Of a stretch of 64,000 nt of DNA, positions 1 through 64,000 are shown one piece after another. A model generated the notes under the pieces. The model did not search any database. It was not told the DNA's origin and worked only from the letters and a program-made list of their open reading frames with translations. A program made the translations under genes and the position numbers. The stretch covers positions 1,922,001 to 1,986,000 of the forward strand of contig NZ_CP008849.1 in NCBI RefSeq assembly GCF_000730385.1, read 5' to 3'. The number at the start of each line of letters is the position of its first letter. Position 1 is the stretch's first letter. The DNA comes from Alteromonas australica. GTDB taxonomy: Bacteria; Pseudomonadota; Gammaproteobacteria; Enterobacterales; Alteromonadaceae.

Positions 1-154
1 CTTGCGCTTTATAGTTGGTGTAAGGCCAAGCTCCCCCCACGTTGGCGTACACGGTATCCATTAATGCTTTAATGTCATTGTAATCATCTAAGCGTAAGTT
101 TCTTAGGGCTAAATGGTGTTCTGTTTCTTCAATAACAGTTTGATCTTGACTCAT
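1..154 (-). CDS. N-terminal fragment of a GNAT-type protein (possible GNAT / carbon-nitrogen hydrolase fusion), runs off the window
   Basis: Reading the minus strand from an ATG at 154-152 gives 51 codons that stay open to the window edge. The peptide begins MSQDQTVIEETEHH and continues with LRNLRLDDYNDIKALMDTVY and then GGAWPYTNYKAQ. This resembles the start of the GNAT acetyltransferase domain in the bifunctional GNAT / carbon-nitrogen hydrolase proteins of gammaproteobacteria. That is my recognition of the family start and is not proven, because only the first alpha/beta elements are present. The catalytic parts lie outside the window. Confidence 0.6.
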   Translation of the reverse strand, partial: MSQDQTVIEETEHHLALRNLRLDDYNDIKALMDTVYANVGGAWPYTNYKAQ

Positions 155-515
155 TACAATATCATCCAATGGTTGTGATGAAAGGCAATACGTATATAAC
201 CATGGTTTTAGTGCTTTTTATACCAAAAAAATCAGTGGGTTCTATAGGTTTTGCTTAGATACAGGCTGCCAAAGTAGGGCGAATTAGTCGCAGCGGTTAG
301 GGATTGCGAACACCATGAGGAAAGGTCATGATTTAGGCCTTCTGACCTATCCCTTGCTTAACGATTCCTTATCAAAATAAATGCACTATAAGTGCCAATG
401 GCGAAGATACTTTAGTGCTTACAAAATTCGCTTTCACAAACTATTGCCAAGGCCAGAAAACAGGCGTATAACGCGCTACCTTAGTTAACTTTAGTGTTAC
501 GTAGACATCAGTAGC
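155..515. other. Intergenic region between two divergent genes
   Basis: This 361-base stretch separates the minus-strand GNAT-type gene from the plus-strand oxygenase gene, so it must hold both promoters. The only structure I see is a weak inverted repeat, AGGTCA at 323-328 and TGACCT at 343-348, with a 14-base spacer. I see no coding frame, no clear sigma-70 promoter and no repeat element. Confidence 0.5.
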
Positions 516-1187
516 ATGGATAATTTTTCTTTAAATAATGGCGGTATAGGCCATATTTTTGACCAATCCCTTTTCGACAACATTGTTGATGACCTCGTAG
601 AGCATGGCATTAGCGTAAGAGAAAATGGTGTCCCGGATTTTGTTGTAAATGCGCTATGCCAGGGCGTGAAGGCATTACCTGCTAGACAATTTAAAAAAGC
701 AGGAATTGGGCGAGCACAAGACTACCAAACGAAACACGCCATTCGTGGTGATAGCATCTGTTGGATTGAAGGTACCAGTGAAGAAGGGGCGACATGGCTC
801 GCGTGGTGTGAAGCCTTGCGGGTTCACATTAACCGTACTTTGTTCATGGGGCTTTTTTCTTTTGAAAGCCACTATGCCACGTATCCTCCGGGCACGTTTT
901 ACAAGCGCCATCTAGATGCGTTTAAAGGGCAAAGCAACCGTAAACTATCCATTATTGTGTATCTCAATGATGACTGGTGTTCAGATGATGGGGGAGAGTT
1001 AGTGATCTATTCACCGAATCAACGCTTGCCACTTTCCCGTGTTGCCCCTAAGCGGGGCACAATAGTCACTTTTTTAAGTGATGTTTTCCCCCACGAGGTG
1101 TTAACCGCAAAGAAAACGCGCCACTCAGTGGCGGGCTGGTTCAGCGTGAATACGTCTATAAATGACAATATTGACCCACCCGAATGA
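516..1187 (+). CDS. 2OG-Fe(II) oxygenase, prolyl-4-hydroxylase-like
   Basis: This 223-residue protein is a predicted non-haem iron, 2-oxoglutarate-dependent dioxygenase. The C-terminal half carries the double-stranded beta-helix signature: His132-x-Asp134 (in YKRHLDAF), a distal His193 (FPHEV) and Arg202, the expected 2-oxoglutarate carboxylate ligand, followed by the SVAGWF strand. The GGELVIY and GTIVTFLSD strands are typical of the prolyl-4-hydroxylase / SM-20 group. There is no signal peptide, so it should be cytoplasmic. The substrate is unknown; bacterial relatives hydroxylate protein residues, including EF-Tu in some Pseudomonas. The gene stands alone on the plus strand. The start chosen has no strong Shine-Dalgarno sequence, but the frame has no better upstream start. 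Confidence 0.85.
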   Translation: MDNFSLNNGGIGHIFDQSLFDNIVDDLVEHGISVRENGVPDFVVNALCQGVKALPARQFKKAGIGRAQDYQTKHAIRGDSICWIEGTSEEGATWLAWCEALRVHINRTLFMGLFSFESHYATYPPGTFYKRHLDAFKGQSNRKLSIIVYLNDDWCSDDGGELVIYSPNQRLPLSRVAPKRGTIVTFLSDVFPHEVLTAKKTRHSVAGWFSVNTSINDNIDPPE

Positions 1188-1392
1188 GGATTCATTGGTA
1201 TTTTCGTATCGACTAATGCTAATATCGGAAAGTTAGGTCGAAAGTATAATAGAAAACACAATTAATAAAATGTAAACCAATAACCGGTCACGTGTCGGCT
1301 TATACCATTATTGATGTTATCCGTTCCCCCCAATTTTTTTATGGATTGTCAGTGATGTGTTCTAGGGATTAGCTGTTATAAGTGGTACAAAA

Positions 1393-3078
1393 ATGCTGGA
1401 AAAGATTCCACCACCTCCTTCCGTTGAAGAACTTCGCTTTTTGGTGATTGATAACCAAGGGTTAGTTCATGATGTTGTTTCTTCAACGTTGCACGACATG
1501 GGCATTAAGCATGTTCACAGTGCGTTTAATGCCTACCATGCTAAACGCATGTGCGAGAAAACGCAGTTCGATTTTGTGTTGCTTGCGTTTAATGTCAGTC
1601 ACGACAAAGATGGCTTTCATTTATTCGAAGAATTTAAACACCTTAACTATATTACTGAAACCACAACCGTGGTCTTTTTAAGTGCTGAGACGTCACCGGA
1701 ATTGGTTAACTGTATTGTAGAATTGCAACCCGACGATTTCTGGGTGAAGCCACTACAACGTCAACGTATAGATAGCCGGCTTAATTACTTACTCCAAGTA
1801 CGTTACAAGCTTCACAAAATGCAATATTGCATGCAGAAAGGTGAGTACGCAACTGCCATGTACTATGCTGAGCGCCAATTAAGCGATAGCGCTTTAGTGG
1901 AATATCATCCACGGATAAAGCGTTTAATTGGCCAGTGTCTTATGCAGTTACGTGATTATGAAACCGCTGAAAATTACTACAGAGAATTGCTGCAAAGCAT
2001 GGATCATGCGTGGGTGCACATTGGGCTTACTCGTGCACTACTTCGTCAAGACGAGTTAGAAGAAGCACAGCTTATTATTGATGATTTGCTCAAGCGTGCG
2101 GATACGCGCTTTCTTACCTACGACCTGCTGGCGCAGTATTTTATCGAAAAAGAGCAATTTGACGTTGCTTACGAGCAGATGAAAGAAGCCAGTAAACTAG
2201 CGCCAAGAAATATAGAGCGGAATAAGAAATTATGGGATTTAGCGCGGCTAAATCATGATAAAGCGGGGCAATTATCGGCAGTGCAGAAAATGGCAAAGTT
2301 TGCTAAGAACTCTATCCATGATTCGCCACAGCTTTCATTCAATGTGATTCGTGCCACCATAGATTTAGCAACCAGCCTAGGTGACATCGAAGCCGATAAA
2401 CACCTGGCAAAAGCGGAAATAGAACTGGAAGAACTCAAAAAGCAAAAAGGGGTTCAAGCACAGATGGACGTGCCCATCGACGTTCTAAACACCAGGTTGC
2501 TGTGCTTAAAAGGGAATAAAAAAGAAGCTGAGAAAGTCATAAATTCACTGCCTTCCATGCCTGATAACCTTTCTATGGAAGACAATCTAGATATGATGAA
2601 AGCGTATCATGAACTAGGTATGAAAGAGCAGTGCGTGAATATACTCGATAAGTTACGTAAACAAATTGAAGGCGATACGTTTTCTTCGCAGGTGGTAGAT
2701 GAGTATCTTAAGCAGGAGTCTATTGAGCGTGCAGAAATTAAGTTTACGACTAAGGAACTTAAGAGTATGGCGACGGCTAACTACAAAGAAAACCGCTTAG
2801 TTCCAGCCTATAATAATTTACGCCAAGCGTTAGTCATATCACCAAAAGATAAACAAATTGCATTGAGCCTGCTGAAAGTAATTGTACAGTTGCAGTTACA
2901 AAACAACTTAAGCAACGACCAACTTAAAAACGCTAAAGGTGCCGCTAAGGTGCTGTTGACCACTACATTATCGCCAACGCAATGCCAAAAGCGAGACCAG
3001 TACATTAAGCAGTTGGGGCTAGACCCTGACTCGCTAGAAGAACAAACCATGGCTGGTGTTATTAAAAAACTCGCGTAG
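1393..3078 (+). CDS. TPR protein with an N-terminal degenerate receiver (REC) domain
   Basis: This 561-residue protein begins with a CheY-like receiver domain (about residues 13-135) followed by tetratricopeptide-like helices over most of the rest (from about 150). No DNA-binding output domain is visible, so signalling would be through protein contacts. In the receiver the switch Ser97 (FLSAET) and Lys119 (WVKP) are present. The phosphoacceptor Asp is replaced by Ala65: the stretch reads FVLLAFNVS where close relatives have a CDYN-type motif. The acidic pocket is also reduced to Asp20-Asn21. Phosphorylation in the usual way therefore seems impossible, and this looks like a pseudo-receiver. 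REC-TPR proteins of this kind are common in Vibrio, Pseudomonas and Alteromonas, but their partners are mostly unknown. It ends at a shared bidirectional terminator. Confidence 0.85.
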   Translation: MLEKIPPPPSVEELRFLVIDNQGLVHDVVSSTLHDMGIKHVHSAFNAYHAKRMCEKTQFDFVLLAFNVSHDKDGFHLFEEFKHLNYITETTTVVFLSAETSPELVNCIVELQPDDFWVKPLQRQRIDSRLNYLLQVRYKLHKMQYCMQKGEYATAMYYAERQLSDSALVEYHPRIKRLIGQCLMQLRDYETAENYYRELLQSMDHAWVHIGLTRALLRQDELEEAQLIIDDLLKRADTRFLTYDLLAQYFIEKEQFDVAYEQMKEASKLAPRNIERNKKLWDLARLNHDKAGQLSAVQKMAKFAKNSIHDSPQLSFNVIRATIDLATSLGDIEADKHLAKAEIELEELKKQKGVQAQMDVPIDVLNTRLLCLKGNKKEAEKVINSLPSMPDNLSMEDNLDMMKAYHELGMKEQCVNILDKLRKQIEGDTFSSQVVDEYLKQESIERAEIKFTTKELKSMATANYKENRLVPAYNNLRQALVISPKDKQIALSLLKVIVQLQLQNNLSNDQLKNAKGAAKVLLTTTLSPTQCQKRDQYIKQLGLDPDSLEEQTMAGVIKKLA

Positions 3079-3134
3079 CGCCCTGCTTTTTGAGGTTGCA
3101 GGGATAACCGTGTCTCACTAACATTTTGGCAGTA

Positions 3135-3169
3135 AAAAAGGCCTGTAGCGTTAAGCGACAGGCCTTTTT
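3135..3169. terminator. Bidirectional rho-independent terminator
   Basis: A perfect 12-bp stem (AAAAAGGCCTGT at 3135-3146 and its complement at 3158-3169) with an 11-base loop is flanked by A and T tracts. It can end transcription of both the convergent REC-TPR gene and the nuclease gene. Confidence 0.9.
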
Positions 3170-3189
3170 GTTATTAACGTCTCACGTAC

Positions 3190-5757
3190 TTACTTAGCAG
3201 TAGTACGGCGACGAAAGCCAAGCATTGCTGCCATAAACGCTAATATCACGCCCATAGAGCCGCCAGAATCATTGTCATCATCTTCTTCTTCAACTTCTTC
3301 CACGTCTGCTTCAAGGCTAAATGTAGCAATGAATGGGTCATGGTCAGAGCTTTTGTATGGCCCTACATCAGTAAACGCATAACCATCTTCATCAGGGTAG
3401 TAAGTTAACGCTTGATCGTAGGTTAACTGATACACTTCTGGAGAGTTGATATTCCAGTGAGCACCGTCAACGGCGTCAGCTAAGAATGCTTCTGATGCAA
3501 GAACATGATCTAAACTACCTACTTGTTCAGTCCCGTAGTACCAGTATGAGTAGCCGTCAGCGTCAAATTCTTCAGCAAGGTTGTGGTAACCATAGCTTGT
3601 TTCTACTTCAACAGACTCACCTTCATCCATATCCGTATTAATGGCTGTCTTAATGGTGTAGCCACGATCTTCAGGTGTGTAATCGGTTAATAGCGCAACC
3701 GGATCTTCTGCACTATACGCGTTGAGGTCACCTAAGATAAGCACGCGCTCAGGCATGCTTTCATCAGCAAGAGCTTCAGCGAGTGTTATAGCAGCAGACA
3801 CGCGTAGCGCATTACAGCTACCTTGAATAACGTCTGTATCTGAAACGTCTTCCGCTAAGTCTTCAGCACACTCTGAACCTTTAGATTTAAAGTGGTTAAC
3901 CGCTACAGCAAACGTTTTTTCACTTTCAACATGGGTAAAGGTTTGTACAAGCGCCGCACGCATTTGCGCAACACTGTCTTCGTCAATTTGTTGAATAGGC
4001 ATATCAACAATTTGTGCGTCGCCGGCAGGCACGACGACAGAGGCACGGTAAAGCAAACCAACGGTAATTGCATCAGTACCAATTATTGAACTATCAGCTG
4101 TACTAACGAACGTATATTGTTCTTCTTCTGCAAGCTCAGCGTTAATGGCGGTTACCAAGGCTTGAATAGCACTATCGTCACCGAAACCATCGTTCTCGAT
4201 TTCCATAAGGCCAACTACATCAGCATTTAGGCCTACGATGGCTTCAACGATACGACCTTCTTGTAATGCAAATTCAGTTTCATCTTCTGCACCGCGGTTA
4301 GCGTCGTAATCAAAGGTCACTTCACCACTGTCCGTGACTTCGCCATTGAAATAGTTTAGTACGTTGAAAGTCGCAATAGACAAGTTGCCTTCGGTAACTA
4401 CCGGGTTAGCTTCACGGCCTGAAGTCACCGTAATCACGTCAGTTGGGTTAATACGGTAAGTGCCGAAGCTATAGTTTAGTGGACCAGCAGCCGTTACCGT
4501 ATCACCTACGCGAATTGCGTTTGCGTAGCTAAAGGTTGGGAAGTAACTGATATCGTCTGGGTATGAGTTGCTGTTGTCATCTTCAATCGTCAGTAGGCTG
4601 GCTTCAGCAGCTTCCACAGCGTCTTCATACGCTTCGCTTAACGGTGCTGCTACATCACTTGGCTGACGCTTTATGCTATCACTAACGACAAGCTCGCCGT
4701 AACGCCATAAATTGTTCTGGCTCGTCACGGTTGCATCGGTAACCGATACAAGCATGCCTTCCAATGTTTCAAGGTCTACGTCATAAGGCATAGCCAATTC
4801 AGTGGTTAATACGTCGTCTGAAGCACCACAGTCAGCCGGTGTGACATCAGCATCCATTGTTAAGGTTGTTAGCCCGTAGTTTTCACCCACTTCACCGTAA
4901 AGACGAATAACATGACCAGCTTCAATGTCAGTACTACCATCTACAAATAGGCCTTCTGATGTCGTTGCATCATCATCGCTTTGTACAGTTTCTTCCTGAA
5001 TAAAGAAGCCGTCTGCACGGAAACCTGTAATCACCGCTTCTACAATATGGCTATTGCCTACTTCAGCAGAAGCATCATCGCTTCCCTGAATAGCGCTAAT
5101 TAGCGTTGCATCAGTGCTACATTCACCGAGTTCCACTGTAGGTACTTCAGGCTCAACCACCACTTCACCACCACCTTCAGTGCTAAAGGTGCCAGCTGGG
5201 AACGCGGTGGTGGCAGCTGTATTGGTGCCTTCACCATCTAATGCGTCTGTGCCGCTGAACGTCCAGTTAGCCGCATCAAATGTTCCACTGTTTGCGGTTT
5301 CACCATCTTTACGATATGCCCAGCCGTCGGTGTACTCCCAGGTTTCACCAGAACCGTCTACATCGATAGCACCAAAGGTGTCTACAACAGCATCATTTTG
5401 GAACAGTTCAATGGCATCGTCACCATTAATGCCCATTGCACTTGAATCATAATCTGGGGCGCTACCAAAAAAAGTGGTAAAACCGTCGATTTCCGAAGCG
5501 ACATAGATATAGCTACCCGCTGAAGCGCTATCGGCCGGGAAGGTAAATTCTACGCCGTCGGTGCCGCCGCCATTGTTGGCGGTACCAATTCCGTATACAG
5601 ATAAATCGGCGATATCGTTAACAACATACAGCTCCACAGCTTTTGGTATACCGCCAGTCAATGGGCCATCGATAACGCCGCTGATCACAAGGTCAGATGC
5701 GTTCGCTGAAAACGCAGACAGTATGCCTGCAGTTAGTAGTGACAATGATGTCTTCAT
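3190..5757 (-). CDS. exeM: ExeM/NucH-family extracellular endonuclease with GlyGly-CTERM tail
   Basis: This 855-residue secreted nuclease should degrade extracellular DNA, for phosphate or nutrient scavenging or biofilm dispersal, as shown for ExeM in Shewanella. It has a signal peptide (cleavage after about residue 20, SANA), an N-terminal lamin-tail-like beta domain (about 22-190) and a middle beta-rich / OB-like region. The C-terminal endonuclease/exonuclease/phosphatase domain starts near residue 457 with SIATFNVLNYF. It then shows the metal and catalytic motifs LMEIEND, VNHFKSKG, GDLNAYS (about 675), SLDHVL and SSDHDPF (about 802). The end is an acidic stretch, DSGGS, a hydrophobic helix and FRRRT. 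This is a GlyGly-CTERM sorting signal, normally cleaved by rhombosortase during type II secretion. The gene is monocistronic and ends at the bidirectional terminator. The gene symbol is by family resemblance. Confidence 0.88.
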   Translation of the reverse strand: MKTSLSLLTAGILSAFSANASDLVISGVIDGPLTGGIPKAVELYVVNDIADLSVYGIGTANNGGGTDGVEFTFPADSASAGSYIYVASEIDGFTTFFGSAPDYDSSAMGINGDDAIELFQNDAVVDTFGAIDVDGSGETWEYTDGWAYRKDGETANSGTFDAANWTFSGTDALDGEGTNTAATTAFPAGTFSTEGGGEVVVEPEVPTVELGECSTDATLISAIQGSDDASAEVGNSHIVEAVITGFRADGFFIQEETVQSDDDATTSEGLFVDGSTDIEAGHVIRLYGEVGENYGLTTLTMDADVTPADCGASDDVLTTELAMPYDVDLETLEGMLVSVTDATVTSQNNLWRYGELVVSDSIKRQPSDVAAPLSEAYEDAVEAAEASLLTIEDDNSNSYPDDISYFPTFSYANAIRVGDTVTAAGPLNYSFGTYRINPTDVITVTSGREANPVVTEGNLSIATFNVLNYFNGEVTDSGEVTFDYDANRGAEDETEFALQEGRIVEAIVGLNADVVGLMEIENDGFGDDSAIQALVTAINAELAEEEQYTFVSTADSSIIGTDAITVGLLYRASVVVPAGDAQIVDMPIQQIDEDSVAQMRAALVQTFTHVESEKTFAVAVNHFKSKGSECAEDLAEDVSDTDVIQGSCNALRVSAAITLAEALADESMPERVLILGDLNAYSAEDPVALLTDYTPEDRGYTIKTAINTDMDEGESVEVETSYGYHNLAEEFDADGYSYWYYGTEQVGSLDHVLASEAFLADAVDGAHWNINSPEVYQLTYDQALTYYPDEDGYAFTDVGPYKSSDHDPFIATFSLEADVEEVEEEDDDNDSGGSMGVILAFMAAMLGFRRRTTAK

Positions 5758-5917
5758 TGTTGTTTCCCTTTAATCGTCTTATTGTTTTGAGCCTGTTTTA
5801 ACAAGCTATGTTTTATTGCTACGAACTAGCCTATAAGAGTAGGGATGGCGGAGGAATGATTTGATAACATTCAAGCTGATTTTAAGAATGCGTAATAAAT
5901 TCAGGTGGTTACTTTGT

Positions 5918-5954
5918 ATGAGTAAATTTACTCATGACTTTATGTTGTCATAAA
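5918..5954. promoter_or_regulatory. Two adjacent palindromes upstream of the nuclease gene
   Basis: A perfect 18-bp palindrome, ATGAGTAAATTTACTCAT (5918-5935), is followed three bases later by TTTATG-TTGT-CATAAA (5939-5954). They lie 160-200 bases upstream of the nuclease start codon and downstream of the DUF2252 gene, in an AT-rich stretch. They could be operator sites for the nuclease, but I cannot assign a regulator. Confidence 0.35.
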
Positions 5955-6017
5955 TTGATATTTAATTGCTTTAAATAACACTATGTTTAATTTCGTGGGT
6001 GAATGAGTGAATGCTAG

Positions 6018-6042
6018 CGCCGTTAATATTTACTTAACGGCG
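6018..6042 (-). terminator. Hairpin overlapping the end of the DUF2252 gene
   Basis: Perfect 9-base arms (CGCCGTTAA at 6018-6026, TTAACGGCG at 6034-6042) with a 7-base loop span the minus-strand stop codon at 6030-6032. No U tract follows in the direction of transcription, so it may be a weak terminator or an mRNA-end stabilising hairpin. Confidence 0.4.
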
Positions 6043-7373
6043 GTTGAAGAATTCGTGTTTCTCAGGTCGCCGACAAACGCTCGATGATCGTCGATGACTT
6101 GCAGGGCATATTGATTTGCGCTTTCTATTAACGCATTAGAAACGGTATTAAAATGTGTCGCCGCTTGGCTAGCGAAGCGTGTGCTTCTTCTGTCTCCCCG
6201 ACAATGTGCCAACGCCAATGTATAACCACACAGTGCACCAAAATCCGCAAACCCGCCTTCAGTGGCTTTTTTTCCCATAGCAATATCTTCTGGGTTTAAT
6301 CCTACCTTCGCGTGATGACGAGAACGAACCAGCCAGTGGCTGTTATCCCAGTGCACCTCATCTAAAAGAAGGTCTGGTCGCCGTTGCATGCGTCGCTGAC
6401 TGCGCGCTGTTAAATGCGCGGGGTTAAGTCTGTTTACAGGGCACAGATCAGTAAAGTAGTGCAAAGGCGCCGCTGTACGTTGCTGTTTGACTTCAACAAT
6501 ATGGCAGTAAGAGAAACTTTGTTCATTGTGGGGTTTCTCGGGGCCTACTAAAAAATAATAGCGACGCAGATTAACCGATCCGGTACCTGCGTTGTGTCGC
6601 GAGGTAATATCTACAACATTGTCATCCATATAAGGAGAAAATGCCTGATGAAGGTTTTTATAGTCTTCTTTAGAGACAGGCGTGAATTTATCAGGAATGT
6701 GTTTAAAGGCCAGCCCGTCATCATGCATCTTTACGGCTTTAGCTAATGCACTTTTCGACGTAAAGTCGTCCCCTGTGGATGAGCGCTTTAATGCCTTTAG
6801 ATACAGCTTACTTAATTTACCACCGGGGTTTGTGTCCATGGCTTCGTTTAGCACCTTGTTATCTTCAATGACCCGTTGGCATGTTTCAACATAGCGCTTT
6901 AGGCAAGCCGATTGGGCGTCGATGACATCATTTAAATCAACTATCGGCTTTTGAGGGTCTATATCTAACAGTTGATAGTCACCTGATTGGCCACCTTCTA
7001 CGTGTCGCTGCATTAAATGGAAGGAGGTGAGTAAGCGAAGGATGTCCCAATGCGCATATCCCACACAGGCATCGTCAAAGTCATTCGGTGCAAAAATGAC
7101 CGTATCGCCATGAGAGCCTTCCTCGGTTAAAAAACCGAAATTGGCGCTGTGACAATCTCCCATAACGCTGGTTAAGGGCACGCTAAAGCACTGCTCTGGC
7201 ACCGCAATGGTGTGACTTTGTAAATCAGCATAAAAAAGTTGCGCACTGCCTCGATAAAAAACAAAAGGACTTTGTGCCATTTTCAAGTGTTTCGACAATA
7301 AGGGGGTAGGGCGCTTCCCATCTACTCGGGCGATTTCTCGTTGTATATACTGGTATCTATTCATGAATGACAT
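6030..7373 (-). CDS. DUF2252 family protein
   Basis: This 447-residue cytoplasmic protein belongs to the DUF2252 family, whose biochemical role is not established. The family signature is clear. GDCHSANFG near residue 70 and NDFDD near residue 96 are followed by YAHWDILRLLTSFHL; these conserved His/Asp/Asn residues look like a kinase-like (phosphotransferase fold) active site. The segment GTGSVNLRRYYFLV and the C-terminal YALQVIDDH helix also fit. There is no signal peptide and there are no membrane segments. It is transcribed alone. The first ATG has no obvious ribosome site, and an in-frame ATG three codons later (MNRYQY) is an alternative start. Confidence 0.82.
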   Translation of the reverse strand: MSFMNRYQYIQREIARVDGKRPTPLLSKHLKMAQSPFVFYRGSAQLFYADLQSHTIAVPEQCFSVPLTSVMGDCHSANFGFLTEEGSHGDTVIFAPNDFDDACVGYAHWDILRLLTSFHLMQRHVEGGQSGDYQLLDIDPQKPIVDLNDVIDAQSACLKRYVETCQRVIEDNKVLNEAMDTNPGGKLSKLYLKALKRSSTGDDFTSKSALAKAVKMHDDGLAFKHIPDKFTPVSKEDYKNLHQAFSPYMDDNVVDITSRHNAGTGSVNLRRYYFLVGPEKPHNEQSFSYCHIVEVKQQRTAAPLHYFTDLCPVNRLNPAHLTARSQRRMQRRPDLLLDEVHWDNSHWLVRSRHHAKVGLNPEDIAMGKKATEGGFADFGALCGYTLALAHCRGDRRSTRFASQAATHFNTVSNALIESANQYALQVIDDHRAFVGDLRNTNSSTAVK

Positions 7374-7688
7374 GTGCTTGTAACAATAATAGCCGTAACA
7401 TTAACGAGATTGACGAAGGAATGCGAGGCTTGTAGTGAACGACGAATTATGCGATATTTCGCCTCGTTCAGAAAAGCGGCTAAATTGGTTGGTTTTAATT
7501 GATAAAACTGATTTAACCATTCAGATTTACCAATTGGTGTTTCTGAACTTCTCGCGCTATTCTTGTCAACAGTTAAGCGCAAGGGTGTTGGCGCAAGTAA
7601 GTGAACATCTTAGCATTAAATTACGTAATCTTGTTTTAGCGCACATGTTGCAGCTTTAAACAAAAACTCAATAAATGGAGAATTAAAC
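7374..7688. other. Intergenic region between divergent DUF2252 and ahpC genes
   Basis: Apart from the doubtful small reading frame at 7435-7659, this stretch must hold the ahpC promoter. I looked for an OxyR-type ATAG-N7-CTAT arrangement and did not find a convincing one. The ahpC ribosome site GGAG lies at 7676-7681, about eight bases before its ATG. Confidence 0.4.
7435..7659 (+). CDS. Possible small hypothetical protein upstream of ahpC
   Basis: A GTG start at 7435 sits six bases after a GAGG ribosome site and opens 74 codons ending at 7659, 29 bases before ahpC. The peptide ([20 protein letters not shown] and so on) has mixed hydrophobic and charged segments and codon use like the neighbours, but I recognise no family. 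The same stretch must also contain the ahpC promoter, which argues against it being a gene. It may be a real small protein or a chance frame. Confidence 0.35.
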
Positions 7689-8252
7689 ATGGCATTGATC
7701 AATACTGCTATTAAGCCTTTCAAAGCAACGGCATTTAAAGACGGTGAATTCATCGACGTAAGCAGCGAAGACATCAAAGGTAAGTGGGCAGTATTCGTAT
7801 TTTACCCAGCAGATTTCACGTTTGTATGTCCAACTGAGCTTGGCGACATTGCTGACAAATACGAAGAGCTTCAATCTCGTGGCGTAGAAGTGTTCTCTGT
7901 ATCTACAGACACTCACTTTACACACAAAGCGTGGCACGATTCTTCAGACACTATCAACAAGATCAAGTTTGCTATGATTGGCGACCCTACGGGCGAAATC
8001 ACACGTAACTTCGATTGTATGCGTGAAACGATGGGTCTTGCTGACCGTGCTACATTCGTTGTAGACCCAGAAGGTATTGTGCAAGCAATGGAAATCACGT
8101 CTGAAGGCATTGGCCGTGACGCTGACGACCTAGTTCGTAAAATCAAAGCTGCTCAGTACGTTGCAAACAACCCAGGTGAAGTTTGCCCAGCAAAATGGAA
8201 AGAAGGCGAAGCAACCCTTGCTCCATCTCTTGACCTAGTAGGCAAAATCTAA
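7689..8252 (+). CDS. ahpC: Alkyl hydroperoxide reductase subunit C (2-Cys peroxiredoxin)
   Basis: AhpC reduces hydrogen peroxide, organic peroxides and peroxynitrite in the cytoplasm and is recycled by AhpF. The protein has 187 residues, the normal length for the AhpC/Prx1 class. The peroxidatic Cys47 is in FTFVCPTE and the resolving Cys166 is in GEVCPAKW near the C-terminus, as in the typical 2-Cys enzyme. The [12 protein letters not shown] segment also matches. A GGAG ribosome site precedes the ATG. A terminator hairpin lies between it and ahpF, so ahpC is probably made in excess of ahpF. Peroxide-responsive control through OxyR is expected from the family but is not visible in the sequence. 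Confidence 0.97.
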
Positions 8253-8277
8253 GCAACGGCTTAGCACCTAGCTATAT

Positions 8278-8306
8278 AAGGGAGTGATTCTCCACTCCCT
8301 TTCTTT
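8278..8306 (+). terminator. Rho-independent terminator or attenuator between ahpC and ahpF
   Basis: The 9-bp stem AAGGGAGTG (8278-8286) / CACTCCCTT (8293-8301) has a 6-base loop and is followed by TCTTTA. It should end most ahpC transcripts, leaving reduced read-through into ahpF. Confidence 0.75.
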
Positions 8307-8386
8307 ATAAACCCTAATTTCGCTATTCAGTTAGCCATCAAAATGGTTGACAGGGATCGGCGTGTCGAAAATAAGGCAGAACAACC

Positions 8387-9976
8387 GTGTTAACTAAAGA
8401 AATTTTGCAAGCATTGAAAGGCTACACCGAGTCAATGCAAAAAAACGTAACCTTTGTCGTACAGACTGGTGAACACAGCAAGCGTGCTGAGCTTGTGTCG
8501 TTTCTGTCCGACATTGCAGGTGTAAGCGATAAATTAAATGTTGAAGAACGTGATACGCAAGGTCAATTGCGTAGCGCAATCAGTTTCCTACTTGAAGCCG
8601 ATGGCCAAGATACGGGGATTCGCTTCTCAGGCATTCCAGGCGGGCATGAGTTCAACTCACTGATCCTTGCTATTCTTCACGCCTCAGGAACTGAACTGAA
8701 AGTAGACGACAGCGTTAAATCTATAGTTAAAGCTGTAAAAGACGAACTTAACTTTGAAGTGTTCATCAGCCTTAGCTGTCACAACTGCCCAGAAGTTGTG
8801 CAGGCGCTTAATCAATTCGCGCTATTGAACGACAATATTACGTCTGAAATGATTGACGGTGGATTATATCAAAACCTGATCAGTGAGCGAGACATTCAAG
8901 GCGTTCCAAGCGTTTACCTAAACGGCGAGTTATTTGCCAACGGTAAAGTTGACGCAGCCTCACTTATCGACAAGCTTATTGAGCGCGATCCGTCGTTAAA
9001 AGAAGCGAATACAGGCGTACAATTACCACTTCAAGATGTCACCGTAATTGGTGGTGGTCCTGCAGGCGTAGCGTCTGCTATATACAGTGCTCGTAAAGGC
9101 CTGAAAGTTACCGTCGTGGCTGAAAGCTTTGGTGGCCAAGTAAAAGATACTATGGGTATTGAGAATCTTATCTCTGTACCAAAAACCACAGGCCCAGAGC
9201 TTGTTGGTAATTTGATGGAACACGTTAACGATTACGACATTACGCTTAAAGAGCATGTGCGTGTTGAGAATATCGAAAAAGGTAATGTGAAGACCATCAC
9301 ACTGTCTTCGGGTGAACAAATTCGTACCCGTTCACTGGTGGTTGCCACTGGTGCTCGCTGGAGAGAGTTGGGCGTGCCCGGTGAGAGAGAGAATGTTGGT
9401 AATGGTGTTGCGTATTGTCCGCACTGTGATGGTCCATTCTTTAAAGGTAAAGATGTGGCTGTTATTGGCGGCGGTAACTCAGGTATTGAAGCTGCACTAG
9501 ATTTGGCAGGCATTGTAAAATCGGTAACCGTATTTGAATTTATGCCTACGCTTAAGGCCGATCAGGTACTGATTGACCAAGCTGAAAAGCGTGACAATAT
9601 TACGATTATTAAGAATGCCGCTACCCGTCAGATTTTGGCTGAAAACGGTAAAGTCAATGCCATTGAATATCAAGATAGAAGTACTAATGAAGTGCATACT
9701 CTTGACTTAGCAGGTGTATTCGTCCAAATCGGGTTGGTTCCTAATAGCCAATTCATGAAAGATGTGGTGGAAATGACACCGTATGGCGAGATTGTTGTAG
9801 ATACTAAGTGTCAAACTTCTGAAGCAGGCATTTTTGCTGCGGGTGACGTGACAACTGTACCCTACAAGCAAATCGTTATTTCAATGGGCGAGGGCGCAAA
9901 AGCTTCTCTTGCAGCATTTGAATACTTACTCAGTCACGAAGTTATTGAGTCTGAAGACGAAAGTGCTGCTGCATAA
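8387..9976 (+). CDS. ahpF: Alkyl hydroperoxide reductase subunit F
   Basis: AhpF is the flavoprotein that passes electrons from NADH to oxidised AhpC. It has 529 residues. The N-terminal tandem thioredoxin-like domain holds Cys131-x-x-Cys134 (SCHNCP), and the thioredoxin-reductase-like part starts near residue 217 with the FAD motif VIGGGPAG. The redox pair Cys344-x-x-Cys347 is in YCPHCDG, and the NAD(P)H motif VIGGGNSG follows. Cysteine positions match the E. coli enzyme within one or two residues. The start is a GTG at 8387 with AAGG about ten bases upstream. It follows ahpC by 134 bases, behind a terminator hairpin, and ends at a strong terminator. Confidence 0.97.
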
Positions 9977-10010
9977 CAACAAAATACGCCTTCATTGAAC
10001 AGGCAACACT

Positions 10011-10045
10011 AAAAAGCAGACGCGTTATCGCGTCTGCTTTTTTTA
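10011..10045 (+). terminator. Rho-independent terminator after ahpF
   Basis: The perfect 14-bp stem AAAAAGCAGACGCG (10011-10024) pairs with 10029-10042 across a TTAT loop and runs into a T tract. Confidence 0.92.
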
Positions 10046-10112
10046 TACCTATTTTTTCATCGTGTCGAGCCTACCTTGTTTAGCGAGTCATTGGGATAAA
10101 ACTCGCTACTAC

Positions 10113-10133
10113 AAATGATAAGTCTTATCATTT
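10113..10133. promoter_or_regulatory. Fur-type operator
   Basis: The 7-1-7 palindrome TGATAAG-T-CTTATCA (10116-10130) extends to a perfect inverted repeat over 10112-10134. It matches the Fur consensus TGATAAT-A-ATTATCA in 12 of 14 arm positions. It lies about 100 bases upstream of a siderophore-receptor gene, so iron-dependent repression of that operon is likely. Confidence 0.75.
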
Positions 10134-10230
10134 GCAGTTTGGTTTGTTAGTATTGTTCTAGACGTCATGTACAGTGCCTAAATGGGCTGCAAATAATCAT
10201 AACTAACACACAGATAACAACCCTAAAACT

Positions 10231-12372
10231 ATGAAAACACATAGCATCACACTCACCGCCCTATCCATCGCAATATCGTCAAGTATCGCATTGAATGTTA
10301 ATGCTCAATCGACTACAGACGCCAATCAAGAAACAGATGAAGCCATTGAAAAGGTAGCCGTTGTTGGAACACGAAGCGCCTTCGGGGCCACAAAGACCAA
10401 TACGCCTATTATGGAATTGTCTCGAACAATTTCTATCGAAACCGCGTTGGATCTCAAGCAAAAGGGGGCACTTAACTTGTCCCAAACTGCAACCTATATG
10501 GCGGGCGTCACGGGAGAGACGTATGGCTATGCTACCCGTGTAGATTCGGTTTCTTCTCGAGGTTTAAGTATTCCCCGCTATCGAGATTCTATTCAAGAGC
10601 TGTTTGGAAGCTATAACTCTACTCGCGCAGAAGTGTATACCATGGAGCAAGTCGAGTTACTAAAAGGCCCCGCGTCAGTGCTTTACGGTCAAGGCTCACC
10701 GGGGGGAATTGTTAACTATGTTTCCAAAACGCCCACGCTAGGCAAGGACAGTGAAGTGACTCTGTCTTATGGCTCATTTTCTCGCGCTCAACTCGGCGTA
10801 GACATTAACGAAAGCTTGTCCGATGACGATAAATGGGTAGGCCGCTTTGTTGGTCTGTATCGCGACTCAGAGTCGCAAGTTGACTATGTTACTGACGATA
10901 CTCAAGTGCTCATGCCTTCTGTGTCATATATGCCATCCGATAATACAACACTCACGGTCATTGGGATGTTCCAAGACACCAACAGTGATACCGCCGCGCA
11001 GTTTATTCCTGTTGAAGGTACCTTATTACCGTTGGCTGATGGCACGTATTTACCGGATCAGGATGTCTATGTTGGCGAACCTGATTTTAATAAATTTGAT
11101 ACGAAATCCAGTCAGGTTACTTTGCTTGGTGAGCATATATTTAACGACACTACGTCGGTTTCATTTACTGCACTATGGCGAGACGGTGAAGCGGATTACC
11201 ATCAAGCGTGGGCGACCTTCACGGGCGGCACACGTTATCTTAATGCCTTTGTTGGCGCGCCGGTTGCGCCTACTGATACTTACGTCCCCCGCACCTTCTA
11301 TCAAGCTGACAACACGTTTAACCAACATGCGTTGGATGTCCGCGTGACAAAGCGTTTTGCTACAGGTTATTTAGAACATGAATTACTGGCGGGCGTGCAA
11401 TACCAGAACGTTGAGACCGATACGAATTCTGCATACTACGCCGGTGGCGGCGCATTAGCAGGCGATTTTAGCTACATTTTAGATTTAGCTAATCCCGTTT
11501 ATACTGGCGCACCAGAACAAGCTATCTTCGATGCCATATATTATGACGCTCCTGAGCAAACCGTGTCTGATTCTGGCCTTTATTTATCTGATCAAATTTC
11601 GTTAGATAGCTGGCGATTTACCTTAGGGCTTCGCCACGATAAAGTCGACAACGATAATGGCACAACGGACCAAGAAGATAGCCAAACCTCCTACTCGGCG
11701 GGGGTGCTATACCAATTTGATAACGGTCTATCACCTTATATTAGTTATGCTGAATCTTTCGAAACCGTGGTGGGGCTTGATGTTAATGGCAATCAATTAA
11801 AGCCTGAAGAGGGACGTCAGTACGAAGCGGGTATCAAGTATGAAATGTCGGCGATACCAGGTTATATCACCCTCGCTTATTATGATATTGAAGTGTCAAA
11901 CTTACCTAATCCTAACAGCTTGCCTGTGGAAGCTGCACAGCAACAAGGTGTGACAAAAATCAGCGGCGTTGAAATTGAAGGGCGCTTAAATTTCGGTGAC
12001 GTGTCGGCGCAGTTCGCAGGCTCGGTGATGGATGGTGAAGATCCAAATGGTTACGCGCTTTCCGCCCAACCTGAGAATAACGCATCATTGTGGTTGAACT
12101 ATGCACCCGAAGCATTAGCGGGGGTGAGCATGGGCGCGGGCGTTCGCTACGTAGGCGAAAGTGTTTCGGAAAATGGCGCTATTCGTTATGAAACACCAAG
12201 CTACACACTGGCAGACCTCATGTTAGCGTATTCAGTAACGGATAACCTAGATTTACAGTTGAATGTCAGAAACCTGACTGATAAGAAATACCTCACTTCA
12301 TGTCTTTATAGAGGTGACTGCTTCCCTGGTGTTAGGCGTACTATTAACGCATCGCTTACCTATTCATTTTAA
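10231..12372 (+). CDS. TonB-dependent siderophore receptor (FhuA/FoxA-like)
   Basis: This 713-residue outer-membrane receptor should import a ferric siderophore. It has a signal peptide ending near NVNA (about residue 25), a TonB-box-like segment EKVAVVGTRS and a plug domain with VSSRGLSIPRYRD and the conserved VELLKGPASVLYGQGSPGG. A 22-strand barrel ends in a C-terminal phenylalanine (SLTYSF). The segment YLTSCLYRGDCFPG near the end, with two cysteines, recalls the last loop of the FhuA/hydroxamate class. It heads an operon with a membrane protein (10 bases downstream) and a PepSY protein. A Fur-type palindrome lies about 100 bases upstream, and no other gene separates it from the ahpF terminator. 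The exact siderophore cannot be told. Confidence 0.93.
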   Translation: MKTHSITLTALSIAISSSIALNVNAQSTTDANQETDEAIEKVAVVGTRSAFGATKTNTPIMELSRTISIETALDLKQKGALNLSQTATYMAGVTGETYGYATRVDSVSSRGLSIPRYRDSIQELFGSYNSTRAEVYTMEQVELLKGPASVLYGQGSPGGIVNYVSKTPTLGKDSEVTLSYGSFSRAQLGVDINESLSDDDKWVGRFVGLYRDSESQVDYVTDDTQVLMPSVSYMPSDNTTLTVIGMFQDTNSDTAAQFIPVEGTLLPLADGTYLPDQDVYVGEPDFNKFDTKSSQVTLLGEHIFNDTTSVSFTALWRDGEADYHQAWATFTGGTRYLNAFVGAPVAPTDTYVPRTFYQADNTFNQHALDVRVTKRFATGYLEHELLAGVQYQNVETDTNSAYYAGGGALAGDFSYILDLANPVYTGAPEQAIFDAIYYDAPEQTVSDSGLYLSDQISLDSWRFTLGLRHDKVDNDNGTTDQEDSQTSYSAGVLYQFDNGLSPYISYAESFETVVGLDVNGNQLKPEEGRQYEAGIKYEMSAIPGYITLAYYDIEVSNLPNPNSLPVEAAQQQGVTKISGVEIEGRLNFGDVSAQFAGSVMDGEDPNGYALSAQPENNASLWLNYAPEALAGVSMGAGVRYVGESVSENGAIRYETPSYTLADLMLAYSVTDNLDLQLNVRNLTDKKYLTSCLYRGDCFPGVRRTINASLTYSF

Positions 12373-12381
12373 GGAGAAATC

Positions 12382-12918
12382 ATGCTTACCGTTGCCGCAA
12401 GTGGTTTAACCCTTGCTGCTGTAGCAACAGTTTACAAAAGTTGGCGGTCTCAGACCCCAGCTTTTCTGTATATAGGATTGTTGGTATGGCTTATTTCAAC
12501 TATTTGTTGGTCATATGCGCAGGGTTGGGAGTTTGGTTTACTCTACGCGTTATGTATTCCTGCCATTTTGGTGTGGCCGTTTATCGCGCTAAATCAAACC
12601 GTACTTCCAGAACCGAAAAACAGGCCGTCGGCCCGACCATTGGATTTTTCAAGAAAACAGGTATTAAACAATATAGGCAATTACCTGGTTACGTTGGTGG
12701 TATTGCTGGTTGTCAGTGTTCTTATTACCTTAGCCCTGTGTGCGCTTATGCCGTTTAGCATTGCAGGAAAGCTGGCGACCGGGGTTGTATTGCTACCCCT
12801 ACTTTGGGGACTATTTGTTTATCACTATTTAGCCACGGCTAGCAAATTGAAAGTCCTTGGCGGTTATATACTGCTGGCTGCGGTCAGTGTGCCTGTTCTC
12901 CTGCTATTACCCATTTAG
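12382..12918 (+). CDS. Integral membrane protein of unknown family in a siderophore-receptor operon
   Basis: This 178-residue protein is almost wholly hydrophobic, with about five or six transmembrane helices and one polar loop around residues 75-95. I do not recognise a named family. It follows the receptor by nine bases with a strong ribosome site (AAGGAG), and the PepSY gene starts about ten bases after its stop. In the second iron operon of this window the same place is filled by DUF3649 and DUF3325 membrane proteins. It may therefore play a comparable helper role in siderophore uptake or ferric reduction at the inner membrane. That role is inference from position only. Confidence 0.75.
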   Translation: MLTVAASGLTLAAVATVYKSWRSQTPAFLYIGLLVWLISTICWSYAQGWEFGLLYALCIPAILVWPFIALNQTVLPEPKNRPSARPLDFSRKQVLNNIGNYLVTLVVLLVVSVLITLALCALMPFSIAGKLATGVVLLPLLWGLFVYHYLATASKLKVLGGYILLAAVSVPVLLLLPI

Positions 12919-12928
12919 GCAAATGACA

Positions 12929-14392
12929 ATGGATAAAACGACAAAACAAAACGCATTAAACGCACACAATTGGGTGGGCGTATTTTTAAGCGTGCTCTTA
13001 TTTCTGGTGTGCTTATCGGGCACGGTAGCGGTTTTTCACTTGGAATTTGAACGTTGGGAACAACCTCATATTCAAGAAATGGACAATGTGTCCCCCCAGG
13101 TCATTGAAAAAGCGATGGATACCTTTTTGGCCCAAAACCCAGAGGAATCTCACCATTTATATGTGGTGTTTCCTACCTCAGACATTCCGCGCTTGGTCGT
13201 AGAGAACGACCACAAAGCGTATTTTGCTGACCAAGAAGGTAACTTACTAGAAGAGGAGAGTGTGTCATTTACCCAAATGCTGGTGGATTTGCACCTCTAT
13301 TTAAACTTGCCACAGAGTTGGGGCATGATCTTAGTCAGTGCGCTTGGTGCAATTATTTGTACCTTGGTGATAACAGGCATCATCGCCCATAAGCGAATGA
13401 GCAAAGATGCGTTTAAACTTCGCCGTGGAGGTAATGGGCAGCAAGCGCAAATTGATCTTCACAATCGTTTTGGCCTGTGGGCTGCCCCTTTTCATTTAAT
13501 GATCGGTATCACAGGAGCCTATTTTGGCATGGCTGGCATTATTTTAGTCACCGTTGCGACGTTAAACTACAACGGGGATAGAGATGCAGTTGTGAACCAA
13601 ATTTTCACCCCTGACCCTGTCTTAGCACCTCAGGAAGGTAAGCCTGCAATAGGAAAAGCGTTTGCGCAAATGGAAACACTCGCACCTGAAAAATCGCCAA
13701 TATTTTTAACGGTACATGAAGTGGGTGAGCCTGAGCAGTTTATTGAAATTTACGCTAAAGCGCCGAATCGTATGATTTACGCGGAAGGGTACCGCTTTGA
13801 TACGGCTGGGAATTTCGTTGGTGTTGCCGGGTACGAATTTGGTGAATGGGGCAAGCAACTGGTATGGGCAATGTATCGACTGCACTTCGGTGATTTTGCT
13901 GGCATGACGAGCAAATGGCTGTATTTTGTTTTAGGTGTCATGCTCACCATGCTTTGTGTATCAGGTATGGAAGTTTGGTTATCTAAAAAAGCACACCCTC
14001 CGCTAGCTAGTAGACTCTGGTACAGTGTGGTATGGGGCAGTGTGAGTGCTTTAGCGCTTACTGCAATAGCTGATATGTTTATTTCTGGCTCATTGATTGC
14101 CGTGTTTTGGTGTGTGATGGCAGTGAATACAGTGTTAACAGTGGTATTCAAGCGCATGACTAAACCCGTTTGGCTGCTGATATCTGGCTTTAGTGTGTTA
14201 TTGCTTCTTACCTTGTATGTCGTGGTACATGGCGAAGCTAGCCTCAATGTTGCTTCACTTCAGCTTAATATTCCAATGCTGGCGTATGTTGTGTGGAGTG
14301 TATTGCGCGCAAATACGCTACTTAAACGAGAAGGTATGCAAAATGACATCAATTTGCAGCCTTCTTCACCCGCGAGGGAAACCACAGCATAA
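12929..14392 (+). CDS. PepSY-domain inner-membrane protein (siderophore-iron utilisation)
   Basis: This protein of about 487 residues has the PepSY-associated transmembrane architecture. The first helix, preceded by NAHNWVGV, contains LLFLVCLSGTVAVF. A large periplasmic part follows, then a central pair of helices (WGMILVSALGAIICTLVITG, HLMIGITGAYFGM) and a C-terminal helix group. Members found with TonB receptors, such as FoxB- and FegB-like proteins, are thought to reduce or release iron from imported siderophores at the inner membrane. The ATG at 12929 is nine bases after an AGG; an ATG two codons upstream (12923) is the alternative. An earlier TTG at 12857 overlaps the upstream gene and is unlikely. 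It closes the receptor operon at a terminator. Confidence 0.88.
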   Translation: MDKTTKQNALNAHNWVGVFLSVLLFLVCLSGTVAVFHLEFERWEQPHIQEMDNVSPQVIEKAMDTFLAQNPEESHHLYVVFPTSDIPRLVVENDHKAYFADQEGNLLEEESVSFTQMLVDLHLYLNLPQSWGMILVSALGAIICTLVITGIIAHKRMSKDAFKLRRGGNGQQAQIDLHNRFGLWAAPFHLMIGITGAYFGMAGIILVTVATLNYNGDRDAVVNQIFTPDPVLAPQEGKPAIGKAFAQMETLAPEKSPIFLTVHEVGEPEQFIEIYAKAPNRMIYAEGYRFDTAGNFVGVAGYEFGEWGKQLVWAMYRLHFGDFAGMTSKWLYFVLGVMLTMLCVSGMEVWLSKKAHPPLASRLWYSVVWGSVSALALTAIADMFISGSLIAVFWCVMAVNTVLTVVFKRMTKPVWLLISGFSVLLLLTLYVVVHGEASLNVASLQLNIPMLAYVVWSVLRANTLLKREGMQNDINLQPSSPARETTA

Positions 14393-14417
14393 CGTCTTCC
14401 TTTTCTAATGATAATTT

Positions 14418-14443
14418 AAGCCCCACATCGTGGGGCTTTTTTG
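14418..14443 (+). terminator. Rho-independent terminator of the first receptor-PepSY operon
   Basis: The 9-bp stem AAGCCCCAC (14418-14426) / GTGGGGCTT (14430-14438) has a 3-base loop and is followed by a T run. Confidence 0.9.
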
Positions 14444-14554
14444 TTTTACGCACACTGAGATAAATACGTCTTTCCCCATCGCAAGCGCGAACCTTCCTTA
14501 ACCCATAACGGTTTTCCATATTGTATTTAACATGTACTTGACATAACGTATCAG

Positions 14555-14566
14555 GAAAGCGCTTTC
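14555..14566. promoter_or_regulatory. Palindrome upstream of the cupin gene
   Basis: A perfect 12-bp palindrome, GAAAGCGCTTTC, lies 48 bases before the cupin start. A TTGACA hexamer stands at 14538-14543, where a -35 box would make the palindrome overlap the promoter, but I see no good -10. The regulator is unknown. Confidence 0.25.
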
Positions 14567-14613
14567 TCATTGGCGCATTTGTGACACGTAATCACTTTTA
14601 AGGAAGCTTGAAT

Positions 14614-15096
14614 ATGAAGATTTCAGAAACTATAAAACACACAGTAGTGACGACCTTCGTTGCGTTAACCGCCATCGCCACTGCGGCCACTTTTGCTTAT
14701 GCAAGGGCCGAAAACACCCCAAGCTTCGTGCTTCCTCAAGACAAAGCGGTGGTGGACAAAGGCGATGGTTGGGTTTTTTATCAATATTTTAATGATGAAA
14801 CCGTGGGAACGTCGCCGTCTTTAGTGGGAATGGCAGTGATACAGGCAGATAAGGAAATACATCCCCCCCATAAGCATTCAGATGAGGAGTTTTTGTTGGT
14901 TACGCAAGGAACGGGGGAGTGGAATGTAAAAGGTAAGGTCTTTAAGGCTAAAGCGGGAGATCTTCTCTATGCTGCCCCCTGGGACGGTCATGGTGTAAAA
15001 AATACCGGCGAGGAAGATTTGGTTTTTGTGGTGTTTAAGTGGCAGAGCAAAGGCGTTCCTGTTGTGAGTAAACCAGAAGGGGAAAAGGCAAACTAA
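14614..15096 (+). CDS. Exported single-domain cupin protein
   Basis: This protein of about 160 residues has a signal peptide (hydrophobic core TTFVALTAIATAAT, likely cut after FAYA near residue 30) and one cupin barrel. The first cupin motif is visible as HPPHKHSDEEFLLV, with three histidines and a glutamate as likely metal ligands. The second is GDLLYAAPWDGHGVKN. It should be a small periplasmic metal-binding protein or enzyme; the substrate is unknown. The ATG at 14614 follows AAGGA by nine bases, and an in-frame TTG six bases upstream is less likely. A perfect palindrome GAAAGCGCTTTC (14555-14566) lies in its upstream region and may be an operator. Confidence 0.85.
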   Translation: MKISETIKHTVVTTFVALTAIATAATFAYARAENTPSFVLPQDKAVVDKGDGWVFYQYFNDETVGTSPSLVGMAVIQADKEIHPPHKHSDEEFLLVTQGTGEWNVKGKVFKAKAGDLLYAAPWDGHGVKNTGEEDLVFVVFKWQSKGVPVVSKPEGEKAN

Positions 15097-15213
15097 AATA
15101 TTGTTACAAATATTTTCGAGCATGGATGTTCGTGAATAAGTATGGCAGTATGATTTTGCAACAATAATTAAGAATAAAGCAAAACAGCTTTAAGATATGC
15201 AAAAGGAGAGGTT

Positions 15214-16872
15214 GTGAAATTATCTAAAGTATCCACATTATCGAGGGCGATTGCCGTCATATTAGCAGCGGGTATTATCAGCGGCTGTGGCGGAAGTGGC
15301 TCTAGCAATAATAATACTGTTACACCTACGACACCTACGACACCAACAACGCCCACCACGCCAGACGAGCCTACGTGGGAAGCGGGTGTTTACGAGGATG
15401 CTTCAAACTTTATCGCGCGATGTGAAACACCGCGTACAGGAATAGATCCTTTTACGGGAGAAGACTATCCTGATACGGAAGGCTCAGCCTTAGAAGAAAA
15501 ACTTTGGCTGCGTTCTTGGACGAACAACACGTACCTCTGGTATGACGAAGTTGACGACAATCCGCCTGAAAATTTCACCGTTGAGGCCTATTTTGCTCAG
15601 CTTAAAACCAATGGGGTTACGCCCACCGGTTCTGCGAAAGATAATTTTCACTTCTCTCAACCTACTGATGAATATAATACCTTAGCGCAAACCGGAGTAA
15701 CGTCCTCTTACGGGTTTTCATGGGAATTTGTTAGTAGTACTCCACCACGTCAATTGGTGGTGAGATACACAGAACCTGGGTCGCCAGCCGCCCTCGCGGT
15801 TATTCCTCGGGGCGCGTCGCTTTTGCGTGTGAATGGAATCGACTTTGTTAACGACAATACACAAGCGGGGGTGGATGCACTCAACGACGCGCTTTTCCCT
15901 GCCGAAAGCGGCCAGTCTTCAACCTTCGACTTTGAATTGGCGGATGGCAGTGTGCTAACGGAAACCCTAACGTCGGAAGATATTGTGGTGTCGCCTGTGC
16001 AAAATACGAAGGTACTAGATACTGAAAGCGGGAAAGTCGGGTATTTTCAATTCAATACGTTTAACCGTACTGCGCAAGACGACTTAATTGCGTCTTTTGA
16101 AACCTTTATCGACGAGAACATTACTGAGCTTGTGATTGATTTACGCTACAACGGTGGAGGGCTACTTGCGTTAGCGTCCCAACTGTCTTATATGATTGCC
16201 GGCCCTAATCAAACGAATGGCATGACCTTCGAAACCCTGCAGTTTAATGATAAGCACCCAGATTACGATCCCATTTCGGGTAACGAGATACAGCCCACGC
16301 CCTTTTACCAATACGAAATTGATTACAACGCCGGTGTTTTCATCAATACCCTGCTGCCTAGCGTCAGTCTAAGTAAGATATATGTGATTACGACTGATTC
16401 GACGTGTTCCGCCAGTGAGGCGGTGATTAACGCACTGCGTGGTATTGACGTAGAGGTTGTGCAGATTGGCTCTGCAACCTGTGGTAAACCCTACGGCTTC
16501 TATCCTACGGATAACTGCGGTACCACCTATTTTACTATTCAGTTCCAAGGCGTAAATGCAAAAGGGTTCGGCGATTATGCGGATGGTTTTATTCCATCGT
16601 CATCACCAAACTTCGACTTTGAGCTTCCTGGCTGTACGGTTTCTGATGACTTTAGTGCCGCGTTAGGGGACCCTGAAGAAGCAATGCTAAGTACGGCATT
16701 AGCGCATTCCGCTACGGGCTCGTGTCCGGCAGTCACGGTTTCTTCAACATCTCTGTTGCAGAACAACAGTTTAGGTCGGGATGATGGTCTATCGATTAAG
16801 CGTCCAAATGAACTTAAATCGTCCATTTTTCTTCACAATAAAATATCTACGCCAATACGACAGCCGGAGTAG
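15214..16872 (+). CDS. S41-family (C-terminal processing) serine protease, lipoprotein
   Basis: This 552-residue lipoprotein has a lipobox ending at Cys25 (GIISGC), a Gly/Ser/Asn run and a short threonine-proline linker built from repeated TPT units, encoded by near-identical 9-base repeats around 15322-15360. A catalytic unit follows: a PDZ-like segment (GFSWEFVSSTPPRQLVVRY to ASLLRVNGIDF), then VGYFQFNTF and the core LVIDLRYNGGG. The nucleophile is Ser399 in CSASEA and the general base is Lys425 in TCGKP. This Ser-Lys dyad and spacing fit the Prc/CtpA group. It probably sits on the periplasmic face of a membrane and cleaves unknown proteins. The start is GTG with AAGGAG upstream. A small lipoprotein gene follows after six bases and is probably co-transcribed. 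Confidence 0.88.
   Translation: MKLSKVSTLSRAIAVILAAGIISGCGGSGSSNNNTVTPTTPTTPTTPTTPDEPTWEAGVYEDASNFIARCETPRTGIDPFTGEDYPDTEGSALEEKLWLRSWTNNTYLWYDEVDDNPPENFTVEAYFAQLKTNGVTPTGSAKDNFHFSQPTDEYNTLAQTGVTSSYGFSWEFVSSTPPRQLVVRYTEPGSPAALAVIPRGASLLRVNGIDFVNDNTQAGVDALNDALFPAESGQSSTFDFELADGSVLTETLTSEDIVVSPVQNTKVLDTESGKVGYFQFNTFNRTAQDDLIASFETFIDENITELVIDLRYNGGGLLALASQLSYMIAGPNQTNGMTFETLQFNDKHPDYDPISGNEIQPTPFYQYEIDYNAGVFINTLLPSVSLSKIYVITTDSTCSASEAVINALRGIDVEVVQIGSATCGKPYGFYPTDNCGTTYFTIQFQGVNAKGFGDYADGFIPSSSPNFDFELPGCTVSDDFSAALGDPEEAMLSTALAHSATGSCPAVTVSSTSLLQNNSLGRDDGLSIKRPNELKSSIFLHNKISTPIRQPE
15322..15363 (+). repeat. Short tandem repeat encoding a Thr-Pro linker
   Basis: Units close to ACACCTACG are repeated about four to five times inside the protease gene and give a TPT-type linker just after the lipid anchor. 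Copy number may vary between strains. Confidence 0.6.
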
Positions 16873-16878
16873 CGGCGA

Positions 16879-17286
16879 ATGAAGCGAGGAATATTGATTA
16901 TGAAGACATTTATCAGTGTGGTAGTGGCCACAATTGGGGCCGCGGGGTGCACAACCATGGCAATGGAAAGCGAACGCTACTATGCTAACCGCGTCTCTAC
17001 GGATAAAGCGCAGAAACAGGCTATTGTCGATGCCGTTAGCGAATTTATGGGAGGCAAAAGCATCACCTTGGCTGATGATGTCTTTATCAATGAACACTCG
17101 ATGACCGTTGAGCGTCAATCTGCGGTAGATAGTCGTGGTCTTATCATAGACGGTAGACATAACAATCCAGCCAGAAGTTTTACTCTATTAAAGTTGGCCG
17201 ACATGTGCCTAATACGAGATGACACTTCTCAGGTTGAATTGGAATTACCCACCGTGGCGTGTGTGGCGCAAAGTAAAGCCAAGTAA
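16879..17286 (+). CDS. Small predicted lipoprotein of unknown function
   Basis: This protein of 135 residues or fewer starts with a signal sequence (MKTFISVVVATIGAAGC), where AAGC is a plausible lipobox, and then a mature part of about 110 residues with no family I recognise. Two cysteines near the C-terminus (MCLIRD and VACVAQ) might form a disulfide. Two starts have ribosome-like sites: 16879, given here, and the in-frame ATG at 16900, which gives the tidier signal peptide. It lies six bases after the S41 protease gene and ends at a terminator, so it may be a partner or substrate of that protease; this is inference from position. Confidence 0.65.
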   Translation: MKRGILIMKTFISVVVATIGAAGCTTMAMESERYYANRVSTDKAQKQAIVDAVSEFMGGKSITLADDVFINEHSMTVERQSAVDSRGLIIDGRHNNPARSFTLLKLADMCLIRDDTSQVELELPTVACVAQSKAK

Positions 17287-17303
17287 ACCGTCGTAACAAA
17301 ACG

Positions 17304-17343
17304 AAAATCGCCGCGTAAAGGTTTGTCCGTACGCGGCGATTTT
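17304..17343. terminator. Bidirectional rho-independent terminator
   Basis: The perfect 13-bp stem AAAATCGCCGCGT (17304-17316) pairs with 17331-17343 across a 14-base loop. It serves the small lipoprotein gene on the plus strand and ygiQ on the minus strand. Confidence 0.88.
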
Positions 17344-17355
17344 TATTGTGCTCGG

Positions 17356-19605
17356 TTATCTTTTACTGCCTGCATTTGTTGGCTTTGTATTTTGTCTTCT
17401 ATTTGACTGGCCATTATTGTTAGCCGAAGACTTGCCATTCGATTTACCTTTACGCTGAAATGAAGGCGGTAACCCTGTGTGCTTAGTTAATGCGCGTTCA
17501 CCTTTTCGTCCTTTACTCGCCTTTTGACGCTTTTCATTGGCGGTTTCAGGGGGCACTAAATGCTGTGGTCCTCGCCCAATTAAATCTTCACGTCCCATTT
17601 TTGTCAGGGCATCACGAATTTGCGCAAAGTTTTTCGGATCATGATATCGCAACATGGCTTTGTGCAATCTACGGTGAATTTCACCTTTTGCAGAAGGGAC
17701 ATCTTCGCTGTCCTTGGTCACTTTACGCAAGGCGTTCACTTCTGTGTGGTACATAGTGGTTGCAGTGGCCATGGGCGAAGGGTAGAAATTTTGTACCTGA
17801 TCAAGTTTAAATTTATTTTCCTTAAGCCAAATCGCGAGGCTCAACATATCTTCGTCGGTGGTACCCGGATGCGATGCAATAAAGTAGGGGATAAGATACT
17901 GCTTCTTACCTGCTTCTTGAGAGTATTTGTCGAACAACTCTTTGAAACGATAATAGCTGCCCATTCCTGGTTTCATCATTTTAGAAAGCGGCCCTTCTTC
18001 GGTATGTTCAGGGGCTATTTTTAAATAGCCGCCAACGTGGTGAAGGGCAAGTTCTTTGACATACTCAGGGTCTTCTACTGCTAAGTCGTAACGCACACCT
18101 GAGGCGATCAAAATCTTTTTGATACCAGGCAAATTACGTGCACGGCGATACAGGTCGATGGTGGGTTTATGGTCTGTATCCATGTGCGCACAAATGCTTG
18201 GATACACGCAAGAAGGACGACGACAAGTTGCCTCTGCCTTCGGACTTTTACAGCGCAGACGATACATGTTGGCCGTTGGGCCACCAAGATCAGAGATCAC
18301 CCCAGTGAAACCTGGCACTGTATCTCGAATTTGTTCTATTTCACGAACAATAGAATCTTCAGAACGGCTTTGAATAATACGGCCTTCATGCTCTGTAATA
18401 GAACAAAAAGTACAACCGCCGTAACAGCCACGCATAATATTGATACTAAAACGTATCATGTCGTACGCCGGAATTTTGGCATCGCCGTAGACAGGATGAG
18501 GCACCCGTTGATAGGGTAAATCAAACACGGCGTCCATCTCTTCAGTTTCAAGAGGCATAGCCGGTGGGTTTATCCAAATATGTCTATCAGCATGACGCTG
18601 CATCAACGCCCGTGCACATCCGGGATTGGTTTCCTGATGGAGAATACGTGACGTATGAGCATACAGGGTTTTATTGTCTTTTACCGTTTCGTAAGCAGGC
18701 AGTTTCACATACACCTTTTCCCAAGGCTTACGTTTCTCTTTTTCCTTTTGTGGAGGCTGAATCACAATAGGGGCGGCTTCTGGCGCTTCGCTATTACTGG
18801 CATTCTTATCCTGCGAGTCGCATTCAGGCTCCATCTGATAAGGGCTAGGAATGGGTTCGATTTTACCCGGTTTGTCCAACGAGGTTGAATCCACACCTTG
18901 CCATTCAGGTAGCGCTTCTTTAACAATAATGGCGGTACCGCGAATGTCTCTAAGATCGGCAATATCTTCACCAGCAGCAAGGCGGTGTGTCACTTCTACA
19001 AGGGGGCGTTCAGCATTACCGAAAAAGAGCATATCTGCTTTGGAATCGAACAATACAGAGCGACGAACTTTCTCACTCCAGTAATCATAATGTGCAATTC
19101 GGCGCAAACTGGCTTCAATACCACCCACAATAACAGGCACGCCTTTAAAGGCTTCACGACACCGCTGAGAATAAACGGTAACTGCACGATCGGGGCGTTT
19201 CCCGCCCACATTGCCTGGCGTGTAAGCATCATCGTGACGCAGCTTTTTATCTGCGGTATAGCGGTTTATCATGGAATCCATGTTTCCCGCCGTGACGCCA
19301 AAATATAAGTTAGGTTTACCTAACTTCATGAAGTCGTCTTTACTTTTCCAATCGGGCTGCGAAATGATACCTACGCGAAAGCCATGGGCTTCAAGTACAC
19401 GACCTATAACAGCCATGCCGAAGCTAGGGTGATCTACATACGCGTCGCCAGTGACCAATATGACGTCGCAACTGTCCCAACCCAGTGCGTCCATCTCGTC
19501 TTTTGACATGGGAAGAAAGGGCGCAGTGCCTAGGCAGTGTGGCCAATATTTAGGGTACGAAAATAGGCCGCGATCGGCTTTAATGGTGGCTTGCATAACA
19601 TTCAC
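17356..19605 (-). CDS. ygiQ: YgiQ-family radical SAM protein
   Basis: This 749-residue protein closely follows E. coli YgiQ along its whole length. The N-terminal part has [20 protein letters not shown] and a B12-binding-like fold. The radical SAM cluster motif Cys-x3-Cys-x2-Cys is in [18 protein letters not shown]. Further conserved blocks are [44 protein letters not shown] and VQNFYPSP. The C-terminus is a basic, low-complexity tail rich in Gly, Lys, Asn and Ser. A [4Fe-4S]-SAM enzyme is certain; the reaction is not established. The start may be GTG 19605 or the in-frame ATG 19596, which matches the usual family start better. The gene is monocistronic. Confidence 0.95.
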
Positions 19606-19783
19606 ACATAGAAAAAGAAATGGGGTCTGTGCGTAGGCTAGCGGTTCTACTTAGCAAGCGTTGGCACCAAGACATGTGAGGCGATTATAACAGTTAGCGC
19701 TTCGCTACGGTATCCCGCTATCATTAAATAACCCCAGTTTGTATACTTATGCCTCACAAATTAACCATGAGTGAGAGAGATTA

Positions 19784-20248
19784 ATGGGTTTTTGGCTATT
19801 TAAAACAGAACCTGATGCTTTCAGTATTGATGATTTAGCGGCGTGACCTCAGCAAACTGAACCGTGGGATGGCGTAAGAAATTACCAAGCGCGAAATTTT
19901 TTGCGAGACAAGGTGCAACTGGGCGACAAGGTATTTATTTATCATTCCAGTTGCAAACAGGTAGGTATTGCCGGTGTTGCTGAAGTGGTAAAAGCGGGTT
20001 ATCCCGACACTGAACAATTTAACCCCGAGTCAAAATATTATGACCCAAAAGCATCAGCAGATGCGCCGAGGTGGTACCGGGTAGATGTGAAGTTTGTTGA
20101 AAAGTTTAACACCGTATTGCCGTTAAAAATCATAAAGTCCTTACCGGAGGTGACGGAGGTGGGGTTAGTGAAAAAGGGGCACAGGCTGTCGATAATGCCC
20201 GTGGAAGAAAATGAATGGCATGCACTTTATCGCGCTGCCACTCAATAA
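19784..20248 (+). pseudogene. EVE-domain protein gene interrupted by one nonsense codon
   Basis: From the ATG at 19784 the frame reads MGFWLFKTEPDAFSIDDLAA and then meets TGA at 19844-19846. The same frame continues without a shift as PQQTEPWDGVRNYQARNFLR through IYHSSCKQVGIAGVAEVVK to the stop at 20248. Together these are a full-length EVE-domain protein of about 154 residues, a PUA-like fold thought to bind modified nucleic-acid bases. Family members usually have Arg at this place (LAARP), so a CGA to TGA change explains the break. The base after the stop is C, the context most open to read-through. It could be a recent pseudogene, a leaky stop or a sequence error. A TTG at 19901 could start only a truncated form lacking the first third. 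Confidence 0.8.
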
Positions 20249-20256
20249 CGAGGTTT

Positions 20257-20679
20257 TTAATGACTCATGGCGAATTTAGTGTCTGCATCTCTTAGTAAAT
20301 AAAGGGCGAAGCACGCTGCCCACATTGGCCATGCTGCAAAAAAGAGTAAGTGATTGAAGGCGTCAAAGTATTGTTGGAATGATGACAAGGTTGAGGCACC
20401 GTGGAGAAGGAAGACTAATCCGTAGGTGTAACGCTTTGCAAAGCCAGCCACGAATGCTAATACCAAAGCAAGTTGAAAGGCGCCTAATACATATACCGCT
20501 GTTTCTGGCACACCGCCAATCGAATAAAACTTTTCGAAAATTTTCATGCTGTGGGCTGGGTTGACAAATTTATCTAGTGTCCAAACAAACATCACAATAA
20601 ATACGGCTACGCGCAGAGAGAGTAAGGCCCAACTAAGGCGGGAGGTTAAAGAGAGGGGATCTTGCTGAGGGTTTTGCAT
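20257..20679 (-). CDS. DoxX-like four-helix membrane protein
   Basis: This 140-residue protein has four predicted transmembrane helices: SWALLSLRVAVFIVMFVW, VYVLGAFQLALVLAFVAG, YTYGLVFLLHGASTLSS and LLFFAAWPMWAACFALYLL. The first is followed by LDKFVNP, as in DoxX/SURF4-type proteins. The function of such proteins is loosely linked to redox or respiratory processes, and nothing here narrows it further. GGAG precedes the ATG by five bases. It converges with the EVE pseudogene (eight bases apart) and diverges from the large TonB-receptor operon. A TetR-type palindrome lies in the shared upstream region. Confidence 0.75.
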   Translation of the reverse strand: MQNPQQDPLSLTSRLSWALLSLRVAVFIVMFVWTLDKFVNPAHSMKIFEKFYSIGGVPETAVYVLGAFQLALVLAFVAGFAKRYTYGLVFLLHGASTLSSFQQYFDAFNHLLFFAAWPMWAACFALYLLRDADTKFAMSH

Positions 20680-20721
20680 GAGTACTCCAATTTCGTTTCT
20701 ATACTTTAGTCTAATGATATA

Positions 20722-20745
20722 GAACGACCGTTCAAGTTTAAACTT
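20722..20745. promoter_or_regulatory. TetR-type palindrome plus a second palindrome in a divergent promoter region
   Basis: GAACG-AC-CGTTC (20722-20733) has the look of a TetR-family operator. AAGTTTAAACTT (20734-20745) follows directly. They lie 43 bases upstream of the DoxX-like gene and about 95 bases upstream of the TonB-receptor operon, so they could control either or both. No matching regulator gene is adjacent. Confidence 0.4.
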
Positions 20746-20840
20746 TCATTTATATTCATTTTCTGAAAATAAAAAGTGTTCTGAAATTTTTTAAAATGCG
20801 TATCGGTCTAGTCAAATAAGAATTAAAAACGGAAAATTAC

Positions 20841-23186
20841 ATGAAAAACGTCGTTGGCCTTGCCTTAAGTGCGCTCGCCCTTGCAGTTAGTCAGGGCATC
20901 TCTGCTCAACAACTCACAGAAAATGAAATAGAAATAGTAGAAGTTAAGGGCAACGCGTCGTCGTTATTGAATATGAACCCCGCTGATAACTCACTTCGTG
21001 GGCTATTTGGCGAAAGCTTAAGTGCGGCAAACACGCCTCGTTCCGTTACCTCATTGTCGAAAGAAGCAATGGTGGCGTTAAATATTAATGATCTTCACGA
21101 TATCGTTAAAGCTGCGCCTAATGCTTATGCGTCTAGTGGCTTTGGTACGCCTAGCTTGCCAAGTATTCGTGGTCAGTTGGGTGAACTTTTTCAAGACGGT
21201 ATCCGCCGGCAAGCCGGTAATAATGGCTTTGGGCTTCCGTTGTCGTTTAACAGTGTGGAACAGTTAGACGTCGTAAAAGGGCCATCGCCCATTTTGTTTG
21301 GAAGCACTCAGCGTAACGGCGGGTTTGTTAACCTACAAACCAAGGTTGCACCCACCTTGGGGCGCGCAGGTAAAGCGACTTTTCGTGCAGCCCGATGGGA
21401 TCAATACTCAGCACAAGTAGACTACGGGCAAAGTATTAAAGAAGGGGAAAGCGGTTTTCGTCTCAGCACCGAATATGTCAATGAAGGCAGCTTTTACGAT
21501 TTTGTAGAAACAGAAAGTACTAACCTTTTTATAGCCTACCGTTATACCCCCAGCGAAGCGCTAACGTGGGATATCAGTGGGGAGTATTACGACACGGATT
21601 ACCCTGATAATGCGGGTATCAATCGCCCGACGCAAGACCTGATAGATAATGGCGTATATATTACAGGGCAGGGCGTGCAGGCCAATGGGAGTGAGGTACC
21701 AGGAGCGGGAGCCATAGTGTCTCCTACCGGCGAAGTGAAAATTCCACGCCATCGTGTGTTTACTCACCCGGATGATGTAAATGGTGCAAATACCACCGTA
21801 TTACGCAGTCATCTTACCTATCAATATTCTCCGAAAATAAAACTGAGAAACCTTAGTTATTATCAATATTTAGAACGGGAAGAAATTGCCCAAAATAGCT
21901 TCGTTGAAATTATTGATGGCGCGCACACTTTTGAAAATCGAAGCGAATTAGATTACACCTGGTCCACGTCACAAACCACTACGGTGGGGCTAGCGCTGCG
22001 CTTAAACGACGTTCTGGGCTACAGTCAATTTACCACGGAAGCAGACAACCCCATTGATTTAACGGGGCCTTTATCTAACCGCGTTATTCCTCTTACTGAC
22101 GCGCAAAAAGCACGTCTTGTTGAAATTCGCCCCAACGTCTTTGTGTCCCCTGGTGCACAATATGATGTAGACGGTGACGGTAATGGCGATTTCAACCTAT
22201 CCGATACAACGGATTCACGGGCGTGGCAATCCGGTTTGATGCTTCAACAGCAGTCAAAGTGGAGCGAACGGTTAACGACAGTGGCGGGGATTAGGCTAGA
22301 TTACTATGATGTAGCGGCGCAAGACCCATTAGCGCCGGAAGGTGTGGAGGCTGCTTCTGATAATTATAGTGATACGCTAACCAGTTATCAGCTCAGTGCG
22401 GTATACGGGTTAACTGAGAAAATAAACCTTTACGCTGTATTCTCAGAAAATGATGCTACCTCTAACAGTATGGCTGGTGGAACGGTACTAGGTGCTGATA
22501 ATCAAATAAACCCGCTTAACTTTGCTACGGAAAATACCTTATACGAAGTGGGCGTTAAATTGACACCCAATGATCGCTGGTATGCAGAAGCGTCGTTATT
22601 CGACCAAACCCGCAGTTTGCGAAATCGTGATGGCAGCAACAGTGGTATTGCCACGCAAGGTGCAGAGCTACAAGTATTTTACCAAAACGAACAGGTTTGG
22701 GTGAATGGGGCTTACAGCTATCTTGATGCGAGGTTTGATGACTCTGCGGCCTTTCAGGAAACCGCGCAAGTGCTTGACGTATTTGACAGTAGCCGCCCGG
22801 ATATCATCGAAGGTACAGGCGTAGGATCGCCTTCTTTTGCGGCATTCGCACCGTCAAATACACGGGTGCAAGGGATCCCTTCTCAGATAGCCTCACTGAA
22901 TGCAGGTTGGCAAGTGAATGGAAAGTTTGCGGTGGGCGCTAGCTTTCTTTACACCAAATCATTTCCACTCGATTTTTTGCAAACCGTGTATATTCGTGAC
23001 CAAATAGCGTTAGATATCAATGCCGATTATCGTGTGAACGAGCAACTAAGGCTTCGCGCTGATATTATCAACGTGACCGATGAAGAAAATTGGCAGCCTG
23101 TGTTTGAAGGCGGATACTTTGGCGCTACACTCGTGATGCCGAATGTGCCAAGACACTTACAACTCACGATGCAGTATGCGTTTTAA
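20841..23186 (+). CDS. TonB-dependent outer-membrane receptor heading an eight-gene operon
   Basis: This 781-residue receptor has a signal peptide cut near GISA, a TonB-box-like IEIVEVKG and a plug domain with LPSIRGQLGELFQDGIRR and QLDVVKGPSPILFGSTQRNGG. A long barrel closes in a terminal Phe (LTMQYAF). The plug resembles siderophore-type receptors, but no typical Fur box precedes the gene, unlike the two other siderophore-like operons in the window. The next gene starts 17 bases after its stop, and the gene train continues to 31276. The presence of a complete ABC importer in the same train suggests that this receptor brings the same substrate across the outer membrane. The substrate is unknown. 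Confidence 0.9.
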   Translation: MKNVVGLALSALALAVSQGISAQQLTENEIEIVEVKGNASSLLNMNPADNSLRGLFGESLSAANTPRSVTSLSKEAMVALNINDLHDIVKAAPNAYASSGFGTPSLPSIRGQLGELFQDGIRRQAGNNGFGLPLSFNSVEQLDVVKGPSPILFGSTQRNGGFVNLQTKVAPTLGRAGKATFRAARWDQYSAQVDYGQSIKEGESGFRLSTEYVNEGSFYDFVETESTNLFIAYRYTPSEALTWDISGEYYDTDYPDNAGINRPTQDLIDNGVYITGQGVQANGSEVPGAGAIVSPTGEVKIPRHRVFTHPDDVNGANTTVLRSHLTYQYSPKIKLRNLSYYQYLEREEIAQNSFVEIIDGAHTFENRSELDYTWSTSQTTTVGLALRLNDVLGYSQFTTEADNPIDLTGPLSNRVIPLTDAQKARLVEIRPNVFVSPGAQYDVDGDGNGDFNLSDTTDSRAWQSGLMLQQQSKWSERLTTVAGIRLDYYDVAAQDPLAPEGVEAASDNYSDTLTSYQLSAVYGLTEKINLYAVFSENDATSNSMAGGTVLGADNQINPLNFATENTLYEVGVKLTPNDRWYAEASLFDQTRSLRNRDGSNSGIATQGAELQVFYQNEQVWVNGAYSYLDARFDDSAAFQETAQVLDVFDSSRPDIIEGTGVGSPSFAAFAPSNTRVQGIPSQIASLNAGWQVNGKFAVGASFLYTKSFPLDFLQTVYIRDQIALDINADYRVNEQLRLRADIINVTDEENWQPVFEGGYFGATLVMPNVPRHLQLTMQYAF

Positions 23187-23202
23187 GCGCAATTAAGGAC
23201 CA

Positions 23203-25359
23203 ATGATGTTTAAAAAATTAGTGCTAGTTGCGGTTATTGCCGCTGCCATATTCGGTTTCTTTTATTTTGATTTAAATACCTATTTGACCTTAGAAGGAAT
23301 GAAAGGGTCGCTAGATACTTTTCAGTCTCAAATTGCACAAAACCCGGTATTAAGTATTGCCACATTCTTCGCAATTTATGTGGCCGTCACTGCATTATCT
23401 TTGCCCGGCGCCGCCATACTGACCCTCGCCGCGGGTGCGTTATTTGGCTTGATGCAGGGGCTTATTATTGTTTCGTTTGCCTCAAGCATAGGGGCGACAT
23501 TGGCGTTTTTAGTAGCGCGTTTTATCTTGAGAGACACGGTTCGGAATAAGTTTAAGGATAAGTTGAACAAGATTGATGAAGGGGTGGAAAAACAAGGGGC
23601 ATTTTACCTTTTTACGCTTCGATTAGTGCCTGTTTTCCCCTTTTTCTTAATTAACCTGTTAATGGGGTTAACTGCCCTTAAAGTGCGTACGTTTTACTGG
23701 GTAAGTCAACTTGGCATGTTAGCGGGCACTGCGGTTTATGTGAATGCGGGAACCCAGTTAGCGCAAATACAGAGCCTGTCAGGTATTGTTTCCCCCTCAC
23801 TTATCTTTTCATTCGTTCTTTTAGGTCTATTCCCTTGGATTGCCAAGGCCATTGTCGCAATAGTGAATCGTCGACGGGTATACAAGGGTTACACTAAACC
23901 TAAAAAGTTTGACCGTAATTTGGTGGTAATTGGGGCAGGCGCGGGAGGCTTGGTAACCAGTTATATTGCAGCTGCGGTAAAAGCCAAAGTTACCTTGGTA
24001 GAAGCGGGCGAAATGGGAGGAGACTGTTTGAACTACGGTTGTGTACCCAGTAAAGCCATTATTAAAACTGCCAAAGTAGCCAACCAAATGCGAAACGCCG
24101 ACAATTATGGCCTTAACGCTATAGAGCCCAGCATGTCGTTTAAGAGGGTCATGGCGCGAGTGCATGAGGTTATCGCGGCTATAGCGCCTAACGACAGTGT
24201 AGAAAGGTACACCAACCTAGGTGTTGATGTTGTTAAAGGGTACGCAAAAATTCGAGACCCTTGGACCGTTGATATCCGTAAAAGCGATGGTAGTACGCAA
24301 ACATTAACCACGAAAAATATTGTAGTTGCTACGGGCGCTAGCCCTTTTGTACCCGATTTACCCGGTATAGAGGACAGTGGCTATGTAACCTCTGATACCT
24401 TATGGCAGAAATTTGCGCAATTAGACACTGCACCTAAACGTTTAATCGTGCTAGGTGGCGGCCCTATTGGTTGTGAGCTTGCACAAGCATTTGCTCGCCT
24501 AGGTAGCGAGGTAACGCAAATAGAACGCGCACCACGTTTAATGGGGCGTGAAGACGTTGATGTGGCGGAATACGCCGATTCTGTTTTGCGAGAAAGTGGC
24601 GTTAAGGTACTCACTCGCCACGATGCGCTTCGCTTTGAATTGCAAAACGGAGAAAAAGTGTTAGTCGTGGCTAAAGAGGGGCGGGAACACACGGTTGCCT
24701 ACGACGAAGTCATAGTTGCAGTTGGACGAAAAGCCAGATTGAAAGGTTTTGGATTAGAAGAAATAGGCATCACCTTCGATAAAACCATTGATACCGATGA
24801 ATATTTACAAACAATAATGCCCAATATCTTTGCTGCAGGAGACGTGGTTGGGCCCTATCAGTTTACTCACGTAGCTTCCCATCAGGCGTGGTACGCAGCC
24901 GTTAATGCCTTATTTGGCAGCTTTAAGAAGTTTAAAGTGGATTACCGTGTGATTCCATGGACCACTTTTATCGACCCCGAAGTGGCCCGGGTAGGTCTTA
25001 ATGAAACCGAAGCGCAGGAAAAGGGCATAGAGGTTGAGGTGACACGCTACGAATTTGCAGAATTGGATAGAGCGGTAGCCGAAAGCGCGCGAAAAGGCTT
25101 TATTAAAGTGTTGACGCCACCTGGGAAAGATAAAATTCTAGGTGTCACTATTGTGTCAGAGCATGCCGGTGACTTACTGGCAGAATTTGTTATCGCCATG
25201 AAGCACGGGTTAGGGTTAAACAAAATCTTAGGCACTATTCATACGTACCCCACTTGGGCAGAAGGTGCTAAATATGCTGCGGGAAACTGGAAGCGTGCCA
25301 ATGCGCCAGAAAAGCTACTTACCTACGTTGAAAAATTTCATACTTGGCGTAGAGGATAA
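23203..25359 (+). CDS. Fusion of a DedA/VTT (TVP38/TMEM64) membrane domain with a MerA-like flavin disulfide reductase
   Basis: This is a 718-residue fusion. Residues 1-230 are a VTT-type membrane domain with about five helices and the family segments LPGAAILTLAAGALFG and LRLVPVFPFFLINLLMGLT. Residues 238-718 are a pyridine nucleotide-disulphide oxidoreductase. It has the FAD motif VIGAGAGG (from 242), the redox pair Cys275-x4-Cys280 in GDCLNYGCVPSKA, the NAD(P)H motif VLGGGPIG and the C-terminal HTYPTWAEG base motif. The C-terminal Cys-Cys pair and the metal-binding domain of true mercuric reductase are absent, so Hg(II) reduction is unlikely. VTT proteins elsewhere move or scramble lipids. 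The gene sits 17 bases after the receptor and five bases before the DUF547 gene. Its substrate is unknown. Confidence 0.9.
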   Translation: MMFKKLVLVAVIAAAIFGFFYFDLNTYLTLEGMKGSLDTFQSQIAQNPVLSIATFFAIYVAVTALSLPGAAILTLAAGALFGLMQGLIIVSFASSIGATLAFLVARFILRDTVRNKFKDKLNKIDEGVEKQGAFYLFTLRLVPVFPFFLINLLMGLTALKVRTFYWVSQLGMLAGTAVYVNAGTQLAQIQSLSGIVSPSLIFSFVLLGLFPWIAKAIVAIVNRRRVYKGYTKPKKFDRNLVVIGAGAGGLVTSYIAAAVKAKVTLVEAGEMGGDCLNYGCVPSKAIIKTAKVANQMRNADNYGLNAIEPSMSFKRVMARVHEVIAAIAPNDSVERYTNLGVDVVKGYAKIRDPWTVDIRKSDGSTQTLTTKNIVVATGASPFVPDLPGIEDSGYVTSDTLWQKFAQLDTAPKRLIVLGGGPIGCELAQAFARLGSEVTQIERAPRLMGREDVDVAEYADSVLRESGVKVLTRHDALRFELQNGEKVLVVAKEGREHTVAYDEVIVAVGRKARLKGFGLEEIGITFDKTIDTDEYLQTIMPNIFAAGDVVGPYQFTHVASHQAWYAAVNALFGSFKKFKVDYRVIPWTTFIDPEVARVGLNETEAQEKGIEVEVTRYEFAELDRAVAESARKGFIKVLTPPGKDKILGVTIVSEHAGDLLAEFVIAMKHGLGLNKILGTIHTYPTWAEGAKYAAGNWKRANAPEKLLTYVEKFHTWRRG

Positions 25360-25363
25360 GGTG

Positions 25364-26182
25364 ATGAATGCTATACACAATGGGCTAGCCATACGGTGTC
25401 TGTTATTTACTTTGTGTTTCGTGGCTACGCCACCCTTTGCCCAAATTAACTTGCATGCGCCTTTTGACCAGTTATTACAAAAGCACGTTGTCGCCATTAA
25501 TGATGGTAAAAGTACCCAGGTAGATTACGCCGCATTAGCAAAGGATAAATCAGAATTAGATGGGTATTTATCTGCCTTAGCCGCTATCGATACTGCCACG
25601 TTTGCGGGTTGGAATAAAGACAGACAACTGGCCTTTTTAATTAACGCCTATAATGCTTACACTCTGGCGTTGATCATTGAACATTACCCCGATATTGAGT
25701 CTATTCGAGATATTGGTGGCTTTTTTTCTTCACCATGGAAGCAGGCGTTTGCGCCTCTTCTAGGAAAAACGCGCACCTTGGATAATATCGAGCATGGGTT
25801 AATTCGCGGTGGCAACAAATATCAAGAACCCCGCATTCACTTCGCGGTTAATTGTGCCAGTATAGGCTGCCCCGCCTTACGCGAGGAAGCCTATACAGAA
25901 GCCAAATTATCGCAGCAACTCGAATCGCAAACGCAACGTTTTCTGTCTGATAATTCAAGGCATTATATTGAGGGTAATACCTTAAAGGTTTCAAAAATAT
26001 TTGATTGGTATCGCGATGATTTTGAAGCGCCTTGGCGAGGGGCTACCTCATTAAATGGCTTTTTATTGTTATATGTAAGCGCATTTGATTTAACTGAGGC
26101 GCAGCAAAGAGCATTAAGAGCGGGTACCTTAAACATTGAATTTTCCGATTACGACTGGGCATTGAATGATCGGGAGAAATAA
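25364..26182 (+). CDS. DUF547 domain protein, exported
   Basis: This 272-residue protein has a signal peptide (hydrophobic core LAIRCLLFTLCFVATPPFA) and a DUF547 domain. The family blocks are FLINAYNAYTLALI, SIRDIGGFFSSPWK, LDNIEHGLIRG, HFAVNCASIGCPALR with paired cysteines, and ISKIFDWY-type KVSKIFDWYRDDF. The biochemical function of DUF547 is unknown, although the fold has been compared with cysteine-protease or transglutaminase-like proteins. The ATG at 25364 has AGGA seven bases upstream and follows the previous stop by five bases. The longer frame into the previous gene is not needed. It is often found with MerA-like/VTT fusions, which agrees with this context. Confidence 0.85.
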   Translation: MNAIHNGLAIRCLLFTLCFVATPPFAQINLHAPFDQLLQKHVVAINDGKSTQVDYAALAKDKSELDGYLSALAAIDTATFAGWNKDRQLAFLINAYNAYTLALIIEHYPDIESIRDIGGFFSSPWKQAFAPLLGKTRTLDNIEHGLIRGGNKYQEPRIHFAVNCASIGCPALREEAYTEAKLSQQLESQTQRFLSDNSRHYIEGNTLKVSKIFDWYRDDFEAPWRGATSLNGFLLLYVSAFDLTEAQQRALRAGTLNIEFSDYDWALNDREK

Positions 26183-26207
26183 GCGCAAATTCCAAGGAGT
26201 TGCGGTA

Positions 26208-27377
26208 TTGCGCCTAAGACTACTTGGGTTTGCCTGTGTAGTGTTAAGTTTGCTATGTGCTAACGCGAACGGCGATACCGTTCAATTTCATGCATGGGGC
26301 GGCAGTGCGCAAGTTAATAGCTATTTGCAATGGGTGAAGCAAGAGGTTAAGCGGCTACATAATATCGATTTAAATCATGTAAAGCTGGCGGATACCAGTG
26401 ACGCGGTGTCTCGGGTGTTGGCTGAAAAGGCGGCAGGCAATCTTGATAATGGCAGCGTGGATCTCATTTGGATTAATGGCGAAAACTTTGCTGCCATGCA
26501 TCGCCATGGTTTATTGAAATCAAACTGGGTGGCCACGCTTACTCATTTTTCACTCACCAACGCCACGGAAAATCCCGCCATGGTAACCGACTTTGGCTTA
26601 CCTACAGAAGGGCAAGAAGCGCCATGGGGTAAAGCTGCAATGGTTTTTTATCACAATAGTGTATTGTTGCCTCATCCTCCTAAAACCCTGCCGGCATTGT
26701 TGCAGTTTTCTAAGGCAAATCCAGGGCGTTTCACTTATCCATTGCCCAGTGATTACCTAGGCATTAGTTTTTTAAAATACGCGCTTATTGCTTTAAACAA
26801 TCAACACCGCGATAGGTTATATGAGCCGGTAACGCCGGAGGCATTCAAGCAATTATCTGAACCCTTATGGACCTTTTTAGATGCACTGCACCCAACAATG
26901 TGGCAACAAGGGAAATACCGCGTGCGTCAGGCCTCTGAGTTACAACGTTTAATGGATAGCGAGTCATTATGGCTTGCTTTTTCGTTTACTGCCGCAGAAA
27001 TTCCTAGCGCGGTTAACCGTTACGATTTGCCGCCTAGTGTTCGCACTTACGCCATGAATGACGGTAGCCTTGCCAATGTGCATTTTATTGGTATTCCGTT
27101 TAACGCGGCGCATTTCGAAGAGGCTAAAGTCGTGGTGGATTTTTTGTTATCGCCTCGGGCACAAGCGAAGAAAATGCAGTTACAAACATGGGGGGATGAC
27201 ACAGTGTTGGATATGGCCATGCTGAATGAGGCGCAACGAGCACTGTTTAAACAACACAATAAACACCCCTCTGCTTTACCTTCTGACGCGTCTGTGCCGC
27301 TTTTTGCAGAACCTCACGCAAGTTGGACAGAAGCACTAAAAGAGGCTTGGTTCGCGCGCTATCAAGGTTACTTTTAA
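26208..27377 (+). CDS. ynjB: YnjB-type ABC transporter periplasmic substrate-binding protein
   Basis: This protein of about 389 residues is the predicted solute-binding component of an importer. It has a signal peptide (RLLGFACVVLSLLCANANG), then VQFHAWGGSAQVNSYLQWV, typical of YnjB, followed by IWINGENFAAM and GKAAMVFYHN. This is the type of binding protein used for ferric ions, thiamine and phosphonates, but the YnjB ligand is not known to me. The TTG at 26208 has AAGGAG eight bases upstream. An ATG at 26166 overlapping the DUF547 gene is the alternative and would put extra basic residues in front of the signal peptide. The stop overlaps the permease start by one base (TAATG). Confidence 0.87.
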   Translation: MRLRLLGFACVVLSLLCANANGDTVQFHAWGGSAQVNSYLQWVKQEVKRLHNIDLNHVKLADTSDAVSRVLAEKAAGNLDNGSVDLIWINGENFAAMHRHGLLKSNWVATLTHFSLTNATENPAMVTDFGLPTEGQEAPWGKAAMVFYHNSVLLPHPPKTLPALLQFSKANPGRFTYPLPSDYLGISFLKYALIALNNQHRDRLYEPVTPEAFKQLSEPLWTFLDALHPTMWQQGKYRVRQASELQRLMDSESLWLAFSFTAAEIPSAVNRYDLPPSVRTYAMNDGSLANVHFIGIPFNAAHFEEAKVVVDFLLSPRAQAKKMQLQTWGDDTVLDMAMLNEAQRALFKQHNKHPSALPSDASVPLFAEPHASWTEALKEAWFARYQGYF

Positions 27378-29125
27378 TGACGGTCTTTGAGCGCTATACC
27401 CAGGGCGCGAGCCTACTTTTTATGGCCGTGTTATTTGTGCCCATTACCGCCGGGGTGGTGGGGGTTATTCTACCTGCTTTTGGTTATTTCCCTGCATTAG
27501 GCAGTGAACAGTTCAATGTGCAGGCATTTCACGCATTTTTTGCCCAGCCCTCTAACCTTAAGATGATTCAGCTTTCTTTTACCACGGGGGTGATGGCGAC
27601 AGTCATTGCCGTAACGGGCGCCTTTGTCATTCTGGCCTTTCTGTATAACACTACGCTGTTATCACGTGTTCAGCGGCTAATAAGCCCTTTGTTGGTGCTG
27701 CCACATGCCGGCATTGCTATTGCACTGCTGTTTGTTCTCTCTCCAGCGGGGTTGTTTAGCAAGCTGTTAAATCAATTTGGGGTAGGGGAATATGGATGGG
27801 TGCCGGTTAACTGGGTTTTTCCTTATGATGAACACGGTGTGGCCATTGTCTTTGCGTTAGCGTTAAAAGAACTGCCGTTTATCCTGCTAATGGCGTTGGG
27901 GGTGATGGCACAGCCCCAGGTGGTTAAAACCGTGCAAGGGTATAGTAAAGCGGCGATCATGATGGGGAATTCACCTGAGTCTGCTTTTTTTAAAGTGGTG
28001 TTGCCTGTTATTTATCCGCAAATTCGACTGCCTATATTAGCCGTATTGGCATTTTCGACGGCAAATGTGGAAATACCTTTGTTGTTAGGTCCAAATAACC
28101 CTGCAACCCTTGGCGTGGCAGTTGTTCAGTGGTTTAATCATGTGGATCTTAGTCTGCGTTTTCAGGCGAGTGCTGCCGCCATGATTCAAGTGGGTGTCAC
28201 GTTAAGTGCTCTACTGGTGTGGTGCTTGATAGAAAAGGGAATAGGGCTTTTTTCAAAAACCTATTTTTTGAGTAAAGAAAGTGGCCTGTTTAAACACATG
28301 GTGAGATTTTTTGCCACGGGTATTTTAACCCTTTACGCCATCGTCAGTGCGTTGGTGTTATTCAGTGTGATCATGTGGTCATTCTCCACATATTGGACAT
28401 TTTCGTCGTTGCTTCCTGATGGCCTTACTCTACTGCATTGGCAAACAGCATTGGGTAGTCTGGGGCCAGTGGTATTAAATACAGTCGTGTTAGGAGGAAG
28501 CGTCAGCGTGGTTGCGGTGGTGCTTACGTTGTTGACGCTAGAGTTTGAAAGTGCTCATGGCAAAGACAACGCCATAGGTTATTCCCCTAAAATATTCGCT
28601 GTCTTACTGTTTCTTCCGTTATTGGTACCCGGTGTGGCCTTTTTGTACGGGTTAGTATGGTTTCAGCAACGCTTTTTGCCTGACACTATTTTTCTATCAC
28701 TGTTTATTGCGCATTTGGTTTACGTGCTGCCTTATGTGTTTATCTCACTGGCAGTGGCGTATCGCAAGTTAGACTCGCGCTACGAACAAGTTGCGTCGAG
28801 TTTAGGAAAAACACCTTGGCAGGTATTTACGCAAATAAAACTGCCGCTTTTAATTAGCCCGTTATTGATTGCCCTTGCGTTAGGTATAGCAATAAGTGTT
28901 GCGCAATATTTGCCTACGTTGTTAGTAGCTGCCGGGCAGTATACGACGATTACCACAGAAGCTGTGGCATTGGCGTCTGGAAGCAGTCGCCGTTTAACTG
29001 CGGTATATGTGGTTATTCAAGCGCTATTACCTTGGTTGTTTTTTAGCTTAGCGTGGTGGTTTTCTCCGCGTCTTTTCTCGCCTAGTGAGCGTTTGAATTT
29101 TTTTAAGAGGGCAAGGGGCGTATGA
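27377..29125 (+). CDS. ynjC: YnjC-type ABC transporter permease (two fused permease domains)
   Basis: This 582-residue inner-membrane protein has about twelve helices in two tandem permease domains. EAA-type loops are visible near residues 185-225 (VQGYSKAAIMMGNSPESAFFKVVLPVI region) and near 470-495 (VASSLGKTPWQVFTQIKLPLL). The double-length architecture is that of FbpB/ThiP-like permeases and of YnjC. The start ATG overlaps the TAA of the binding-protein gene, and its end overlaps the ATPase start by four bases, so the three importer proteins are translationally coupled. It forms the channel through which the YnjB cargo should pass. Confidence 0.9.
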   Translation: MTVFERYTQGASLLFMAVLFVPITAGVVGVILPAFGYFPALGSEQFNVQAFHAFFAQPSNLKMIQLSFTTGVMATVIAVTGAFVILAFLYNTTLLSRVQRLISPLLVLPHAGIAIALLFVLSPAGLFSKLLNQFGVGEYGWVPVNWVFPYDEHGVAIVFALALKELPFILLMALGVMAQPQVVKTVQGYSKAAIMMGNSPESAFFKVVLPVIYPQIRLPILAVLAFSTANVEIPLLLGPNNPATLGVAVVQWFNHVDLSLRFQASAAAMIQVGVTLSALLVWCLIEKGIGLFSKTYFLSKESGLFKHMVRFFATGILTLYAIVSALVLFSVIMWSFSTYWTFSSLLPDGLTLLHWQTALGSLGPVVLNTVVLGGSVSVVAVVLTLLTLEFESAHGKDNAIGYSPKIFAVLLFLPLLVPGVAFLYGLVWFQQRFLPDTIFLSLFIAHLVYVLPYVFISLAVAYRKLDSRYEQVASSLGKTPWQVFTQIKLPLLISPLLIALALGIAISVAQYLPTLLVAAGQYTTITTEAVALASGSSRRLTAVYVVIQALLPWLFFSLAWWFSPRLFSPSERLNFFKRARGV

Positions 29126-29781
29126 CGTTAAAGTTGGATAGTCTTACGATTTATAATCAACAACTGGATACAAGCAAACCGCTATTAACGTTAAATAGTG
29201 AAATTAAATCGGGGGAAATCGTGTCTGTTATGGGGGCGAGCGGTTCGGGAAAGTCAACATTGTTGGCGGCAATTGCAGGGCATTTAATGCCGCCTTTTTC
29301 GAAAACAGGGCGTATTTACCTCAACGGCAACTGCATTGATGAACTCGCACCCTATGAGCGTAAAATAGGGCTGATGTTTCAAGATCCTTTTTTATTTGAA
29401 CATATGAGTGTGGCTGAAAATATTGGCTTTGCGCTTGCTCAAAATCTGCAATATGCCACGCGTTCTAAACATGAAAAACGACGCCATATTGTTCAAATGC
29501 TCGCCTCAGTTGGCTTAGATGAAATGGCAAATAGACCGGTGCAATCTTTATCCGGCGGACAGCAGTCTCGCGTAGCGCTACTGCGTACGCTAGCTGCGGC
29601 TCCCAAAGCAATATTGCTTGATGAGCCATTTAGTAAGCTTGACCCTGAGACTCGCTCGCACATGAGAGCCTGGGTGTTTAATAAATTAAAAGAAGGTGGC
29701 ATTCCTACCTTAATGGTGACACACGATAGCGATGATGCCGTTGCTGCTGGTGGCCGAATTATTGAGATTTCTTCATGTTAG
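29122..29781 (+). CDS. ynjD: YnjD-type ABC transporter ATP-binding protein
   Basis: This 219-residue ATPase powers the importer. It has Walker A GASGSGKST, a Q-loop in GLMFQDPFLF, the signature LSGGQQSRVALLRTL, Walker B ILLDEPFSKLD and the switch His in MVTHD. At about 220 residues it lacks the C-terminal regulatory domain of larger importer ATPases, which fits YnjD. The start overlaps the permease stop (ATGA), and the last seven bases overlap the next gene. Confidence 0.92.
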   Translation: MTLKLDSLTIYNQQLDTSKPLLTLNSEIKSGEIVSVMGASGSGKSTLLAAIAGHLMPPFSKTGRIYLNGNCIDELAPYERKIGLMFQDPFLFEHMSVAENIGFALAQNLQYATRSKHEKRRHIVQMLASVGLDEMANRPVQSLSGGQQSRVALLRTLAAAPKAILLDEPFSKLDPETRSHMRAWVFNKLKEGGIPTLMVTHDSDDAVAAGGRIIEISSC

Positions 29782-30395
29782 ATGCAAAAGTAACGCCTTA
29801 CATTAAGCCAATGCTTAGGCCTTTGGTGAGTTGGCTTGATAAACAAAATGTGACGCCAAATCAAATTACCGTGGCGGGTTTTTGTCTAGGTCTGCTTGCA
29901 ATGCCGTTTATTATTTTGGGTGTATGGAGCGGGGCGTTTGCGTGTATCTGCTTAAATAGAGTTTGTGACGGTATTGATGGAGAGCTAGCTAGGTATCAAA
30001 GCAGTAGCAGTAGTGCAGGGGGCTTTTTAGATATTTGTCTGGATTTTTTGTTTTACGCCTCCGTACCCTTGGCTTTTGGTATGGCCAACCCTCAAGAATG
30101 GGGCGTTCCAGCGTTGGTATTAATCGCCAGCTTTATCGGTACAGGCAGTAGTTTTCTTGCCTTTGCCATTGCGGCTGAAAAATTTAATATCGATAGGCCG
30201 CAGTTTTCAAATAAAAGCTTTTACTACATGCAGGGTTTAACTGAGGGCACAGAAACTATAGCCGTGTTTCTCGCGTTTTGTCTGTGGCCCAGTTATTTTG
30301 CGCCATTGGCGTACCTTTTTGCTGGTGCGTGCGCTATAACTGTGGTTACCCGCATTGTATTTGGTTTTACCACGCTAAAAGCACTTGAGAAATAG
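29775..30395 (+). CDS. ynjF: YnjF-type CDP-alcohol phosphatidyltransferase
   Basis: This 206-residue integral membrane enzyme of the CDP-alcohol phosphotransferase family should transfer a phosphatidyl-type group from a CDP-linked donor to an alcohol, or the reverse pairing. The full motif D-x2-D-G-x2-A-R-x8-G-x3-D-x3-D is intact in CDGIDGELARY followed by GGFLDICLD. About six helices are predicted. YnjF lies in the same cluster in E. coli (ynjBCD, ynjE, ynjF); its substrate is not established. The seven-base overlap with the ATPase gene shows tight coupling to the importer. This suggests that the imported compound, or a product of it, may become a lipid head group; that is inference. Confidence 0.9.
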   Translation: MLDAKVTPYIKPMLRPLVSWLDKQNVTPNQITVAGFCLGLLAMPFIILGVWSGAFACICLNRVCDGIDGELARYQSSSSSAGGFLDICLDFLFYASVPLAFGMANPQEWGVPALVLIASFIGTGSSFLAFAIAAEKFNIDRPQFSNKSFYYMQGLTEGTETIAVFLAFCLWPSYFAPLAYLFAGACAITVVTRIVFGFTTLKALEK

Positions 30396-30478
30396 CTGTG
30401 TTTATAACGCAATGCGGGTTGATATCTTCAGGGGGCATCATGATGTTCACGGCGACAAAGGAAGTAGGTTAGCCACCT

Positions 30479-31276
30479 ATGGAAAATGAATCTTTGATAA
30501 GAGTCGGCGCGTTTGTGTGTATTTTTACGGTGATGGCAATGTGGGAAGCAACACGGCCTGCACGTAAAGCGCAGCTCTCTGCTTGGGTAAGATGGCGGGG
30601 GAATTTTGCGATGGTATTGGCCGGCGCACTCATCACGCGTCTTTTATTGCCGGGCGCATTAGTAGGTGTGGCGCTTTGGGCAAATAACGCCAATTGGGGG
30701 GTGTTTAATCGTCTATCTTTGCCTGCTTGGATTGAAATAAGTGTGTGTATGCTTTTGTTAGATTTGGTGATCTATTGGCAACACCGCCTGTTTCATACCG
30801 TGCCGTTATTATGGCGTTTTCACCAAATGCATCATGCAGATAGCCATGTGGACACCACAACAGGCCTACGGTTTCACCCTATCGAAATTGCCTTGAGTTT
30901 ACTGATTAAAGCCGCCGTGGTCATTTTTCTTGGCGTACCCGCATTAGCAGTAGTCATTTTTGAGGTGGCATTGAACGGTTTTGCTATGTTTAATCATGCC
31001 AATATTAAACTGCCCTCAGCGGTAGATAATGCCATCAGCAAACTGTTTATTACGCAACGTGTGCATCGTATTCACCATAGTCAACGTATTGAAGACTCAA
31101 ACAGCAACTTTGGTTTCAGTGTGTCGTGGTGGGATAAACTTTTTAATAGCTACCAACATGAAGCTTCGCTTAGCGACGACGATATCAAAATAGGGCAAGC
31201 AGAGATTCCAGCGTCAAAGCAAAACGCCAGTGTCATTGGCTTACTGTTAATGCCTTTTCGCCGTCATCGCCGGTGA
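30479..31276 (+). CDS. Sterol desaturase / fatty acid hydroxylase family membrane di-iron enzyme
   Basis: This 265-residue membrane protein has the three His clusters of the family: HxxxH in HRLFH (residues 102-106), HxxHH in HQMHH (115-119) and HRIHHSQ further on. The typical NFGFSVSWWDKLFNSY segment follows. Such enzymes hydroxylate or desaturate lipids or related hydrocarbons using O2 and two iron atoms. It follows the phosphatidyltransferase gene by 83 bases and is the last gene of the apparent operon, so it may modify a lipid made by the neighbours, although the larger gap allows a separate promoter. The ribosome site is weak. Confidence 0.87.
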   Translation: MENESLIRVGAFVCIFTVMAMWEATRPARKAQLSAWVRWRGNFAMVLAGALITRLLLPGALVGVALWANNANWGVFNRLSLPAWIEISVCMLLLDLVIYWQHRLFHTVPLLWRFHQMHHADSHVDTTTGLRFHPIEIALSLLIKAAVVIFLGVPALAVVIFEVALNGFAMFNHANIKLPSAVDNAISKLFITQRVHRIHHSQRIEDSNSNFGFSVSWWDKLFNSYQHEASLSDDDIKIGQAEIPASKQNASVIGLLLMPFRRHRR

Positions 31277-31300
31277 GCAATTCGGTAGAGGGCCGCTGGA

Positions 31301-31879
31301 CTACATCACACCTATTGTGGTCAAAACCAGGTACAGTGTCCCCAACTGAAGGACAGAACCCACACCTATAAACACACCATCTCGATTGGTCATCCCTAAC
31401 GCTGTAATACATAACGCGAACGCAGGTAAAGCTACCGCAAAAGGCAGCGCTTCAAGAGGGATCATGCATAGCGCGGCAATGGCACAATAGCCCGCGATAA
31501 CGTTTTTCATGGGAGTTTGAGAGAGCTGCGTCATTCGTGGCCGTAATAACTTTTCTACGCGCTGAACCTTGGGTTTGGCTTTTTCCACGGCGCTTTCAAG
31601 TTTATCGGTTTCAATTTGTTGCTGGGTCAGTTTATTGGGTAGCCATGGGCTCTCTCGGCCCATGGCAGCTTGCACACAAATTAAGAAAAGCGTAATGCCA
31701 CAAAAGGTAGGCACGCCAGGAATAGCGCCAGTAGGCAGTAGCGCAATTAACGACGGTATTAAAAGCAAAGGTCCAAAACCTCTGTCTTCAAAGCGAGCAA
31801 TAATTTTCCCCGCAGAAACCTTATCTCCATCTTGCTCCTTAACTAGCTTGTTAAGCAGCTTACTCATTGACGTGTCCAT
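31301..31879 (-). CDS. ExoD-family membrane protein
   Basis: This 192-residue protein matches the ExoD family (named for a Sinorhizobium gene affecting exopolysaccharide). The segments RFEDRGFGPLLLIPSLIALL and GAIPGVPTFCGITLFLICVQ appear first, followed by WLPNKL, a charged linker and C-terminal helices. About four transmembrane segments are predicted. The molecular role is unknown. AGGGA precedes the ATG by five to six bases. It converges with the hydroxylase-like gene upstream and stands alone. Confidence 0.85.
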   Translation of the reverse strand: MDTSMSKLLNKLVKEQDGDKVSAGKIIARFEDRGFGPLLLIPSLIALLPTGAIPGVPTFCGITLFLICVQAAMGRESPWLPNKLTQQQIETDKLESAVEKAKPKVQRVEKLLRPRMTQLSQTPMKNVIAGYCAIAALCMIPLEALPFAVALPAFALCITALGMTNRDGVFIGVGSVLQLGTLYLVLTTIGVM

Positions 31880-31992
31880 AGCTTTCCCTGTGCAATAGCA
31901 ATAAATTACCTTTCACTATACGTATGCAATGGAAATGGGTTTAGTTCTACACAGAGGAAGGAGTGTGAAAATTACCCTACATCAGACAGTTG

Positions 31993-33042
31993 TTACTCGA
32001 CTGAGAGCACCAACTTGCCGATATGGTTTTTTCGTTCAAAATCTTGCTGGGCGCGGGTAATGTCCTCTAAGGGATAAACCTTGCTTACCAGTGGCTTTAT
32101 TTGATTGGCCTCTATACGTTGAATTAAGCTGGCAAACACTCCCTCGGACAGAATGGTGCAACCCAGTAACTGCAAATCTTTCAAGTAGAGTGTGCGTAAA
32201 TCGAGCGGTACGGTATGACCCGCAATGGCACCGGCAGTGGCATAGCGACCGAAAGGCTTAAGTATGTCGAGCAGTTCTGGCCAGCGAGGGCCAGCGACTA
32301 AATCAATCACTACGTCGAAGGGCTGAGCTTTGGCGTAAGTGTTAAAATCAGCGTTTCTGTCAAGGGTCGCGTCTGCCCCTAAACGTAATATGGCGTCGCG
32401 TTTATTTTCGCTGGTCACCGCCACTACTTTCGAGCCACGGGCCTTTGCTAATTGAATCGCGGCCGAACCCACACCGCCGGATGCGCCCGTGATTAACACG
32501 CTATCTTTTTCAGTGACCTGAGCTCTGCATAGCATATTTTCTGCGGTGGAATAGGAACAGGGAAAAGAGGCTAACTCGATGTCGCTCAATGAAGAGTGAA
32601 TGGCGTGAGCGTGCTGACTGGCTACCTTTGTATACTGAGCAAAGCCGCCGTCACATTCCGAACCAAAGTACCAGGGTGAAGACAATGCTTCGCTATTAGC
32701 CTCAAATAAACAAGGCTCAATTAACACCCTTTCCCCAATACGCGCGTTACTCACATTGTCACCTACCGCCACAATGTAACCACATACATCCGCACCTTGA
32801 ATAAGGGGTAAATTCAGTGCAGTGCCGCCCCAGCCAGCGTCATCTGCATCATTGTCACCTTTTGAATACCAACCAATACGTGTGTTTAAATCGGTGTTGT
32901 TAACCCCTGCGGCCTTTACTTTAATAAGCACATCGTTAGGGGTGAGTGAAGGTACAGGGATTGAAGGGTTTATCGTGAGGGAGTCTAACCCTCCATGCTG
33001 AGTTAATTGAACGCCTTTCATGGTGGCAGGTACGAATGTCAT
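31993..33042 (-). CDS. Medium-chain alcohol dehydrogenase / quinone-oxidoreductase family
   Basis: This 349-residue MDR-superfamily enzyme has an N-terminal GroES-like part (LIKVKAAGVNNTDLNTRIGWY, LIQGADVCGYIVAVGDNV) and a Rossmann part with the nucleotide motif ITGASGGVGSAAIQLAKARG. The C-terminal LGKLVLSVE-type end is also seen. The Cys ligands of the structural zinc are not apparent, so it is probably an NADPH-dependent enone or quinone reductase-like member. GGAA precedes the ATG. A TetR regulator gene lies immediately upstream on the same strand (34 bases), so the pair is probably one operon controlled by that regulator. Confidence 0.87.
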   Translation of the reverse strand: MTFVPATMKGVQLTQHGGLDSLTINPSIPVPSLTPNDVLIKVKAAGVNNTDLNTRIGWYSKGDNDADDAGWGGTALNLPLIQGADVCGYIVAVGDNVSNARIGERVLIEPCLFEANSEALSSPWYFGSECDGGFAQYTKVASQHAHAIHSSLSDIELASFPCSYSTAENMLCRAQVTEKDSVLITGASGGVGSAAIQLAKARGSKVVAVTSENKRDAILRLGADATLDRNADFNTYAKAQPFDVVIDLVAGPRWPELLDILKPFGRYATAGAIAGHTVPLDLRTLYLKDLQLLGCTILSEGVFASLIQRIEANQIKPLVSKVYPLEDITRAQQDFERKNHIGKLVLSVE

Positions 33043-33076
33043 TACGTTTCCTTTTCGCTAACTTTCAATATCAGAT

Positions 33077-33616
33077 TCATACTTTTGAGGGGCTTACTAG
33101 CAGTGCAGTTACGTTGGCCTTTGCCGCGTCAAGGGCGAGGTAGCCCAGTGTAGGCCAAGCACTAGACATACCTTCGTGAATGAGAAATACGCGCTCTGCA
33201 AGGCTTTTATCCCCAAGTCGAGATTCAAACCAACCTTTGACTTCCTGTTTGTGTGAATTCACCGCCTTCGCTATTTGTTCATTATTTGGATAGCTTGCTA
33301 ATGCTTGAAGCGACAGACATCCTCGCGGGGCATAGTGTTCTAGCCAATGGGCTAAACGCTGAAGAATATGATCTAACGCAGCGTCTATGTGAGGAGGGCA
33401 GCCCTGTTCCAGAAAACTGATGTATCGGTTGTGCCTGTTATTTAGTGCGGCCACTATCATATCTTCCTTTGACGGAAAGTACTTATACAGTGTTTTTAGT
33501 GTGGTTTGCGTATGTGATTTCAACGTGGCTACGTTTGGCTCTGCAAAGCCATGAAGAGAGAAGGCGTCTTCAAGGCGTGACGCGAGTTCCACTTTTTTAT
33601 CCATAGTAGGCAACAA
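33077..33616 (-). CDS. TetR-family transcriptional regulator
   Basis: This 179-residue protein has an N-terminal TetR helix-turn-helix: FSLHGFAEPNVATLKSHTQTT continues to LKTLYKYFPSKEDMIVAAL, the family's hallmark. The C-terminal ligand-binding half is short. The TTG at 33616 follows AAGGTG by seven bases and is preferred; an ATG four codons later is the alternative. The downstream dehydrogenase gene is its likely target. Two matching 18-bp inverted repeats just upstream (33646-33688) are likely its own operators. Confidence 0.88.
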   Translation of the reverse strand: MLPTMDKKVELASRLEDAFSLHGFAEPNVATLKSHTQTTLKTLYKYFPSKEDMIVAALNNRHNRYISFLEQGCPPHIDAALDHILQRLAHWLEHYAPRGCLSLQALASYPNNEQIAKAVNSHKQEVKGWFESRLGDKSLAERVFLIHEGMSSAWPTLGYLALDAAKANVTALLVSPSKV

Positions 33617-33645
33617 TGTCTTTCACCTTAGGGTAAACCGTTTGG

Positions 33646-33688
33646 GTAGAATAAATGTTCTACTTAAAGGGTAGAGCATTCATTCTAC
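33646..33688. promoter_or_regulatory. Two tandem operator-like inverted repeats upstream of the tetR-dehydrogenase pair
   Basis: GTAGAATAAATGTTCTAC (33646-33663) and GTAGAGCATTCATTCTAC (33671-33688) share GTAGA-N8-TCTAC and start 25 bases apart. They lie 30-70 bases upstream of the TetR start codon. Their similarity and position suggest autoregulation by that TetR protein. They also lie 150-190 bases before the divergent receptor gene. Confidence 0.6.
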
Positions 33689-33758
33689 CGGGTCAAGCAC
33701 CCTTTTTTTGCAGGGTTCGCGATAAGTTCAGTTTTTTGTAAATTAAGTTGAATTAAGT

Positions 33759-33777
33759 AATGAGACTAATTATCATT
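33759..33777. promoter_or_regulatory. Fur-type operator
   Basis: TGAGACT-A-ATTATCA (33761-33775) matches the 7-1-7 Fur consensus in 12 of 14 arm positions plus the centre, the right half being perfect. It lies about 65 bases before a siderophore-receptor gene that heads a PepSY operon. Confidence 0.6.
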
Positions 33778-33839
33778 CGCACGCCTTTTGCTTTCTAGAT
33801 TAAAGGTGACTTTACATACACTTCATAGACGGACACTCG

Positions 33840-36284
33840 ATGCACATTAATATTGCCAAATCGAAAACGCTCAGCGCTACTACAGCGCTATTTTCTTTAC
33901 TTTATGTTTCAACGCCGTTTGCCCAACAGCAAGCGAATGTTGAAAAGGAAGAGGTTGAACAAACAGATATCGCTGAAGTAAGCGATGAAAATCTTGACGT
34001 TATTACAGTTTACGGCCGCCATAATCGACTGATTTTAGAGTCAGGTACTGCTACCAAATCAAATATGAGTTTGATGGAAACGCCAGCGGCCATTGTCGTC
34101 GTAGATGGCACCTTGCTTAACGAACAAGGGGTTAGCACACTACAAGAAAGTATCAGAAATATTAGTGGCCTGAGTCAAGATGGAAACAACTATGGCGTGG
34201 GAGACAACCTAGCTATCCGTGGCCTTGGTGTGAATTATACCTTTGATGGTATTTACGCGGGCGCTGACCTGGGAAATAGCTACAACCCCACTCGTTCAAT
34301 GACCAACGTTGAAAGTATAGAAGTATTGAAAGGGCCGGCAACAGGCTTGTATGGCATGGGTGAGGCTGGGGGTATTATTAACCTGATTGAGAAAAAACCC
34401 CAGTTTGAAGATCAGTATCAAATTCGCGCGTCCGTCGGTAGCTGGGACAGCTATTCAATAATGCTAGATGCCACCGGCGCTATTAATAAAGATCTTGCTT
34501 ACCGCGTGGTGGCAAACCGCGAACAATCTGACGGCTATCGAGGTTTGAGTGACGAACGCAGTGAGTTATACACGTCACTAAAATTCATTGCATCACCAGA
34601 CAATCAGTTTTTAGTCTCTGCGGCCTATATTGACGATGCGGTACAAGTTGACTCAGTGGGTCATCCAGTGAGATTAATCGATTTAACCATGTTTGATACA
34701 GACGCAGGGAGTTTAACCGGTGATGATTTGGTTAATGACACTGCAGAGTCAGGTGGTTTACAGTTAACTGATGAACAACGAGACGAATTAGCCGCATCAC
34801 TCACGTCAACAGACGGTGTGCAGCCTTATGATTTAGGTGACACCAGTCTTATTTCGCCTATTTCACGCCCTAATGAAGGGGAAGAGTTCCGCATTAAAGT
34901 ACGCCAAGATATTGAATTGGGTGATAACTGGTCACTAACTCAGCAACTTCAATATCGCTCGTACGAATCTGAATACATTCGTCAAACCAGTGCTTTCAAT
35001 TACGTGTACGTTGATCGTAATGGCACCACTAATTTAGAGCCTCGTGCGCCGCTTGTTATTGATGGTGTGCTATACCCGTTTGCGGCACGCAGACAAGAGT
35101 ATCGTAAGGTAATGGCTGATGAGAAAGTGTGGCAGTATTTCCTTGATGTCACCAAAACATGGTCTTTTGGCGATGTTCGAGGTGAACATTTAGCCAGCGT
35201 GAACTATGAAGACCACGACATTAGCTACGCACAGTGGTCTATTTGGGACGCAGACGATACACGAAGCGATGCTGTACCGTATATTTTAGATATACGCGAC
35301 CCTAATTGGCCTACTGGCACATTTGAAGATTACAACCCTTCCTTACGCAGCAAATACAACAAAGATGTGAGTAGCTGGGGCGTGAGTTTCCAAGAAGTGG
35401 TTTACTTTAATGAGCACTTTACTGGCCGTTTTGGTGGCGCCTACGGTGGGGTAAAACAAACTTACCTAAACCAATATAGCGACAGTAATCCAGAGTACGA
35501 TACCAGTGACAACGGATTTACCTATAACCTAGGTTTAACCTACTTATTCAGTGATAGCTTGAGTACGTTCATTAACCATTCTAAGGGAAGAACCGCGTAC
35601 GGTATTTTAGATGCGCTAGCAGAAGAAGATAATCAGCCTGATTCAGAATCGGAATCGTGGGATTTTGGTGTGCGTTTCACGGCGCTTGAAGAGCAGGTTA
35701 TTGGTTCAATTGTATTTTTTGATACTGCTAGAACCAACCTTCAATACAGCAACCCCTTATATGAAGACAATATTGACGACCCTTCGTATAACGTTGATGT
35801 GCCGGAATACTACTACGATGAACAAGATCGCACCACAGGTGTAGAAGTAGACATTAACTTTGATATCAACGAACAATGGTCACTTAATGCGAATGGCACA
35901 TATCAAGATCCTGTCACCGAGCCTGGTGCGCATGCCTCAAGCACTGATGAAGAGCAAACTAAAGGGATTGCAGAAAAGTTCGCCAGCACATGGCTAACTT
36001 ACAGTCATACCTTCGATGCGCTGCCAGCGCCTGTGAAGTTTAGTGTGGGCGTAACCTACGAAGACGAACGCACTATTTCTGCGTCAGCCTTTGGTATCGA
36101 TTACGCATTCGTTGACTCATATACAGTATGGGACGCGGCCGTGAGCTATGTGTCTGATGATTGGAACGTACAATTAAACGTTCGAAACTTAGACAATACT
36201 GACTACTACAGCAGCGCAATGTACTTGGGTGGCCTCCCAGGCGAAGAGCGTAACGTTAAGCTAACCGCTTCGTATAGCTTTTAA
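33840..36284 (+). CDS. TonB-dependent siderophore receptor
   Basis: This 814-residue receptor has a signal peptide ending near TPFAQQ (about residue 30), a TonB-box-like DVITVYGRH and a plug with ESIRNISGLSQDGNNYGVGD, LAIRGLGVNYTFDGIY and IEVLKGPATGLYGMGEAGG. The barrel ends in LTASYSF. The plug is of the ferric-siderophore type. It is followed after 14 bases by DUF3649, PepSY and DUF3325 genes. This arrangement is seen repeatedly in proteobacterial iron-siderophore loci. A Fur-type palindrome upstream supports iron control. The siderophore cannot be named. Confidence 0.93.
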   Translation: MHINIAKSKTLSATTALFSLLYVSTPFAQQQANVEKEEVEQTDIAEVSDENLDVITVYGRHNRLILESGTATKSNMSLMETPAAIVVVDGTLLNEQGVSTLQESIRNISGLSQDGNNYGVGDNLAIRGLGVNYTFDGIYAGADLGNSYNPTRSMTNVESIEVLKGPATGLYGMGEAGGIINLIEKKPQFEDQYQIRASVGSWDSYSIMLDATGAINKDLAYRVVANREQSDGYRGLSDERSELYTSLKFIASPDNQFLVSAAYIDDAVQVDSVGHPVRLIDLTMFDTDAGSLTGDDLVNDTAESGGLQLTDEQRDELAASLTSTDGVQPYDLGDTSLISPISRPNEGEEFRIKVRQDIELGDNWSLTQQLQYRSYESEYIRQTSAFNYVYVDRNGTTNLEPRAPLVIDGVLYPFAARRQEYRKVMADEKVWQYFLDVTKTWSFGDVRGEHLASVNYEDHDISYAQWSIWDADDTRSDAVPYILDIRDPNWPTGTFEDYNPSLRSKYNKDVSSWGVSFQEVVYFNEHFTGRFGGAYGGVKQTYLNQYSDSNPEYDTSDNGFTYNLGLTYLFSDSLSTFINHSKGRTAYGILDALAEEDNQPDSESESWDFGVRFTALEEQVIGSIVFFDTARTNLQYSNPLYEDNIDDPSYNVDVPEYYYDEQDRTTGVEVDINFDINEQWSLNANGTYQDPVTEPGAHASSTDEEQTKGIAEKFASTWLTYSHTFDALPAPVKFSVGVTYEDERTISASAFGIDYAFVDSYTVWDAAVSYVSDDWNVQLNVRNLDNTDYYSSAMYLGGLPGEERNVKLTASYSF

Positions 36285-36298
36285 CGTAGGTTGCATCA

Positions 36299-36580
36299 TT
36301 GAAAAAATACGTAGAAATATGGCTACGTAGCATAGCCGCCATAGTGGGCGGCTATGCTGTATCTGCACTGAGTACTTTTTATCTCACCTATTGCTTTGTG
36401 ACGGGCTTCTCACTGAGTAAAGGCGTGGCGGTACTGAGTGCATGTATGCTTAGCTACTTTTTATTCTTCGCCATTTTTATTATCAGCTTTGCTGTAGCAA
36501 ACATTCGGGCGTGGAGCCTCATGCTTTTTTTCAGTATTGTGCTGTGTTTTCTTGGCTTGCCCTACGTATCAACCCTTTAG
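36299..36580 (+). CDS. DUF3649 family small membrane protein
   Basis: This 93-residue protein has three predicted helices (IAAIVGGYAVSALSTFYLTY, GVAVLSACMLSYFLFFAIF and AWSLMLFFSIVLCFLGLP). It matches DUF3649, a family found between siderophore receptors and PepSY proteins. The start is TTG at 36299 with AGG eight bases upstream. It lies 14 bases after the receptor gene and 10 bases before the PepSY gene. Its function is unknown, but a part in iron uptake at the inner membrane is implied by its constant context. Confidence 0.8.
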   Translation: MKKYVEIWLRSIAAIVGGYAVSALSTFYLTYCFVTGFSLSKGVAVLSACMLSYFLFFAIFIISFAVANIRAWSLMLFFSIVLCFLGLPYVSTL

Positions 36581-36590
36581 CGACATCATA

Positions 36591-38099
36591 ATGAAAGCAA
36601 CATTCAGAAAAAGCATGATTTGGTTGCATACCTATTTGGGTGTGTTCTGCGGCTGGTTACTTTTTGCCATTTTTGTCACAGGTACACTAAGCTATTTTAC
36701 GCCTGAAATGACCCGCTATTTAATGCCTGAGCGACATGTAATTAGCCTTCCTCAAGATACCCTTATTGATCATTCTTTTGCTTTTTTAAAAGAGAATGCC
36801 AGTGATGCTGACGAGTGGCGCGTACATTTGCCTACAGATAGAAACGCGCACTGGTACGTGCAATGGCGTAAAGATAAAAGCCGGAAAAAGGTCACATTTA
36901 ATGCTGATACGGCCGCGCTAGAAAAAGAAATGGAAACCAAAGGTGGCTTATTCTTTCGAAACTTCCACTATACCCTGCAATTACGCGGCTACGGAGGGCG
37001 CTACATAGTGGGCATTGCTGCTATGGCCATGTTGTTAGCTATTTTTACCGGTATTTTTACCCATCGCCGTTTTTTTAGAGATTTTTTCACCTTACGGCCC
37101 CACAAACTGAAAAAATGGCTTACCGATTTTCATGCGTTGGCTGGCATTTTAACCTTGCCATTTTGTATCATGATTTGTGTCAGTGGTATTTTCATCTACG
37201 CCATTATGTACATGCCCTATGCAGCAAATAGCCACTTTGAGAGGGGCGAAAAAGGGGTGAACAAGCAAATTATTCCCTCTTTGGCTCAACTGCCGCCCGC
37301 GCAAAAAGTGCAGGAGCAGACGCAAATACAAATAAGCCGAATAACCTCAACACTAGCTAAAACATGGCAAGAGCCTAACCCTATTGCCAAAATTACCGTG
37401 GAAAAACCCCAGTTCAGTAACAGTCGCACGATTGTTGAACGTAGTAAGGCCACCACTGTATCTAACCGGGCAGAGCGCGCTGTCTTTCACAGTTATACAG
37501 GAGACGTTCTACCCGGCTATGAAAATGAAACTGTGCCTGCCCAAATAAGACGGGTGCTGTATGGGTTGCATCAGGCTAACTATGCTCCTATAGGTATGCG
37601 CTGGTTATTATTTGCATTAGGTGTGGCAGGGTGCGCACTTATCGCTACTGGCAATATCATTTGGGTAAACCAACGTAAGAAATCGAACAAACAAAGCCGT
37701 TTAACCCTGGCATTAATGGAAAAAGGAAATGTGGCTGCAATAATGGGGTTAGTGCTTGCGTGTATAAGCTTCTTTCTTGCCAATAAGCTTTTGCCTGAAA
37801 CCATGGCGATGCGCAGTGAATGGGAAATAAATAGTTTTTTTATTGTATGGTTGGCGAGCTTTCATCATGCTTTATACTCTGGGAGCGCTCGTCGAGCTTG
37901 GTACCAACAAACATTATTGGCGAGTCTTTTTTGTTTTTCGCTCGTAATGATTGAGCTAAGTATGTATTTTAGCCGCATTCAGCATGGGGTCATTACCGGT
38001 GACATGACTTATTTAAGCTTTATTCCTGCTTTTTTAGTGTTTGGTGGATTATTGCTAATACTGGCTAGAAAATTTAGGCGTCACGGAGCAGGGCAGTGA
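36591..38099 (+). CDS. PepSY-domain inner-membrane protein (siderophore-iron utilisation)
   Basis: This 502-residue protein starts at the ATG at 36591 (MKATFRKSMIWLHTYLGV). The first helix, GWLLFAIFVTGTLSYF, is followed by a periplasmic PepSY part, central helices (IVGIAAMAMLLAIFTGIFTHRRF; ILTLPFCIMICVSGIFIYAIMYM) and more helices at the end. HxxHH-like and HTYLGV segments may hold haem or metal ligands. Proteins of this type beside TonB receptors are believed to take part in releasing or reducing siderophore iron. An earlier in-frame start at 36537 would overlap the DUF3649 gene heavily and is rejected. Its last bases overlap the DUF3325 start by four. Confidence 0.9.
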   Translation: MKATFRKSMIWLHTYLGVFCGWLLFAIFVTGTLSYFTPEMTRYLMPERHVISLPQDTLIDHSFAFLKENASDADEWRVHLPTDRNAHWYVQWRKDKSRKKVTFNADTAALEKEMETKGGLFFRNFHYTLQLRGYGGRYIVGIAAMAMLLAIFTGIFTHRRFFRDFFTLRPHKLKKWLTDFHALAGILTLPFCIMICVSGIFIYAIMYMPYAANSHFERGEKGVNKQIIPSLAQLPPAQKVQEQTQIQISRITSTLAKTWQEPNPIAKITVEKPQFSNSRTIVERSKATTVSNRAERAVFHSYTGDVLPGYENETVPAQIRRVLYGLHQANYAPIGMRWLLFALGVAGCALIATGNIIWVNQRKKSNKQSRLTLALMEKGNVAAIMGLVLACISFFLANKLLPETMAMRSEWEINSFFIVWLASFHHALYSGSARRAWYQQTLLASLFCFSLVMIELSMYFSRIQHGVITGDMTYLSFIPAFLVFGGLLLILARKFRRHGAGQ

Positions 38100-38380
38100 C
38101 TACTATTGTTGCACTTATCCAACTTTTCGCCTTTTCATGTTTGGCGTTTTCTATGCAAAAGCATCATAAGGTGCTCAAAAATAACTACCCAAGCATTGCC
38201 GTAAAACCGCGAGGCCTTGTTATTTTAGGGTGGCTGGGTTTGGTATTGTCGTTGTGGGTGAGTATGGTGACGAGTGAAGTACTGAGCATTGCTTTGGTGT
38301 GGTGGTTTTGCACTTTGAGCTTGGCAGTCTTTGCCGTTGCCCTGTATCTAAGCCACTTAATTCAATTCAGCAAAGAGTAG
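38096..38380 (+). CDS. DUF3325 family small membrane protein
   Basis: This 94-residue, three-helix protein has the DUF3325 pattern, with an AFSCLAFSMQKHHKVL start and a GWLGLVLSLWVSMV middle helix. The GTG start at 38096 overlaps the TGA of the PepSY gene, showing translational coupling. DUF3325 members normally close receptor / DUF3649 / PepSY operons, as here. The role is unknown. Confidence 0.82.
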   Translation: MTTIVALIQLFAFSCLAFSMQKHHKVLKNNYPSIAVKPRGLVILGWLGLVLSLWVSMVTSEVLSIALVWWFCTLSLAVFAVALYLSHLIQFSKE

Positions 38381-38396
38381 CCAGGCTACTCTTTGC
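38370..38396. terminator. Long hairpin at the end of the DUF3325 gene
   Basis: GCAAAGAGTAGCC (38370-38382) and its exact complement (38384-38396) form a 12-13 bp stem with a tiny loop, spanning the stop codon at 38378. A weak T stretch follows at about 38406. It probably ends the operon and may also act for the convergent DUF4437 gene. Confidence 0.6.
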
Positions 38397-38427
38397 AGTT
38401 GTAAGTTTTTCGCGTTTGATGGCGCCG

Positions 38428-39339
38428 CTATTGGCTTACTTGGAAAGGCTTATCGGCACGAATATAAACAAGTACCTCGCCATCACTCGTGTTGTTAACC
38501 TTGTGTTGGCTTTCGCCGGTTGATTCTAGGAAACTTCCCGCGCCAAGGGCGATAGTTTTGTTCCCTTCATCGCTATCTGTTGAGCCCATTGCGGTGTGTT
38601 GAGTTACCTGCGCATCTGAATACGTATAGTTCACCGCACCTTTTATGACGACAGCTTTAAATGATTGCCCATAGGCCGTAATCGTGCCGTTAAATCCTGC
38701 CGGTAAAGAAAGCATTGAACCAAATACATCTTGGGTGTCTCCCCATAAATAGGTTGCCTTAACGCCATCAGCAGATAGGGTTACTAAATCAGAGTCGTGA
38801 AGCCAAACCATATTGTTGATGTGCAGATTCACGGGGCGTTCACCATTGTCAAAATGTGCGTTTGATGGTTTAACCAGATACGGGCCTTCGTCAATCTCTA
38901 AGTAGATGAGGTTAGTTGTATCGTTAGCTGCGGTAGTATGATCTTCCCCGGCGGGTTGAGTCCAAAACGAGCCTGTGGGCATCCACATTTTGGCTGCGCT
39001 AGGATCATCGTTGTGCATTTGCCCTTCTATGACAATTCCACGATACGTAATATTATGAATGTGGGGCGGCGACTCAAACCCTTTGTTAAAGCGCACCAAC
39101 ATACCCGTTGCAGTATCTTGTGTTCTATCTCCCCACAAATCAGCGGCGCCTGGGCTTTTATCCCCACGAAGCGGATTTAAATATCCCCATTCTACCTCCT
39201 TTGCGGGCACCACTTTCGTGTCGGCGTAGGACATGAAAGGCATGCCAAGCATTATAGATAGTACAAAAAGTCGATGAGGTTGTAGCGCGTTGCGTGTAGG
39301 GCTTATACGTGAAAGTTTCTGTTTGAAAAATGAAGTCAT
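38428..39339 (-). CDS. DUF4437 exported cupin-type protein
   Basis: This 303-residue protein has a basic N-terminus and hydrophobic segment ([16 protein letters not shown]), then a DUF4437 bicupin. The first cupin half shows [20 protein letters not shown] and QPAGEDHTT; the second shows [25 protein letters not shown] and ends near STGESQHKV. The His residues are likely metal ligands. The enzymatic role of DUF4437 is not known. AGGTAA precedes the ATG. A strong palindrome at 39369-39393, just upstream, may be its operator. Confidence 0.82.
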
Positions 39340-39849
39340 GCTATTACCTGTTTGCCGATGTGGTTAGCGCCTAGTGTAGGTATAACACTAGGCTGGATAA
39401 ACAGGCTTTGCCTTGAATCACTTTCCTTAAATTTTAGATAATAGCGCAAATATGACTGTTGCAGGGGGCGCCCATAGGAAAGAATAAGCTGGTGTGAATG
39501 TTGGTTTATACGATATTAATAAACAAGGCGAGTACTTGCGGTGACTCACCCTAAGAGAAGACAACATAAAACTACCCTGTATTTTAACGAGTTAACGACA
39601 ATCCGTTTCGAAAGATATGTATTGAAAGCGTCAATTTTGCAAAGGAACGATATGTATGGAAGGTAGCTAACGGGGGCAAAGATTGTTAAATCGATAAAGG
39701 TAATTAAAGCAAAAGAAAAACTCAATTAGACATACTTAGCGGGAGAAAAGTGGGTTAATGCAAGCCGTCATCAGCATGATGAGAACAAGCCACGCACAAT
39801 AGTGACTTGTTTAGATATGATTGATGTAGGTATTGATGCAAGGACTCGT
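39340..39849. other. Intergenic region between the DUF4437 gene and the end of the exporter-receptor operon
   Basis: This 510-base stretch contains the DUF4437 upstream palindrome (39369-39393). Near the other end a 10-base stem, with one G-U pair, at 39784-39793 and 39802-39811 may be a weak terminator for the minus-strand receptor gene. The frame opening at 39802 overlaps the end of the receptor gene and is not credible as coding. I see no other feature. Confidence 0.5.
39369..39393. promoter_or_regulatory. Operator-like inverted repeat upstream of the DUF4437 gene
   Basis: Perfect 9-base arms, GCCTAGTGT (39369-39377) and ACACTAGGC (39385-39393), lie seven bases apart, 30 bases before the start codon. 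It could be a regulator binding site or a hairpin in the leader of the mRNA. Confidence 0.45.
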
Positions 39850-42045
39850 TTAAAAACGGTAAGCGGCGGAAATTCTAAAACGACGGAGCGCCCCAGGTTC
39901 TACCCACACTTCAGCAAACGAGTTGGTGTAGTGCTCTCTATCAAATACGTTGTCGACTTCTGCCCGCACCAGCAAATTTTCAGCCGGTTCGATTTGCGCG
40001 AATGCGCGTACCGTGGTGTAACTAGGCAGATAAAAATCGGTACCCGTTTGACCCAGGCGTTCATCCACATAGAGCAACCCAGAGCCTAGTCGTACCGGCA
40101 TGTCTGAGATTGACAGGCTTTTACTCAGCTGAATGCTCAATTGATTTTCAGGCACATTGATGAGCGGGTCTCCAGCTTCAATCGCGGCTACGAAGTTAGC
40201 ATCTTCGGCATGGTTTGTACTTTCAGCATCAATAAAAGCGTAAGACATCCAAAGCGAAACACCGTTTTTAAACTCAGCATTGATATCAAGTTCAACCCCA
40301 CGACTGCGCGCCTTGCCAGCCGGGGTTAAGAAAAAGCCGTCTGAGGCTTCTTCACTGCTATCAAACACTAAGATGTTGCTTTGCTCAATGTTAAAGGCAG
40401 AAAGCGTAACGTCACCTCGTAGGTTGTCGAACATTGATGTGAGGTCTGCTTTTACGCCCACTTCTACAGACTCAGACTGGTTCGGCTCAAATGGGTTGCC
40501 AGCGTAGTCGGAACCCGTAAGTTGCCTGAAGCCTTCGCCGTACGTGGCGTAAAAACTCAGGCTGTCATCCAGCAGGTATACAGCACCAAGCTGCGGGGAA
40601 AAACGAGTGTCATCTTGAGACGTGGTGGTAACGGGGTCGTTTAAACGATTATCAATTTGCTGCTCAAACTTATCAACGCGGCCACCAAAACGCACTTGAA
40701 GCTTGTCGGTAATGTCTATCTGATCTTGAATATAGAACCCCCAAGCTTCTTGTGTTTCCAAGCGGTCTAGGTTGTCAGATAATTCAACATCCGCTACGGG
40801 TGAGTAGTCAGGGTTGAGAATATCGATCACCAGGTATTGGCTCAAATCCAAATCACTAATATCAGTATCGCTGGAAAAATACGCGGGGCGATAGCGCAAT
40901 ATCACTTGGTCATTTTCAAACTTATCGTAATCGCCGCCAATAATAATGCGGTGGCTAATTGAGCCCGTTTCAAATTCACCTGCTAATTCACCGCGTAACA
41001 CCAAATAATCAGTTTCAAAGTCGCGATAACGTTTAAAGCGAGAAAGTAACGTTTGGTCTGGGTCAATAAACACGGTTTGCCGACCTTCAAAGTTAGTTTC
41101 TAATGCATTACCTTCAAATGTGGTATCGCGTAAACCGGCACCTAGTAGGAGGTTCCAGTCATCGTTAAGTTTGTGGGAAATTTCCAGTTGGTGACCTACC
41201 ACGTCTGTGTTTATCCTGTCTCCCGAAGGGTCACCAACAAAGGTTTCAATAGGTTGAATGCCCAGTTTTCCATCTATGGCTATCACGCCGCGATCAAAAG
41301 GGATTTTTTGTTCTGTATATTCAAGTTCGTAAGTAATACGGGTGTCTTCTGAAAACTCCCAAGAGAGCGACGGGTAAAAGCCGACTTTTTCTGTTTCTAC
41401 GGTATCCCTAAAACTCTCTGCATCTTCATAAAATCCAACAAGCCTTAGGCCTACGTCTTCTTTGCTGCCTAAAACGGTTTGCACATCGGCTTCCAGCCTA
41501 ACTTGTTCCCAACTGCCATAGGTAGCTTTTACCTCACCACCGCTAAGAAACTGTGGGCGTTTAGTCACTAAGTTAACCGCGCCACCCGGTTCGCCTCTAC
41601 CAAACAAAGCGGCCTTGGGGCCTTTTAATACTTCAACATGATCAATGCCCGCTAAATCACGCGGGCCACCAAAACCACGCCCAGCATTAAACCCATTCAC
41701 CAAAAAACCACTGGGTAGGTTTTCGTCCCCGGAAAAACCACGAATAGCAAAGCTATTCCAAAGGCCGCCGAAATTGTTTTGGCGTGCAACAGAGGCCGAA
41801 AGATCTAAAGCATCATTGAGGTTGATTGCACCAGCATCGCCAATTAGCCCTAAATCAATATCCTGTGCAGCGGCAGGAACTTCCTTATATTCAAACGCTC
41901 CCTGATACGCGCGATGCAAGCCGTGTACGGTAATTTTTTCAACATCAGCTTCAACTTGGTTACTTTCGCTTTGTGCTAAAGCAGATGTACTGAGTAATGC
42001 CGATATACTGGCCGCAAGTGATGATTTCACCCAACTAGTTTTCAT
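39850..42045 (-). CDS. TonB-dependent receptor, last gene of an ABC-2 exporter operon
   Basis: This 731-residue receptor has a signal peptide ending near TSALAQ, a TonB-box-like EKITVHGLH and a plug with NSFAIRGFSGDENLPSGFLVN and VEVLKGPKAALFGRGEPGG. The barrel ends in RFRISAAYRF. The plug is of the siderophore-receptor type. Its ATG lies inside the end of the upstream permease gene (11-base overlap), so it is translated from the exporter operon. Coupling of a receptor to an ABC-2 exporter instead of an importer is unusual. Unlike the two PepSY operons, I see no good Fur box upstream of the operon. Confidence 0.92.
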   Translation of the reverse strand: MKTSWVKSSLAASISALLSTSALAQSESNQVEADVEKITVHGLHRAYQGAFEYKEVPAAAQDIDLGLIGDAGAINLNDALDLSASVARQNNFGGLWNSFAIRGFSGDENLPSGFLVNGFNAGRGFGGPRDLAGIDHVEVLKGPKAALFGRGEPGGAVNLVTKRPQFLSGGEVKATYGSWEQVRLEADVQTVLGSKEDVGLRLVGFYEDAESFRDTVETEKVGFYPSLSWEFSEDTRITYELEYTEQKIPFDRGVIAIDGKLGIQPIETFVGDPSGDRINTDVVGHQLEISHKLNDDWNLLLGAGLRDTTFEGNALETNFEGRQTVFIDPDQTLLSRFKRYRDFETDYLVLRGELAGEFETGSISHRIIIGGDYDKFENDQVILRYRPAYFSSDTDISDLDLSQYLVIDILNPDYSPVADVELSDNLDRLETQEAWGFYIQDQIDITDKLQVRFGGRVDKFEQQIDNRLNDPVTTTSQDDTRFSPQLGAVYLLDDSLSFYATYGEGFRQLTGSDYAGNPFEPNQSESVEVGVKADLTSMFDNLRGDVTLSAFNIEQSNILVFDSSEEASDGFFLTPAGKARSRGVELDINAEFKNGVSLWMSYAFIDAESTNHAEDANFVAAIEAGDPLINVPENQLSIQLSKSLSISDMPVRLGSGLLYVDERLGQTGTDFYLPSYTTVRAFAQIEPAENLLVRAEVDNVFDREHYTNSFAEVWVEPGALRRFRISAAYRF

Positions 42046-43345
42046 TCTTCTTTTCCTGTGAGGTTTTTATGCTTGGTGTAAATTGTGGCAGCGCTTCAAA
42101 GCTTTCTTGAGAAAATTCAGGCGCTTTGAAAAGGTGGTAGTAATAGAATTTACGCAGTGCCTGATGAAAAGCGCGCACGTCATTTTCATAACCCACCATT
42201 GCTTTTACGTCAGTGTTAGCTGCATTTGATAACAAACGTTGAGAGAGCAAAGACGGGGAAAGCAGCGCTACGTAGCTTGCAATGGTGTCTTTTTGAAGCG
42301 TTGCAGCCTGATAGCCTTGCGACAATTCGCTAGCGGCTTGGTCGCCCACTTGCTGAAACGCGTAATACCACTTCCAGTTAAATGAACTGTCTCTTTCAGG
42401 GTTGAATGTTGTGTAATCGGCCCACTGCGGGTGAGTGGCAATGAAGGCGCGCCACGTATCTTCAACGGGCTTATCCCACGCGCTGTTTACCGCTTCGCGC
42501 TGGGTAAGCACAATGTCGCCACCTTCAGGTGTTTCTACCACAGCATTAATTAACGTGTGTGCGGTCACCGGCACGACAACTGTGGTAACAATCCAAACGC
42601 CTAGCATGATAGAGGCGAGGTGTGTTGCACTGAAATTAGTAAATCGCTTTGCCGCGCCAATTGAAAGAACAATACCACTCCATAGTGCAATGTTACCTAT
42701 CACTATCGCGCAAACGGTTAATATAGACGGTAACGAGGCGCCGTTAACTAACCCGAAAAAAACAAACGGAATAAGTGTAACAAGCGCCAAGGGAACTAAG
42801 GTGACTAGTGCTCGTGCTGACCAAATAGCATGGGCATTACGCGCGGTTACATTAAGTAACTCGAAGCGGCGGGCTTCACGTTCTTTCGCTTTTAAGTCGT
42901 AAAGTAGCAATATGATAAATAATGGCAGCAATACACTGGTAACAAAGGCAAAATCAAACCGACCTAAAAATGCCAGCTCTGGGTTATCTGTATCGCTTTC
43001 ATAAATTTGCCCTTCTAACGCCAACATACGTATGCGATGCTTCCAAGGAAATACATCCCGTTCACCTACGGCAGCAAACGCAAGGGGGGAAGGGGGCGCG
43101 TAGGTTAGGTGAAACGCGTAATACGCCACCATGCCGTAGTTAGACTGGTGGGTGATAACGGCTTCACGCTCTATTTGGTCTTTTTCTAATAAGCGTTCAA
43201 TCGTGGCTTGTTGTTCCTGCATTTCCACATGTCCCGACCACAACGACGCCGCACTTAAAAGAAACACCACGAGTAAGGTAAGCTTTATTTGTCGGTGACC
43301 GAACACAAAACCGGCTTCACGTTTAATATCAGTAAAACGCATCAT
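42035..43345 (-). CDS. ABC-2 type permease with DUF3526-like architecture (second)
   Basis: This 436-residue protein has an N-terminal helix (LTLLVVFLLSAASLWSG), a long extracytoplasmic domain (about 40-135) and then a group of helices (VTSVLLPLFIILLLYDLKAKEREARRFELL, VTLVPLALVTLIPFVFFGL, and more). A second extracytoplasmic domain leads to the C-terminus. The KEREARRFELL coupling segment is typical of ABC-2 permeases. The layout fits DUF3526 proteins. The start overlaps the preceding permease stop by four bases. It should form one half of the exporter channel. Confidence 0.82.
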   Translation of the reverse strand: MMRFTDIKREAGFVFGHRQIKLTLLVVFLLSAASLWSGHVEMQEQQATIERLLEKDQIEREAVITHQSNYGMVAYYAFHLTYAPPSPLAFAAVGERDVFPWKHRIRMLALEGQIYESDTDNPELAFLGRFDFAFVTSVLLPLFIILLLYDLKAKEREARRFELLNVTARNAHAIWSARALVTLVPLALVTLIPFVFFGLVNGASLPSILTVCAIVIGNIALWSGIVLSIGAAKRFTNFSATHLASIMLGVWIVTTVVVPVTAHTLINAVVETPEGGDIVLTQREAVNSAWDKPVEDTWRAFIATHPQWADYTTFNPERDSSFNWKWYYAFQQVGDQAASELSQGYQAATLQKDTIASYVALLSPSLLSQRLLSNAANTDVKAMVGYENDVRAFHQALRKFYYYHLFKAPEFSQESFEALPQFTPSIKTSQEKKNEN

Positions 43346-44784
43346 GGGTTTAACCTCCTAACAGCCGCTTTTAAAAGCAAGGCGGTAATGCATACCCAAA
43401 CAAACAGTTGTAAAAAGTAAATAAGCGCGTTTGAAATGCGTGTGTTTGCGGCCTCTGGTTTGAAATTAAACTCTGATAGCAACGCCCAATTGTCTGCAGC
43501 TACAACCGCTTTATCCGCCGCTTCTTCGCTAGCGTTACGGTTCATGTCGAGTTTGTAGTCCAACTTCTCAACATGCACTTTATTCAGCCCTTGAACAAAC
43601 GCTAAGCGCAAGGCTTCTGCTTCTTTTAGAAAACGATGATGGGTTTCAAGGCTAGTACCTGCCAATATTGTTGAGATAGCGCGCACCGCGACGGTAGGCG
43701 ATAACCATCCAAACTGACGTGCAATTTCAGCTTGTTCTAACTCTTCGTTCATTCTGTTCTCAGCGAACTCATTAAGCACTTTTGCTTGCCTGCCTTCTGA
43801 ATACTGAGCAACAACACCACGGAAGTTAACGGGGAGCTCGTCAACAGAATCAACATTGTATTTCGCTAATAAATCTTCTTTTAGCTTTTTGAATGCAGGG
43901 TCGTTAACGTCGTGACCATCTCCCAAACTGCGAAGCTTTTCTTCTACTTTGAAATCGGCTTCTAGTTTGCCTATTGAGGGGGCAGCATTTGTCGCTACGC
44001 TGCTTCCCAAGCGAGGAAATAACACGCACACAGCCATCCAAATAACAATAAGCACGGTGAAGCTAACGCTACTTTTCTCAAATAACGCTGAACACGCAGT
44101 GACAACGGTAGCCCATAGCAAGAAGTAAACGGCGTAACTTAGGCAAAACAGCAGCACAATCAGTGTACTTTCGCTTGAGAATGCAACATACAGGCACGCC
44201 AAAAGCAAAGGCAGCAAAAACAAGCTACTTGCTGTAACCAGTGCTAATAACTTCCCTAACATGAGTGGCCAGCGAGTAGTACCTTGAGACAATAACAGGG
44301 TAAGAGTACCCGCTTCACGCTCTCGTGACACACTGCCGTAGCCAATAAGAATAATAAATAATGGCGCAAGCACCAGCGCAAGAAAGCTTGGGGTTAAGCT
44401 ACTAAAACGGGTAAGCCCAGCTGATTGTCGCTGCTGGGCAAACATGGCGCTATTTTGGCGATGGCCTTCTAAGAAAATAGCGTTACCTGTGTAGGTATCT
44501 ACCCCAGGTTCTATCACACTTAATGGTGTAGGTGCCCGAAATACGTAGTGACCATAATGCACCATGCGGTGAGGGTGCTTATCAGGCTGTGCTTTAAAAC
44601 GTTCTTCCGCTTCAGTTTGAAGGTGCTCTCTTGCGTGTGCAGCTTCCTCAATGTGAAACGCATTTACAACAAGTGCCGCAAGGGTAAGGATTGCCCCTAG
44701 CATGAGTACCGTAGCGGCGACTTTTGTGCGCAGCCAATAGCGCCACTGATCTGCACAAATGGTTTTTGCTACATTTATTATCAT
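43342..44784 (-). CDS. ABC-2 type permease with DUF3526-like architecture (first)
   Basis: This 480-residue protein has a first helix (KVAATVLMLGAILTLAALVV), a large extracytoplasmic part and then FLALVLAPLFIILIGYGSVSREREAGTLTLLLSQGTTRW. The SREREAGTL coupling helix is characteristic of ABC-2 permeases. Further helices follow, then a large charged extracytoplasmic domain (about 260-440) and a final helix. It belongs with the adjacent ATPase and second permease. Start and stop overlap its neighbours by four bases each (ATGA). The transported substrate is unknown. Confidence 0.82.
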   Translation of the reverse strand: MIINVAKTICADQWRYWLRTKVAATVLMLGAILTLAALVVNAFHIEEAAHAREHLQTEAEERFKAQPDKHPHRMVHYGHYVFRAPTPLSVIEPGVDTYTGNAIFLEGHRQNSAMFAQQRQSAGLTRFSSLTPSFLALVLAPLFIILIGYGSVSREREAGTLTLLLSQGTTRWPLMLGKLLALVTASSLFLLPLLLACLYVAFSSESTLIVLLFCLSYAVYFLLWATVVTACSALFEKSSVSFTVLIVIWMAVCVLFPRLGSSVATNAAPSIGKLEADFKVEEKLRSLGDGHDVNDPAFKKLKEDLLAKYNVDSVDELPVNFRGVVAQYSEGRQAKVLNEFAENRMNEELEQAEIARQFGWLSPTVAVRAISTILAGTSLETHHRFLKEAEALRLAFVQGLNKVHVEKLDYKLDMNRNASEEAADKAVVAADNWALLSEFNFKPEAANTRISNALIYFLQLFVWVCITALLLKAAVRRLNP

Positions 44785-45503
44785 GCTTTACGCCCTGCAA
44801 ATGCGGCGTGTACCGCTTCTGTGTCGATAGGCGTGTCGCCAACACGTTCAAACGAACCGGTCAATTTACCGTTACTTAAAAGCACAATGCGGTGAGCCAC
44901 TTGGCAAGCGCCGTAAACGTCGTGGGTTACCATAAAAATGGTAGCGCCGTTGGCCGCTAGTTCAGACACCAACGCATTAAATTCATCGATAGCGGCAGGG
45001 TCTAACCCTGAAGTGGGTTCATCTAAAAACAACACAGGCGCATTGCGCAATAAGGCGAGCGCAATTGCGGTTTTCTGGCGCATGCCTTTTGAATAGTTTG
45101 ATAGCGCCTTGGTCCATGCACCTTTCTGAAGAGCCACTTTGCGTAGCGCAGCAAACACGGCGTCATCTGATTTATCGACCCCAGCCACTGACAAAAAATA
45201 ACGTATGTTTTCTAAGCCAGAAAGGTGGCCATATAAGGTTACGGATTCAGGTAAGTAGGCCACTGACTTTTGTACTTCATTGGTATGTTCTGCTACCGAT
45301 AAACCCATCACAGAGGCACTCCCCGTGCTTGGCTTCATTAACCCAAGAAACGTTTTAAGGGTGGTGGATTTCCCCGCTCCATTACCGCCTAAAAGCGCAA
45401 ATACTTCGCCTTTCCCTACTTCAAAATTGAGGTTATCTAGAATCGTTCGTTGATCTATGTGAACCGATAACGCGTTAGCGCTAATTACTGAATTTGTTGT
45501 CAT
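44781..45503 (-). CDS. ABC-2 exporter ATP-binding protein
   Basis: This 240-residue ATPase has Walker A GGNGAGKST, the signature YSKGMRQKTAIAL, Walker B VLFLDEPTSGLD and the switch MVTHD. The sequence is closest in style to NosF/CcmA-like exporter ATPases. It is the first gene of the minus-strand operon ATPase, permease, permease, TonB receptor. In the upstream region an interrupted palindrome GTTAT-ATT-ATAAC (45538-45550) may lie in the promoter; it does not match Fur well. Confidence 0.92.
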   Translation of the reverse strand: MTTNSVISANALSVHIDQRTILDNLNFEVGKGEVFALLGGNGAGKSTTLKTFLGLMKPSTGSASVMGLSVAEHTNEVQKSVAYLPESVTLYGHLSGLENIRYFLSVAGVDKSDDAVFAALRKVALQKGAWTKALSNYSKGMRQKTAIALALLRNAPVLFLDEPTSGLDPAAIDEFNALVSELAANGATIFMVTHDVYGACQVAHRIVLLSNGKLTGSFERVGDTPIDTEAVHAAFAGRKA

Positions 45504-45677
45504 TGTTTAAAGTATACGTCTATTAATTTTGTGTTATGTTATATTATAACTATTATTGTTTGCAATGCAGAGTAGGTTTTTTATTTGCAAAACGTAAGCA
45601 GTGGGGCAGTATAGGGACTAGCAAGGTGATAACCGTGAGTAGCTAGGTGTTTACCACGGGGATATGCAGGCAAGTGA

Positions 45678-46046
45678 GTGGAGGTTTACAGCAATTATAT
45701 GGTGTTTAAACGAATTCAGCAGCATAACCATCAAGTAGGTGGCAATCTGATAAGCGTGCGTTACCAACCCTTAACCACAAAGCTCACCCTTCACAGCAAC
45801 AATAACCAAGTGCTACAGAAACATTTGTGTTTTCGGCCATTTCACAAGGTGGATGTTTGTATTGATGGTATCTTTTACACGGTCAAAATAACGTGGGTAA
45901 TTTTGTGGCAATCGCGCTTGTACAGCAAGCAAACGCTCATTATAAAAGAATTGTTGCCTCAACGGCGTAGACGTTCCATCACGATGATAAGTTATGGCAT
46001 GTGTATTTTGCTGATTCGTTTATTTATGGTGCTTTTAGAACCTTAA
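45678..46046 (+). CDS. Hypothetical protein with a C-terminal membrane segment
   Basis: This frame encodes up to 122 residues. The middle part looks like a beta-rich cytoplasmic domain (KVDVCIDGIFYTVKITWVIL), followed by a very basic run (QRRRRS) and a C-terminal hydrophobic helix (MCILLIRLFMVLLEP). I recognise no family. The GTG at 45678 has AGG seven bases upstream; the in-frame ATG at 45699 is an alternative. A terminator-like hairpin covers its stop codon, which supports it being a real transcribed gene. Confidence 0.5.
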   Translation: MEVYSNYMVFKRIQQHNHQVGGNLISVRYQPLTTKLTLHSNNNQVLQKHLCFRPFHKVDVCIDGIFYTVKITWVILWQSRLYSKQTLIIKELLPQRRRRSITMISYGMCILLIRLFMVLLEP

Positions 46047-46073
46047 CAAAGTAAAGCACGAATAAGGTTCTTT
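46035..46073. terminator. Terminator-like hairpin between convergent small genes
   Basis: AGAACCTTA (46035-46043) pairs with TAAGGTTCT (46061-46069) across a 17-base loop and is followed by TTTA. It lies between the convergent genes ending at 46046 and 46109 and could serve both. Confidence 0.5.
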
Positions 46074-46108
46074 TATCATCTTTTCGTACTATTCGGTTGA
46101 TGTTCTCG

Positions 46109-46528
46109 CTAAATACGAGCCCGTTTTTTAACCACATCAACGGCGTACAAATTGTTTTTTGTGTTGTAAATAGCATTAACAATTATAATCAATGTGCGGT
46201 CGGATTCAGTAAAGGTTGTTACTGTGGTTTGCAAGCTCGCGCCATCCACTAAAGGAATGGAAGTGTTTTGAGAGGTTCTGGTTATTGCTTTCAAATTTTT
46301 GTCTGATAGGGTTCCGCGACCTGATTCCTGCGTTGTCTCGCCGTCAATTGAAACGGTTTCCATGTAAATTTCGACACCCTCGGCGTTATAACCGGTAACG
46401 ACAGCGAAATTCCCCCTTTGTTCTACAGAAACACAATTTGTAGAACAAGCAGGCTCAGCAGAAGTGGGCGCAGCATAAGCAGGGAGCAACGCCGTAAGTA
46501 CTAATAAACAACAAAATAAACGCATCAT
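46109..46528 (-). CDS. Small exported protein of unknown function
   Basis: This 139-residue protein has a clear signal peptide (RLFCCLLVLTALLPAYAAPT, cut after about residue 20). The mature domain is small and beta-rich, and begins with two cysteines that probably form a disulfide (PACSTNCVSV). I recognise no family. The gene stands alone between a hypothetical gene and ssrA, and has its own upstream AT-rich region. Confidence 0.7.
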   Translation of the reverse strand: MMRLFCCLLVLTALLPAYAAPTSAEPACSTNCVSVEQRGNFAVVTGYNAEGVEIYMETVSIDGETTQESGRGTLSDKNLKAITRTSQNTSIPLVDGASLQTTVTTFTESDRTLIIIVNAIYNTKNNLYAVDVVKKRARI

Positions 46529-46623
46529 AATGATATCCCTTCACGCTATGAGGAACCTTCATGTTAAAGCGAGTGATGAAATTTTGTACTGAATTTGCTA
46601 TAAATTTACATAGCCGGAAAAGC

Positions 46624-46647
46624 AAAAAGCCCCTAAGAAGGGGCTTA
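46624..46647 (-). terminator. Rho-independent terminator of ssrA
   Basis: On the minus strand AAGCCCC (46646-46640) pairs with GGGGCTT (46633-46627) across a 6-base loop and continues into five T residues, ten bases after the tmRNA CCA end. Confidence 0.9.
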
Positions 46648-46655
46648 ATACAAAT

Positions 46656-47015
46656 TGGTGGAGCTGGCGGGATTTGAACCCGCGTCCAGAAAATGTCTAC
46701 CTTTGGTACTACATGCTTAGTTTGTCATTTATTTAACTGCTTGGAACTCCGACAAACAGGATTTCCTTGCAGCTGGCCTGATACTGTTTCGCGGTTCACC
46801 CTCAGACAAGGTTCCCTCGCTATCCTACTTGGATGACCTTCCGAATCCCCGCTAGCAGGAAAAGACTAGGGTGGAAGGGCCTATACCGGTTATTAAGCGG
46901 CTAGTGCGTAAGTTTCGTCGTTTGCGACTATTTAAATGCGGCTTTTTTAAGAGGCCAGCCGCACCTCTGCATGCACCTCCGGCGTCCTAGATCCTGTCGA
47001 ATCCTAATCAGCCCC
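46656..47015 (-). ncRNA. ssrA: Transfer-messenger RNA (tmRNA)
   Basis: This 360-base RNA rescues stalled ribosomes together with SmpB. The 5' end GGGGCTGATTAGGATTCGAC pairs with the 3' end, which reads GACGCGGGTTCAAATCCCGC (T-arm) and then CAGCTCCACCA, giving an encoded CCA tail. The resume codon GCA is at 46926-46924, and the tag reads ANDETYALAA followed by TAA at 46896-46894, close to the ANDENYALAA tag of E. coli. A -10-like TATACT lies at 47035-47030, with a short leader before the mature 5' end. The smpB gene is nearby at 48452-48931. Confidence 0.97.
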
Positions 47016-47146
47016 GAATGTGGATGCGAAGTATAACATATCTAAAATGCTGTTAAACGTTTCTTTTATAAAATGACTTTCAAAAGATGCATTTATCATC
47101 AATAACCTTTAAAGTAGGGCGGCTTAAAATCACGTTTGAAGTGCCA

Positions 47147-48403
47147 ATGTGTTCTAATTCTAAAATATATACACCCTATACCTTGCCTTGTGGCGTTACT
47201 GTGCGTAATCGGCTAGTAAAAGCGGCAATGGAAGAAAATATGTCTAGCCAAGGTAATTTGCCCGGTAGTGCGCTTTATACGCTTTATCGGTATTGGGCTC
47301 ATGGCAATTTAGGCATGGTCATTACTGGTAATGTCATGGTAGATAAACAGGCCATGACAGGGCCCGGCGGTGTGGCGCTTGAAAAGCATACACCGTTAGC
47401 GTCGTTCGAACGTTGGGCTAAAATTATTAAGTCAAACGGTGCTTTAGCGGTGATGCAAATAAATCACCCTGGTCGGCAAGTGTTCAAGAATATGCAGGGC
47501 AAAGCGATTGCACCTTCTGCCGTTCCCCTCGATATGGGTAAGCATTCAAAATTGTTTGCCCAGCCTAGAGAAATGACCTGCGAAGATATTCACGATGTGT
47601 GTCGCCGTTTTGTTGAAACTGCGAAACAGGCAGAAAAAGCAGGCTTCGACGGTATTGAAATTCACGCGGCACATGGTTATCTGCTTACCCAATTTTTATC
47701 GCCGCTGACGAATCAGCGTCAAGACGAGTGGGGCGGTTCTATTATAAATCGCGCCAGGTTGTTGATTAATATTGTCAGCCAAATTAGGGCGGTTTGCGCG
47801 AAAGGCTTTATTGTCATGGTGAAGCTGAATTCTGCTGATTTCCAGAAAAACGGGTTTAGTTTTGATGATGCCTGCGATGTAGTAAACCGCTTAGAAGCCT
47901 TGGGTGTGGATGTTATTGAGTTGTCCGGTGGTAGCTACGAAGCGCCTGCTATGCAGGGGCAAACCCGTGACGACACTACGCTTGCCAGAGAAGCCTATTT
48001 TCTGGAATTTGCCCATACACTAGAAAATAAAACCGATATCCCTTTAATGACCACCGGCGGTATAAAACGTGCCGCAGTTGCTGAAAGGGTTATTGAGCAA
48101 GGCTGTGAGTTGGTGGGGTTAGCCAGTGCACTCGCCATAACGCCAGATTTAGCTAAAAAGTGGCAACAAGAATGGAGCTATTCTGGCATTATTCCTCATT
48201 GTGGCTGGCGAGATAAATCGTTAGCCAGCTTAGCAAATATGGCAATGGTACGGCGTCAGCTGCGTCGTTTAGGTAATAATCTCACGACATTGCGAAACCC
48301 TTCGCCCTTGTGGAGCTTGTTGTTAGATTTAATGCACAGAAAATCGATGACCAAGCGTGACGTAGCGGCCAGTCAAGCTGAGCCAGCGGCTCACGATGAG
48401 TGA
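47147..48403 (+). CDS. NADH:flavin oxidoreductase / old yellow enzyme family
   Basis: This FMN enzyme of about 418 residues (TIM barrel) probably reduces activated C=C bonds of enones or similar compounds in the cytoplasm. Family blocks are VRNRLVKAAMEENM, MQINHPGRQ (active-site region), GFDGIEIHAAHGYLLTQFLSP, RQDEWGGSIINRARLL, VIELSGGSYE and MTTGGIKRAAVAE with ELVGLASAL at the FMN phosphate site. The iron-sulfur and C-terminal NAD domains of the larger DCR type are missing, so it is a single-domain member. The ATG at 47147 matches the usual family start; an upstream ATG at 47087 lacks a ribosome site. It is read on its own between ssrA and smpB. Confidence 0.88.
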   Translation: MCSNSKIYTPYTLPCGVTVRNRLVKAAMEENMSSQGNLPGSALYTLYRYWAHGNLGMVITGNVMVDKQAMTGPGGVALEKHTPLASFERWAKIIKSNGALAVMQINHPGRQVFKNMQGKAIAPSAVPLDMGKHSKLFAQPREMTCEDIHDVCRRFVETAKQAEKAGFDGIEIHAAHGYLLTQFLSPLTNQRQDEWGGSIINRARLLINIVSQIRAVCAKGFIVMVKLNSADFQKNGFSFDDACDVVNRLEALGVDVIELSGGSYEAPAMQGQTRDDTTLAREAYFLEFAHTLENKTDIPLMTTGGIKRAAVAERVIEQGCELVGLASALAITPDLAKKWQQEWSYSGIIPHCGWRDKSLASLANMAMVRRQLRRLGNNLTTLRNPSPLWSLLLDLMHRKSMTKRDVAASQAEPAAHDE

Positions 48404-48451
48404 ATTTAAAAGGTGCTGAAGGCGTTTATTTAGGGAAAGGGTAAAGCACAG

Positions 48452-48931
48452 CTACACGCTGTGCTTCATCATACGTTCTTTCTGGCGTTGCCAGTCTTTG
48501 TCTTTCAATGTATCTCGTTTATCGTGGGCGTGCTTACCTTTAGCTAAGTGAATTTCTAATTTTACCCAGCATTTTTTCCAGTACATAGACGTTGCTACAA
48601 TAGAGTAACCTTGGCGGTCTCTAGCGCCCATTAAACGGTCTATTTCACGCTTATTCAGCAGTAGCTTTCTTGCCCGCTCTGGAGCGGCTACCACATGGGT
48701 AGATGCTTGGCTCAACGGGCTTATTCTACAACCCACCAAATAGGCTTCAGCGTTCTGAATAATAATGTAGGCGTCGGTAATGTTAACTTTACCCGATCGG
48801 ATACTTTTAATTTCCCAGCCTTGAAGCTCTAAACCAGCTTCAAATTTGTCTTCGAGAAAATAATCGTGACGCGCCTTTTTATTTTGCGCGATATTTCCGG
48901 TGGTGTTTTTGTTGGCTTTATTCTTTTTCAT
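48452..48931 (-). CDS. smpB: SsrA-binding protein
   Basis: SmpB binds tmRNA and the stalled ribosome in trans-translation. It has 159 residues, starting at the ATG at 48931 (MKKNKANKN). It shows the family core [44 protein letters not shown], the [18 protein letters not shown] block and the basic C-terminal tail ending near [10 protein letters not shown] longer upstream extension to 49015 has no family match and is rejected. It lies divergent from ratA-rnfH, an arrangement conserved in gammaproteobacteria, and about 1.4 kb from ssrA. Confidence 0.96.
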
Positions 48932-49108
48932 AGGCGCTATTATACTGATTGTGTAAAAGAATGTCTGTACACCCAACGCAATATTTAATACTTCGTGGGA
49001 ATGTTTTGTGTTCAAGCCTATATGGGGGCGTTAGCAGAAAAGCGAAGGTGAGTAAGGCGAAAATATTGTGCTACAATGCCGCTTTTGAAAATTGAAGTAG
49101 TGGAATAA

Positions 49109-49540
49109 ATGCCAAGTATTCAACGCAGTGCTTTGGTAGCACATAGCGCAGAGGCAATGTTCAATTTGGTGAACGATGTTGCCGCCTATCCACAATTTTT
49201 ACCCGGTTGTAGCGATAGCAAAATTCTTGAAGCCTCCCACGATGTGATGAAGGCATCATTGTTAGTGGCAAAAGCGGGAATTAAACAATGGTTTACCACC
49301 CATAATGTGCTGGAGCCTGGTAAGCGTATTGATATGCAATTGGTTGATGGGCCGTTTCGTTCATTAAACGGAGGATGGACGTTCTCTGCATTGTCAGAAG
49401 ATGCCTGTAAAATTGAGCTTAATCTAGAATTTGAATTTTCCAATAAATTGGCGGAAATGGCCTTCGGTAAGATTTTTAATAGTTTAGCGTCTAATATGGT
49501 TCAAGCTTTTACAGAGCGTGCCAGGAGCGTATACGCGTGA
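49109..49540 (+). CDS. ratA: RatA / Coq10-like START-domain protein
   Basis: This 143-residue protein is of the polyketide-cyclase/START-like family. In E. coli RatA was described as a toxin that hinders 70S ribosome association, while eukaryotic Coq10 relatives bind ubiquinone; which role holds here is unknown. Family segments are [33 protein letters not shown] and the terminal amphipathic helix [15 protein letters not shown]. Its stop overlaps the rnfH start by four bases (GTGA), and smpB is divergent. Confidence 0.92.
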
Positions 49541-49896
49541 GTGATTTAATTAATTGTGAAGTTGCTTATGCCTTACCTACTCAACAAGCGATTGTGAGTG
49601 TGGCGGTAAAGCCCGATGCCACCGTTGAAGAGGTAATTACGGCGTCGACTATTTTACAGCAGTTTCCAGACATTGATTTATCTAAAACCAAGGTGGGTAT
49701 ATGGAGTCGTGTGGTGAAGCTGCGCGATTCCGTGAGTGATGGCGATCGCATAGAAATATACCGCCCGCTTATTGCAGACCCCAAAGAAATTAGAAAGCGC
49801 CGAGCTGAAAAAGCGAAAGAAGAAGGGCGGGCCGACAAAGTCACGGGTGGCCGCGTTAACCCATTAAAAGCAAAAGAATCACAAGGCGAGAAATGA
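49537..49896 (+). CDS. rnfH: RnfH family ubiquitin-like protein
   Basis: This 119-residue protein has a beta-grasp core: [18 protein letters not shown], then [38 protein letters not shown]. The C-terminal tail is lysine-rich. The [10 protein letters not shown] motif is diagnostic for RnfH. It is coupled to ratA as in most gammaproteobacteria. The function is uncertain. It ends at a terminator shared with the convergent MarR gene. Confidence 0.94.
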
Positions 49897-49926
49897 AAAT
49901 AGCCAGTTATTACACTGGCTATTTTT
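49896..49926. terminator. Bidirectional rho-independent terminator
   Basis: The perfect 12-bp stem AAAATAGCCAGT (49896-49907) / ACTGGCTATTTT (49914-49925) has a 6-base loop. It serves rnfH and the convergent MarR-regulator gene. Confidence 0.88.
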
Positions 49927-49947
49927 AATGAAAAATCACGAGCAACA

Positions 49948-50427
49948 CTACATGTTCTTTTCGGTAATGCTGCCTAGTTCCAAGAAAGGTGATGCGTCAA
50001 TATCTTCTGCATCCATCATGCTAGCAATACGTTGAACCGTGGCTACCATTTGACTTTGTTCCCATTCTTTAAGCTGCGAAAAACGCTCGACAAAGTGCTC
50101 TTGAAGTGGGCGAGGTGCATCAACTACAGCCGCCTTACCTCGTTCTGTTAAAAACACGCCCACTTTACGTTTGTCTTGGGTGCTCCTAATGCGCGTGGCA
50201 AGATCCCGCGCTTCTAATCTATCGAGAATATTGGTTATGGTCGCCGGGCTCAAATTAATGGAGTCGGCAATTTCACGCACCATTATGCCAGGGCGCTCTT
50301 GAATATTTTGCATAACCAGAAGTTGTGGGCCGGTTAAGCCCACATGCTTACTTAGCTGTTTGCTTCGTAGGTCTACGGCGCGAATAACGCGCCGTAACGC
50401 TACCAACAGTTCTTCTTCTTTTCGCAT
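49948..50427 (-). CDS. MarR-family transcriptional regulator
   Basis: This 159-residue winged-helix regulator has the family core KHVGLTGPQLLVMQNI, VREIADSINLSPATITNILDRLEARDLATRIRS and the wing DKRKVGVFLTERG. It lies 33 bases downstream of the BCCT transporter gene on the same strand and is probably co-transcribed. It should control that transporter and perhaps osmoprotectant metabolism, as BetR/EctR-like members do. The palindrome at 52459-52476 before the transporter is a candidate binding site. Confidence 0.9.
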   Translation of the reverse strand: MRKEEELLVALRRVIRAVDLRSKQLSKHVGLTGPQLLVMQNIQERPGIMVREIADSINLSPATITNILDRLEARDLATRIRSTQDKRKVGVFLTERGKAAVVDAPRPLQEHFVERFSQLKEWEQSQMVATVQRIASMMDAEDIDASPFLELGSITEKNM

Positions 50428-50460
50428 TCTTAATCCAATAAAGAGGTAACCACGCTAGGG

Positions 50461-52431
50461 TTACTTAAGCAAATGAATAAAGTGTTGATGCTTGTGGAAC
50501 TGATCAATAACATCGTTAATCACTGAGATTTTTGACCACCCCATGATGTCATAGTTCTGTCCACCCTCACTTAAGTGTACTTCTGCGCGATAGTACGTGG
50601 GCTTTTCGCTTTCGTCTACCTCTGGCATATCAGTTGGGCCAAATTCAGGCTGTTCAGTGGCCGTCATGTACACAGCGTAAACAAATTCAGGGTCGTTACC
50701 CATGGTTACCGTTAGCATTAAGGCTTCATCGGTTTCCTCTATGGCAACATCAAACTGCTGAACTTTAAATTCTTCGCCAACTTCTGCCATGGCCGTACGG
50801 ACTGTTTTATTCACAAAACGACGCACAGCGTTTTCGTCTGGAAAAGATACAATATTCTCTAATCGGTCTTTCCAGTTTTTGTCTGTGTCACTGTGAAGGG
50901 GCGTGCCTGCCAGCACTTGTAAACTTTCCCGTTTATAGGCTTCTATACGCAGCGCCTTCAATAACCCCATAATGGCAATAAGTAGCACTATGGCGAAAGG
51001 CAGGGCAGCGGCAATGGTCATGGTTTGCAATGCGCCTAGCCCTCCAGCGTAAAGCAATACCGCGCTTACAACACCTACGCCTACCGCCCAGTAGATGCGT
51101 TGCCACAGCGGTGTGTCGTTTTTACCGTGTGAACACAGCATATCTACGACCATGGCCCCGGAATCACAAGATGTCACAAAGAAAACCACAACCATCAGTA
51201 CAGCAATTAAACTTAATACCGAGGAAAAGGGGAACTGCTCTAAAAACACGAACAACGCCACTGAGGTATCTTCATTCACCATGTTTGCCAGTACATCTTT
51301 ACCTTGCACTAACACTTGGTCGATTGCACCATTACCAAATACTGTCATCCAGAAAAGGGTAAAGGCAGAAGGAATAAGTAGCACGCCCATCACAAACTCT
51401 CGGATAGTGCGGCCATACGAAATTCGGGCAATAAACAGTCCAACAAACGGTGCCCACGCTAGCCACCATCCCCAATAGAAGATAGTCCAACCACCTATCC
51501 AGTCGGTTTTTTCATAGGCGAACAAGTTGAAGGTATTTCTAACTAAATCTGAAAGGTAAGCCCCCGTATTTTGCATATAGGCTTGTAGTAAGAACACCGT
51601 AGGACCAAGTATTAAAACAATAAGCAGTAGCAGAATGGCAAGCACCATGTTGGTTTCAGATAAAATACGAATACCTTTATCTAAACCCGTGGCCACTGAA
51701 ATAACCGCTAAACCGACTACGCCCGCCATAATCATTATTTGAACCGTGGTGGTAGAAGGTAAGCCGAATAGGTAATTGAAGCCAGCATTGACTTGAGACG
51801 CCCCAAAGCCTAATGACGTAGACACCCCAAATACGGTGGAGGTAACGGCAAATATGTCTACCACATGCCCGGGCCAACCATATATACGATCGCCAATTAA
51901 CGGGTAAAGGGCTGAACGTAGGGTTAAGGGTAAATTCTGGCGATAAGCAAAGTAACCTAGAATTAGCGCCACTACTGCGTATATTGCCCACGCGTGCACA
52001 CCCCAGTGGAAAAAGGTGGTTTTCATGGCCTCGCGAACAGCATCGATACTGCCTGCTTCAGCGGTAGGGGGGGATAAAAAGTGCATGAGCGGTTCGGCAA
52101 CACCAAAAAACATTAAACCAATACCCATGCCGGCTGCAAATAACATAGACAGCCATGTTTTAAAACTGAATTCGGGCGTGGCGTGATCGGGGCCTAGTTT
52201 AATCTCGCCGTAGCGTGACATTCCAAGGTACACCACAAAAAGTAACACAATGGCTACCGTTAAAACGTAGAACCAACTACCGTTGGTTACAATAACGCTT
52301 TGAATAGCTTTAAAGAGTGAATCTGCTGTTTCAGGTGCACTAGCAGCAAAAATAAGCAGAGCCACTATCAGTATTGAAGACGTGTAAAACACGGGTTTGT
52401 TAAGTGGAGAATGTGCTTGAGTGTCGTTCAC
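50461..52431 (-). CDS. BCCT family betaine/choline/carnitine transporter
   Basis: This 656-residue membrane protein has twelve or so helices. The BCCT signature is visible in the third-fourth helix region GMGIGLMFFGVAEPLMHFL, in FFHWGVHAWAIYAV and in GWWLAWAPFVGLFIARISYGRT. The C-terminal cytoplasmic extension of roughly 150 residues makes it a BetT-like long form, in which such tails often sense osmolarity. The likely cargo is choline or glycine betaine, driven by H+ or Na+. The start is GTG at 52431. It is followed by the MarR gene and lies divergent from a TonB receptor. Confidence 0.92.
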   Translation of the reverse strand: MNDTQAHSPLNKPVFYTSSILIVALLIFAASAPETADSLFKAIQSVIVTNGSWFYVLTVAIVLLFVVYLGMSRYGEIKLGPDHATPEFSFKTWLSMLFAAGMGIGLMFFGVAEPLMHFLSPPTAEAGSIDAVREAMKTTFFHWGVHAWAIYAVVALILGYFAYRQNLPLTLRSALYPLIGDRIYGWPGHVVDIFAVTSTVFGVSTSLGFGASQVNAGFNYLFGLPSTTTVQIMIMAGVVGLAVISVATGLDKGIRILSETNMVLAILLLLIVLILGPTVFLLQAYMQNTGAYLSDLVRNTFNLFAYEKTDWIGGWTIFYWGWWLAWAPFVGLFIARISYGRTIREFVMGVLLIPSAFTLFWMTVFGNGAIDQVLVQGKDVLANMVNEDTSVALFVFLEQFPFSSVLSLIAVLMVVVFFVTSCDSGAMVVDMLCSHGKNDTPLWQRIYWAVGVGVVSAVLLYAGGLGALQTMTIAAALPFAIVLLIAIMGLLKALRIEAYKRESLQVLAGTPLHSDTDKNWKDRLENIVSFPDENAVRRFVNKTVRTAMAEVGEEFKVQQFDVAIEETDEALMLTVTMGNDPEFVYAVYMTATEQPEFGPTDMPEVDESEKPTYYRAEVHLSEGGQNYDIMGWSKISVINDVIDQFHKHQHFIHLLK

Positions 52432-52735
52432 GCGCTAAAAATCCTTTGTCTTATCTATCGTATTGTTATTAATACGGTGAAATATACCGCAAGGTGCAAT
52501 TTTATTACACTTTAGTTTAAATGATTAGAGTACGTCTATTATTGTATTTTATAAAACGGTAAGTGGCCGTTTGGCCGTCGATTATAACAGATGTGTAGGT
52601 GTTTTACATTTTTTAGAAATACTTAGAGTAGAAATTAATTTCTGTTTGTGGGTTAATGTAAAGGATCTTTTTGATATGTGTTTCAAGTAAACACAGTCCA
52701 AAGAATTAAAACTACACAAAGGGAAAACACACACC
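52432..52735. promoter_or_regulatory. Divergent promoter region with operator-like palindrome
   Basis: This 304-base, AT-rich stretch lies between the BCCT gene (minus) and a TonB receptor gene (plus). CGTATT-gttatt-AATACG at 52459-52476 is a perfect 6-6-6 inverted repeat placed 28 bases before the transporter start, where a MarR protein could block transcription. No Fur-type palindrome is visible before the receptor. Confidence 0.45.
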
Positions 52736-55444
52736 ATGCGAAAAACTCAGCTTAGCTGTGCGATTGTCGCTGCACTGGCATCAACCACGCTTGCCGCGCA
52801 AGAATCTGAAGCCCCGGCCAAACTCGAAACCATTGAAGTTACTGCTACAAAGCGTAGCGAATCTATTCAAGATGTGCCGGTTGCGGTTTCTGCACTCGAC
52901 GGAAAAGCCCTTGAAAATTTAGGTATTGATAACTTTCAAGACTATGTCGAATTCTTACCGAACGTTGTATTCCAAGGTACTGGGCCTGGCCAAAACGAAA
53001 TTTATATTCGTGGCGCTGCAACAACCCAGTCCAGTATTACCTTATCTTCAGTTCAAGCGTTACAACCCTCGGTGGCGTTTTATCTTGATGAAATGCCTGT
53101 GTCGATGGCAGGAAGAAACCTTGATGTTTATGCCACCGACGTACAGCGCGTTGAAGTACTTCCGGGGCCACAAGGCACCTTGTTTGGTGCTAGCTCACAA
53201 GCAGGTACAGTACGTTTAATTACGAATAAGCCCGATCATTCAGGTTTTGCCGCAGGTTTTGATACCAGTATCTCTACCACCAAAGGTGGCGATATGAGCA
53301 ATTCTGTTGAGGCGTACTTCAATATTACGCCTACTGATAACCTAGCCTTTAGAATTGCAGCCTACAATGAGAGCCAAGGTGGCTGGATTGATAATGTTGA
53401 GAATGATCCAGAGAACGGCGGTTACATTGGCAGTGCTGTGGTTATCGACCGTATTTCAGCGGAAGCCCTTCAAGCCCAAGGTATCGACCCCGTTGCGATG
53501 GATGCTCGCCGCGAGATTAACGGCTATTCAAGCAGTGAAGCGTCAGTTGTTAGCCCGCGTAATAGTGAACACGTAGAAGATAACTTTAACGACGCCATGT
53601 ACTCTGGTGCACGTTTTGGCTTGTCTTATATTATTAATGACAGTTGGGACGTCTTGGTTCAACACACGGCGCAGACGTTAGATACAGAGGGTGTGTTTGC
53701 CTACGATCCTACCCTTGAGGGTGAATCTTCTGCTATTCGTTTTCAAGCTGATGAAAACTCTGATGAGTTTGGCCTAACCAGTTGGACGTTAAATGGACGA
53801 TTAGAAAAGCTTGACGTCGTCTACACAGGCGGGTACTTAGACCGTGAAATAGACACGCTTACCGATTACACGGGTTATACTAATGGCGGTTTATACTCGG
53901 CATTCTACGTGTGTAGCTACACTGATCTCGACAGTCCAGATGATGCACGCTGCTTAGACCCTACTAAATACTACAAAGAAGACACCACCAGCACCCGTTT
54001 AACGCATGAACTTCGCTTCAGTACCACCATGGATACACCATGGCAAGTTACCGCAGGTGTGTTTTACGATGAACAAGAAGTTGGCTCGGTAGGGCAGTTT
54101 AAAATTGCAAGCCCTGAACTTTTTGAAAACTTAGACAGTTCATGGAATGCACTAGCAGGTGACAAAGGCATTAATAGCGACGGTGGCCCGTTTTCTCCTG
54201 AAATAAGTTTTGTTAATGATGTGACGCACACCATTGAACAAATTGCTGTATTCGGGCAACTGGGTTATGAAATCACCGATTCACTTACCGCAACCTTTGG
54301 TGCCCGTTGGTATCAAATTGACGATATATACCGTGGTGCAACCTCTACTCGCGACGTCACTAGTCGTTTAGAGGCGTACGGTTCTGGCGTTTTAGACCCT
54401 GCAGTCTACGACGACTTGGGGCTAGATGGCGATGATCTTGTTACCGCTATTCAAGACGGTTCATTGGACGTTAGCTTACTGGATGATGATGGCGTACTCA
54501 CCGTAGACGACACCATTTTTAAATTTGGTATTGATTGGAAAGTTAACGAAGACGTATTGCTATTCGCCAACTATTCAGAAGGGTTTAGACCGCCGGTAAC
54601 GAATCGTTTAGGTGGCGACAAAGCCGCTAATCAAGATGGCGCGTTTAATGGCTTCCGTGTACCGGTTTATTCCACCACAGATACCCTAGATAATTATGAA
54701 ATTGGCTTAAAAGGCGATTTCTTAGATGGCATTTTGCGTGTTAACGCAACAGGTTACTATTCAGAAATTAAAGATCTGCAAACCTCTCGTTATGACCCCA
54801 CAAACATTAGTTTCTTAGTGTTTACTGATAATGTGGGCGACGCAGAAGTAAAAGGGATAGACGCTGATATTACCTGGTTGGCTACCGACAACTTAGTTAT
54901 TAATGCGGCGTTCAGTCTTCTGGATACCGAACTTGTGCGTATTAACCCTGAATTAGAGGGTATTGCCGCTGGAGTCGGCAGTAAGCTGCCTTACTCGGCT
55001 GACTTCTCTGGCAATATTAACGCACGATACTTCTTTGAACTGGAAGGGGGCAAAGAGGGCTATGTTAACGCCTCACTTACCTACACAGGGGATCGCCTTG
55101 CAGGAATGGTAATGAATGCCTATGCCATGGAAGACGCTACGCAGCTAATTTATGGCACAGGATCTGGCCTTAAAATTGAAGATGAAGCCGACACGTTTGA
55201 AGGGGCAACCTATCTTGGCTCAGACGGTGAAGTGTTGCGAGGCGGACGATATATCCAAGAAAGCTATGTTATTGGAAACGTATCTGTAGGTATGACCTAT
55301 GAAAGCTGGAAAGTTGAAGCATTTGTTGACAACGTATTCGACAAATCAGCCATCTTAAATATTGATACTCAACAATATACGCCTAAGGTGGTGACAAATC
55401 GCCCTCGTACTGTGGGCGTGCGTTTCTCCTACGATTATTATTAA
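52736..55444 (+). CDS. Large TonB-dependent receptor
   Basis: This 902-residue receptor has a signal peptide cut after TLAAQ (about residue 22) and a TonB-box region, IEVTATKRSESIQDVPVAVSAL. This is the type abundant in Alteromonas and sphingomonads for organic substrates such as oligosaccharides, aromatic compounds or vitamins, and is less typical of siderophores. The plug has NEIYIRGAATTQSS and VEVLPGPQGTLFGASSQAGT. The barrel ends in VGVRFSYDYY, so the last residue is aromatic as expected. It is transcribed alone, divergent from the BCCT transporter, and ends at a strong terminator. The substrate is unknown. Confidence 0.92.
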   Translation: MRKTQLSCAIVAALASTTLAAQESEAPAKLETIEVTATKRSESIQDVPVAVSALDGKALENLGIDNFQDYVEFLPNVVFQGTGPGQNEIYIRGAATTQSSITLSSVQALQPSVAFYLDEMPVSMAGRNLDVYATDVQRVEVLPGPQGTLFGASSQAGTVRLITNKPDHSGFAAGFDTSISTTKGGDMSNSVEAYFNITPTDNLAFRIAAYNESQGGWIDNVENDPENGGYIGSAVVIDRISAEALQAQGIDPVAMDARREINGYSSSEASVVSPRNSEHVEDNFNDAMYSGARFGLSYIINDSWDVLVQHTAQTLDTEGVFAYDPTLEGESSAIRFQADENSDEFGLTSWTLNGRLEKLDVVYTGGYLDREIDTLTDYTGYTNGGLYSAFYVCSYTDLDSPDDARCLDPTKYYKEDTTSTRLTHELRFSTTMDTPWQVTAGVFYDEQEVGSVGQFKIASPELFENLDSSWNALAGDKGINSDGGPFSPEISFVNDVTHTIEQIAVFGQLGYEITDSLTATFGARWYQIDDIYRGATSTRDVTSRLEAYGSGVLDPAVYDDLGLDGDDLVTAIQDGSLDVSLLDDDGVLTVDDTIFKFGIDWKVNEDVLLFANYSEGFRPPVTNRLGGDKAANQDGAFNGFRVPVYSTTDTLDNYEIGLKGDFLDGILRVNATGYYSEIKDLQTSRYDPTNISFLVFTDNVGDAEVKGIDADITWLATDNLVINAAFSLLDTELVRINPELEGIAAGVGSKLPYSADFSGNINARYFFELEGGKEGYVNASLTYTGDRLAGMVMNAYAMEDATQLIYGTGSGLKIEDEADTFEGATYLGSDGEVLRGGRYIQESYVIGNVSVGMTYESWKVEAFVDNVFDKSAILNIDTQQYTPKVVTNRPRTVGVRFSYDYY

Positions 55445-55486
55445 TCGCGTGTGGCGTTAACGCATTGTTTAGCGCGATAGGAAAAT

Positions 55487-55518
55487 AAAAACGGTAGGCG
55501 GAAGTCTGCCGTTTTTTT
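55487..55518 (+). terminator. Rho-independent terminator of the receptor gene
   Basis: AAAAACGGTAGGC (55487-55499) pairs, with two G-U pairs, with 55504-55516 across a GGAA loop and runs into a T tract. Confidence 0.88.
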
Positions 55519-55610
55519 CCATTCCAAATTGGGCAATACGCTGTACTATTACCTTCACCATACTGTAAAGCGCTTTCCTATAGGTTCTTTTTCACATTGT
55601 AATGTAGGCT

Positions 55611-57569
55611 ATGACATCACAAGATATTCAACAACATATTCAATCCGTTAAGCTCGCACTGCAGCGTTCGCAGTTAACGCAAGCAAACGCCAGCATTCAG
55701 CAGTTATTGTCACAGCAACTCACCCAAGCACAACAGGTAGACGTTCTTTACTTAGCGGCTGTTGCCAGCCGGTTAACTGGTCAACATCAAGAAGCGCGTT
55801 CTCACATAGATACGTTATTGTCTTTGAGACCAGACCATGGCCGAGCTTATCAAGAGTTAGCCTATAACTATGAAGCACTGAACCAATCTCAAGACGCGGC
55901 CACTGCATTTTTTAATGCTACCCACTTTAACCCTGCTTTGGTGAGTAGCTGGAAAAAACTACTGGTTATTTACCAACACCACAATGACAAAGCGGCACAG
56001 CAACTAGCCGAAAGCCAACTTGCATACTTACACAGTCTTCCTAGCCCAATTTTAGGGGCATACGACTTAATGTATGAAAAGCAACTCAGCGCGGCAGAGC
56101 AGGTTTGTAGGCGGTTTTTATCCCAGCACAAACATCACCCAGAGGCCATGATGCTGCTTGCAGAAATTGGCGTTCAGCTGAAGGTTTATAGTGATGCGGA
56201 GTTTCTATTAGAAAGTTGCTGTGAACTTTACCCCGAAAACGAAAGGGCGGGAGCGGCCTACCAAGGATTATTATCTAAATTGGGGAAATTTCCTAAAGCG
56301 GTAGAAGTGGCACGCAGGCGACTCGCCAATGCCCCTAACAATAATGCCGTTAAAGGAAGCCTGGCCCATGCGTTAGTTGGCGTAGGTCAATTAGATGAAG
56401 CAATAGATATTTACCATAGCGTGTTAGAAGAAAACCCTGATCGCCCATCAATGTGGGTTTCCCTTGGTCACGCATTAAAAGCGAAAGGCGACACTAACGA
56501 CGCCATTGTGGCTTATGAAACGGCGGCCAAACACAACAAGAGCTTTGGTGATGCCTATTGGAGCCTAGCTAACACGAAAACCTATACCTTTAGTGATGAA
56601 ATGCTGGCGCAAATGGAGTTGCAGTTGCAAGCATCAAACACCCAGTTAGAGGATGCTATTCATCTTTGTTTTGCTTTGGGTAAAGGGTTTGAAGATAGGG
56701 CACAAGCAAGTAAGTCATTTGAGTATTACTGTCGAGGAAACAGCCTTAAAAAACGCACGTTACCTTTTGACATAGCACGCACCGAAGCGGCGCTAGAGGC
56801 GCAAGCAGAGGCCTGCGATGAAGCATTAATGAATGAATTTTCTGGCTGCGATGCTCCCGACCCCATATTTATTGTGGGCTTGCCTCGTGCGGGTTCTACC
56901 TTGTTAGAGCAGATATTGGCCTCACACTCTATGGTAGATGGCACCATGGAACTACATGATATTTTAAGTATTGCGTCGAGTTTAAGTAATAAAAAGAAGG
57001 CCTATCCATACAACCTTGCAGATTTAACAGACGAAGAATGTATCGCATTAGGCGAGCAATACTTGTCGCAAACCCAAGCTTATCGACAAAATGCGCCATT
57101 TTTCATTGATAAAATGCCAAATAACTTTGTGCATATAGGGCTTATAAAACGCATTCTTCCTAATGCGAAAATTATTGATGCTAGGCGAAACCCTATGGAT
57201 TGCTGTTTCAGTGGCTTCAAGCAACTATTTGGTGAAGGTCAGGAATTTAGTTATTCGCTTACCGACATAGGGCGCTATTATCGTGCGTATGAAAAGCTAA
57301 TGGATCATTGGCACGCAGTGCTGCCAGATTTCATTCTTACCGTACAGCATGAAGATGTGCTGCACGATTTAGAAGGGCAGGTACGTCACATTCTGGCGTT
57401 CTGCGGCTTACCGTTTGAACCCGAATGTTTGTCGTTCTATCAGACGAAAAGGGTCATTAAAACCCCAAGCTCTGAACAGGTGCGTCAGCCTATTTATAAA
57501 ACCGGCATGCAACAATGGAAACCCTTTGAAGCTTACCTGGAGGATTTGAAAGCCATTGTAGGTGAATAA
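55611..57569 (+). CDS. TPR-containing sulfotransferase family protein
   Basis: This 652-residue protein has about ten TPR-like repeats over residues 1-390 and then a sulfotransferase domain (about 415-640). The 5'-phosphosulfate binding loop is GLPRAGSTLLEQIL. The 3'-phosphate site appears as DARRNPMDCCFSGFKQLF, and a C-terminal LSFYQTKRVIKTPS block is present. It should transfer sulfate from PAPS to an unknown acceptor, possibly a protein (tyrosine) or a polysaccharide; the fold places it with tyrosylprotein-sulfotransferase-like bacterial proteins. There is no signal peptide. The gene stands alone and converges with ppsR. Confidence 0.88.
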   Translation: MTSQDIQQHIQSVKLALQRSQLTQANASIQQLLSQQLTQAQQVDVLYLAAVASRLTGQHQEARSHIDTLLSLRPDHGRAYQELAYNYEALNQSQDAATAFFNATHFNPALVSSWKKLLVIYQHHNDKAAQQLAESQLAYLHSLPSPILGAYDLMYEKQLSAAEQVCRRFLSQHKHHPEAMMLLAEIGVQLKVYSDAEFLLESCCELYPENERAGAAYQGLLSKLGKFPKAVEVARRRLANAPNNNAVKGSLAHALVGVGQLDEAIDIYHSVLEENPDRPSMWVSLGHALKAKGDTNDAIVAYETAAKHNKSFGDAYWSLANTKTYTFSDEMLAQMELQLQASNTQLEDAIHLCFALGKGFEDRAQASKSFEYYCRGNSLKKRTLPFDIARTEAALEAQAEACDEALMNEFSGCDAPDPIFIVGLPRAGSTLLEQILASHSMVDGTMELHDILSIASSLSNKKKAYPYNLADLTDEECIALGEQYLSQTQAYRQNAPFFIDKMPNNFVHIGLIKRILPNAKIIDARRNPMDCCFSGFKQLFGEGQEFSYSLTDIGRYYRAYEKLMDHWHAVLPDFILTVQHEDVLHDLEGQVRHILAFCGLPFEPECLSFYQTKRVIKTPSSEQVRQPIYKTGMQQWKPFEAYLEDLKAIVGE

Positions 57570-57614
57570 CGCAATACGAAGGCTATTCACTTTCGAATAG
57601 CCTTCACTGCCTGT

Positions 57615-58427
57615 TTAGTATTTTCTACGTTTTAACCCTGTTTCTGCGAGAATTTTTGCAGAAATTTCCTCTATGGAGTATTTGGTACTATTGAGAAACG
57701 GGATTTTTTCCTTTCGATATAAGTTCTCTACCTCTCGAAGTTCCATTCTACATTGTTGAATGGATGCATACTTGCTGTTAGCGCGGCGCTCAGAACGTAT
57801 CTGGTGCAGCCTCTCTGCGGCAATGGTTAAACCAAAGAGTTTATGTTTGTAACGGCGAAGGGCTGGGGGGAGTTTTAGCATGTCTCCCATATCATCTTCA
57901 GTAAACGGGTAATTTGCGGCTTTGATGCCAAACTGCAGGGCCAAATACAAGCTAGTGGGGGTTTTACCCGACCTAGATACCCCGGTAAGAATAATATCGG
58001 CCTCATCATAATCTTTTAAATTACTGCCATCGTCATTAGCAAGAGCGTAATTTACTGCTTCAATTCGAATATCGTAAGTGGTTTCATGAATGCTATGGGT
58101 GCGATGTTTCTCTGGTTTTGAGGGCACACCTAGCACTTTTTCCAGTGGAGCAACGAATTGATCGAGGAAATTATAATTAATCCCTACAGACTTAGCGATT
58201 ATTTTGCGCACATCTACATTCACAATTGTATAAAAAACGAGCGGGCGTTCTCCGGTATCTTGAAAACTTTCAGATATTTTCTCTAACACCTTTTGTGCGT
58301 GTTCCTCAGTTTCAACAAATGGAATGGTGTTGTGATTGAATTCTACAGGGAAGAGGGAAAGCAGGGCGTGGCCAAACACCTCGGCGGTGATGGCAGTACC
58401 ATCAGAAATATAAAAAGCTGTGCGCAC
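57615..58427 (-). CDS. ppsR: Phosphoenolpyruvate synthase regulatory protein (bifunctional kinase / pyrophosphorylase)
   Basis: This 270-residue PSRP enzyme switches PEP synthase off and on by ADP-dependent phosphorylation and phosphate-dependent dephosphorylation of an active-site threonine. The start [18 protein letters not shown] is characteristic. The P-loop [15 protein letters not shown] is intact, as is [12 protein letters not shown]. It lies divergent from ppsA, its target, with 270 bases between. No structure beyond AT-rich promoter sequence is visible there. Confidence 0.95.
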
Positions 58428-58697
58428 AACAATTCCTTAACAATGTCGTAATTTAATTACAAAAGTAATAAAAGTTTTACTTTATGATTTTTCTCATTCT
58501 AAGATGATTTTGTCGAAAAGCTACTGCGTTGTTATTTCTGTCGTAGGTAACCACATGGTTTTGGGCAGTTTACGCAGGCGAGTTCGGTAATATTTACGGT
58601 TGGTAAATACGAAAAAATTAATCTATTTCAGGCAATAAAACAGACAAGGTCTGAAATTAACCTCATACCCTACACAAAAAAGCTGGAGGCTTGGGCT

Positions 58698-61070
58698 GTG
58701 CAAGAATACGTACTTTGGTATCAAGAACTGGGAATGCATGATGTAGGTCGCGTGGGCGGCAAAAATGCATCATTAGGCGAGATGATTTCGAACCTAGCGA
58801 ACGCAGGTGTGCAGGTGCCAGGTGGCTTTGCAACGACCGCCGAGGCATTTAATGAGTTTTTAGAGCAAAGTGGGCTAGAAGCTAAAATCCACGACGTACT
58901 CGATTCTCTTGACGTTGATGACATAAACGCACTGACTGAGGCGGGTAATAATATTCGCCAGTGGATTATCGACACACCTTTTCAACCTCAACTAGAAGAC
59001 GCTATAAAAGACGCCTTTGTTACCCTACAAGGCGATGCTGGCGACGAAGCGTCATTTGCTGTTCGTTCATCAGCCACCGCGGAAGATATGCCTGATGCTT
59101 CATTTGCAGGGCAGCAAGAAACCTTTCTAAACGTAAAAGGTTACGAAGCGGTATTAGTGGCCATTAAGCATGTATTTGCGTCTTTGTTTAACGACCGCGC
59201 TATTTCGTACCGTGTCCACCAAGGCTACGACCATAAAGGGGTGGCGTTGTCTGCGGGCATTCAACGTATGGTGCGCAGTGACATTGCCTCATCAGGGGTT
59301 ATGTTCACCATCGACACTGAGTCGGGCTTTGAAGATGTTGTGTTCATCACCAGCTCTTATGGGTTAGGCGAAATGGTGGTACAGGGGGCGGTCAACCCGG
59401 ATGAGTTTTATGTACACAAACCTACCCTTGATAAAGGGTTACCTGCCATTGTACGCCGCAACTTAGGCAGCAAGTTGGTGAAAATGGTGTACTCCGACGA
59501 CCAAGCTCACGGCAAGCAAGTGTCTATTGTTGATATTGATGCCGCCGAAGGCAAAACCTTCTCGTTAACCGACGATGAAGTTATGGAGCTAGCGAAGCAG
59601 GCTCAAATTATTGAAAAGCACTATGCACGCCCCATGGACATTGAATGGGCGAAAGATGGTGTCGACGGTAAGCTTTACATTGTTCAGGCGCGTCCAGAAA
59701 CCGTACGCAGCCGTGAAGACTCGCAAAGCATTGAACGCTTTCAGTTAAAAGGCCAAAGCAACGTTGTAGTAGAAGGTCGAGCCATTGGTCACAAAATTGG
59801 GGCTGGTGTCGCCAAGGTGCTAGATTCCATTGAAGAAATGGACAAAATTCAGGTTGGCGATGTGCTGGTTACCGACATGACCGACCCTGATTGGGAGCCC
59901 ATTATGAAAAAGGCTTCTGCCATCGTAACAAACCGTGGTGGTCGTACTTGCCACGCGGCTATTATTGCCCGGGAACTTGGTATCCCTGCTGTTGTGGGTT
60001 GCGGTAACGCCACCGACAATATTAAAACTGGCGATAAAATTACCGTGTCATGCGCTGAAGGCGATACAGGGTACATCTACGGCGATGAGTTAGAGTTTGA
60101 CGTTGTTACCTCGCGTATCGATGCCATGCCAGACTTACCTCTTAAAGTGATGATGAACGTAGGTAACCCCGATCGTGCATTCGATTTTGCACGCTTGCCT
60201 AGTGCTGGCGTGGGCTTAGCGCGTCTAGAGTTCATTATCAACCGAATGATAGGTGTGCACCCCAAAGCCTTGTTAAATTTCGACAGCCAGCCCGAAGAGC
60301 TGAAAGATGAAATTAACGACATGATTGCAGGGTATGCGTCGCCAACGGAATACTACATTGAAAAACTGGTTGAAGGTATTTCAACCATAGGCGCAGCTTT
60401 CGCCCCCGAAAAAGTCATTGTTCGTATGTCTGATTTTAAGTCTAACGAATATTTCAATTTGGTGGGCGGTTATCAGTATGAGCCTGATGAAGAAAACCCA
60501 ATGCTGGGTTTCCGTGGTGCTAGCCGCTATATTTCGGAAGACTTCCGAGACTGCTTCGCTTTAGAATGTGAAGCTATTAAGCGGGTGCGAAACAACATGG
60601 GTCTAACCAATGTTGAGATAATGATCCCCTTCGTGAGAACGCTGGAAGAAGGGCGAAAAGTTATTGAGTTGCTAGAAGAGCAAGGGCTTAAGAAAGGGGA
60701 CAAAGGGCTTCGTATCATCATGATGTGTGAGCTGCCGTCAAATGCGCTGTTAGCCGACCAATTCTTAGATATCTTCGATGGATTCTCTATTGGCTCTAAC
60801 GACTTAACGCAATTAACGCTGGGTTTAGACCGTGACAGTGGACTAATAGCACATTTGTTTGATGAACGTGATGAAGCCGTTAAAGCCTTACTTTCAATGG
60901 CCATCCGAGCGGCAAAGAAACGCGGTAAATACGTAGGTATTTGTGGTCAAGGCCCATCGGATCACGAAGACTTTGCAGCCTGGTTAGTGGAAGAAGGTAT
61001 CGACTCTGTGTCATTAAACCCCGATACGGTAGTAGAAACCTGGTTATATCTTGCTGAAAAGCATAATTAA
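58698..61070 (+). CDS. ppsA: Phosphoenolpyruvate synthase
   Basis: This enzyme makes PEP from pyruvate and ATP for gluconeogenesis. It has 790 residues, the usual length. The N-terminal ATP-grasp-like part has [12 protein letters not shown] and [25 protein letters not shown]. The swivelling His domain has [17 protein letters not shown], with the phosphorylated His and the regulatory Thr two residues before it. The C-terminal PEP/pyruvate barrel has GIGSNDLTQ-like [19 protein letters not shown] and GICGQGPSD. The start is GTG at 58698 with TGGAGG eight bases upstream. It ends at a strong terminator. Confidence 0.97.
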
Positions 61071-61085
61071 TTAACCTTAATGTCT

Positions 61086-61126
61086 AAAAAAAACCGCGCT
61101 CGATACTCCATCGAACGCGGTTTTTT
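61086..61126. terminator. Rho-independent terminator between ppsA and the oxidoreductase genes
   Basis: AAAAAACCGCG (61088-61098) pairs with CGCGGTTTTTT (61116-61126), with an inner stem TCGAT/ATCGA. A-tracts and T-tracts on both sides suit both convergent units. Confidence 0.9.
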
Positions 61127-61144
61127 ATTGTTCGGGTTAAAGGG

Positions 61145-63400
61145 CTAGGCCTTTAATTGATCGCCAATGGGCAACTGCCTAATACGCTTGCCACAAGCCG
61201 CAAATATGGCGTTACACAAAGCAGGCGCGAACACTGGCGTAGCAGGCTCGCCTACACCGGCAGGAGGCGCATCACTGTCAATCACTTCTACGTCTACCTC
61301 TAGCGGGGCGTCACTCATACGTGGCACTCGGTAGTTGTGGAAGTTACTTTGTTGTGCTCGACCATTGTCAAAGGTAATGCCGTCACTCAACGCCGCGGTT
61401 AAGCCAAATATTGACCCCCCTTGAACCTGATTTTTCACTGTGTCAGTGTTGACCACTGTGCCTGCATCAATGGCTGACCACGCCTTTATAATGTTAAGGT
61501 CGCCCTGTTCAGAAACTTCAACTTCCACCACGGTGGCAACATACGTTAAGAAGCTGCGGTGAGCAGCAATACCCAAACCTCGCCCTTTCGGTAGCGTACG
61601 TCCCCATTTAGCCATCGCGGACACTTTTTCAATAACATGGCGTAAACGGCCAATATCTAGGGGATAATCCGCCTTGTCGGCGCCGTAGTTATCGTATTCT
61701 GCGCCTTGTTCCGTCACATCCACAATACGGTCTGGTCCAATCGTTTTCAGCAAATAGTCTTTTTGATCCTCACCCGCCTTGTGAGCGGCCTCAGCAATAA
61801 AAGACTGTATGGCAAACGCATGGAAAATATTAGATACCGAGCGCATCCAGCCAACCCGCACTTTGGCCTCTGCATTGCCCACTTCCAATTTTAAGTTTGG
61901 CGTATTAATGGGGTTGTCGGTAAAGCCAAGACGCAGTTCAAGGCTCATTGGCGCGTTAGCACCTGGTTGAAATAAACCGGCAATAGGTGAAAATGCCGTG
62001 CGATGTAGATAAGCATCAATGGCGCCATTTTCGTCTAATGTGGCTTCAACATGCTGCGCAGATACGGCGTGATAAAACCCATGTTGAATGTCATCTTCCC
62101 GTGTCCATTGCACACGAATGGCCTGGCCTGTTTTCATTGACAGATAAGCAGCTTCCGCAGAAAAGTCAGGCTTTGATTTACGCCCAAACCCGCCGCCTAA
62201 CAAGGTGACGTTAACGGTGACCTTATCTTGCTCAATACCCAGCATGGCTGCCACTGTGGCCATGTCTGCCTGTGGGTTTTGTGTGGCAGCCCATATCTCA
62301 ACGGCACCGTTGCTAAAAAGAGCAGTGGCGCAGGGCGGCTCCATCGGCGCCTGAGCTAAATGGGGGACATAATAATCGGCCATCAGTTTATCATCGGCGT
62401 TGTTCAGCCGAGCTAATGCATCCCCTTTTTCTCTAACATGAGATTGTGGACTATTGACCGTGTCTAACAGTTGTTGTTTGAACGCGTCAGAATTGTAGCT
62501 GCCATTTGCACCATCATTCCATTCTACTTTGAGTGCTTTACGGCCTTGCCAAGCCGCCCAGGTGTTGTTGGCTATAACCGCTACACCGCCTTTGGGTTGA
62601 AATTGTAGCGCGCCCTTAGGCGCGGGAATTTCAACCACATCAACCACGCCTTTAATGGCTTTTGCCGCGGCACTGTCTACATTTTTAATGGTGCCGCCAA
62701 CCACTGGTGGGCGTAAAATCACTGCCACCAGAGCACTAGGTGTACGTACATCGGCGGCAAAGGTTGCTTTACCCGTTACAATATCGTGCAAATCAATATG
62801 GGCCATACCCGTATTAATATAACGCCATTCACTTTTGTCCTTCAGAGGGATTTCTTCTGAGACTGGAGGCGTGAAGGTAAGTGCATCGGCAACAAGTTCT
62901 TTGTAACTCAGGGTTTTACCCGAGGTATGGGTAACCTTATGTTGCACTGCGGAACAAGTATCAGGCGCAACGCCCCATCTTGCTGCTGCCGCATGCTGCA
63001 TCATATAGCGGACACTTGCGCCCATTTCTCTTAAGCGCTGCATGTTGTAGCGGATACTACGTGAGCCGTCAGTGTTTTGATCGCCGTACTTAGGGTCGCC
63101 CTTGCCTTGGATAACCTTTACCATGTTCCAATCGGCTTCCATCTCATCTGCCACAATTTGCGCAATGGCGGTACGAATTTGCTGGCCCATTTCAGAACGG
63201 TGGCACGTTACTTCAACCACACCATCAGGGCGCAGTGCAACAAAAAGGTTGGCTTGTCTGGCGTCATTGGCAGGCTGTGCCAATACGCCGGCTAATACCC
63301 GCGGCGCGGCGCCCATAAAGTAGGTGCCCATTACCAGTGCGCCAGCGGCGGCTGAGGTTTTCAAGAAGCGACGTCGATTCATGTCGAAATACTGGCTCAT
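61145..63400 (-). CDS. Molybdenum hydroxylase large subunit (isoquinoline 1-oxidoreductase beta-like)
   Basis: This 751-residue protein of the xanthine dehydrogenase / aldehyde oxidase family carries the molybdopterin cofactor. A twin-arginine signal ([18 protein letters not shown]) sends it folded to the periplasm. Two tandem domains are seen. The molybdopterin motif [12 protein letters not shown] lies about halfway, and [14 protein letters not shown] near the end holds the catalytic Glu of this family. The four-base overlap with the iron-sulfur subunit gene shows coupled translation. The substrate is unknown; members oxidise aldehydes or N-heterocycles and usually pass electrons to a c-type cytochrome subunit, not visible in this window. 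Confidence 0.92.
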
Positions 63401-63915
63401 GCTTCTTCTCCCAGGGTGTCAGGCGTGAAGTAATTCACCCCTGATTTACCCGATGTGCTCACTGTCATCGACTTTGCCGCCGATTTAATGGCTTTATGTA
63501 TACGGGGGTAGGTACCACAACGGCAAATATTGCCCGACATATTTTGAACAATTTCTTCGTCACTGGGATTTGGGTTGCTGGATAATAAACTGGCTGCTTG
63601 CATCATCTGGCCACATTGACAGAAGCCGCACTGGGGCACTTTGTGTTCAACCCAAGCTTGCTGAACGGGATGATCGCCATCGGCACTTAGGCCTTCAATG
63701 GTGGTAATGGCTTTTCCTGCCACCGCAGAAAGAGGTAATACACAAGAACGCTGTGCCATGCCATCAATATGAACGGTACACGCACCGCATTGTGCCATGC
63801 CGCAGCCAAATTTAGGGCCAGTTAAATTAAGTTCGTCGCGTAAGTACCAAAGGACGGGCGTAGTGGGGTCGCCAGCAAATTCACGTGTTTCACCGTTAAC
63901 GGTAAACGTTACCAT
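63397..63915 (-). CDS. Molybdenum hydroxylase small subunit, (2Fe-2S)-binding
   Basis: This protein of about 172 residues is the electron-transfer partner of the large subunit. The first [2Fe-2S] cluster has the plant-type motif in [18 protein letters not shown] with a later Cys (RSCVLP). The second has [12 protein letters not shown] and [12 protein letters not shown]. The ATG at 63915 follows GGAG by eight bases and gives the usual family start (MVTFTVNGE). An in-frame ATG at 63939 has no ribosome site and is rejected. There is no signal peptide, so the subunit is probably carried across by the twin-arginine signal of its partner. Confidence 0.93.
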
Positions 63916-64000
63916 GGTTGAGTCTCCATTTTTTGCCATTTTGCCGGACTAAGCCCGGGCTAAATGACGTATTTGCCTGTTCGAAATAAAGCGCCAGCCA

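Follow-up and report, generated by a model that had tools for sequence, protein, structure and literature searches.

What would a marine bacterium take up with a block of genes that joins an outer-membrane receptor and an ABC importer to enzymes of the lipid type, and what would it make of the cargo? The question is raised by eight plus-strand genes at positions 20841-31276 of the window, by which we mean the whole 64,000-nucleotide stretch of Alteromonas australica DNA analysed here (contig NZ_CP008849.1, positions 1,922,001 to 1,986,000). Open reading frames, Pfam, NCBIfam and BLAST confirm all eight identities given in a preliminary description: a TonB-dependent outer-membrane receptor of 781 amino acids (20841-23186; Pfam plug and barrel), a VTT (DedA/TVP38) domain fused to a flavin disulfide reductase, 718 amino acids in all (23203-25359; Pfam VTT, Pyr_redox_2 and dimerisation domain; VTT-flavin protein below), a DUF547 protein whose start looks by eye like a signal peptide (25364-26182; Pfam, 94.7 bits), the periplasmic binding protein YnjB, of uncertain start (26166-27377; Pfam SBP_bac_8), the two-domain ABC permease YnjC (27377-29125, longest frame from 27323; Pfam BPD_transp_1), the ABC ATPase YnjD (29122-29781; Pfam ABC_tran), a YnjF-type CDP-alcohol phosphatidyltransferase (29775-30395; Pfam CDP-OH_P_transf) and an enzyme of the fatty-acid-hydroxylase/sterol-desaturase family (30479-31276; Pfam FA_hydroxylase, 100.8 bits). 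The names of YnjC, YnjD and the transferase rest on BLAST matches to E. coli YnjC, YnjD and YnjF. The next gene downstream, of the ExoD family (31301-31879, minus strand; Pfam), is convergent. Receptor and VTT-flavin genes are separated by 16 bases, VTT-flavin and DUF547 genes by 4, and transferase and hydroxylase genes by 83, and there are overlaps of 1 base between YnjB and YnjC (ATG at 27377), 4 between YnjC and YnjD, and 7 between YnjD and the transferase. The spacing described earlier holds to within about one base, except for the gap between DUF547 and YnjB, which varies with the start chosen (the longest YnjB frame opens at 26166). Internal terminators or transcription starts had been named as what would speak against an operon; between 19600 and 32000 we counted 16 promoter-like sites against 20.0 (sd 4.3) in shuffled sequence and 20 terminator-like sites against 16.0 (sd 4.1), numbers near the shuffle level that mark no internal break. 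The eight genes probably form one transcription unit, judging from their gaps, their conservation and the lack of internal signals.

A ninth member of the module is likely, from its sequence and neighbourhood, to be the divergent gene for a DoxX-family membrane protein just upstream (20257-20679, minus strand; Pfam DoxX, 29.2 bits). The preliminary description passed it over, and likewise made no mention of the E. coli operon activated by FNR or of the links to redox and metalloid-type chemistry discussed below. DoxX BLAST matches occur in 23 loci besides the window, one of them weak at 46 bits (L065), and in 18 of the 23 the gene is divergent and adjoins the receptor; elsewhere it lies beyond the hydroxylase (L022), in front of the VTT-flavin gene (L166) or beside DUF547 (L131, L152). 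Within the 161 bases common to DoxX and the operon (20680-20840), no stretch matches the Fur consensus at more than 12 of 19 positions, a score reached by 279 of 1000 resampled sequences, so that the earlier remark that no Fur box is visible is borne out. An inverted repeat in the same region, GAACGACCGTTC at 20722, is not claimed as an operator, since among the upstream regions read it recurs only in L017 (exactly) and L094 (loosely).

The block is an elaborated form of the ydjXYZ-ynjABCD/ynjF cluster of E. coli K-12, itself uncharacterised. Both have YnjBCD, YnjF and an adjoining VTT protein (in E. coli YdjX and YdjZ, likewise upstream). Identities to the E. coli proteins are 41% for YnjB, 42% for YnjD, 50% for YnjF over its whole length and 28% between the VTT domain and YdjX; YnjC aligns in both halves, at 41% over the C-terminal 123 amino acids and 23% in the N half. 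In E. coli the VTT proteins are unfused, a ferredoxin-type YdjY stands in for the flavin fusion, and ynjF lies on the other strand; the cluster there also includes YnjA (AhpD-like) and YnjE (a sulfurtransferase), neither of which has a BLAST match among the open reading frames of window positions 10000-42000; unlike the Alteromonas block, it has no annotated receptor, DUF547, DoxX or hydroxylase. Table 1 of PMC3688515 lists ydjXYZ-ynjABCD as directly activated by FNR, and PMC3930520 reports a genetic-interaction screen in which ynjABCDEFI group together, and with Suf iron-sulfur assembly genes, not with lipid genes. No function for YnjBCD or YnjF is stated in the available portions of these two papers or of PMC3836016, PMC2731931, PMC7818093, PMC8801600 and PMC9207381.

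YnjB scores 448.6 bits against the NCBIfam cut-off of 203 (NF008633) and has an AlphaFold model of pLDDT 88.7; no sequence relative in the PDB was found at E 0.1 or better. Its best Foldseek matches, at 10-19% identity, are STM0429, a 2-aminoethylphosphonate binder, and binders of sugar phosphates, polyamines, metal-citrate and ferric ligands, and we made no choice of cargo from the fold because these matches span several ligand classes. The test for a 2-aminoethylphosphonate importer fell below the PhnV equivalog cut-off (57.7 vs 358.7). YnjF retains the motif DGIDGELAR...D...D, and D..DG..AR...G...D...D, the catalytic motif of CDP-alcohol phosphatidyltransferases, is found in every one of the 27 sequences of the subgroup to which the window's YnjF belongs, that sequence counted; in the 16 sequences of the E. 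coli-like subgroup the spacer is one residue shorter. The nearest solved relatives, weak at 48 bits at best, are the CDP-alcohol phosphotransferase AF2299 and inositol-phosphate enzymes. YnjF shares family and catalytic motif with phosphatidylinositol-phosphate and archaetidylinositol-phosphate synthases but has invariant C-terminal residues of its own (E157, E160-T161) and scores far below both equivalog cut-offs (67.2 vs 180 and 37.4 vs 170).

The VTT-flavin protein has the redox pair GGDCLNYGC and the dyad HTYPTWAE. It shares its reductase part, CxxxxC and His-Glu dyad with mercuric reductase and dihydrolipoyl dehydrogenase, but differs in the fused VTT domain, in scores below the equivalog cut-offs (mercuric reductase TIGR02053, 378.6 vs 454.45) and in lacking the C-terminal cysteine pair, which is a mark of mercuric reductase and which occurs in one of 55 matches, a 492-aa protein in L065. 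RIHFAVNCAS..CP is invariant in 11 of 11 aligned DUF547 sequences; a papain-like nature gained no support from our fold search, which gave no PDB match at E 0.001 or below. The histidine motifs of the hydroxylase family are present in all 28 sequences compared, among them the window's, and the score against the ornithine-lipid hydroxylase OlsE equivalog is 79.9 against a cut-off of 475.

The block order is kept in other Alteromonas, Salinimonas, Rheinheimera, Catenovulum and Pseudoalteromonas genomes while the flanks differ, which argues for a unit and not for chance neighbours. The complete set of eight, with order and strand unchanged, occurs in 10 of 80 named YnjB loci (L013-L022) and in 10 of the 40 additional YnjB loci first fetched, together 20 of the 57 loci having both YnjB and a VTT-type match (L013 and L095 being one genome, and our ORF caller, crude at high-GC loci, having called no YnjB at 13 of the 80 named loci); the order is also the same in three annotated replicons, which belong to Pseudoalteromonas and Catenovulum. 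In L166, from another family, seven of the eight genes and DoxX recur in changed order. Parts of the block also travel apart from YnjBCD: hydroxylase and VTT-flavin genes are linked without it at L137 and L146, YnjF joining them at L146, and in genomes without YnjB, YnjF adjoins the VTT-flavin gene (L156) or is separated from it by two genes (L158). The gene set thus recurs across genera, and the objection raised at the outset, that the lipid enzymes might be chance neighbours, fails on this linkage of hydroxylase and VTT-flavin protein and on the co-occurrence of importer and transferase described next. Neighbours of suggestive size proved to be ribosomal L9, DnaB, an RNB-domain nuclease and a SpoU methylase at L110, and glucokinase, HrpB and an Lrp-type regulator at L062. 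A nucleoside-transporter gene between the VTT-flavin and YnjF genes of L158 is no more than a lead to a nucleoside-like cargo, coming as it does from a single genome; similar transporters lie beside YnjC, on the opposite strand, in L176 and L177.

YnjB is present in 132 of 394 genomes of the order, and a YnjF-type transferase in 131 of these 132 as against 0 of the 262 YnjB-negative genomes (Fisher 4.7e-106, a value that, related species having been sampled, is not a probability of independent events). The sole exception, G275, is 85% complete. The phylum sample, which shares 8 of its 17 YnjB-positive genomes with the order sample, has YnjF in 16 of 17 YnjB-positive and 5 of 207 YnjB-negative genomes. 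In the window's family, which is of mixed genera, the genes are adjacent and joint loss may be one deletion; 243 of the 263 YnjF-negative genomes lie outside our listing, from which joint absences in families with unlinked pairs are not readable. Pairing does extend to unlinked genes. Outside the order, YnjF is found in 8 of 9 YnjB genomes, five of the eight pairs being unlinked, and in five genomes of the order the two genes are 1.1-1.9 Mb apart on one contig. The order sample has 22 pairs not within 7 kb. In six of these YnjC or YnjD adjoins YnjF (L173, L176, L177, L179, L181, L183), cases that are contig breaks or second copies, and two were left unjudged (L178, L182). Of the 14 that remain, nine were inspected around YnjF (L146, L167-L172, L174, L175) and have no YnjBCD there; G055 and G137 have the genes more than 1.7 Mb apart on the same contig, and G109, G124 and G150 have the pair on different contigs. 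The VTT-flavin protein follows YnjB less closely (91 of 132 vs 15 of 262 genomes; Fisher 1.2e-40, again from related species and not independent events; here "unlinked" is defined by distance alone, as lying more than 6 kb apart or on separate contigs). For the receptor, matches at E 1e-60 or better occur in 11 of 60 genomes, all among the 40 that are YnjB-positive and none among the 20 that are negative. None of the loci L100, L101 and L107 has a receptor gene at the upstream position, which is taken, judged by eye, by a gene for a ribonucleotide-reductase-like protein. The two-membrane route first proposed for receptor and YnjBCD is therefore not required, the receptor being absent from 29 of 40 YnjB genomes; by this sequence comparison it is optional, and such a route is a lineage-specific addition.

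That importer and YnjF occur in nearly the same genomes suggests that the imported compound ends up in a lipid. What the analysis shows is the conserved gene block, catalytic motifs that are intact, and this co-occurrence; that one transcript spans the block, which way the pathway runs, to what class the cargo belongs and what each accessory protein does are inferences. In the reading that we favour, and hold to be nearly as probable as the contrary, the block is one transcription unit whose cargo, a scarce and polar compound of the alcohol type, becomes part of a membrane lipid. The receptor, where present, would carry the compound through the outer membrane, YnjB would bind it in the periplasm and YnjCD import it with ATP, and YnjF would make an unusual phospholipid from CDP-diacylglycerol and the compound or a derivative of it. 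The VTT domain may move or hold the new lipid in the membrane, the fused flavin reductase (with DoxX) may keep a thiol or other redox group of the compound reduced, the hydroxylase could modify the lipid, and DUF547 could work in the periplasm. The earlier suggestion that the import feeds a lipid head group is better supported than when it was made, given the near-perfect co-occurrence, unlinked pairs included. The grouping of ynjABCDEFI with one another in the E. coli screen, the linkage of YnjF to VTT-flavin genes at L146, L156 and L158, and the nearest solved relatives of YnjF also speak for it. Against it stand the possible single-deletion losses in the window's family, the absence of the receptor from 29 of 40 YnjB genomes, the weakness of YnjF's match to solved enzymes, the five phylum-sample genomes with YnjF and without YnjB, in which YnjF can manage without the importer, the Halomonas-type genome G474, which has YnjB and lacks YnjF, and the grouping of the E. 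coli genes with Suf in PMC3930520. A broader version, rather unlikely, would make YnjBCD and YnjF the halves of a widespread lipid-salvage pathway, the importer near-obligately paired with a transferase attaching the head group. Its product would be a kind of phospholipid so far undescribed in enteric or marine bacteria. For marine Alteromonadales, the head group might be an algal compound resembling a sugar, perhaps with sulfur or arsenic in it; a TonB receptor dedicated to it would bring it in, and the VTT-flavin protein and DoxX would keep it in reduced form.

The strongest competitor, unlikely in our judgement and still to be taken seriously, is chemistry of sulfur, selenium or arsenic: YnjBCD would import or scavenge a compound of one of these elements and the VTT-flavin protein, DoxX and relatives would reduce or conjugate it, the lipid enzyme serving only to anchor the product. 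A single cluster in L023 combines an APH-family kinase, YnjBCD, TIGR04283 and TIGR04282 (each an 'arsenosugar biosynthesis glycosyltransferase' and over cut-off), the VTT-flavin protein and the SelD-associated reductase TIGR03169 (Nterm_to_SelD); this Halomonas-type locus has YnjBCD and the VTT-flavin fusion in common with the window, but sugar-type transferases and a kinase replace the receptor, DUF547, YnjF and hydroxylase. Of 80 named loci, 18 have matches to the kinase, both transferases and the VTT-flavin protein; in L134 and L136, ArsM-like methyltransferase, radical SAM and TIGR04282-like matches (all below cut-off) accompany homologues of DUF547 or of the VTT and flavin parts; and YnjA and YnjE in the E. 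coli cluster fit the same picture. However, TIGR04282 and TIGR04167 (ArsS) exceed their cut-offs in 0 of 60 genomes, the window's own, with its 46-bit TIGR04282 match, included, and Pfam and NCBIfam recognise no arsenic gene within the block; we accordingly dropped membership in an arsenosugar cluster and kept the reading as a rival.

Less probable again is a neighbourhood that is conserved yet mixed in function, with YnjBCD and YnjF serving one purpose and the receptor, DUF547 and hydroxylase serving others. Each of these three is missing or separate in some genomes, and in L131 and L152 DUF547 and DoxX adjoin each other away from the operon. Within the window's family, however (10 of its 15 YnjB-positive genomes and 20 negatives), receptor, DUF547 and hydroxylase each occur in 9 of 10 positives, as against 0, 1 and 1 of the 20 negatives, and the reordered genes of L166 also argue against a mixture. 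Uptake of iron or another metal chelate, with the other genes merely co-regulated, is very improbable: the YnjB fold, the receptor's only PDB match at E 0.01 or better (a siderophore receptor plug region, E 3.6e-7) and the iron-sulfur grouping of the E. coli genes in PMC3930520 favour it, but there is no Fur box above chance, the receptor scores 49.6 against the heme/transferrin family cut-off of 323.75 (TIGR01786), and the YnjF profile is left unexplained.

If, as the favoured lipid reading has it, importer and phosphatidyltransferase are partners, the question shrinks to one lipidomics comparison of single deletions. Head-group salvage would then tie outer-membrane uptake to lipid make-up. 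It would also assign a task to a protein of the VTT type, a family with little agreement on its substrates that counts human TMEM41B among its members.

Gene calls, Pfam, NCBIfam and BLAST to E. coli proteins bear out the preliminary description of eight plus-strand genes at 20841-31276, encoding in order a TonB receptor, a VTT-flavin disulfide reductase fusion, a DUF547 protein, YnjB, YnjC, YnjD, a CDP-alcohol phosphatidyltransferase (YnjF-type) and a fatty-acid-hydroxylase-family enzyme. The intergenic gaps are short and a convergent gene follows the operon on its 3' side; sites resembling promoters or terminators occur across the region at about the level of shuffled sequence. By the motifs that we take to define these enzymes, the reductase has both GGDCLNYGC and its His-Glu dyad intact, the transferase its CDP-alcohol motif and the hydroxylase its histidine clusters. 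A large plus-strand frame that looks TonB-receptor-like by eye lies 2.5 kb past the operon (33840-36284), and a tmRNA gene with the tag ANDETYALAA is at 46656-47015 on the minus strand.

YnjB and the YnjF-type transferase occur together almost without exception. YnjB was found in 132 of 394 genomes of the order, and the transferase, called at E 1e-30 or better, in 131 of these versus none of the 262 genomes without YnjB; the sole exception (G275) is 85% complete. The two genes lie within 7 kb of each other in 109 of the 131 genomes with both; among the remaining 22 pairs, YnjC or YnjD adjoins YnjF in 6, 2 could not be judged and 14 look truly apart, five of them 1.1-1.9 Mb apart on one contig. 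A phylum-wide sample of 224 genomes, in which YnjF matches scored at least 131 bits and the next match 50 bits, gave YnjB in 17 (8 of them shared with the order sample) and YnjF in 21, with both in 16, YnjB alone in 1 and YnjF alone in 5. Outside the order YnjF accompanied YnjB in 8 of 9 genomes, and 5 of those 8 pairs are unlinked, lying on separate contigs or at a distance of 67 kb to 2.8 Mb. Among the five YnjF-only genomes, YnjF adjoins a VTT-flavin gene in one (L156) and is two genes off in another (L158). The latter locus (4743-10490) has, in a row, VTT-flavin, a small protein without a Pfam match, a concentrative nucleoside transporter, which is a possible substitute importer, and YnjF. 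Relatedness is a caveat on the profile: within the window's family 15 of 35 genomes have the two genes and 20 have neither, five genera being mixed in this respect, but the genes are adjacent there and one deletion can remove both. We found no published precedent for this profile in the open-access literature.

The operon is a version of an already known ynj-type cluster. The E. coli K-12 locus reads ydjX, ydjY, ydjZ, ynjA, ynjB, ynjC, ynjD, ynjE, with ynjF reversed, and E. coli YnjF is 50% identical to the window transferase over its full length. Table 1 of PMC3688515 lists operon ydjXYZ-ynjABCD as directly activated by FNR; passages elsewhere report weak induction of ynjABCD by BaeR (PMC2731931), a genetic screen that groups ynjABCDEFI with the Suf genes for iron-sulfur assembly (PMC3930520), and enrichment of YnjBCD, there described as an uncharacterised transporter, in a Marinobacter clade (PMC9207381).

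Among the best 80 YnjB loci retained from named genomes, ten (L013-L022; Alteromonas, Salinimonas, an Alteromonadaceae MAG and Rheinheimera) keep all eight genes with order and orientation unchanged. The remaining 70, from Halomonas relatives, Alphaproteobacteria and others, yielded no locus scored as complete, though YnjB escaped the ORF caller in 13 of these. Forty further YnjB loci added another ten complete sets, giving 20 among the 57 loci with YnjB and a VTT-type hit, two of which (L013 and L095) are one genome. The eight genes also stand in order, with differing flanks, on annotated replicons of Pseudoalteromonas sp. Bsw20308, Catenovulum adriaticum and Pseudoalteromonas sp. CuT4-3, in the last on a 65-kb plasmid (L186); that strain carries a second YnjB on a 792-kb replicon. 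L166, which comes from a different family within the class, has the genes for DoxX, VTT-flavin, DUF547, the receptor, YnjBCD and YnjF in a rearranged order and lacks the hydroxylase gene.

The DoxX-family gene (20257-20679, minus strand) is divergent from the receptor gene and has BLAST matches in 23 further loci. It is divergent and adjoins the receptor in 18, lies just past the hydroxylase in L022 and ahead of the VTT-flavin gene in L166, and adjoins DUF547 in L131 and L152 (in L152 away from the operon); the L065 match is weak. That its position shifts yet it keeps the company of module members argues that DoxX belongs to the module. The VTT-flavin protein, called at E 1e-120 or better, occurs in 91 of the 132 YnjB genomes versus 15 of the 262 others, within 6 kb of YnjB in 57 of the 91 and not in 34. 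The 41 YnjB genomes lacking it comprise all 12 in family f18, 28 of 32 in family f21 and one incomplete genome; one or more separate VTT genes lie near YnjB in all five f18 loci read (L118-L120, L125, L126), and a VTT-only match (56-58%) was obtained in three f21 genomes. A passage in PMC7818093 treats VTT-domain proteins as proposed transporters.

In a 60-genome set the receptor was found in 11 of 40 YnjB-positive versus 0 of 20 YnjB-negative genomes. Within the window's family, where 10 of the 15 YnjB-positive genomes were set against the 20 negatives, it was present in 9 versus 0, and DUF547 and the hydroxylase each in 9 versus 1; in the hydroxylase exception (G383) that gene adjoins a VTT-flavin gene (L137), and in G026 VTT-flavin, YnjF, a PdxH-like gene and the hydroxylase are grouped (L146) with YnjB elsewhere in the genome. 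The gene 5' of VTT-flavin in L100, L101 and L107 is unrelated to the receptor, which is therefore an optional member. The DUF547 protein (25364-26182), which has an invariant motif containing Cys, gave an AlphaFold model (pLDDT 86.7) that matched nothing in the PDB at E 0.001 or below; its fold may be one not yet solved.

The main rival reading comes from neighbourhoods that point to sugar-like compounds, which may carry sulfur, selenium or arsenic. Halomonas relatives (L023 and loci like it) have YnjBCD on one side and the VTT-flavin gene on the other side of TIGR04283 and TIGR04282, two families that bear the name arsenosugar glycosyltransferase; a kinase-like gene precedes this group and a SelD-associated reductase follows it. 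Kinase, both transferases and a VTT-flavin match occur together in 18 of the 80 named loci, and homologues of DUF547, VTT and flavin proteins also accompany radical SAM and ArsM-like genes that score under the cut-offs. However, a search of 60 genomes, among them that of the window, gave no match to TIGR04282 or TIGR04167 above its cut-off. The L023 kinase (8789-9829) is of the APH family, with no relative found in NCBIfam or PDB; such a kinase is directly 5' of YnjB in 27 loci and may phosphorylate the imported compound. Three loci (L134, L135, L136) combine radical SAM, ArsM-like methyltransferase, TIGR04282-like and glycosyltransferase genes, none above arsenosugar cut-offs, with DUF547 or VTT plus flavin genes; we read them as an arsenosugar-like pathway variant, the methyltransferase and glycosyltransferase of L135 being assumed from gene order. 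A sugar-like or metalloid-type cargo is compatible with incorporation into a lipid.

CDP-alcohol phosphatidyltransferases link two alcohols, one of them CDP-activated, and their products are usually phospholipids. Among solved proteins, AF2299 and inositol-phosphate enzymes come nearest to YnjF (48 to 28 bits); since YnjF scores under the NCBIfam inositol-enzyme cut-offs and has its own invariant residues in alignment (K147, E157, E160, R193), its acceptor is probably other than plain inositol phosphate. The YnjB model is about equally like many binding proteins, and the reductase, DoxX, DUF547 and hydroxylase would have accessory roles. The earlier interpretation is supported in part: the receptor is not required, and the central point, an importer serving lipid head-group synthesis, is strengthened by the YnjB-YnjF profile. 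Because the importer pairs with an enzyme of the alcohol-joining CDP family, the pairing is best explained if YnjBCD imports a head-group alcohol, or a precursor of that alcohol, which YnjF would then use.
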